A stretch of DNA of 32,718 nt, from NCBI GenBank assembly GCA_017395555.1, contig JAFPUE010000116.1, positions 1 through 32,718 of the forward strand, read 5' to 3'. The notes beneath the pieces were generated by a model. That model ran no database searches. It was not told the origin of the DNA and saw nothing but the letters and a program-made list of their open reading frames with translations. Positions 1 to 32,718 of this stretch are shown here, in pieces. This stretch comes from Ruminiclostridium sp. Its GTDB lineage: Bacteria; Bacillota; Clostridia; Oscillospirales; Ruminococcaceae. Positions within the stretch are counted from its first letter, which is position 1. The number at the start of each line of letters is the position of its first letter. Both the position numbers and the translations under genes were made by a program.

Positions 1-93
1 ATGGCGAGTGAAAAGGTCTGCGAAAAGGAAATATCCAAGGCAGACAACGAAGCTCTCATCGACAGATTTATCGCAGAGGTAGGAAAGGAATAA
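1..93 (+). CDS. atpF: ATP synthase F0 subunit b, C-terminal end (partial)
   Basis: An open frame enters at base 1 and ends at TAA 91-93. It gives 30 residues ending with the stretch LIDRFIAEVGKE. This acidic, helical tail sits 4 bases before atpH, where the b subunit lies in Clostridia ATP synthase operons. The C-terminus of b contacts the delta subunit as part of the peripheral stalk. The ATG at base 1 is probably an internal methionine, because b is normally about 160 residues; the rest lies outside the window. The identification rests on position and the typical tail, not on a full domain. Confidence 0.75.
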   Translation: MASEKVCEKEISKADNEALIDRFIAEVGKE

Positions 94-97
94 GAAC

Positions 98-646
98 ATG
101 GCAGGTTTAGTCGAAAAAACCTACGGCGATGCTCTCTTTGAACTTTTCCTCGAGGAAGACCCCTCAAAGCTCACATTGGCTAAAGAGGAGCTTTCTGCGG
201 TAAATTCGGTGATCTCGGAGGTCCCGGAGCTCATAAAGCTCTCGAAGACACCGACAGTCGGAAAGGAAGAAAAGCTCGGTATAATAAGCGAGGCATTTGA
301 AGGCAGGCTTTCCGGGTATATCTTCAACTTCCTTATGGTGCTGACCGAGGCGGGCAGGCTCGATTATTTCGGGAAAGTCACCGAATATTTCGGGCAGCGC
401 TGCAACGAATACCTCGGTATTGCGGACATCACGGTTATAACCTGTCAGCCGCTCACGGCAAAGGCAAAAGCGGAGCTTTCCGCGAAAATGGAGAAGCTCC
501 TCGGAAAGAAGATCGTGATGAAGGAAGAGATCGACACCTCGATCATCGGAGGTATCGTCGTAAAGAACGGCAATACTACACTTGACGGCAGCGTGAAGGC
601 AAAGCTCCGCGCCCTCAGGTCAGATATCGGCAGCGTTATCTGCTGA
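98..646 (+). CDS. atpH: ATP synthase F1 subunit delta
   Basis: The 182-residue product has the usual length for the OSCP/delta subunit, which links the F1 head to the b-subunit stalk. The N-terminal half is a helical bundle starting MAGLVEKTYGDALFEL, like the family's Y-A-x-A-L-F-E-L opening. The C-terminal half carries the conserved IIGGIVVKNGNTTLDGSVKA region (about residues 150-170), close to the family signature G-G-x-x-x-x-x-G-x-x-x-x-D-x-S. The ATG follows an AAAGGA-type ribosome site 4 bases after the atpF stop. It lies between atpF and atpA, the standard order. Confidence 0.95.
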   Translation: MAGLVEKTYGDALFELFLEEDPSKLTLAKEELSAVNSVISEVPELIKLSKTPTVGKEEKLGIISEAFEGRLSGYIFNFLMVLTEAGRLDYFGKVTEYFGQRCNEYLGIADITVITCQPLTAKAKAELSAKMEKLLGKKIVMKEEIDTSIIGGIVVKNGNTTLDGSVKAKLRALRSDIGSVIC

Positions 647-662
647 TGCTAAAAAGCAATCC

Positions 663-690
663 TCCCGCAAAAACGGGATGAAAGGAAAGA
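663..690 (+). promoter_or_regulatory. Hairpin plus GAAAGG ribosome site before atpA
   Basis: TCCCG (663-667) can pair with CGGGA (674-678) around an A-rich loop. GAAAGGAAAG follows immediately (680-689), ahead of the atpA ATG at 698. The same arrangement recurs before atpG and atpD. A role in translation tuning or RNA processing is inference. Confidence 0.5.
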
Positions 691-697
691 CGAGAAT

Positions 698-2200
698 ATG
701 GAATTACGCCCTGATGAAATAACAGGTATTATAAAATCCAAGATCAAGGCTTTTGATTCAAAGATCACTCTCACCGACACGGGTACAGTCGTTACCGTCG
801 GAGACGGTATCGTTCGTATCCACGGACTCGAGAACTGTATGATAAACGAGCTTCTCGAATTCGACAACGGCGTACAGTGCATGGCGCTCAACCTTGAACA
901 GGATTTTGTCGGCGCGGTTATGCTCGGCTCGGATGCCGAGATAAAGGAAGGTTCCAATGTTAAGAGAACGGGTAAGATCATATCCGTTCCGGTAGGCGAC
1001 GCACTTCTCGGACGTGTCGTAAACGCGCTCGGCGAGCCTATTGACGGCAAGGGACCGATCGTTTCGGACGAATACCGCCCCGTTGAAAGAATAGCACCCG
1101 GTATCATCACAAGAAAGTCGGTAGATACTCCGCTCCAGACGGGTATCAAGGCTATCGACTCAATGATCCCGATAGGACGCGGACAGCGTGAGCTTATCAT
1201 CGGCGACAGACAGACAGGTAAGACTGCTATCGCCGTAGATACCATAATCAACCAGAGAGACACAGACGTACTGTGCATCTACGTTGCGATCGGTCAGAAG
1301 GCTTCGACCGTTGCTTCCGTAGTTGAGCAGCTCAGAAGCGCCGGCGCTATGGATTACACCATAGTGGTCTCCGCTACCGCAGCGGAGCTTGCACCTCTCC
1401 AGTACATAGCCCCCTACTCGGGCTGCGCTATGGGTGAATACTTCATGGAGAAGGGCAAGGACGCGCTTATAATTTATGATGATCTTTCAAAGCACGCCGT
1501 CGCTTACCGTGCAATGTCGCTGCTCCTGAAACGTCCGCCGGGACGTGAGGCATACCCCGGAGATGTATTCTATCTCCATTCGAGACTGCTTGAACGTGCC
1601 GCCAACCTCAACGAGGACTACGGCGGAGGCTCGCTCACGGCACTGCCGATAATCGAGACACAGGCGGGCGACGTTTCGGCGTATATCCCGACAAACGTTA
1701 TCTCGATCACAGACGGTCAGATATTCCTTGAGACCGAGCTCTTCAACTCCGGTATCAGACCTGCGGTAAACCCGGGTATCTCGGTATCGCGTGTCGGCGG
1801 TTCGGCTCAGATAAAGGCGATGAAGAAGGTATCCGGTTCGCTGAAGCTCGAATACTCGCAGTACAGAGAGCTGCAGGCGTTCTCGCAGTTCGGCTCCGAT
1901 CTCGATGCGGATACGAAGGCAAGACTCGCAAAGGGCGAACGTATAGTTGCGGTGCTCAAACAGCCGCAGTCCTCGCCTATCACGGTTGAGAACCAGATTA
2001 TCATTATCTTCGCGGTAATCAACGATTACCTGAAGGATATACCCGTTGACAGAATTCCCGAGTATGAGACGGCGCTGTTCGAGCACATGGCTAACAACCA
2101 TGCCGAGATCATTGATGATCTCAAGAAGAACAAGGTTCTCTCTCCCGACAACGAGGAGAAGCTGAGAGCGGTCCTCAAGACCTTCGCGTCGCAGTTCTGA
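698..2200 (+). CDS. atpA: ATP synthase F1 subunit alpha
   Basis: The 500-residue product is the non-catalytic nucleotide-binding subunit of the F1 hexamer. It shows the Walker A motif GDRQTGKT at residues 169-176, the N-terminal beta-barrel [16 protein letters not shown], and the alpha/beta signature [17 protein letters not shown] near residue 360. Length and motif spacing match the bacterial family, and nothing is missing. The start follows GAAAGGAAAG, which is preceded by a short TCCCG/CGGGA hairpin at 663-678. It is co-transcribed with atpH upstream and a small ORF downstream. Confidence 0.98.
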
Positions 2201-2244
2201 CAGCGGCAAATACCCCGAAGCACAGAATAAGGAGGGAAAATGAT

Positions 2245-2364
2245 ATGAGTAAATCCGCTTTTGTACTTAGTATAATATCTATTAGCCTGTCGGCAATACT
2301 TGCCGCAGCAGCGGTTTTCCTTATCCTTACAAACAAAGTCGTTTATATCGAAAGCGACCGTTGA
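2245..2364 (+). CDS. Small single-span membrane peptide in the ATP synthase operon (39 aa)
   Basis: I do not recognise this gene. A strong ribosome site (AAGGAGGG, 2229-2236) precedes ATG 2245. The frame encodes 39 residues: a short polar start (MSKSAF), a hydrophobic stretch of about 24 residues (roughly residues 5-29, rich in Ile, Leu, Ala and Ser), then a charged tail NKVVYIESDR. This predicts one transmembrane helix with a short polar C-terminus. It lies between atpA and atpG, which usually adjoin directly, so it is likely co-translated with the complex. It could be an accessory or assembly peptide, or an unrelated insertion. An earlier ATG at 2240 gives only two codons. Confidence 0.7.
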   Translation: MSKSAFVLSIISISLSAILAAAAVFLILTNKVVYIESDR

Positions 2365-2394
2365 TGACGGACCGGAAGTCCGGCATTGATCATC

Positions 2395-2425
2395 TCCGCG
2401 CCGAAAACGCGGATCCTGAAAGGAA
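2395..2425 (+). promoter_or_regulatory. Hairpin plus TGAAAGGA ribosome site before atpG
   Basis: TCCGCG (2395-2400) pairs with CGCGGA (2408-2413). CCTGAAAGGAATGGG follows and serves as the ribosome site for the TTG start at 2434. It matches the pattern seen before atpA and atpD. Confidence 0.5.
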
Positions 2426-2433
2426 TGGGATAA

Positions 2434-3294
2434 TTGGCTACAGGCAACATGAAGGACATTAAGCGCCGCATAAAGAGCGTAAGCTCGACGAGACAGATAA
2501 CCAAAGCTATGGAGCTTGTTGCCTCGTCAAAGCTCAGAAAAGCAAAGCAGCGCTCCGAGAGCGGACGTCCTTACTTTGAAGCACAGTATGAGCTTCTTTC
2601 AGAGATCGCTTCCGTAAAGAAGGATTTCAGCACTATATTCACCGAGCCGCGCGAGATAAAGAACCGCCTGTTTATTGTAGTTGCGGGCGACAGAGGTCTC
2701 GCGGGCGGCTTCAACTCGAATATTCTCAAACACGCAGTCGCGGCGCATAAGGACGATGCCGTAAAGCCGAAGATCATCGCGATAGGCAGGAAGGCTGTCG
2801 ATTTCTTTGAAAAGCGCGGATATGAGCTTGTCGCGAAGTACCCGTATTTCGCGGAAAAGGCAAAGACCGGCAACTGTATGGATATCGCGCAGATCGCGGT
2901 AGATCTGTTCGCGGTGGGCGAGGTGGACGAAGTCGAGCTGTTCTATACGGCGTTCGTTTCTCCTCTCGTGCAGACTCCCGAGTCCGCAAAGCTCCTGCCG
3001 ATAGCAAATATCGGTGCAGGAACAGGCGACGACAACGGGCTTATCACTTATGACCCGTCTCCGGAAGCGGTATTCGACAGAGTCGTGCCGAAGTTCGTGA
3101 TGAGTATGATAAGCTGCGCAGTAGTCGAATCGTTCGCTTCCGAGCAGGGCGCAAGACGCACCGCTATGGAGAATGCTACCGACAACGCAGATGAGATGAT
3201 CGCTAACCTGTCCCTCGTATATAACCGCGCAAGACAGGAGAAGATCACAAACGAGATCACCGAGATCGTCTCCGGCGCGAACGCACTCAGCTGA
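2434..3294 (+). CDS. atpG: ATP synthase F1 subunit gamma
   Basis: The 286-residue product is the rotating central stalk subunit. The N-terminus has the family signature NMKDIKRRIKSVSSTRQITK followed by AMELVASSKLRKA, which forms the coiled coil. The C-terminus ends with the matching helix, including ENATDNADEMI and a long helix to EIVSGANALS. Translation is taken from the TTG at 2434, giving (M)ATGNMKDI, because AAAGGAATGGG lies at the right distance. The ATG at 2449 would remove only five residues. A gap of 69 bases separates it from the small upstream ORF and 248 structured bases separate it from atpD. Confidence 0.96.
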   Translation: MATGNMKDIKRRIKSVSSTRQITKAMELVASSKLRKAKQRSESGRPYFEAQYELLSEIASVKKDFSTIFTEPREIKNRLFIVVAGDRGLAGGFNSNILKHAVAAHKDDAVKPKIIAIGRKAVDFFEKRGYELVAKYPYFAEKAKTGNCMDIAQIAVDLFAVGEVDEVELFYTAFVSPLVQTPESAKLLPIANIGAGTGDDNGLITYDPSPEAVFDRVVPKFVMSMISCAVVESFASEQGARRTAMENATDNADEMIANLSLVYNRARQEKITNEITEIVSGANALS

Positions 3295-4943
<1,649 letters not shown>

Positions 4944-4961
4944 CCGAAAGGGCGTGTGGAA

Positions 4962-5372
4962 ATGACACCGTTTAAACTTCAGATAATCACCCCCGACGGC
5001 GTGATCTTTGACGGCATGACCGAAAATGTCATCGTCCGCACCACCGTCGGAGACAAGGGTATCCTTGCGCACCACGAGCCTTATGTGGCGGCAATAACGA
5101 TCAGTAAATTCAAGGTCAAGATCAACGGAGAGTTCCGCTACGGTGCGATATCTTCCGGCGTTATAAAGGTCAGCAAGGACAAGACTGTGATACTCGCACA
5201 GAGCTGCGAATGGGCCGACGAGATTGACGTTGACCGTGCTGTCCGCGCAAAGCAGGTTGCGGAAGAACGCATCAGCACTTATGAAAAGTCTAACGATCAG
5301 AAAAACCTCGATATTGCGGAATTCAAGCTCAAAAGAGCGCTGAACCGTATCGAGATCGCGAAGCTGAAATAA
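4962..5372 (+). CDS. atpC: ATP synthase F1 subunit epsilon
   Basis: The 136-residue product matches the epsilon subunit, which couples the gamma stalk to the c-ring and can inhibit ATP hydrolysis. The N-terminal beta-sandwich has FKLQIITPDGVIFDG and VGDKGILAHHEPYVAAI. The C-terminal helical hairpin includes RAKQVAEERI and AEFKLKRALNRIEIA. I chose ATG 4962 because GAAAGGG (4946-4952) is about 9 bases upstream; an in-frame GTG at 4956 would be too close to it. It ends the operon. I see no convincing terminator before the next promoter at 5424. Confidence 0.93.
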   Translation: MTPFKLQIITPDGVIFDGMTENVIVRTTVGDKGILAHHEPYVAAITISKFKVKINGEFRYGAISSGVIKVSKDKTVILAQSCEWADEIDVDRAVRAKQVAEERISTYEKSNDQKNLDIAEFKLKRALNRIEIAKLK

Positions 5373-5423
5373 GGCTTTTGTCAAATTCGGCAATTTCACA
5401 AAATTATTTGTGCAAAATGACCA

Positions 5424-5452
5424 TTGACCGAAAAATGTCTATATTATATAAT
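5424..5452 (+). promoter_or_regulatory. Sigma-A promoter for the surface protein gene
   Basis: A -35 box TTGACC (5424-5429) and a perfect -10 box TATAAT (5447-5452) are separated by 17 bases. Transcription would start near 5459, about 45 bases upstream of ATG 5504. The next gene can therefore be expressed independently of the ATP synthase operon. Confidence 0.85.
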
Positions 5453-5503
5453 AGAGTGTGATGTAACGGCGACTTGCCGTTCAAAATAAGGAGGATAAAT
5501 TTT

Positions 5504-6388
5504 ATGAATTTCAAGAAGACTATCGCATGTGCAGCTGCAGCTGCAGTAACCGCTGCCTCTCTTGCTACCGTTGCAGGCGCAGAGCTCGTAGAAATAGACG
5601 ACGTACTTGACGCTAACGGACTTGAGCTTCTCGACAGTACAGCAAACTCGTGGATGCCTATCGCATACTACGACGGTACACGTCCGAAGATCGATCCCAA
5701 CAAGGCTATCGTTGACTACGGTGTTGACTGGTCTCAGGCAAAGTCGGTAGAGGTTATATTCTCTGTTACAGAGGATACCCGTGAGGACTGGGACGGCGGC
5801 TTTGGCGGCGCTATCGTTGTATCCAGCAACTCGCCCACAGATGCTTCCCACAACTGGCCGGCATACGACTTCTGGGGAGTTACGGATGAAGCACTCGAAA
5901 TAGACACTTATGAGAGCGCAAAGTCCCTGCAGCTCCAGAAGATAGCTGATTACACATACAAGATCGAATGCCCGATCGACAACACAAACAATGTTGTTGA
6001 TAACCCGCAGCTCGTTCAGATCGCTATTCAGGACTGGTCCGGTGTTACATGGTGGACAATGGACGTAGTTTCCATGACAGTTAAGGATGCAGGCGGCAAC
6101 ACGATCATCGCTTGGGATCAGGCAGGTCAGTGCTCGCTTTCTCCCGTAGGCGCAGCTTCCGCAGCAGTTGAAGAAGCTCCGGCAGTAGTTGCAGAAGCTC
6201 CCGCTGAAGAAGCAGCTCCCGCAGCAACCGAGACAGTAGCAGCTCCCGCTCCCGCAACAGGCGACGTTGCAGCAGCAACAGTTTCCACAAAGGGCTCTCC
6301 CGAGACAGGTATCGAGGACGTTGCAGTTGTAGCAGGTATCGCTCTCTTAGCAGGCGGCGCATTCATAGTTGCAAAGAAGAGAAAGTAA
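5504..6388 (+). CDS. Secreted, sortase-anchored surface protein with a beta-rich domain
   Basis: The 294-residue product begins with a signal peptide (MNFKKTIACAAAAAVTAASL, cleavage near residues 28-30). A domain of about 180 residues follows, rich in Trp, Tyr, Asp and Thr, with DWSQAKSVEVIFSV and VQIAIQDWSGVTWWTMDV. This is suggestive of a beta-sandwich carbohydrate-binding fold, but I cannot assign a family. A low-complexity Ala/Pro/Glu linker (about residues 215-262) leads to SPETG, a hydrophobic helix and the tail KKRK, the layout of an LPXTG-like sorting signal. No enzymatic motif is visible. ATG 5504 follows AAGGAGGATAAATTTT; an upstream in-frame TTG at 5474 lacks a ribosome site. It has its own promoter and terminator. 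Confidence 0.85.
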   Translation: MNFKKTIACAAAAAVTAASLATVAGAELVEIDDVLDANGLELLDSTANSWMPIAYYDGTRPKIDPNKAIVDYGVDWSQAKSVEVIFSVTEDTREDWDGGFGGAIVVSSNSPTDASHNWPAYDFWGVTDEALEIDTYESAKSLQLQKIADYTYKIECPIDNTNNVVDNPQLVQIAIQDWSGVTWWTMDVVSMTVKDAGGNTIIAWDQAGQCSLSPVGAASAAVEEAPAVVAEAPAEEAAPAATETVAAPAPATGDVAAATVSTKGSPETGIEDVAVVAGIALLAGGAFIVAKKRK

Positions 6389-6561
6389 GCGGGGAACGCC
6401 CCGCGGCGTTATGCGTAGCGACACTCTTCTATGGGCGGGCGCAGCGCCTCGGTTAGTTATTCCCTTCTATTTAAAGTAAAAGAAACCGCACAGACCAATT
6501 GGGTAATACCACTATAGAAGTTTTCACAAACACTATGGTTCAGGCAACCAGCGGGTAAATA

Positions 6562-6598
6562 AAGAACAGTATCACAAAAATGATACTGTTCTTTTTTA
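6562..6598 (+). terminator. Strong intrinsic terminator, possibly bidirectional
   Basis: A 13-bp perfect stem (6562-6574 with 6581-6593) encloses a 6-base loop, and a T-run (6592-6597) follows on the + strand. It ends the surface protein transcript. On the - strand it lies just past the stop of the glutamyl-hydrolase gene, followed by CTTTATTTA, so it may also end the converging operon. The 170 bases between 6389 and 6561 hold no ORF, only a GCGGGG/CCCCGC hairpin (6389-6404) without a T-run. Confidence 0.9.
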
Positions 6599-6612
6599 TA
6601 TACCTTATTATA

Positions 6613-7326
6613 TTATCTGCAAGCTCTCACAAAAGCAGAAAAAATCTCTCTGCTCTCCTCGCTTACTTTATACGAGAATTCCGGATGCCACTGTACGGCC
6701 CAGAGGAACGTCTGCTCAGGACAGTACACTGCTTCGGCCAGACCGTCCTCCGATAGCGCCATACATTTAAGGCGCGGGGAGAGCTCACATACTCCCGAAT
6801 GATGATAACTGTTGACATTTATATGTTCTCTTTTGAAAAGGTCATAAAGCGGGGTATCGTTTATTATCCTGACCTCATGCGACGGACGGTCATACGGTGG
6901 CGTCTGATGATGCTCGACCGTGGAAGGGAGCTGGGTCGGAATATCCTGATACAGTGTCCCGCCAAGCGCCGCGTTTATAAACTGTATTCCTCTGCAAATG
7001 CCGAGAACAGGTCTGTCGGTATCCATCGCGATATTCAGCAGTACAGTCTCCATGCTGTCGCGTTCGGGACAGCACTCACCGCAGATGTTCAGCTTTATGC
7101 CTTTGTATATCTCTGGAGAAACGTCCTGACCACCGGTAAAAAGAAATCCGTCAAGATGCCCGGTGAGCTGCGTCAGTATCTCACGGTCGCTTGTTAGCGG
7201 AAGTACGATCGGTACAGCACCCGCCTGTAATAGCCCGTCCATGTAACCGGGCAGCATCCAGAGGCTCTCCCGCTGTATATCGACAAGCGGCGTAACTCCT
7301 ATCAAAGGCTTTTTTATAGTATCCAT
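6613..7326 (-). CDS. Gamma-glutamyl-gamma-aminobutyrate hydrolase-like (peptidase C26 / class-I amidotransferase fold)
   Basis: The 237-residue product matches the PuuD-type family, which hydrolyses gamma-glutamyl amide bonds. The nucleophile elbow PVLGICRG places Cys111, and WAVQWHPEF gives His214 and Glu216, completing the triad. The oxyanion region FLFTGGQDVSPEIY is also present. ATG 7326 follows GAGGTGG at a 5-base spacing. It is the last gene of the - strand operon that starts near 14204, 17 bases after the FUSC-HAD gene. In this context it may trim or recycle a gamma-linked conjugate; the substrate is not deducible from sequence. Confidence 0.85.
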   Translation of the reverse strand: MDTIKKPLIGVTPLVDIQRESLWMLPGYMDGLLQAGAVPIVLPLTSDREILTQLTGHLDGFLFTGGQDVSPEIYKGIKLNICGECCPERDSMETVLLNIAMDTDRPVLGICRGIQFINAALGGTLYQDIPTQLPSTVEHHQTPPYDRPSHEVRIINDTPLYDLFKREHINVNSYHHSGVCELSPRLKCMALSEDGLAEAVYCPEQTFLWAVQWHPEFSYKVSEESREIFSAFVRACR

Positions 7327-7343
7327 TTTTCCACCTCGTTTGT

Positions 7344-8633
7344 TTATCTGTTCAGGAATCCGCTTCTGTGTATTCTTTTCAGCCGCTTTACTGTCGCGTT
7401 TCCGCCGCCGTCACCGACATATACATCATATTCGCCCTCAATGCTTCCGAAAGTGACAGTTTTATCCGCACCGACATACTCCTTCAGCTTTTTGATCATT
7501 TCCTGCTTTGAAGCCTTATTTGAGAATACTTTGAGATACGAAAACCCGCTGTATTCCGACGGTGAGACCGTTATCTTGACCGTATCGCCAAGTTTTTCCC
7601 GCAGTCTTTCTTCGAGTCCGGAAATATCAGCGTCCTCTGCCAGTACGGTCAGGTACAGGACTTTCTCCGAGCCGTCATTGTGTCGGTATGACGACCTGAT
7701 GTAGTTTCTGAACGGCGAATGTCTGTGAGTTTCAAAAAGGTCTTTTTCCGCGGAGTTTTTTAGTTCGCTGTAAAAGATCAGCAGAGTCGAGTCATACATC
7801 GTGTTCACAAAGCAGTGCAGACCGCTTTCGGCTATTATCCTTTCGGCTTTGGCGCAGATTTCCTGCGGCAGAAAGACCGTTTCTATATATTGCTTCTCCT
7901 TTATATCGTAGATAGCGGCGCCGTCCATAACAATGACCGGCAGTTCAAGCTCGACCCCTTTCATTATGGAGATAAGCTCTGCCGGCGTGCGAACTGTCGA
8001 TATTGTGAACTTTATACCGTTTTTTATCAGCCTGTTCAGTTCCACCTTGCTGAACGATGCCGTGTGAGAGTCCGATGAAACAAGAACATCGTCTATACCG
8101 CTTATGTAAAGTGTTCTGCTGTCGGGATACCTTATCGGCAGTCGGAAGTCGTTCACAGCAACACCGATCAGTATGCCGATGAATGTATCTATCACTCTGT
8201 TGAAAACGAAGATATACGGATCCTCATCAAAGGAGTGGGTCAGCGCGATGCTCAGGAATACCACACAGGAAAAGAATGATGCGGTGCGCTTATCAAGCAC
8301 GACCGTGGAATAGATCACCGGAACGATCAGGACGCTTGCGGACAGATATACGAGTGTCGGCTCCCGCAAGTCGAGACATTTTACGGCTATGAGAAACGCA
8401 AGTCCGAACACGGCGCCTATTATCGTTCCCGACAAACGCTGCCATGCATTATTTTTGGTCTTGTCGGCATACGGCTGCATACACCAGAGCGCGGCAAGTG
8501 CGCTGTAGAACGGTATCCCGTTCGCTACCGGAAGCAGAGTACGGATGAAATATACGGCCATGCACAGCATGACCGCAAGCGCCGATTTGATTATCCTCGC
8601 GCCTATCGGCGGCAGCTTCTTCAATGTTACCAT
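7344..8633 (-). CDS. FUSC/aromatic-acid-exporter-like membrane domain fused to a degenerate Cof-type HAD domain
   Basis: The 429-residue product has two parts. Residues 1-165 hold about six hydrophobic spans, including LAVMLCMAVYFI, GTIIGAVFGLAFLIAV and FIGILIGVAV, arranged like the ArAE/FUSC exporter family. Residues about 172-429 align with a Cof-type HAD phosphatase: LYISGIDDVLV in place of motif I, ISTVRTPAEL at motif II, VIVMDGAAIYD, SNKASK with the motif III Lys373, and FGSIEGEYD at motif IV. The motif I nucleophile position is Gly179 rather than Asp, and the motif IV Asp pair is not preserved, so phosphatase activity is unlikely. It starts 1 base after the upstream stop with no clear ribosome site, suggesting coupled translation. 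Operon context suggests it exports, or senses, the operon product. Confidence 0.75.
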   Translation of the reverse strand: MVTLKKLPPIGARIIKSALAVMLCMAVYFIRTLLPVANGIPFYSALAALWCMQPYADKTKNNAWQRLSGTIIGAVFGLAFLIAVKCLDLREPTLVYLSASVLIVPVIYSTVVLDKRTASFFSCVVFLSIALTHSFDEDPYIFVFNRVIDTFIGILIGVAVNDFRLPIRYPDSRTLYISGIDDVLVSSDSHTASFSKVELNRLIKNGIKFTISTVRTPAELISIMKGVELELPVIVMDGAAIYDIKEKQYIETVFLPQEICAKAERIIAESGLHCFVNTMYDSTLLIFYSELKNSAEKDLFETHRHSPFRNYIRSSYRHNDGSEKVLYLTVLAEDADISGLEERLREKLGDTVKITVSPSEYSGFSYLKVFSNKASKQEMIKKLKEYVGADKTVTFGSIEGEYDVYVGDGGGNATVKRLKRIHRSGFLNR

Positions 8634-8634
8634 T

Positions 8635-9558
8635 TTATCTGATTATCTTGCAGCAGACAGTCTTCTCGCTGATGAGAGGACTTTTGTACTCGAAATAAAC
8701 TATCCCGGGAACGGGAGATCGCACCTCCGCCTTAACCGTACCCTCAAACGGGTCGGTCACCTTGCCGAGCAGGTCGCCCACAGCCACGGTCTTTCCGATC
8801 TTTACCGCGCCTATATATATACCGGCGGATTCCGACTGCACATTGAACGTGTTTGCTTCATGCACTATCAGTGTGTTGTAGCCCGGACGCACATTGACGA
8901 TCAGCGCACCCACGCTGCCCAGAAAACGAAGCATAGCACAGACAGCCTCGTCTGCGGACTCCTCATCTATCGTGTCAGTCGAGTTGGTATAAACGGAAAA
9001 CGCCTTCGTTTCCCATACCTGCCAGTTGTAATTCAGCGTGGTGGTATCGTAAGGGCGGGGAACTCTGATTATTCCAAACTGTAAGCCGAAATTCTTCATG
9101 AGCTTCGGGTCGGTAAAGCCGGTGTCCATCATTTTGACGTGCGGCAGGAAATTGCCCTGCTGATAGAAGCTTGCGAGCTGCATACCGTATTCGTAGCCCT
9201 GTAAATTGCGGAATATGCCGTCTGCGATACGCTGAGTGGTCTCGCCCTGATCATATCCCGGGAACATTCTGTTTATATCCGTGTTGTCCATAGCCCAGAA
9301 CCGCTTGCCGATATTCATTGAGTAGCAGTTCACGCACGGCACGACCATGATCTCGATGCCGTCTGTTATGCAGTGCTTTTCCTCAAGAGTTTTCAGCTCC
9401 GCGATCATGCGGCTGCAAACATACATCTGCTGTATCTCGTTGCCGCGCAGAGCGCCTACAATTGCTGCGAGTTTCTTTCCGCTTCCGAACTTGTAGCCGA
9501 TAATGTCGAGCTGCTCACGATACGGCGAGCGAAGTGAATACAAAATTTCCTTTCTCAT
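8635..9558 (-). CDS. Degenerate succinylglutamate desuccinylase/aspartoacylase-family paralog
   Basis: The 307-residue product is a paralog of its upstream neighbour (9555-10505). Both share a conserved NRxFPG at residues 96-101 and a C-terminal barrel-like domain with GDLLGKVxDPFEGTVKAEV. The zinc site of the M14-like family has decayed here. The HGDE motif reads RGNE (His to Arg38, Glu41 kept), the second zinc His is Ala129, and the catalytic Glu is Tyr190. It probably lacks hydrolase activity and may act as a partner or binding subunit. ATG 9558 follows AGAGGTGA and overlaps the stop of the upstream gene by four bases (ATGA), so the pair is translationally coupled. Confidence 0.8.
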   Translation of the reverse strand: MRKEILYSLRSPYREQLDIIGYKFGSGKKLAAIVGALRGNEIQQMYVCSRMIAELKTLEEKHCITDGIEIMVVPCVNCYSMNIGKRFWAMDNTDINRMFPGYDQGETTQRIADGIFRNLQGYEYGMQLASFYQQGNFLPHVKMMDTGFTDPKLMKNFGLQFGIIRVPRPYDTTTLNYNWQVWETKAFSVYTNSTDTIDEESADEAVCAMLRFLGSVGALIVNVRPGYNTLIVHEANTFNVQSESAGIYIGAVKIGKTVAVGDLLGKVTDPFEGTVKAEVRSPVPGIVYFEYKSPLISEKTVCCKIIR

Positions 9559-10505
9559 ACGGCAGTCACCTCTTTTTCGGGTTTCAGTATTCTCGCAAGC
9601 AGCGAGCCGCCGTAAACTATCGGATATTCGCGCAGGGTGAACACAAGCCCGTCGCTTATCGCGCTGACATACTCCGCGACCGTACCGTTAAGCGGGTCAA
9701 GCACCTCGCCGATACATTCGCCCTCATGAATGGTGTCGCCGAAATGCACTCGCGGTACGAATACTCCCGCAGCGTCGGAATTGACAAAACCGACCTCTCT
9801 GCCTATCGACACGACAGGCTCTCTTACCGCGGAAACGTCGCCTGTCCATATCCCGAGCTCCTTCATCAGATTCAGCACGCCGATAAACAGTTGTTCGCCG
9901 TATTCCTGCGTTATCCTCATTCCCACGCCCATTTCCACAACCAGCGTCTTTACGCCGCGAGTGTTGAGCGTATGCGCGAGTGTGGATTCAAGCACCGTCG
10001 CGGATTCATGCACCCAGATCAGATCGACGTTCATAAGCTTCGCGTAAGGAACAAGAGTCTCCGCAGTCGGGACACTTATGCGTATCTGCGGTATCTCACG
10101 AAGAAAAATGTTGCTCGAATGAACATCAATGCAGACATCGGAGCCGAGCAGGTCTTCAACGATCGAAGCGCAAAGCACCTCCGCCATTGTACCGTCCTTC
10201 GACCCGGGAAACACGCGGTTCATATCGAGATCAAACATTGGTATCCCGCGGCTTATGGAATCAATACCCATGGGGTTGAGAGCGGGGTATATATCGACAG
10301 TTCCGTTGACCTTGTCAAGATTGTCGTTAAGAAATCTGCCGAGACGGTAAGCGAGATACTGCCCCTCAAGCTCGTCGCCGTGGGTCCCCGTGACTATGCT
10401 TATTCGCTTTGAGCCGCTGCCATGGGTTATACGCCGCTTCTGAATTATCAGATGCTCGTTTACCCCGAGAGCGGCTTTTGCGACTGTCTGAACCATTTTT
10501 ATCAC
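9555..10505 (-). CDS. Succinylglutamate desuccinylase/aspartoacylase-family zinc hydrolase (intact site)
   Basis: The 316-residue product keeps the expected residues: HGDE with His42 and Glu45, NRVFPG at 96-101 (substrate-binding Arg97), IDVHSS with His129, and the catalytic Glu191 in LVVEMGVG. A C-terminal lid-like beta domain includes IGEVLDPLNGTVAEYV. Family members hydrolyse N-acyl or amide bonds next to a carboxylate. The start could be GTG 10505 (AGGA, 6-base spacing) or ATG 10496 (GGTGA, 5-base spacing). It lies 15 bases after the transglutaminase gene and overlaps its degenerate paralog downstream. A role in cleaving an amide product of the ATP-grasp ligase is inference. Confidence 0.85.
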   Translation of the reverse strand: MIKMVQTVAKAALGVNEHLIIQKRRITHGSGSKRISIVTGTHGDELEGQYLAYRLGRFLNDNLDKVNGTVDIYPALNPMGIDSISRGIPMFDLDMNRVFPGSKDGTMAEVLCASIVEDLLGSDVCIDVHSSNIFLREIPQIRISVPTAETLVPYAKLMNVDLIWVHESATVLESTLAHTLNTRGVKTLVVEMGVGMRITQEYGEQLFIGVLNLMKELGIWTGDVSAVREPVVSIGREVGFVNSDAAGVFVPRVHFGDTIHEGECIGEVLDPLNGTVAEYVSAISDGLVFTLREYPIVYGGSLLARILKPEKEVTAV

Positions 10506-10520
10506 CAGTTTTCCTATATA

Positions 10521-11303
10521 TTAATAGCCTTGCTGCATTACCGAGCGTACAAGTGTCAGTTGTCTGGTGTAGCTGCCGAACATCACGCCCCGGTCTATCG
10601 CGCAGTCGGCGAAATCGCGGCCTTGCGAAAGTACAAGATAGTCCTCGTTCACAGGACGGTCGTTTGCGGGATCAAAGCCCTTCCATACGCCGTCCTCGAA
10701 GTATTCTATCCATGAGTGGGTCTCGCCGTCACAGAACGCGAGCCCCGCTATATAGCGGCATGGAATATGGTTCAGCCTGAGCAGCGACAGCATTATATGC
10801 GAGAAGTCCTGACATACTCCCGCGCTCGTCTCGAACGCTTCCGCGGCTGTCGTGTGCGATGTTGTCACGTCCTTCTGATATCTGAACACATCGGACAGCT
10901 TCGACGAGATAGTCTGTACGCGCTCCGACACCGACTCCTCCGACAGATCATCGGAAAGTGTTTCCAGAAACGATGCAAGCGCTGCCGACGGCTTTGTGAA
11001 TGCTGACTGGTACAGATAGCACGGCATATAATCCGTTCTGTGTCTTGTACAGTCGGTCTCGGCGGTACCCTTTATCTCGAAATCGAGAAAGCGGTGGTCG
11101 CCTTTTATGTAGCCGGCCGTTACGTTGTTGCCGAATGCGTCGGTACTTTGATCGACAGCGGTTATCGGGGATATGCTCAGTTCACAGCTGACAATGTGCT
11201 GAGTCGGTGTCTCGGGAGGTATAACCCGAAGAGCGAACGAATGCTCATGCACATAGTCGTCGAATGTGAGCTTTGTGGAAAAATAAAAGTTTATCTTCTT
11301 CAT
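10521..11303 (-). CDS. Transglutaminase-like cysteine peptidase
   Basis: The 260-residue product combines an N-terminal beta domain, typical of bacterial transglutaminase-like proteins, with a catalytic core. The triad is visible: Cys164 in SAGVCQDFSHIML, His196 in GETHSWIEYF and Asp211 in GFDPAND. This family is repeatedly found with circularly permuted ATP-grasp and alpha-E proteins, as here, and is thought to cleave or transfer amide bonds. No signal peptide is present, so it should act in the cytoplasm. It starts 11 bases after the alpha-E stop. Confidence 0.92.
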   Translation of the reverse strand: MKKINFYFSTKLTFDDYVHEHSFALRVIPPETPTQHIVSCELSISPITAVDQSTDAFGNNVTAGYIKGDHRFLDFEIKGTAETDCTRHRTDYMPCYLYQSAFTKPSAALASFLETLSDDLSEESVSERVQTISSKLSDVFRYQKDVTTSHTTAAEAFETSAGVCQDFSHIMLSLLRLNHIPCRYIAGLAFCDGETHSWIEYFEDGVWKGFDPANDRPVNEDYLVLSQGRDFADCAIDRGVMFGSYTRQLTLVRSVMQQGY

Positions 11304-11314
11304 AAAGTCTCCGT

Positions 11315-12004
11315 TTATGCGGATTCAAACAGCCTTTCGAGGCTTGCTACCGCTGCGCCCGATTTAAGGTCATACTCGTTTTCCTCACCGATTATCTCCA
11401 CAAGGTCGGAAAGGAACCTTGTGTTATAGCGGTACGGAGTATTCTTCGGCACGCGCCCGAGGCGTATACAAAGCCGCTCAAACTCCTTATGGACTTCCTC
11501 ATAAGGATATTTCATACGCAGATAGAGGTCGAGCCGTTCTGTTGATTTTCCGCAGTATATGATATTTTTGGTTTCCTCATCGTAGATGTTATCCGCTATA
11601 CAGCCCCAGAAGCCGTACAGCACATCTTCCAGCGGCAGCAGCGCGAACCGCGTGTTTTCCGAGCCCTTCGCACCTTTAAGCGTGTCCTTCGCTATCTGTA
11701 AAAACGAGAATGCTCCGCTCGAAATATCCTCGCGCAGAACTATCCCGTTGTCGTAGGCGCGTTCAAGACTGTACGCCACGGAACTGAAATTGTCCTTGTC
11801 GAACAGAAAACTTCTGAAAAAGCTCTTGCTGTCGTTATAGATATCCGGCAGATCAAAGTACCCGAGATACTCCTGATACCCTATCCCGCCGTCCAGCATT
11901 TTATCATAAGTTTCCTGCAGCGCTTTCAGGGTCGTGAATACGCGTTCTGTGTATCTTCCGAGCCAGTAAAGATTGTTGCCGTGTTCTATTGAGATCGTAC
12001 CCAT
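11315..12004 (-). CDS. Alpha-E domain protein (DUF403-like)
   Basis: The 229-residue, mostly helical product starts MGTISIEHGNNLYWLGRYTE; the NLYWLGRY-E-R stretch is characteristic of the alpha-E family that accompanies circularly permuted ATP-grasp ligases. Family members are often nearer 300 residues, so this is a short version, though the reading frame is intact and ends cleanly. Its start overlaps the end of the ATP-grasp gene by 19 bases, indicating tight coupling. Its biochemical role is unknown; it is presumed to be a partner of the ligase. Confidence 0.85.
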   Translation of the reverse strand: MGTISIEHGNNLYWLGRYTERVFTTLKALQETYDKMLDGGIGYQEYLGYFDLPDIYNDSKSFFRSFLFDKDNFSSVAYSLERAYDNGIVLREDISSGAFSFLQIAKDTLKGAKGSENTRFALLPLEDVLYGFWGCIADNIYDEETKNIIYCGKSTERLDLYLRMKYPYEEVHKEFERLCIRLGRVPKNTPYRYNTRFLSDLVEIIGEENEYDLKSGAAVASLERLFESA

Positions 12005-13332
12005 GTATCCTTAAAGCCTCCTCCCTGTGATGAATTGACTACGAATGAATCGGGATTCCGCGAGAATCTCGTAAGTCCCGATGCCCAGACCTTTGTTGTT
12101 TTTCCCGAAAGCACAAACGCTCTCAGGTCGGCTTTTCTCATAACTGTTTCGCCGTTATCGAGTATCGGCAGATCAACGAAATCTATGACATCCTGCGCGA
12201 TAAATCTTCTCGGCTGCGACAGTATCATATCTTTCAGGCCGGCAAGCTTCTCGCTGTCAAGATCACTGCCGAATACCACGCCGTAACCGCCTGCCTCGGC
12301 AACATCCTTGATAACGAGTCTGTCCAGATTGTCGAGAACATAGATCATGTCCGCCTTATAAAACGGCAGATATGTCGGTGCGTTTCTGAGTATCGGCTCC
12401 TCGCCGAGATAGTATTCTATCATCTTCGGCACGAAGTAGTAAATACCCTTGTCGTCCGCCACACCGTTGCCGGGAGCGTTTATGATCCCCACATTTCCCG
12501 AGCGGTAGGCTTCCATGAGATTAGGTATGCCGATAAGCGATTCCGGCAGGAATGTCAGCGGGTCAAGGTACTCGTCGGAAATGCGTCTGTACAGCACACC
12601 TATACGGGTTTTCTGCCCGGAATAGGTCTTATGCCACAGCATATTGTTCTCGACGAAAAGCTCGTCGCTGCGGACAAGCAGAGAATCGGTGTTCTCCGCA
12701 AGATAAGAATGCTCGAAATAAGCGGCGTTGTATCTGCCCGGGGTAAGTATGGCACGCACCCCGCCGCAGTTTACATAGTCCATGGTCTCGCGCAGCAGAT
12801 CGGGGTAGTTCCGGTTGTCAACTATGTTGTTGCTGCGAAAGGCTTCGGGGCTTGCTATCCTTGTGAGCTCACGCGCTATCAGCGGATATGAAGCACCCGA
12901 GGGTATGCGGAGATTGTCTTCGAGAATGTACCACTCGCCGTCCTTGCCCTGAACAAGGTCGATGCCGGAAATGTGGCTGTATATCTTGTTTCTGGGCGTT
13001 ATTCCCTCGCACTGAGCAAGATATCCCGATGAAATGTAGATGAAATCTTCGGGGATCTTACCGTCCTTTACGATCTTTTTATCGTGATATATGTCGTACA
13101 GAAACTGGTTAAGCGCATCAACACGCTGTATGAGTCCTTTTTCGATAGCAGCGAACTGTTCCGCGCCGATCACCCTCGGTATCGGGTCAAACGGAAAGAA
13201 CTGTTCCTTGAAAACGCCGTTCTTGTATATTCCGAACTTTACTCCGTACCGGCGGAGAAGCTCGTTTATCTCTTTTGCGTTTCCTATCGCTTCGGTGAAA
13301 TCAGCCGATCCGCGCAATACGTTTTCGTTCAT
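11986..13332 (-). CDS. Circularly permuted ATP-grasp ligase
   Basis: The 448-residue product carries the hallmarks of the circularly permuted ATP-grasp family (DUF404/407, COG2308): LEDNLRIPSGASY, NAPGNGVADDK, VIKDVAEAGGYGVVFG, DLRAFVLSGK and the C-terminal SRNPDSFVVNSSQGGGFKDT. ATP-grasp ligases form amide or peptide bonds through an acyl-phosphate; this subfamily is predicted to make small peptides or peptide tags. ATG 13332 follows AAAGAAAGG. It is second in the operon, after the degenerate M20 protein, and overlaps the alpha-E gene. It is the likely core enzyme; the substrates cannot be read from sequence. Confidence 0.93.
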   Translation of the reverse strand: MNENVLRGSADFTEAIGNAKEINELLRRYGVKFGIYKNGVFKEQFFPFDPIPRVIGAEQFAAIEKGLIQRVDALNQFLYDIYHDKKIVKDGKIPEDFIYISSGYLAQCEGITPRNKIYSHISGIDLVQGKDGEWYILEDNLRIPSGASYPLIARELTRIASPEAFRSNNIVDNRNYPDLLRETMDYVNCGGVRAILTPGRYNAAYFEHSYLAENTDSLLVRSDELFVENNMLWHKTYSGQKTRIGVLYRRISDEYLDPLTFLPESLIGIPNLMEAYRSGNVGIINAPGNGVADDKGIYYFVPKMIEYYLGEEPILRNAPTYLPFYKADMIYVLDNLDRLVIKDVAEAGGYGVVFGSDLDSEKLAGLKDMILSQPRRFIAQDVIDFVDLPILDNGETVMRKADLRAFVLSGKTTKVWASGLTRFSRNPDSFVVNSSQGGGFKDTWVRSQ

Positions 13333-13347
13333 AAAACTTGCCTTTCT

Positions 13348-14124
13348 TTACATCTTGTCTGCCTGCAATACCGCGTTAAGCAGTACGGTTGCGGCTTCCG
13401 TATATTCTTTCGCGCCGTCCGGGCTCACGAGTATCACCGCAGTCGGCAGCATATTCGCGGATATCCATGTGTCACGTTCCGGCTCGTAGTGCATCTTCTC
13501 TGTTTTTACACCGCAGGCTGCCGCGCTGTCCTCTGTGAGCTTTGTAAGTTTGGCGTTGAATCTGAACTCAGGCCGCCCGACTGATGCGGAAACGGTATCC
13601 GCAATTCCTATCCCGTCGGGTACTGCCGCCGTGTGTACTTCAAACATGAAGCGGTGATCGTGGGTATTCAGACGATTGCGGCTGCTGCCTTTCGTGAACT
13701 TTTTTGGTTTTATATCCTTGTAATCTCCGCGTATTTCCTCGGGAAGATAGTCAAGGCAGAGCGTACCCATTGCTGGAATAAGCTCCCATTCATCTTCTGC
13801 CGGTTCGTCATTCCACAGCAGCACCGTTATCGCGTGAATGTTCGGTATTTCCTCGGTGACGACGGTCTCTATAAGCTCCAGCGCCGTACATACACCGGAT
13901 GTATCTGAGCTGTCGGAGCAGGACAGGACTATACTCTTGCTGTCCGGTGCACTGCCGGGAAGGGTAACATATATATTTCCGAGATCATCGGTCTGTGCAG
14001 TACAACCGAGCGATTCAAGCCGTGTTATAATATATTTTCTGCTGTCCTTGTGCTTTTTCAGCTCAAAAAGTAATGCCATTATTCTTTCTTCGCTGCACCT
14101 GTACAGCGTGTCTCCTTTGTACAT
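13348..14124 (-). CDS. Degenerate M20 amidohydrolase-like protein lacking the lid domain
   Basis: The 258-residue product aligns along its ends with the intact M20 amidohydrolase at 15578-16840. Shared stretches include TDDLGNIYVTLPGS, CLDYLPEEIR, FMFEVH, ACGVK, MLPTAVILV and VLLNAVLQAD. The whole lid/dimerisation domain (about residues 212-330 of the intact protein) is absent. Zinc-site positions have changed: the first His is Cys69, the bridging Asp is Ser76, the second Glu is Pro108 and the last His is Arg207. Hydrolysis is therefore unlikely. It is the first gene of the cpATP-grasp operon, downstream of a perfect promoter, so it appears maintained rather than decaying. A regulatory or ligand-binding role is inference. 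Confidence 0.8.
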   Translation of the reverse strand: MYKGDTLYRCSEERIMALLFELKKHKDSRKYIITRLESLGCTAQTDDLGNIYVTLPGSAPDSKSIVLSCSDSSDTSGVCTALELIETVVTEEIPNIHAITVLLWNDEPAEDEWELIPAMGTLCLDYLPEEIRGDYKDIKPKKFTKGSSRNRLNTHDHRFMFEVHTAAVPDGIGIADTVSASVGRPEFRFNAKLTKLTEDSAAACGVKTEKMHYEPERDTWISANMLPTAVILVSPDGAKEYTEAATVLLNAVLQADKM

Positions 14125-14162
14125 AAGGGGTCACTCCTTACTGTTTATTTCACAAAATAGCG

Positions 14163-14193
14163 AAAGGCGCCGCTCATACAGAGCGGCACCTTT
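14163..14193 (-). promoter_or_regulatory. 13-bp hairpin in the 5' leader of the cpATP-grasp operon
   Basis: Bases 14163-14175 pair with 14181-14193 around a 5-base loop, with one G-U pair when read on the - strand. The hairpin lies between the predicted transcription start (about 14204) and ATG 14124. No good T-run follows, so it is more likely a leader structure than a simple terminator. Confidence 0.6.
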
Positions 14194-14211
14194 GCCTTGA
14201 ACCATACTGAT

Positions 14212-14240
14212 ATTATATCAGAAATAATAAATGATGTCAA
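14212..14240 (-). promoter_or_regulatory. Consensus sigma-A promoter of the cpATP-grasp operon
   Basis: On the - strand TTGACA (14240-14235) and TATAAT (14217-14212) are separated by exactly 17 bases, a perfect consensus promoter. Transcription would start near 14204 and run through eight genes to the terminator near 6562-6593. Confidence 0.92.
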
Positions 14241-14346
14241 GAAAATATGAATTTTTGTGCTCCAGCACTTGCAAAATTGTGATATTTACGGCTGTTTGCG
14301 CCTTATAAATACAATTATTATGCATTATTTACAATCCAATAATTCA

Positions 14347-14381
14347 AATAAGGCGGCATATAACAAGTATGTCGCCTTATT
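14347..14381 (-). terminator. Probable terminator of the pyrimidine catabolism operon
   Basis: On the - strand AATAAGGCG-A-CATA pairs with TATG-C-CGCCTTATT (one A/C mismatch, 7-base loop), followed by a T-rich stretch. It lies about 30 bases beyond the stop of the iron alcohol dehydrogenase gene and upstream of the next promoter. Confidence 0.7.
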
Positions 14382-14411
14382 ATGAGGAAGAAAACTATTG
14401 AGAGTTTGTTG

Positions 14412-15566
14412 TCAATCCCAGAGAGAAGAATAAATTCTGAGAATATCTTCTTTGGTCACAGCTTTGACCATGTTTGCGGGGCTTCCGCTCGCGAGAGCGT
14501 CATCAGCCATTTTATCCGCAGACGCGAGAAAAGCCTCCTTGTCGATGCCGTACTTTTCAAGCGTCGGGACTTCGCATATCCTGCATATATCTCCGAGCTT
14601 CGTGAGGAATTTTTCGGAGGCCGTCTTATCGCTGTCCGAGCTTTCGGCGGCTACGACCGCGCGGCCAAGCTCCGCGAACCGCTCATAAGCACCGTCAAGC
14701 GCAAAGCCTATGCACTTTTCAAGCAGCATCGCGTTTGACAGACCGTGCGGAACATGGAACAGCGCACCTATCGGACGGCTCATACCGTGAACGATAGTAA
14801 CAGAAGCGTTGTTGATTGCGATACCCGCTTCGAGAGCAGCTATCGACATCTGCGTTCTCGCTTCCGTATTCGTGCCGTCGCTGTACGCGGCGGGAAGATA
14901 CTTCATTATACGCTTGACCGCAGACATAGCAACTGCATCGGTGAGCGGCTGTGCAAGGCGTGAAGTATAGGATTCTACCGCGTGTGTGAGCGCGTCGAGC
15001 CCCGTCGAAGCCGTAACGCTTTTCGGCGCGGACATTGAGAATGCCGGGTCAATAACAGCGATCTTCGGTATCAGACAGTCGCCTTTGAGCAGCATCTTGA
15101 TGTCGGTCTCGCTGTCGGTAATGACCGTGAACTTTGTCGCTTCGGAGCCTGTACCGGCTGTTGTCGGTATCGCTGCCATAGGCGGCATATTGCCCTTTAT
15201 CACCTTGCCCATATAGTCGGAGATCTTACCGCCGTTCACCGAAAGAGCGGCTATTGCTTTCATGGTATCTATCGGACTTCCGCCGCCGACGGCTATCATA
15301 CAGTCGCAGTCCTCGACCTCATATCTTGCGAGTCCGGCGCTGACGATCTTATCGGTGGGCTCACCGGTAACGTCGGAAAAAATCGAGTATGCTGTCCTGT
15401 TCTTTGAGAGCATCCCGGTCAGCCTTTCAAAGCAGCCGAGCTTTATGACGTGCGGGTCTGTAACTATCAGGACGCGGTCGCCCATATTGCAAAGCTCTTT
15501 TTCCGCCGCATTGAGACTGCCCTCACCCGTGTATATCTTTGCGGGAATGATAAATTCTCTGCTCAT
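14412..15566 (-). CDS. Iron-containing alcohol dehydrogenase; candidate malonate semialdehyde reductase
   Basis: The 384-residue product is a group III Fe-dependent alcohol dehydrogenase. It has the NAD(P) loop GGGSPID (94-100), PTTAGTGSEAT (134-144), and metal ligands Asp191 and His195 in GLDALTHAVESY, His260 in VHGMSRP and His274 in HVPHG. In FucO-like enzymes the residue four after the third ligand is His; here it is Arg264, which I believe is a common subfamily variant. The operon supplies beta-alanine and a class-III aminotransferase, so reduction of malonate semialdehyde to 3-hydroxypropionate is a reasonable reaction, though the substrate is inferred only from context. ATG 15566 follows AAGGAG. 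It is the last gene of the operon. Confidence 0.88.
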   Translation of the reverse strand: MSREFIIPAKIYTGEGSLNAAEKELCNMGDRVLIVTDPHVIKLGCFERLTGMLSKNRTAYSIFSDVTGEPTDKIVSAGLARYEVEDCDCMIAVGGGSPIDTMKAIAALSVNGGKISDYMGKVIKGNMPPMAAIPTTAGTGSEATKFTVITDSETDIKMLLKGDCLIPKIAVIDPAFSMSAPKSVTASTGLDALTHAVESYTSRLAQPLTDAVAMSAVKRIMKYLPAAYSDGTNTEARTQMSIAALEAGIAINNASVTIVHGMSRPIGALFHVPHGLSNAMLLEKCIGFALDGAYERFAELGRAVVAAESSDSDKTASEKFLTKLGDICRICEVPTLEKYGIDKEAFLASADKMADDALASGSPANMVKAVTKEDILRIYSSLWD

Positions 15567-15577
15567 ATCGGTGCTCC

Positions 15578-16840
15578 TTAGTCATTATCAGCCTTAAGCA
15601 CTGCATTGAGCATTACAGTAGCGCCCGCGGTACAGTGTTCGACCGACGAGAACTCGGGTTCGCAGTGTGAAAGGCCGTCCTTCGACTGTACGAAGATCAT
15701 CGTTGTCGGGAGCATATACGAAGCGAACTGTGCGTCATGACCGGCGCCGGAGTGGATGTACTGGTGTTTTACGCCGCATTCCTCGGCGGCAGCCTTGACA
15801 TATCCGACAAGCTTCTTGTCCCAGTAAACGGTGTCACGATTCCACGCCTTTTCAACGGTACAGGTGCAGCCTGCCCATGTCTTATCCGCAAGGCTCTTGA
15901 CGATAGCGAGAACCTTTTCGAGCACCTCGGGCTTCTCGTGTCTTGCATCGAACGAGAAATCGAAGTAGTCGGGAACGCAGGTATGTACGCAGGGGTGGCA
16001 TACTACCTCACCGGTGGTGTAAACGAGCTCAGGATAGCCGAGCTTATCAATCTCTTCATGCAGATAGCAGAGCGCCTGCGAAGCCGCGAAGAACGCGTCC
16101 TTTCTCTTGGGCATCGGGAATGTACCTGCGTGGGTGGTCTGCCCCACAAACTTTATACGATAGTTGAACATACCGAGAACGCAGTCAACTACGCCTATTT
16201 CGTTGCCCGCATCTTCGAGTATCGGACCCTGCTCGATATGCGTTTCAAACATATACATGTATCTGTCGGGATCGAGTCTGAACTTTTTGTCGCCCTTGAA
16301 GCCCGATCTTTCGAGCGCCTCACCGAAGGTCTTTTCGGGGTCGAGAATGCTCTTTGACTGCATCATATCCTCATACCTGAACTTGCTTCTGATGTCCTCG
16401 GGGAGATAGTCATAGCAGACGATACCCGAACACATCATAGCCGGCGGATAGAGCGAGCCTTCCTCGTTCGTCCAGATCATAGCGGTGAGCGGGTGCTTAT
16501 GCGGAATGTTCTGCTCGACAAAAGTTTCGAGAACTTCCATTGCGCTCATAACGCCGAGGATTCCGTCATAGTTGCCGCCATTCTTGACGGAGTCACAGTG
16601 CGAAGCCATTACTATACGCTTTGCGGCGGGGTCGCTTCCGGGGATAGTAGCGTAAAGGTTGGCTACATCATCGGTCTCAATAGTCGCACCGATCGCAAGC
16701 ATACGGTCGATGAACTCTTTTCTCGCCATTATCGCTTCCTCGGAGAGCGAATATCTTGTGATACCGCCGTGTCCCGCGTCGCCGAACTTACTGAAAGTCT
16801 TTATCTTATCTTCCATTCGTTTTTCGCTGCATTTATACAT
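15578..16840 (-). CDS. M20 family Zn amidohydrolase; probable N-carbamoyl-beta-alanine amidohydrolase (beta-ureidopropionase)
   Basis: The 420-residue product matches the hydantoinase/carbamoylase branch of M20. The dinuclear metal site is complete: His81 and Asp83 in ASHCDS, Asp92 in GGNYDG, Glu126/Glu127 in TNEEG, His201 in ETHIEQGP and His368 in GAGHDA. The lid domain carries QTTHAGTFPM. Bacterial beta-ureidopropionases of this family release beta-alanine, CO2 and ammonia from N-carbamoyl-beta-alanine, which dihydropyrimidinase from this operon would supply. Other N-carbamoyl amino acids or allantoate remain possible. ATG 16840 follows GAAAGGA. A degenerate homolog lies at 13348-14124 in the next operon. 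Confidence 0.9.
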   Translation of the reverse strand: MYKCSEKRMEDKIKTFSKFGDAGHGGITRYSLSEEAIMARKEFIDRMLAIGATIETDDVANLYATIPGSDPAAKRIVMASHCDSVKNGGNYDGILGVMSAMEVLETFVEQNIPHKHPLTAMIWTNEEGSLYPPAMMCSGIVCYDYLPEDIRSKFRYEDMMQSKSILDPEKTFGEALERSGFKGDKKFRLDPDRYMYMFETHIEQGPILEDAGNEIGVVDCVLGMFNYRIKFVGQTTHAGTFPMPKRKDAFFAASQALCYLHEEIDKLGYPELVYTTGEVVCHPCVHTCVPDYFDFSFDARHEKPEVLEKVLAIVKSLADKTWAGCTCTVEKAWNRDTVYWDKKLVGYVKAAAEECGVKHQYIHSGAGHDAQFASYMLPTTMIFVQSKDGLSHCEPEFSSVEHCTAGATVMLNAVLKADND

Positions 16841-16864
16841 ATCAATTATCCTTTCTGTTTTTCG

Positions 16865-16925
16865 TTTCCCGCCTATGGCGGAATAAAGCGTTTTTCATTC
16901 TCCCCCGCCGAAGGCGGAGGAGAAA
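16865..16925. repeat. Two short GC hairpins between operon genes
   Basis: CCGCC-TAT-GGCGG (16869-16881) and TCTCC-C-CCGCC-GAA-GGCGG-A-GGAGA (16899-16923, one mismatch) lie between the 140-aa protein and the M20 gene. The repeated CCGCC/GGCGG core resembles the other GC-rich palindromes in this window. They could stabilise or process the mRNA. Confidence 0.5.
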
Positions 16926-16930
16926 CATCA

Positions 16931-17353
16931 TTATTTTGCTTTTCCGAATTTTTTCGGAGCATCCGATCGCTGCTGAGGTACCCTGATACAGTTTTCGAGC
17001 AGATCAACCACTTCGTCCGCTGTGATGACAAACGCCTTTTCGGCCTTGTCATCAAGCTCAAATACCATTACGAACTTGTCGTCCCAGTCGTTTATGAAGA
17101 GCTTAGCGTTCTCCGCTCCGAACCTTTCCTTAACTGTCGGTCTGATCCTTGCGAAACCGTACAGCATGCCGTCACGCGGGACTTTGAAGCTCAGCTTTTT
17201 CGCGGTGTCCTTTTTCAGCATTATCTCGACCGGTATCTCGGTAAGACCGCCCGGCAGGTGAAGCTGCTCATACAGGACTGTTCTGAATCTGTCCGGAGTG
17301 ACGAACTCCGACAGCTTACACGGTGCTGCGTCCCGATAATGTTCCTTTGCCAT
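16931..17353 (-). CDS. Uncharacterised 140-aa protein in the pyrimidine catabolism operon
   Basis: I do not recognise a family. The soluble product has no signal peptide or membrane span. Visible features are an N-terminal YRDAAPCKLSEFVTPDRFRT, a middle region rich in beta-type residues (LSFKVPRDGMLYGFARIRP and KLFINDWDDKFVMVFELDD), an acidic helix ITADEVVDLLENCI and a basic tail (DAPKKFGKAK). No cysteine cluster or obvious catalytic motif is present. It sits between the aminotransferase and the M20 amidohydrolase with a 20-base upstream gap, so it is probably co-expressed with the pathway. It might be an accessory or regulatory subunit; I have no direct evidence. Confidence 0.8.
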   Translation of the reverse strand: MAKEHYRDAAPCKLSEFVTPDRFRTVLYEQLHLPGGLTEIPVEIMLKKDTAKKLSFKVPRDGMLYGFARIRPTVKERFGAENAKLFINDWDDKFVMVFELDDKAEKAFVITADEVVDLLENCIRVPQQRSDAPKKFGKAK

Positions 17354-17373
17354 ACGGCGCCACTTCCTTCCTG

Positions 17374-18708
17374 TTAAACGAGCTTATCCGCTTCATCAAG
17401 CACTTCGTCGAGCTTCACCATTTCCTCGCGCACCTGTTCGGGCGTGATGATGAGCGGCGGCGAAATTAGGATCATATTTTCGTGCGAATAAGTCATAAAT
17501 CCTTTCTTTTTGAGCGCCCCGATGAGCTTGCCCATGATGCCCTCGGGGTCTTTTCCGTAAGGCACGAGAGGCTCTCTGGTCTCGCGGTCCTTTACGAGCT
17601 CGACCGCCGAGAAAAGTCCGATGTATCTTACATCGCCGACGCTCTTATGCTTTGCCTTCATTTCTTCGAGGCACTTACCAAGCTCTGCTCCGGAGGTATT
17701 GACATTCTTCAGAATATCGGCCTTCTTGTAGAAGTTCAGACAGGCGACACCTGCCGCGCATGCGAGAGGATGACCGCTGTATGTGAGTCCGCAGGAAAGC
17801 AGATGATCGTCGAAGTATTCCGCGATCTTCCTGCTTACCGCTACGCCGCCTAGCTGTACATAGCCGCAGGTAACGCCTTTCGCAAAGCTTACGATGTCGG
17901 GCTTCACATCGAAATTCTCGAACGCGAACATCTTGCCGGTTCTGCCGAAGCCTGCCATTACCTCGTCGCAGATCATCATAATCCCGAACTCGTCGCATAT
18001 CGCGCGAACGCCGGCAAGATAGCCTTTCGGCGGGATTATTACACCGTTGGAGCCGGTTATGGTCTCCATTACGATAGCAGCGATATTCTCGGCACCCTCA
18101 TAGATGACCTGCTCGCGGAGCCTGCGTACATAGAACGCGGATGCTTCCTCCTCTGTCTTGAAAGGCAGGTTGTCGCGGTACATATACGGATCAAAGAACT
18201 TCACAAAGCCCGGAACTCCCGGTTCAAGCGGCTGTCTGCGGGGCTCGCCTGTGAGACTTCCCGCGCCGAACGTCGAACCGTGATAGCTGCGGTAGCGGGA
18301 TAATACCTTCGGTCTGCCCGTGAACATACGCGCGATCTTGACCGCGTTCTCGTTCGCGTCGGCACCGCCGTTGGTGAAGAACACCTTACCCATATTGTCG
18401 GGCATGAGCTCGATTATCATCTTAGCGAGCTCGCCGCGGGGCTCGCTTCCGTATCCGGGAGAAAGGTAGCAGTATTTCTCTGCCTGCTCCTTTATCGCGT
18501 CGATTATGTCGCGGTTGCCGTGACCGACATTTAAGTTCACGAGCTGCGACGACATATCCGTGTAGCGGTTACCGTCGAAGTCCCACATATAGATGCCTTC
18601 GGCCTTCGCTATCGGGATAGGGTCAAGCCCCTTCTGCTTCGACCAGGACTGTAAGTTATATGTCCTGTGGCCATGCTTGATCTTTTCGGAAATGTTTTCC
18701 GTGCTCAT
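17374..18708 (-). CDS. Class-III PLP aminotransferase; candidate beta-alanine transaminase
   Basis: The 444-residue product is an omega-amino-acid aminotransferase. Motifs include FTNGGADANENAVKIAR, SYHGSTFGAGSLTGEPRR, ICDEVMAGFGRTG with Asp248 (PLP ring nitrogen) and SFAKGVT with the Schiff-base Lys277, then TYSGHPLACAAG. Length is typical. In this operon beta-alanine is the expected amino donor, giving malonate semialdehyde. GABA or related omega-amines cannot be excluded. ATG 18708 follows AAGGAGTGAT and overlaps the PucR stop by four bases, so the two are translationally coupled. Confidence 0.9.
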   Translation of the reverse strand: MSTENISEKIKHGHRTYNLQSWSKQKGLDPIPIAKAEGIYMWDFDGNRYTDMSSQLVNLNVGHGNRDIIDAIKEQAEKYCYLSPGYGSEPRGELAKMIIELMPDNMGKVFFTNGGADANENAVKIARMFTGRPKVLSRYRSYHGSTFGAGSLTGEPRRQPLEPGVPGFVKFFDPYMYRDNLPFKTEEEASAFYVRRLREQVIYEGAENIAAIVMETITGSNGVIIPPKGYLAGVRAICDEFGIMMICDEVMAGFGRTGKMFAFENFDVKPDIVSFAKGVTCGYVQLGGVAVSRKIAEYFDDHLLSCGLTYSGHPLACAAGVACLNFYKKADILKNVNTSGAELGKCLEEMKAKHKSVGDVRYIGLFSAVELVKDRETREPLVPYGKDPEGIMGKLIGALKKKGFMTYSHENMILISPPLIITPEQVREEMVKLDEVLDEADKLV

Positions 18709-19883
18709 TGAATATCACTCCTTTTATCGTACATATCGAGGACTTCCTCGATCAGAAACGCAAGTATGAGCGAGCTTTTCGCGCCGTCATCCAGCTCATG
18801 CCCGAGGACATCACGGATAGCCCGCATTTTGATGTTTATCGTGTTGCGGTGAACGCCCGCCGCCTCGGCGACCTCGTTCACGCTTCCGTTGTGGGTGAGA
18901 TACAGTCTCAGGGTGTCGCAGTAATCGGCATTCCGCTCAACATCGAACCTGCGGAGTGTTCCGAGGTTTTCTCTGACGAACTCGCGCAGTATATTCATGT
19001 TCTTCACGCCGAAAACGAGCTTCATTATGCCTATGCCGCCGTAGTCCGTAAGGACACGCTTCTGCAGCACCGACATACACCGCGCCGCTTCCGCCTGTTC
19101 GTAAGCTTCACCGACTTCGGTCAGACCGCTGACGGTATGCGATACGCCCATAAACACATCACCGCCGTTTGCCGCGAGCTTTTTCAGCTCCTCGCAGAAC
19201 CGCTTTATCTCCTCGTCGGAACAGTTCTGCCGCACCGCAGTGAGCGAGCCGCCCTGCATGAACAGCGACGAATGGTAGTTCGAACGCTTTATCATGCGCC
19301 AGATGCTCATATCCATTGACTGGACCGCCGAGCCGGTAACATTCGCGCCGTCCGAAAGAACGCTCACGGTGATGACCGTGTATTTGCTCTTTTCGCCGAA
19401 GCCCGATCTACCGAGCAGATCGCCGTAGTTTTTCAGCGCGGCGGGGTCTTTTATTATCGCTCTGAACGCCTCACCGACGCTGCTCTCGTGCTTTTCGTTG
19501 CCGATTATCCGTCGGCAGAAATCGTAGGAGATATCGACTATCCGCGAACTCCACGGGATCGTGAAAAGCGGAAAGTCGTTCTGCTCGCAGTAAACTATCA
19601 CGGGCGACGGCACCGATGTGATGTGCGGGCCTATGTTCACCACAAGCCCGACAGCACCTTTCTTACGAAGGCTTATCACGAAGTCGCGCAGCCATTCGTT
19701 GCCGCTGTGTCCTATGCCGGTGGTGAAGATGAGCTCGTTGCCGTGAAGGAAATCGGGTACCTCGCTGTCCTCAACGATATGCACCCAGCGCACGGTGTTT
19801 TCCGTGCCGCCGATACCCGCTATAAGCTTCATAGCGTAGCTTTTCTCCGCGTTCGCGCAGAGCTGGGATAATGAGATCGCCAT
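18705..19883 (-). CDS. PucR-family transcriptional regulator
   Basis: The 392-residue product has an N-terminal PucR ligand domain (VRWVHIVEDSEVPDFLHGNE, LIFTTG), a middle GGDEF-like/CdaR region, and a C-terminal PucR helix-turn-helix with NEVAEAAGVHRNTINIKMRA (about residues 337-356). PucR regulators commonly control purine or pyrimidine and amino-acid catabolism in response to a metabolite. It is embedded in the operon, six bases after the dehydrogenase gene. Its ribosome site GGGGTGA lies in a potential GGGG/CCCC hairpin just before the ATG, which may keep translation low. Regulation of its own operon is inferred from position. Confidence 0.9.
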   Translation of the reverse strand: MAISLSQLCANAEKSYAMKLIAGIGGTENTVRWVHIVEDSEVPDFLHGNELIFTTGIGHSGNEWLRDFVISLRKKGAVGLVVNIGPHITSVPSPVIVYCEQNDFPLFTIPWSSRIVDISYDFCRRIIGNEKHESSVGEAFRAIIKDPAALKNYGDLLGRSGFGEKSKYTVITVSVLSDGANVTGSAVQSMDMSIWRMIKRSNYHSSLFMQGGSLTAVRQNCSDEEIKRFCEELKKLAANGGDVFMGVSHTVSGLTEVGEAYEQAEAARCMSVLQKRVLTDYGGIGIMKLVFGVKNMNILREFVRENLGTLRRFDVERNADYCDTLRLYLTHNGSVNEVAEAAGVHRNTINIKMRAIRDVLGHELDDGAKSSLILAFLIEEVLDMYDKRSDIQ

Positions 19884-19884
19884 A

Positions 19885-19896
19885 GGGGATCACCCC
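19885..19896 (-). promoter_or_regulatory. Hairpin covering the PucR ribosome site
   Basis: On the - strand GGGG-TGAT-CCCC lies two bases before ATG 19883. The GGGG(TGA) arm is also the ribosome site and contains the TGA stop of the preceding gene. Translation of the regulator probably depends on ribosomes finishing the upstream gene. Confidence 0.45.
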
Positions 19897-21362
19897 CTTT
19901 TCGGTTTCATGATACGTTTGGTCTTATCCGTTATCGCTCCCGACGGACAGACGAGCATACACAGGTGACAGCCGACGCATTTCGAAGCGTTCAGCTTCGC
20001 CTTTCCGCTGTTCATCGTTATCGCCTGATGACCCGCGTCCGAGCAGGATATAAAGCATCTTCCGCAGCCGAGGCATTTCTCCGTATCAAATGACGGGAAT
20101 ACCACTGTCGAGCGGTCGAGCGTATCCGCGGGAACGAGATTCGGGAGCGCTGCGCCCACGAGCTCGGTAATCTTCGATATACCGTGAGACGCCATGTAGT
20201 TCTTCGTTCCCGAAATTATGTCGTCGATGATGCGGTAGCCGTACTGCATCACCGCTGTTGTCACCTGAATGTTGCGGCAGCCGAGCATAATAAATTCCAG
20301 CGCGTCGTGCCACGTTTCGATACCGCCCATGCCGCTGAGCTGCATTTCCGACAGCTGCGGGCATTTCGCAAGGTCGTGTATGAAGCGTAACGCTATCGGC
20401 TTTACCGCCTTTCCGGAATACCCCGATACCGAGCATTTTCCGCCTACCGACGGGCTGCTCTCAAAGGTGTCGGTGTTTATCCCGAGAATGCTCTTGATCG
20501 TATTTATTGCAGCAATACCGTCCGCGCCGCCTTGTGCCGCAGCTATCGCGGGTATCTCCATGTTCCCGATGTTCGGGGTCATTTTCGCGAGAACGGGGAG
20601 ATTTGTCGCGCTCTTTACGAGCTTTGTGTAACGCTGCACAAGCTCGGGGGACTGCCCGACATCCGAGCCGAGACCGCTTCCGCTCATGTGCGGACAGCTG
20701 AAATTGCACTCGATGATGTCGGCACCGGCTTTTGTTACAAGCTCGGAGAGCCGCGTCCATTCCTCGTCGGTCTGACCCATTATCGACGCTACGAGCACCT
20801 TTGTCGGGTAGTTCTCTTTGAGTCGTTTAAGCACATCGAGGTTGTATTCGAGCGGGTGATCGGAGATCTGTTCGAGATTCTTGAAGCCTATGAACGGAGT
20901 TCCTTCTTTCCCGATAGCTCCGAAACGCGGCGATACCTCATCGGGTATCAGGAACCCTATGGTCTTGAATACCGCGCCGCCCCAGCCCGCCTCGAAGGCG
21001 CGGGCGCACATATCGTAATCGCCCGCGACGATCGAAGAAGAAAGGAAGAACGGATTTTCGCATTTAACGCCGCAGAAATCTATCGAGAGATCGGGCTCCT
21101 TGTCGTATGTAACCGGCTTCGGGAGCTGTGTTGCCGTATCCCGTATTCGTATTGGCTGATCGTAATGTATGCAGGCTTTTTCACATTCGCCCGGGCAGCA
21201 CGCACATACTTCCGCGTTTATGGATTTACCCGCCTCGGTCTCGTTCTCGAACCTTATCGCCCGGATCATTCTTGCGGGGTCATATCCCTTCGGACACGCC
21301 TTTGTACAGGCGCCCTCGGCACACAGCATACATCTTGCAGCTTCTTCTCTTGATCTTAACAT
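19890..21362 (-). CDS. preA: Dihydropyrimidine dehydrogenase, PreA-type, with short N-terminal Fe-S domain
   Basis: The 490-residue product reduces uracil or thymine in the first catabolic step. Residues 1-75 resemble the Fe-S part of mammalian DPD domain I: Cys11, Cys14, Cys19 and Cys23, then Cys53, Cys55, Cys56, Cys60 and Cys64. Residues about 90-420 form an FMN-binding DHODH-like barrel, with the active-site Cys223 in NFSCPHM and the TAVMQYG region. The C-terminus holds two 4Fe-4S motifs, CLGCGRCFISC and CVGCHLCMLVC. The FAD/NADPH domains of DPD or PreT are absent here and in the neighbouring genes, so electrons must come from another protein such as ferredoxin or a distant flavoprotein. 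ATG 21362 follows AAGGATATT. It is ten bases after dihydropyrimidinase. Confidence 0.9.
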   Translation of the reverse strand: MLRSREEAARCMLCAEGACTKACPKGYDPARMIRAIRFENETEAGKSINAEVCACCPGECEKACIHYDQPIRIRDTATQLPKPVTYDKEPDLSIDFCGVKCENPFFLSSSIVAGDYDMCARAFEAGWGGAVFKTIGFLIPDEVSPRFGAIGKEGTPFIGFKNLEQISDHPLEYNLDVLKRLKENYPTKVLVASIMGQTDEEWTRLSELVTKAGADIIECNFSCPHMSGSGLGSDVGQSPELVQRYTKLVKSATNLPVLAKMTPNIGNMEIPAIAAAQGGADGIAAINTIKSILGINTDTFESSPSVGGKCSVSGYSGKAVKPIALRFIHDLAKCPQLSEMQLSGMGGIETWHDALEFIMLGCRNIQVTTAVMQYGYRIIDDIISGTKNYMASHGISKITELVGAALPNLVPADTLDRSTVVFPSFDTEKCLGCGRCFISCSDAGHQAITMNSGKAKLNASKCVGCHLCMLVCPSGAITDKTKRIMKPKRG

Positions 21363-21372
21363 AATAATATCC

Positions 21373-22728
21373 TTATTTCAGACTGCACTTGACGAACTTT
21401 CCGTATCCTTTTTCGCCGACGAACTCACCATTGTCGTAAACGAGCTTGCCGCGGCAGTAGGTCTGAACGGGATAGCCGTGGACTTTCACGCCTTCCCATA
21501 TCGTATGGTCGCAGTCAGAGTGCATTTTTTCATTCGTTATCGTAAAGTCGATCGTCGGGTCGTAGATGACGATGTCCGCATCCTTACCGACAGCGATCGC
21601 GCCTTTTGTCTTACAGCCGAAGATCTTCGCGGGATTTGCCGAGCAGAGCGCAACTGCTTTCTCAAAGCTTATCCTGCCCTCGTTCGCCGCGGACAGCATA
21701 TACGGGTACATATTCTCGATACCCGCGCAGCCGTTCGGTATCTTCGTGAAATCGTCCTTGCCCCAGTCTTTTTCGGTGGACTGGAAAGGACAGTGATCGG
21801 TAGCTATCGTGTCGATGTCACCGCGCCTGATAGCTTCCCAGATAGCGTCCTGACTTTCCTTGCCCTTCATAGGCGGCGAGCAGACGAAGTTTCTGCCGTC
21901 TTCACGCTTATAAACTTCGCTTGTGAATTCGAGGTACTGCGGACAGGTCTCGGCGTATATCTCGTAGCCCTCGTCCTTTGCCTTTGTAACAGCCTCGACA
22001 CCCTGCTTGTTGGCAAGATGCACGATGTAGAGCGGAGCGCCGCTCGCCTTTGCCCACTGTATCGCACGCTCGTCCGCTTCGCCCTCGACAAATTCGGGAC
22101 GTGACATATAGTGATACCACGCGCTGGTCTTACCCTCGGAGAGATACTTCTTCGTGAGCATGTTCACGAGCTCGTTGTTCTCGGCGTGAACTTCGATAAG
22201 AGCGCCGACTTCCTTTGCTTTCTGAAGCACCTGGAAGAATACTCCGTCGGTAACGCCGAAATCATATACCATAAATACCTTGAACGACGGAACGCCGATC
22301 TCAACGCATTCGCCGATGCCGTCGATCAGACCGTTCTCGACGTCCTTTACCGCAACGTGGAACGAGTAATCGACCGCAGCGACTGGTGCGCAGAGAGCAT
22401 CACGTCTCTTTACCGTATCGGTCATCTTCTCGCCGAAATCCTGAAGCGCGAAGTCGAACACAGTGGTAGTTCCGCCGCAGGCAGCAGCTCTCGTTCCCGC
22501 GAAATAGTCGTCCGAGGAGACTGTGCCGCCGAACGGCATCGCAAGGTGAGTATGTGCGTCTATCGCACCGGGTAGTACGAGCTTTCCGCTCGCGTCGATG
22601 ATGTTTTCGCATTCGGAGTCCGATATGCTGTCGGAGATGCAGACGACTTTGCCGTCCTTTATGCCTACGTCCGCTTTAATGGTGCCGGACGCGTTGACTA
22701 TCGTACCGTTCTTGATTATCATATCCAT
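21373..22728 (-). CDS. hydA: Dihydropyrimidinase / D-hydantoinase
   Basis: The 451-residue product opens the dihydrouracil ring to N-carbamoyl-beta-alanine. The binuclear zinc site is complete and spaced as in known hydantoinases: His59 and His61 in DAHTHLAMP, a carboxylatable Lys150 in PSFKVFM, His181 in VHAENN, His237 in IVHLAN and Asp311 in IATDHCPF. Tyr155 matches the substrate-contacting tyrosine. ATG 22728 follows AAGGAG. It is preceded by the transporter genes and followed by the dehydrogenase gene, consistent with one pathway. Confidence 0.94.
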   Translation of the reverse strand: MDMIIKNGTIVNASGTIKADVGIKDGKVVCISDSISDSECENIIDASGKLVLPGAIDAHTHLAMPFGGTVSSDDYFAGTRAAACGGTTTVFDFALQDFGEKMTDTVKRRDALCAPVAAVDYSFHVAVKDVENGLIDGIGECVEIGVPSFKVFMVYDFGVTDGVFFQVLQKAKEVGALIEVHAENNELVNMLTKKYLSEGKTSAWYHYMSRPEFVEGEADERAIQWAKASGAPLYIVHLANKQGVEAVTKAKDEGYEIYAETCPQYLEFTSEVYKREDGRNFVCSPPMKGKESQDAIWEAIRRGDIDTIATDHCPFQSTEKDWGKDDFTKIPNGCAGIENMYPYMLSAANEGRISFEKAVALCSANPAKIFGCKTKGAIAVGKDADIVIYDPTIDFTITNEKMHSDCDHTIWEGVKVHGYPVQTYCRGKLVYDNGEFVGEKGYGKFVKCSLK

Positions 22729-22744
22729 AGTTAAAGCTCCTTTT

Positions 22745-22850
22745 TGCTGAACCAGAAAGTGTTGTTCAGCGGCGCTTACGCGCTTGTCCTTGCAGACGGC
22801 ACAAGGGCTACGCGCCCTTGACCTGCGGCAGCGTACCGCTGCACCATAAT
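22745..22850. repeat. GC-rich hairpin repeat between transporter and hydantoinase genes
   Basis: This gap holds CAAGGGC-TACGC-GCCCTTGACC (22802-22823), the same palindrome-plus-ACC found at 3369-3388, along with GCGCTTACGCGC and GCGGCAGCGTACCGC. No ORF is seen. It could be a REP-like element or an mRNA stabiliser within the operon. Confidence 0.5.
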
Positions 22851-22854
22851 GTTT

Positions 22855-24018
22855 TTACTTCTTATAAACGAGTACCAGACCGGAACGCTGATATACCTGT
22901 GCGATCTCAAGGAGATCCATACCGCCTGCGTTAGCGGAGATAAGGTTGGATACCCATGTTACACCGAAATCGACTGTACCGTTGTTTACGGCTGTTGTCT
23001 CGCCTATGTCGCCGCCGCCGGAAACGATAGTAACATTTAAGCCCACTTCGTCATAGAAGCCCTTCGCCTTTGCAACGAAGTAGCCCATGAACTGTGCCTG
23101 CGGGAGCCACTTGAGCTGAATGGAAACATCGGTCTTTTCGGGAGCTCCGAAGCTGCCTGCCAGAGCGTCTGTCCAGTACGAGGTGCTGCGGATGTCATCA
23201 AGTGTAAGCGCCTGTAATTTGTCCGCTGCCGTGCTGTCGTCGAGCTTGATGTACTGCTTAGCGAGATCGAGAGTCTGCTGCATTGCAGCCTCGTCCATCT
23301 TACCGTAATCCTTGACAGCGTTTCCTGTTGTATCGGTCTCAACGAGCTTCTTTACCTCGGAAGCCATATAAGCCTGGTGATCGGAGGAAACGGACGAACC
23401 CGCCTCAAATACGATCTGAGCGGCCTCCTCGGGATTTGCACAAGCGTACTCCCAACCCTTCATGGAAGCGGAGATGAACGCCTTTACTGTGTTCGGGTTC
23501 TTCTCGGCAAAAGCCTTTGTGGTGAAAAGATTGTCTTCGAGCATAGCCACGCCCTCGTTGTTCATATCTATGATGCCGACGGTATCGCCGTAGCCGTAGC
23601 CGCCCTCATAGCTGTTCTGAACAAGACCGAGCTCGTTATATGTCATTGCGGATGCAAGCGTTATCGAGTTGTCGTCAAAGCCGTCCATATCGAACGCCTG
23701 TGACAGGAACTTGTTCTCCTGACCGTACTTTGTGAGCAGGGCGAAGATCTCGTACTCGTTGCCGAGACCCCAGTTTCCGACCTTGCCCGCCTGTGCCGCT
23801 GCGATTATTCTGTCGCTGTCGGATATTGAAGAAGGTGCTGCTTCTGTAGCAGCCGCTTCTGTTTCTCCGCCGGCTGCCGTAGTTTCAGCCGCAGCAGCAG
23901 TTGTTGTAGCTGCCGGAGCTGCTGTTGTGCTTGCCGGTGCCGAGCTGCACGCCGAGAATGCCGATACGATCATGGTTGCGGCGATGACAGCCGCGAGAGT
24001 TTTCTTGGAAAATTTCAT
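22855..24018 (-). CDS. ABC transporter substrate-binding lipoprotein (NMT1/ThiY-like), circularly permuted
   Basis: The 387-residue product begins with a lipoprotein signal ending FSAC (Cys24) and an Ala/Thr-rich linker to about residue 63. The rest matches NMT1/ThiY-type pyrimidine-binding proteins but in swapped order. Residues about 75-289 correspond to the usual second half (GKVGNWGLGNEYE, SQAFDMDGF, ASAMTYNELGLV). Residues 290-387 correspond to the usual first half (SIQLKWLPQAQFMGYFVAKA, VDFGVTWV, QVYQRSGLVLVYKK), where the protein ends. The frame is continuous and the ribosome site AAAGGAGG is strong, so this is not a frameshift product. Position next to the permeases supports transport; pyrimidine or a related ring compound is the likely ligand. 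Confidence 0.88.
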   Translation of the reverse strand: MKFSKKTLAAVIAATMIVSAFSACSSAPASTTAAPAATTTAAAAETTAAGGETEAAATEAAPSSISDSDRIIAAAQAGKVGNWGLGNEYEIFALLTKYGQENKFLSQAFDMDGFDDNSITLASAMTYNELGLVQNSYEGGYGYGDTVGIIDMNNEGVAMLEDNLFTTKAFAEKNPNTVKAFISASMKGWEYACANPEEAAQIVFEAGSSVSSDHQAYMASEVKKLVETDTTGNAVKDYGKMDEAAMQQTLDLAKQYIKLDDSTAADKLQALTLDDIRSTSYWTDALAGSFGAPEKTDVSIQLKWLPQAQFMGYFVAKAKGFYDEVGLNVTIVSGGGDIGETTAVNNGTVDFGVTWVSNLISANAGGMDLLEIAQVYQRSGLVLVYKK

Positions 24019-24096
24019 AGAAATTTACCTCCTTTACCTTTCTTCTGCACATTGTTTTTTGTTTATAAAGAGCGGTTTCCCGCGCTTTTACGTTTT

Positions 24097-24912
24097 TCAC
24101 CTGCGTTTCCGCAGTGCTACAGCCTCTATCAGCATAAGTACCGCATACATCACGATACCGATTATGCAGGCTGTAACTATGTATGCCCATGCGGTTGAAT
24201 ACTGCGCTATCAGTATGTTCTCACGTATCTGACGGCCGACACCGGTTATGTACTCCGCGAAATACTCGCTGACAAGTGCGCTTATGACACTTCCCGGAAC
24301 GCTTACACGAAGCGCGGTGAAGATGTACGGAACGCTGTTCGGGAGCCGGAGCTTAAAGAATTCCGTGAGTCTTCCCGCCGCGTAAGTCTTCATCAGATCG
24401 TCCGAGAACGGCGGCAGCTCGGTAAGTCCGCGGTAGGCGTTGACGCTCATCGAAGCCATACTCACTACCGTCACGACGATCACCTTTGCGACCATGCTCC
24501 TGACTTCCGCCTCGGAGCTTACGTCTTTTGTCCAGTTGATTATAACGGGCGCGAGAGCGACTATCGGTATCGCATTGAACGCCGAAACTATCGTAAGTCC
24601 GCCGCTTCCGTATTTCGGAAATACCGTCGCGAATATCGCTATCAGGTAGCCGAGGATCGAACCGAATATCAGCCCGAGCACCGCGACCTCTACCGATGCC
24701 CAAACGTTCGCCATTATCTTGTCGCTGTTCTCGCTCATTATTGTTGCGATCCTTGTCGGATACGGAAGAACGTATTCGTCCGTGTTCAGCAGCGTATGTA
24801 ATAGTCCCGTCTGCCATGCGGCTATAAGAGCGACACCGAATATCAGCGGACAAACCACCGACTGCACGGCGTTTCGCCGTTTTTTATTAACTTTTGCAGC
24901 CACGGAGATCAT
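24097..24912 (-). CDS. ABC transporter permease (second of pair)
   Basis: The 271-residue product is a BPD-type permease with about six hydrophobic spans and the EAA loop near GRLTEFFKLRLPNSVPYIFT. The family includes SsuC/ThiX/RibX-like transporters of pyrimidine-type compounds and sulfonates. ATG 24912 overlaps the upstream permease stop by four bases (ATGA). A GTG at 24903 with AAAGG nine bases upstream is an alternative start that shortens it by three residues. It is followed by the binding protein, so ATPase, two permeases and lipoprotein form one transporter. Confidence 0.9.
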   Translation of the reverse strand: MISVAAKVNKKRRNAVQSVVCPLIFGVALIAAWQTGLLHTLLNTDEYVLPYPTRIATIMSENSDKIMANVWASVEVAVLGLIFGSILGYLIAIFATVFPKYGSGGLTIVSAFNAIPIVALAPVIINWTKDVSSEAEVRSMVAKVIVVTVVSMASMSVNAYRGLTELPPFSDDLMKTYAAGRLTEFFKLRLPNSVPYIFTALRVSVPGSVISALVSEYFAEYITGVGRQIRENILIAQYSTAWAYIVTACIIGIVMYAVLMLIEAVALRKRR

Positions 24913-25727
24913 CCTTTCTTTCCGATGCGTTTATAGGGGCAGAGCAGCGTTTCGATCAGCCCCATAAGGTAAAAGCTGAGTATTCCGATAACTGCGCTGA
25001 AAACTACTATATCCCAGAACACGTATCTTGTCATAGCGCCTTTGAGCGACTGTGACAGCAGACACCCGAGTCCGATACCGCCCTGTAACGTATCGACAAG
25101 TATCGACGCAGTTATCGCCATAGGCGCGGATATTTTCAGACCTGTGAAAAAGTAGGGGATACACGCAGGTATCATCGTTTTTGTGTAAAGCTGGAACTTG
25201 TTAGCCGCGTATGAGTACATCAGCTCGTGCGCCTCGCGCCTTACCGACTTGAATCCTGCAAGCGTGTTTGCCGCTACCGGATAGAACGTAAGTATCGCGG
25301 CTATCACGATTCGGCTTATCGCTATATCACCCGTTATCGCGTTTATTATCGGTGCCATTCCGAGTATCGGTATAAGCTGTATCAGCATAAGATACGGGAA
25401 CGCGATCTTCTCGATTATCCCCGAAAGGCTCATGAGAAGCGCCAGCACAAATCCGGACGCTATACCGATGACATATCCTATCGCAGCACGGGAGAGTGTT
25501 GCTCCCGCGTTTTCAAGAACCATTTCAAGCGCGCTCTGCGACCCGTTTATCTTGCGGTCACTTGTAAGCGAATCGACGATGCCTCCGAGATGAGGGAGGA
25601 CGTTTTCGGGAGTTCGCTTTACCTCCGCCACACGTGTCGCACATATTTCCCAGATGACGATTATTACCGCTATCCATACGAGCGTCACGAACGCCTTGCT
25701 GTTCAGTATTTTTTTAATGATCTTCAT
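24909..25727 (-). CDS. ABC transporter permease (first of pair)
   Basis: The 272-residue product is a BPD-type inner-membrane permease. It has an N-terminal span (FVTLVWIAVIIVIWEI), further spans including YVIGIASGFVLALLMSL and FPYLMLIQLIPILGMAPI, and the EAA loop (YAANKFQLYTKTMIPACIPY). It is related to the downstream permease, so the pair probably forms a heterodimer. ATG 25727 follows AGGAG at 9 bases. It starts 12 bases after the ATPase gene. Confidence 0.92.
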   Translation of the reverse strand: MKIIKKILNSKAFVTLVWIAVIIVIWEICATRVAEVKRTPENVLPHLGGIVDSLTSDRKINGSQSALEMVLENAGATLSRAAIGYVIGIASGFVLALLMSLSGIIEKIAFPYLMLIQLIPILGMAPIINAITGDIAISRIVIAAILTFYPVAANTLAGFKSVRREAHELMYSYAANKFQLYTKTMIPACIPYFFTGLKISAPMAITASILVDTLQGGIGLGCLLSQSLKGAMTRYVFWDIVVFSAVIGILSFYLMGLIETLLCPYKRIGKKG

Positions 25728-25739
25728 CCATATCAGCTC

Positions 25740-26525
25740 CTAAACACCTTCAAAGCTGTTTCTTACCTTCGCCACAAGCGCGGTAAATTCGGGAGTGTCT
25801 CTTATCTCCATAGCTCTCGGACGCGGCAGGTCAATGTCTATTACCGCCGAAAGTCTTCCCGGGTGAGGCGACAGCACACATACCCTGTCCGACAGGAAGA
25901 CCGATTCCGAGATGTTGTGTGTTACGAAAATTATCGTTTTGTTAGTCTTGCGCCAGATCTTGAGCAAGTCTATGTGCAGCTTCTCTCTTGTGAACTCATC
26001 AAGCGCCGAAAACGGCTCGTCCATAAGAAGTATCTCGGGCTGTAACGCGAGCGCTCTTGCAATACCGACTCTCTGCTGCATACCACCCGAAAGCTGTCTC
26101 GGGTAATGATCGGCGAATTCCGAAAGTCCGACAAGATCAAGCATCTTTATCGCACGTTCATGCCGCTCGGCTTTGCTTTCATGGATTATCTCAAGCGGAA
26201 GCTCGATGTTCTTTATAACTGTGCGCCATTCGTAAAGCACCGCGCTCTGGAATACCATTCCGTACTTGCGCTTGAGTCTTGCTTCCTTCGGTGTTTCTCC
26301 GCCTATAAGCACCTTGCCGGAAGTTGGTTGCAACAGATCGGCAATGATGCGTAGAAGTGTTGTCTTTCCGCAGCCGGAAGGACCAAGCAGCGAAATGAAC
26401 TCGCCTTTGTGTATGTCCATTGTGACGCTTGTGAGTGCCTGAACTTCTTTGCCGTCCGCTCCGTCGTAGGTCATTCCGACATTATCAAGCATTATTTCTG
26501 CATTATTTAATTTATCATCTTTCAT
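25740..26525 (-). CDS. ABC transporter ATPase
   Basis: The 261-residue product is a nitrate/sulfonate/pyrimidine-type ABC ATPase. Walker A GPSGCGKTT is at residues 48-56, the signature LSGGMQQRVGIARAL near residues 137-151, Walker B ILLMDEPFSALDE near 161-173, and the switch His follows in FVTHNISE. It powers the two permeases encoded downstream. It is the first complete gene of the operon, with a promoter at 26602-26630. ATG 26525 follows AAGGTGA, and an upstream reading frame overlaps its start. Confidence 0.95.
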   Translation of the reverse strand: MKDDKLNNAEIMLDNVGMTYDGADGKEVQALTSVTMDIHKGEFISLLGPSGCGKTTLLRIIADLLQPTSGKVLIGGETPKEARLKRKYGMVFQSAVLYEWRTVIKNIELPLEIIHESKAERHERAIKMLDLVGLSEFADHYPRQLSGGMQQRVGIARALALQPEILLMDEPFSALDEFTREKLHIDLLKIWRKTNKTIIFVTHNISESVFLSDRVCVLSPHPGRLSAVIDIDLPRPRAMEIRDTPEFTALVAKVRNSFEGV

Positions 26526-26577
26526 AACCGATCACCTTCTCGAAAAAGCGAAGGGAGGGCAGCAGCATCGACGCCAT
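26515..26577 (-). promoter_or_regulatory. Possible leader peptide (20 aa) and ribosome-site hairpin
   Basis: The leader from about 26595 carries GGGAGG followed by ATG 26577, giving MASMLLPSLRFFEKVIGYER and a stop at 26515-26517 that overlaps the ATPase start in another frame. GGGAGG can pair with CCTCCC about 22 bases downstream, inside this frame. The spacing of GGGAGG to the ATG is only 3 bases, so translation is uncertain. Coupling of this peptide to ATPase translation is speculation. Confidence 0.3.
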
Positions 26578-26601
26578 TGTCCTCCCGTTCTCTATGGTTA
26601 T

Positions 26602-26630
26602 ATTATATCAGGCACAAATCGCCAAGTCAA
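26602..26630 (-). promoter_or_regulatory. Sigma-A promoter of the pyrimidine transport and catabolism operon
   Basis: On the - strand TTGACT (26630-26625) and TATAAT (26607-26602) are separated by 17 bases. The start near 26595 gives a leader of about 70 bases before ATG 26525. Confidence 0.88.
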
Positions 26631-29153
<2,523 letters not shown>

Positions 29154-29190
29154 GCTTAAATGCCTATACTGCGCTATTTCAAAAAACTTC

Positions 29191-29229
29191 TACCGTCGTA
29201 CTGACCTATAATCTGTACGGTATTTTTTT
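29191..29229 (+). terminator. Intrinsic terminator after the recombinase
   Basis: TACCG-TCG-TAC pairs with GTACGGTA with a three-base bulge, followed by a run of seven T. It lies about 40 bases after the recombinase stop. Confidence 0.65.
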
Positions 29230-29575
29230 ATTTCAGCAACGGAGTCTTTGCCAACCCCCCTGCATTTCTGTCTGCGGCTGCCCGCTGATGTATCTTAGAA
29301 ATACTGCATTTGTTTGGGGTGTCAAGCCCACTTTTCCAAAGGGGGCTTGCGGGGGGTTGGGGGGCAGGGCCCCCTCTCTGAAATCTCTTCCCGAAAACGC
29401 GTCCTTGGATCCAAGGTGAAACCTTGGTCGATGTCCGTCGCTGACCGCTTTTATGCGCGCATCGTGCGCGCTTTGGGCAGTCACGCTCGCAGCCTCCTGC
29501 TGCGGGGCGAAGCTCCGGCGGGGCTTGGGGCAGGGTCCCAAACAGCCGAAGGCAGCAGGTTTTCAGCCAAAACTC
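29230..29575. repeat. GC-rich intergenic repeat-like sequence
   Basis: No gene is supported in this 346-base stretch. It is dominated by short palindromes and G or C runs, such as GGGGGCTTGCGGGGGG, GGGGGCAGGGCCCCC and CCAAGG-TGAAA-CCTTGG (29411-29427). The composition and GGGGGCAGGGC-type motifs resemble the gap at 3420-3470. The ORFs crossing it on either strand look like chance open frames. It is probably a dispersed intergenic element. Confidence 0.5.
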
Positions 29576-30367
29576 TCACAGGCGCAGCAACTCGACTGCG
29601 TTCTTATAGAATATCCTGTCCTTGTCGGAAGCAGGGATATCGAGTTCTTCGACGAGATTTATTTCTTCCTGCGGGTCACTCCACGGGAGATCGCTTGCGA
29701 ACAATATCTTATCCGCACCGTGCTTCTTTACTATCTGCGCAAACACGCTGCGGTCAATATCCTTTGCGACAAAAGCCGTGTCAAAATACACATTCGGCAG
29801 TCCCGCCGCATATTTCAGAACGTGCTCCCACGCGTAGTTGCCGCCCATGTGCGCACCTATGAAGTTCAGCTTCGGGTACATTTCGCTCAGCTCGATAAGG
29901 TCATAGGGCATTGCGCGATGCACCAAAGGCGAAACCGGATCATAGCCCATGTGGAACACAACCGGCAGCCCGAGCTCCTCACAGCGTTTGTATATGCGGT
30001 GGCAGTGCTCATCAAAGATATACACGCCCTGATAATCGTGGTGGAGCTTCACGCCCTTTAATCCGAGCTCCTTAATCCTGTCAAGCTCGTCAAGGGCGGT
30101 TCCTGCAAACGGGTGGACGGTGCCGAACGAAATGATATTCCCTTTGTAAACATCCTTTGCCCAATTGTTGATCGTCTCCTGTTGGGTGGGCTTTGTCGCT
30201 ATCGGGAGCAGCACTCCGTAGTCGATGCCGTTCGCGGTGAGCATTTCGCTTGCTCCCTTTATCGTGCCGTTTGTGTAGCACGGGCAGTCGGCGGTAGCGG
30301 TGAGCTTTGCGATAACGCGCTCCGCGATAGAGTCGGTGTATGCGTGGATATGTGTGTCGATTTTCAT
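29576..30367 (-). CDS. Amidohydrolase-2 (TIM-barrel) family protein
   Basis: The 263-residue product belongs to the amidohydrolase-related (DUF/COG2159-like) family, which includes decarboxylases and lactonases acting on aromatic or acyl substrates. Metal-site motifs are DTHIHAY (residues 4-10), KLHHDYQG, VVFHMGYD, GAHMGGNYAWE and FASDLPWSDP with the catalytic Asp. Length is normal for the short form. It is not clearly linked to the flagellar genes upstream, from which it is separated by two hairpins; the ribosome site is weak. Its substrate cannot be deduced. Confidence 0.87.
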   Translation of the reverse strand: MKIDTHIHAYTDSIAERVIAKLTATADCPCYTNGTIKGASEMLTANGIDYGVLLPIATKPTQQETINNWAKDVYKGNIISFGTVHPFAGTALDELDRIKELGLKGVKLHHDYQGVYIFDEHCHRIYKRCEELGLPVVFHMGYDPVSPLVHRAMPYDLIELSEMYPKLNFIGAHMGGNYAWEHVLKYAAGLPNVYFDTAFVAKDIDRSVFAQIVKKHGADKILFASDLPWSDPQEEINLVEELDIPASDKDRIFYKNAVELLRL

Positions 30368-30383
30368 AACCTATAATTTACAA

Positions 30384-30463
30384 TCCCCCGCACAAACGGC
30401 GGGGGAAAGCCTTTTCTATAATATTTTATCTCCTGTTTTGCTTCTTTTCGCAGCGAAAAGAAG
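30384..30463. other. Two perfect hairpins between the flagellar genes and the amidohydrolase
   Basis: TCCCCCGC pairs with GCGGGGGA (30384-30406, 7-base loop) and CTTCTTTTCG pairs with CGAAAAGAAG (30441-30463, 3-base loop). Neither is followed by a clear T-run on the - strand. They may still end or protect the flagellar transcript. Confidence 0.5.
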
Positions 30464-30481
30464 CGGGGAAACGTCAGTGAA

Positions 30482-30970
30482 TCACAGCCGCCCGTCAAAC
30501 GAACCGCCGGAGCCTCCGAATCCGGAACCGAGCGCCGTGTAGCCGGAAGCCTTCTTCCTGTCGGTGTTGACGTTCTGGAGATCGTAGCGAAGCTCCTTTA
30601 AACGTGCATCTACACGCACGGACGCCTGCTTTTCCTTGTCGGCAACCGCAAGATAAGACGAGTGCATCTTCACCGCCGCCTTGTGTATCTCGCGAAGCTC
30701 GCTTGAAAGACCGAGCGGAACGTGTCCGCCGGTTATCATGCGCCGGATAAGATCGCTCTCCTGTCCGGTGCAGTCCGAGCAGGCAGCGTCAATATCTTCT
30801 CTCGTTCTGCCCACGGCTTCAATGATCTCGCTTCTGCGGGCAACTATCTCATCGAGCGTCTCGTCGATATCGGTGGTGATGATCTCCGTTGTAGCCGCGC
30901 TGTAAAGCTCGGTCAGCCGCGTCATCTCCTCGATATCCCGTATTATTCTGATCTTGGTATCTTCGGTCAT
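30482..30970 (-). CDS. Putative flagellar chaperone (FliT/FlgN-like position)
   Basis: The 162-residue product is mostly helical (residues about 1-135, heptad-like charged repeats) and ends with a Gly/Ser-rich tail (LGSGFGGSGGSFDGRL). It follows fliS by 12 bases in the same operon, where FliT- or FlgN-type chaperones are often encoded. Sequence similarity to a named chaperone is not evident to me, so the assignment rests on position, size and helical content. ATG 30970 follows AAAAGGTGA. Confidence 0.7.
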   Translation of the reverse strand: MTEDTKIRIIRDIEEMTRLTELYSAATTEIITTDIDETLDEIVARRSEIIEAVGRTREDIDAACSDCTGQESDLIRRMITGGHVPLGLSSELREIHKAAVKMHSSYLAVADKEKQASVRVDARLKELRYDLQNVNTDRKKASGYTALGSGFGGSGGSFDGRL

Positions 30971-30982
30971 CGGATCACCTTT

Positions 30983-31354
30983 TCAGACTCTCGGCATTGC
31001 CGCTACCTGCGCGAACGCGTCTCTCAGATCCGCGAACATCGGGAGTAGCTCCTTTATCATTTGTGTGTCCTTCTTGACATTAGCCGTGACGAGCTGTCTG
31101 TTGAAGAAATCATACAGCGCGTCGAGATCCTTCGACATCGGTATCTTCATATCAAGCACCGAGCGAAGCGCGTTTACTATATCCTGTGTTTTCTGGAGCG
31201 ATTTGTTGGCGCTCGCGTAATTCTTTTCGTCTATCGCAATGATAGCAATATTCATCTGTTTCTCTGCCTCGTCGTACAGCTTTACGACGATCTCCATGGG
31301 AGTAAGCGTCTGGAGAGACTGCTTTTTGTATTCCGAATATGCGTTTGCCGCCAT
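30983..31354 (-). CDS. fliS: Flagellar export chaperone FliS
   Basis: The 123-residue helical product binds the flagellin C-terminus in the cytoplasm and keeps it unfolded for export. The N-terminus (MAANAYSEYKKQSLQTLTPM followed by EIVVKLYDEAEKQ) is the classic FliS signature. Length is standard. ATG 31354 follows AAGGAAGGT. It lies downstream of fliD, as in most Firmicutes. Confidence 0.95.
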   Translation of the reverse strand: MAANAYSEYKKQSLQTLTPMEIVVKLYDEAEKQMNIAIIAIDEKNYASANKSLQKTQDIVNALRSVLDMKIPMSKDLDALYDFFNRQLVTANVKKDTQMIKELLPMFADLRDAFAQVAAMPRV

Positions 31355-31379
31355 ATACGATACCTTCCTTTTTTAGGAT

Positions 31380-31407
31380 CTGCAGCCGCACCGCAGTACG
31401 GCTGCAG
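31380..31407 (-). promoter_or_regulatory. Hairpin between fliD and fliS
   Basis: CTGCAGCCG (31380-31388) pairs with CGGCTGCAG (31399-31407) around a 10-base loop. No T-run follows on the - strand, so it is more likely an mRNA structure that sets relative expression than a terminator. Confidence 0.5.
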
Positions 31408-31418
31408 TTATGTTTGTA

Positions 31419-32718
31419 TTACTGGAAATAGGACATGAACTGTGACTGCTGGCTGTTCATCGTGCCGAGAAGCGATTCCATTGAGGAGTATCTCTTCCAC
31501 AGTCTGTTCTGTTCGCTTTCGTAACGCTTGTTGAGAGATGTGATCTTGGACTTTGTTCTCTTGATAGCGTTGTAAAGCTCGTTGTCGGTAGCGGAGGTTC
31601 CGCTCGAAAGACCCGCTTTTCTGATAAGGGAGCCCTTATTGTCGCCCGTGGACTTAACGCCCGCGTCAAGAGCGGCGGAGAACTTCTTCATAATGCCGTT
31701 CTCGCTGTCGGTAAAGAGCTTTTCGATATCGTCGAGGTGTGTCTCTATCGCAGCGTCGAGAGCCTTTTCGTCAATATTGGCGAACATACCGTGCTTGCTG
31801 TAATCCGAGGAAGTCTTGAGACCCATGGAGGACAGCGAGAACACATTTCCGTCAAGTCCTTCGATAGAGCCCATGAGCGCTGTACGCAGGCTCGTCATTA
31901 CCGACGTTGTGGTGCTGTCGTGGTAGAGCAGACCCTTCTTCGCCTTCTCCTCCCACTTTTCCTCCTGCTTTTCGCTTAGGTCAAGGTCTTCCTTATCCGC
32001 ATCCGCAAGGAAGTAGTAGTCCTTTTCGGGCTTCTCGTCGAGATACTTGTAAACGTCCTCGATAAGCTGGTTGTATTCCTTCACGAAGTCCTTTATCAGA
32101 TCCTTGATAGCGGAGGTGTCCTTGCCGATTGAAACGGTAAATTCCTCGCCGACTTTTGCGTTGCCGGAGATCGTGAACGTTGAGCCGTCCGCTTCTATGG
32201 TGTTGCCGTTGCTCTGATAGGTCTTGCCGTTTATCTCGACTTCGAGGTTCTCACCCTTTGTGAAGGTGCCGTTTTTCAGTCCGATAGCCGTAAGCAGATT
32301 GGACTGACCCTTATCGTCGATATCGACTGCGCTGTCAACTCCGTACTTGCTCGCCGTCATGCTGAAAGCGTTGTCGAGCGACGAGTATGTCATCTTGACA
32401 CCCGCCGTGGAAGCATTTACCTTCTTCATCATATCATTCACGGTAGTATCGCCCGAGAATGAGAAGTTAACGCCGTTTATCGAGAAGTTGTAGTTTCCGT
32501 CCTCGTCCGCCGTTGCGCCGATATCGGAGAGCTTGGTGGAGTTCGTGATCTGCGAGATAGCGGTAGTCGCATCGCCCGCCGTGGCTCCGAGAGCCTCCGC
32601 GTTGTTCGCGCTGTCACCCGCAACGGTCATAGCAACATTTACGGGAGTTTTTGTCGTGACCTCGTTGCCGTCCTCGTCGGTGGTGGTGTTCTCCTTGTAC
32701 GCGCTTATCACCGCAGAA
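31419..32718 (-). CDS. fliD: Flagellar filament cap protein FliD (N-terminal part missing)
   Basis: The frame is open through the window edge, so only the last 433 or so residues are visible. FliD caps the filament tip and folds incoming flagellin. Visible parts are the VISAYK region, the middle beta domains (GVNFSFSGDTTVNDMMKKVN, an insertion-type motif, and KTYQSNGNTI), then LIKDFVKEYNQLIEDVYKYL and the C-terminal coiled coil ending RYSSMESLLGTMNSQQSQFM, all typical of FliD. The GTG at 32709-32711 is internal, not the true start. It is followed by fliS. Confidence 0.93.
   Translation of the reverse strand, partial: SAVISAYKENTTTDEDGNEVTTKTPVNVAMTVAGDSANNAEALGATAGDATTAISQITNSTKLSDIGATADEDGNYNFSINGVNFSFSGDTTVNDMMKKVNASTAGVKMTYSSLDNAFSMTASKYGVDSAVDIDDKGQSNLLTAIGLKNGTFTKGENLEVEINGKTYQSNGNTIEADGSTFTISGNAKVGEEFTVSIGKDTSAIKDLIKDFVKEYNQLIEDVYKYLDEKPEKDYYFLADADKEDLDLSEKQEEKWEEKAKKGLLYHDSTTTSVMTSLRTALMGSIEGLDGNVFSLSSMGLKTSSDYSKHGMFANIDEKALDAAIETHLDDIEKLFTDSENGIMKKFSAALDAGVKSTGDNKGSLIRKAGLSSGTSATDNELYNAIKRTKSKITSLNKRYESEQNRLWKRYSSMESLLGTMNSQQSQFMSYFQ

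Follow-up and report, generated by a model that had tools for sequence, protein, structure and literature searches.

A natural circular permutant of the NMT1/ThiY-type substrate-binding proteins beside pyrimidine-degradation genes in a Ruminiclostridium genome

The open reading frame at 22855..24018 (-) of the window, by which we mean the whole 32,718-nucleotide stretch of Ruminiclostridium sp. DNA analyzed here (contig JAFPUE010000116.1), raises the question of whether a substrate-binding protein (SBP) of the NMT1/ThiY type can carry its two parts in reversed order along the chain and, if so, how such a protein came about and what it may bind. As judged by open reading frame, profile, alignment and dot plot, this gene encodes a circularly permuted NMT1/ThiY-type SBP of 387 aa (P0001), with frame, coordinates and motifs all as the initial annotation had given them. 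A Shine-Dalgarno-like AAAGGAGG, read from the sequence, lies 9 bases 5' of the ATG (24028..24035, -). Residues 1-66 (23821..24018, -) comprise a signal peptide, a lipobox-like Cys24 with an atypical Phe at -3 and a low-complexity linker, with residues 23-62 at a pLDDT <50 in the predicted model. Residues 67-293 (23140..23820, -) correspond to the second half of a canonical NMT1 protein, with strands beta-6 to beta-10 in canonical numbering; by strand order, from which the domain names are taken, they likely represent most of domain II, the second hinge and the second half of domain I. A fusion linker at residues 286-297 (23128..23163, -) leads from the old C-terminus (..STSYWTDALAG) to the old mature N-terminus (..TDVSIQLKW), and residues 294-387 (22858..23139, -), the N-terminal part in ordinary relatives, carry strands beta-1 to beta-5, namely the first half of domain I, the first hinge and beta-5 of domain II.

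Taking the permutation alone, we regard it as practically certain that P0001 is an NMT1/ThiY-type SBP with a circularly permuted order. P0001 scores 94.5 bits against the NMT1/THI5-like Pfam family PF09084 (cutoff 20.5, E 1.1e-26) over two stretches, with the best of these placing profile positions 2-81 of 216 on residues 308-387, at the C-terminal end; the canonical N-to-C order of the profile was not found in P0001 by Pfam, dot plot or rotation scan. In a phmmer comparison with the PDB, residues 297-364 of P0001 matched 7-73 of 4nmy and residues 81-223 matched 114-259, and the canonical protein L118 (348 aa) aligned through its residues 148-345 with 79-285 of P0001 and through its residues 45-133 with 298-386. 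Global alignment with the canonical protein L074 from Paenibacillus caui yielded a score of 308 in the native order vs. 551 for the best rotation, in a scan in which P0001 from residue 67 onward was rotated against L074, thus ruling out homology in the normal order; the 15 best rotations (scores 547-551) had start points at residue 257 or 277-298, and 100 shuffled sequences aligned with L074 gave a mean score of 16.4 and a maximum of 37. The identity dot plot of P0001 and L074 displayed the two off-diagonal segments that had been predicted for a canonical homolog, with main lines at offsets -85 (58 windows) and +237 (50 windows), together with indel-shifted pieces at -89 (16 windows) and -87 (4) and one stray window at -27. 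The proposal that the halves are in the reverse of the usual order is thus borne out by phmmer against the PDB, by the Pfam NMT1 family and by the L074 dot plot. Our order script, run on 29 canonical rows, called one of them permuted, most likely L115, whose extracted open reading frame of 206 aa is without the first half. For annotation, these results carry a warning, as a family scan returns an ordinary NMT1 match and the rearrangement stays hidden.

One might argue that the reversed order is an assembly error, or that a separate truncated gene has been fused by chance or is decaying at the 3' end, given that the assembly from which the window comes is a draft of 137 contigs with 86.67% completeness and that residues 294-387 ordinarily open such proteins. 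We consider this exceedingly improbable, as evidenced by: 1) an identical order in 71 further full-length loci from Bacillota and Spirochaetota, with isolate genomes and one complete chromosome among them; 2) a single uninterrupted frame with conserved linker flanks; and 3) a dN of 0.005-0.012 for the last part (residues 294-387), with a dS of 0.8-1.3, against five close orthologs. Strong purifying selection acts on the transplanted part; for residues 67-293, dN against the same five orthologs is 0.04-0.06. An error or broken gene is refuted by the independent genomes together with this selection. The functional-looking permutant of the initial annotation, with transporter neighbors and a good ribosome-binding site, was confirmed as such and, as far as the sequence can tell, the permuted protein probably still works.

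The further copies were found with a pattern search of genome contigs, yielding 78 loci, of which 71 were full-length permuted, five partial and two canonical (L074 and L078); the partial loci (L064, L065, L066, L069 and L076, the last being a contig-end fragment with residues 273-319 only) are consistent with the permuted order. The search patterns were exact 8-residue matches, and permuted or intermediate forms at a greater distance may therefore have escaped them. The permuted SBP occurs in dozens of species of gut and environmental bacteria, and the suggestion that homologs with the same order might represent a lineage holds, with the 71 further full-length loci forming one clade. In whole-genome samples, where the permuted form was scored by one collinear match, it was present in 9 of 35 other genus members plus the genome of the window itself, in at least 6 certain cases plus one split copy among 391 genomes of the class and in at least 2 of 398 genomes of the phylum sample; the own genome is counted in the last two figures, which are lower bounds since at most four first-look candidates were scored per genome. 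In genome G911, the gene is split over two contigs (residues 47-283 and 347-387) and was not counted as certain, and G1003 gave a one-part match only. In the phylum sample around the spirochete genome G400, 1 of 198 genomes had the permuted form, namely G400 itself. Among 148 genomes of the family to which P. caui and G022 belong, 33 had both parts in the normal order, as did 6 of 73 genomes of the order of G367 and also G1228, a member of the window's own order.

Permuted proteins formed one group in both of our trees, with a support of 85 in the quick tree and 100/100 in a careful tree of 80 rows (40 permuted rows, rotated, 35 canonical and 5 outgroup), in which this clade adjoins the canonical Bacillota proteins L118 and L134-L141 (95/97). 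The canonical proteins fell on one side of a branch (84) in the quick tree and were paraphyletic in the careful tree, where the long outgroup branch (5.7 changes per column) renders the root within the canonical set weak. We have taken the canonical order as ancestral because 4nmy, 3ix1 and Thi5 align in the normal order with the canonical protein. Spirochete rows were dispersed within the permuted clade, at three positions of the quick tree and at two of the careful one, which was thinned, suggesting repeated transfer. In genome G1096, a complete pyrimidine operon includes a permuted SBP (L129/L151, contig C36), and there is also a canonical-order paralog (L147, contig C49; 35-36% identical) that has its own ATPase and permeases, with no pyrimidine enzymes beside it within an 18 kb stretch.

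Where exactly was the canonical chain re-cut? The initial annotation had VYKK leading directly into GNEYE, which is inexact, since canonical relatives have VSKK, then ~20 residues (e.g. SAGINSPADLKGKKVGNWMG in L074) and only then GNEFE/GNEYE; its placement of the new ends exactly at that junction did not hold either. The KVGNW strand from that stretch of ~20 residues is retained as residues 79-83, where the permuted domain begins. The sole unaligned part of the canonical fold, SKTSKGINSPADLKG in L118, consists of a loop and a short helix that follow beta-5, with the N-terminal helix 67-76 of P0001 taking the place of the short helix. At the other junction, P0001 has an internal ..IRSTSYWTDALAG that is similar to the canonical C-terminus in L156 (..IDTSYWKEATGK); a short linker and then TDVSIQLKW, like a canonical mature start, come after it, so that the old termini are joined end to end. 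Based on strand order and the published description of CA3427, the cut would fall between beta-5 and beta-6 of domain II, shortly after the first hinge, and to this extent the earlier suggestion of a hinge-side loop fits. A cut at this position would shift the anchor to the other lobe, now leading into domain II and formerly into domain I. In that description, the sheet orders are 2-1-3-10-4 for domain I and 7-6-8-5-9 for domain II, and as these interconvert when renumbered from the new start, the cut corresponds to the pseudo-twofold equivalent of the old ends. We infer from the same strand orders that the permuted chain retains a standard type II topology, its lobes exchanged, in which case two hinge crossings would be kept and closure on the ligand in the manner of a Venus flytrap would be expected; in the permuted model, strand beta-7 could not be made out (block 101-110, pLDDT 66). 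As to how this arose, we surmise a single origin from a canonical ancestor, with the simplest route being a tandem duplication of the canonical gene, then an in-frame fusion of the C-terminus of the first copy to the mature N-terminus of the second and lastly the loss of the outer halves; no duplication intermediate was seen among the loci looked at.

To place P0001 among known systems, we drew on published work (PMC4990184, PMC2395249, PMC2861598, PMC10087775 and PMC3073944). Its closest counterparts are canonical NMT1/ThiY-type SBPs of pyrimidine operons, from Bacillota (L118, L146, L148, L149 and L156) and Paenibacillaceae (L119-L121 and L123-L125). These 11 loci belong to the same family (47-57% identity to P0001 in the N part and 40-47% in the C part) and share as neighbors an ATPase, two permeases, a dihydropyrimidinase and a PreA-like protein, several also having an aminotransferase and PucR, but they differ in their normal chain order and in permeases only 36-47% identical to those of the window. 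ThiY (3ix1), the thiamin-binding SBP of C. difficile (4nmy) and yeast Thi5 have an NMT1/THI5 fold like P0001, with weak similarity to both parts; unlike P0001, they are thiamine-pathway proteins in the normal order.

Bacillus subtilis OpuAC (2b4l/2b4m) has been reported to be related by circular permutation to ProX, molybdate-binding proteins and CysB, with <24% identity to these partners (Lo and Lyu 2008, PMC2395249). Like P0001, OpuAC is a type II SBP with natural circular-permutation relations and a lipid anchor in a Gram-positive; unlike P0001, it binds glycine betaine, and it belongs to another sequence family. OpuAC aligns collinearly with the permuted model, and P0001 could accordingly be thought of as an OpuAC-type (glycine betaine) protein, with no separate permutation in the NMT1 family. 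We find this very unlikely: the collinear match is nonspecific, since many ordinary type II SBPs and LysR domains match residues 76-387 as well, being among the 45 of 50 listed PDB rows that reach residue 387; Pfam matched PF09084 and PF13379 only, with no OpuAC profile at E 0.001, ruling out membership in the OpuAC family; per-segment identity was 40-57% to canonical NMT1 proteins (11 loci) vs. 10-14% to OpuAC; and the permuted clade sits among canonical NMT1 proteins, in a tree built without OpuAC rows. We thus rejected this match as a sign of shared permuted topology and take it as the pseudo-symmetry of the fold; being common to ordinary type II SBPs, it shows no common event. Among the 50 PDB matches listed, no NMT1-family chain spans the whole permuted model except PqqT (9b1u, 9b1v), which aligns in a pseudo-symmetric register.

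Another precedent is TpMglB-2 (Tp0684; PMC4990184) of Treponema pallidum, a permuted glucose-binding lipoprotein of 'Type Ic / Cluster Bc' in which the first N-lobe strands have moved to the C-terminus, with only 13% identity of the permuted part to E. coli MglB; its relatives occur in treponemes and in Gram-positive bacteria of the gut, and its authors raise a possible connection with anchoring. Like P0001, TpMglB-2 is a natural permutation of an SBP; unlike P0001, it has a type I fold, an altered strand order, a three-segment hinge with an added fourth crossing and a sugar ligand. Membership of P0001 in Type Ic / Cluster Bc is ruled out, as its canonical homolog follows the ten-strand type II layout known from CA3427/ThiY. 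Natural SBP permutation is therefore already known from OpuAC and TpMglB-2, and we judge the NMT1-type case to be a new variant; a permuted NMT1-type SBP was not named in the titles or abstract starts of the literature matches listed.

Turning to the ligand, P0001 is encoded in an operon (all -) that reads, in order, an ABC ATPase (25740..26525, profile matches), ABC permeases B (24909..25727) and A (24097..24912), both BPD_transp_1 by Pfam, the SBP, a dihydropyrimidinase/D-hydantoinase (21373..22728; TIGR02033, 498 bits, cutoff 393), a PreA-like dihydropyrimidine dehydrogenase with an N-terminal Fer4_20 domain (19890..21362; NF006183, 577 bits, cutoff 335), a PucR-family regulator (18705..19883, Pfam), a class III aminotransferase (17374..18708), a small conserved open reading frame with no Pfam match (16931..17353; L151 has one too), a hydantoinase/carbamoylase family amidase (15578..16840; TIGR01879, 317 bits, cutoff 204), which is a candidate beta-ureidopropionase by inferred substrate, and an iron-containing alcohol dehydrogenase (14412..15566). 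With PreA-like, TIGR02033 and TIGR01879 matches all above cutoffs, the window brings together dihydropyrimidine dehydrogenase, dihydropyrimidinase and carbamoylase genes, as expected of a reductive pyrimidine degradation operon. The aminotransferase and the alcohol dehydrogenase are presumably a beta-alanine aminotransferase and a malonate-semialdehyde reductase, candidate roles by presumed substrate; an extended pyrimidine pathway was reportedly described by Yin in 2019. This context recurs among the permuted loci, with the series ATPase, permease B and permease A upstream of the SBP at 69 of the 70 testable loci, a dihydropyrimidinase within 1.5 kb downstream in 59 of 67, and a dihydropyrimidinase, PreA or carbamoylase match in 68 of 76; most canonical SBPs examined, one of them in the window's own order, sit in equivalent operons, with no pyrimidine enzymes near L127, L147 and L150 in the stretches fetched. 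From this neighborhood, the ligand would be a pyrimidine or a close derivative, taken up by the ABC importer, and we deem it likely that P0001 as a whole, pyrimidine-type ligand included, is the SBP lipoprotein of an importer in a pyrimidine operon and a natural permutant of the canonical NMT1/ThiY type. It is possible, if doubtful, that a real and functional permuted protein binds something else, such as a thiamine/HMP-like compound, a hydantoin or a ureido acid, considering that the nearest solved relatives are thiamin or formylaminopyrimidine binders or Thi5, and that seven spirochete-type loci are without a dihydropyrimidinase after the transporter (7 of the 8 testable loci, out of 67, in which it is not next). 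Speaking for a pyrimidine ligand are the 68 loci cited above and the canonical homologs in the same context, both in Paenibacillaceae and in other Bacillota.

The mode of tethering varies among the permuted proteins. A lipobox-like cysteine was detected by pattern in 62 of 72 copies, or 63 with L025 added by eye; the remaining 9 of 72, 7 of them in spirochete-type loci, look like soluble secreted proteins, implying that lipid tethering is usual and not essential to the permuted form. The spirochete-type SBPs at L032, L041-L045 and L055 have a signal peptide, no lipobox cysteine and no dihydropyrimidinase directly downstream, and apparently represent a soluble periplasmic version of the permuted protein.

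Comparing the proteins of the window with those of distant permuted loci (54-64) and of canonical non-Paenibacillus Bacillota loci (5; 4 for PreA), we noticed a sharp divergence of the SBP and both permeases from their canonical counterparts that does not extend to the ATPase, dihydropyrimidinase and PreA. Median identities to the window, permuted vs. canonical, were 83 vs. 52 and 76 vs. 42 for the two SBP parts and 65 vs. 44 and 60 vs. 44 for the two permeases, as opposed to 66 vs. 67 for the ATPase, 63 vs. 63 for the dihydropyrimidinase and 58 vs. 59 for PreA; five canonical loci (L122, L127, L128, L147 and L150) were excluded, as were 9 close permuted loci together with L015, L065 and L076 of the permuted set, and the minimum of 26% for permease B probably comes from L009, where the contig is cut inside permease A. 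In quick unrooted trees, which carried long-branch warnings, the permuted-associated permeases fell on one side of a branch (98*, 100*), the ATPase tree needed 2 changes with supported branches forcing only 1, and the dihydropyrimidinase labels intermixed, with at least 3 supported changes. This pattern would result either from a joint change of the SBP and permeases when the anchor was shifted or from a swap that brought them in together. A replacement of the SBP and permeases by a distant paralogous transporter that already had a permuted SBP, with the permutation arising outside the operon, accords with the confinement of the jump to the SBP and permeases A and B and with the one-sided permeases vs. 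intermixed dihydropyrimidinases; we think it unlikely, given that the adjacent ATPase is without such a jump and that the closest canonical SBP relatives examined are mostly in pyrimidine operons, with no pyrimidine enzymes beside L127, L147 and L150 as far as fetched. We put forward, tentatively, that a re-cut by lobe exchange kept the type II topology, moved the anchor from domain I to domain II and altered docking on the membrane part, and that both permeases re-evolved while the ATPase and enzymes remained unchanged.

Beyond the operon, the window contains an adjoining large serine recombinase gene (27444-29153, +; Recombinase, DUF4368, zinc ribbon), the resolvase match of which begins late, at profile position 57, with a short open reading frame without Pfam match (27444-27662) just upstream; this gene may be interrupted, and its presence next to the operon could point to a mobile element there. 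On the other side are circularly permuted ATP-grasp (CP_ATPgrasp_2), Alpha-E and transglutaminase-like genes in a row (10521-13332, -) and two neighboring AstE/AspA-type succinylglutamate desuccinylase/aspartoacylase genes (8635-10505, -).

The value of this case lies in how near the canonical counterpart is, both in sequence and in genomic setting: between permuted and unpermuted proteins, per-segment identity amounts to 40-57% (11 loci), and the two occur in operons of one kind, once within the same order. They constitute a natural matched pair for the effects of permutation on ligand affinity, closing, tethering and permease docking. With further permuted SBPs in Gram-positives and treponemes, a recurrent route may exist; if the lobe-exchange re-cut proposed above is true, permutation would be a possible recurrent way for SBPs to alter the geometry of their tether and docking.
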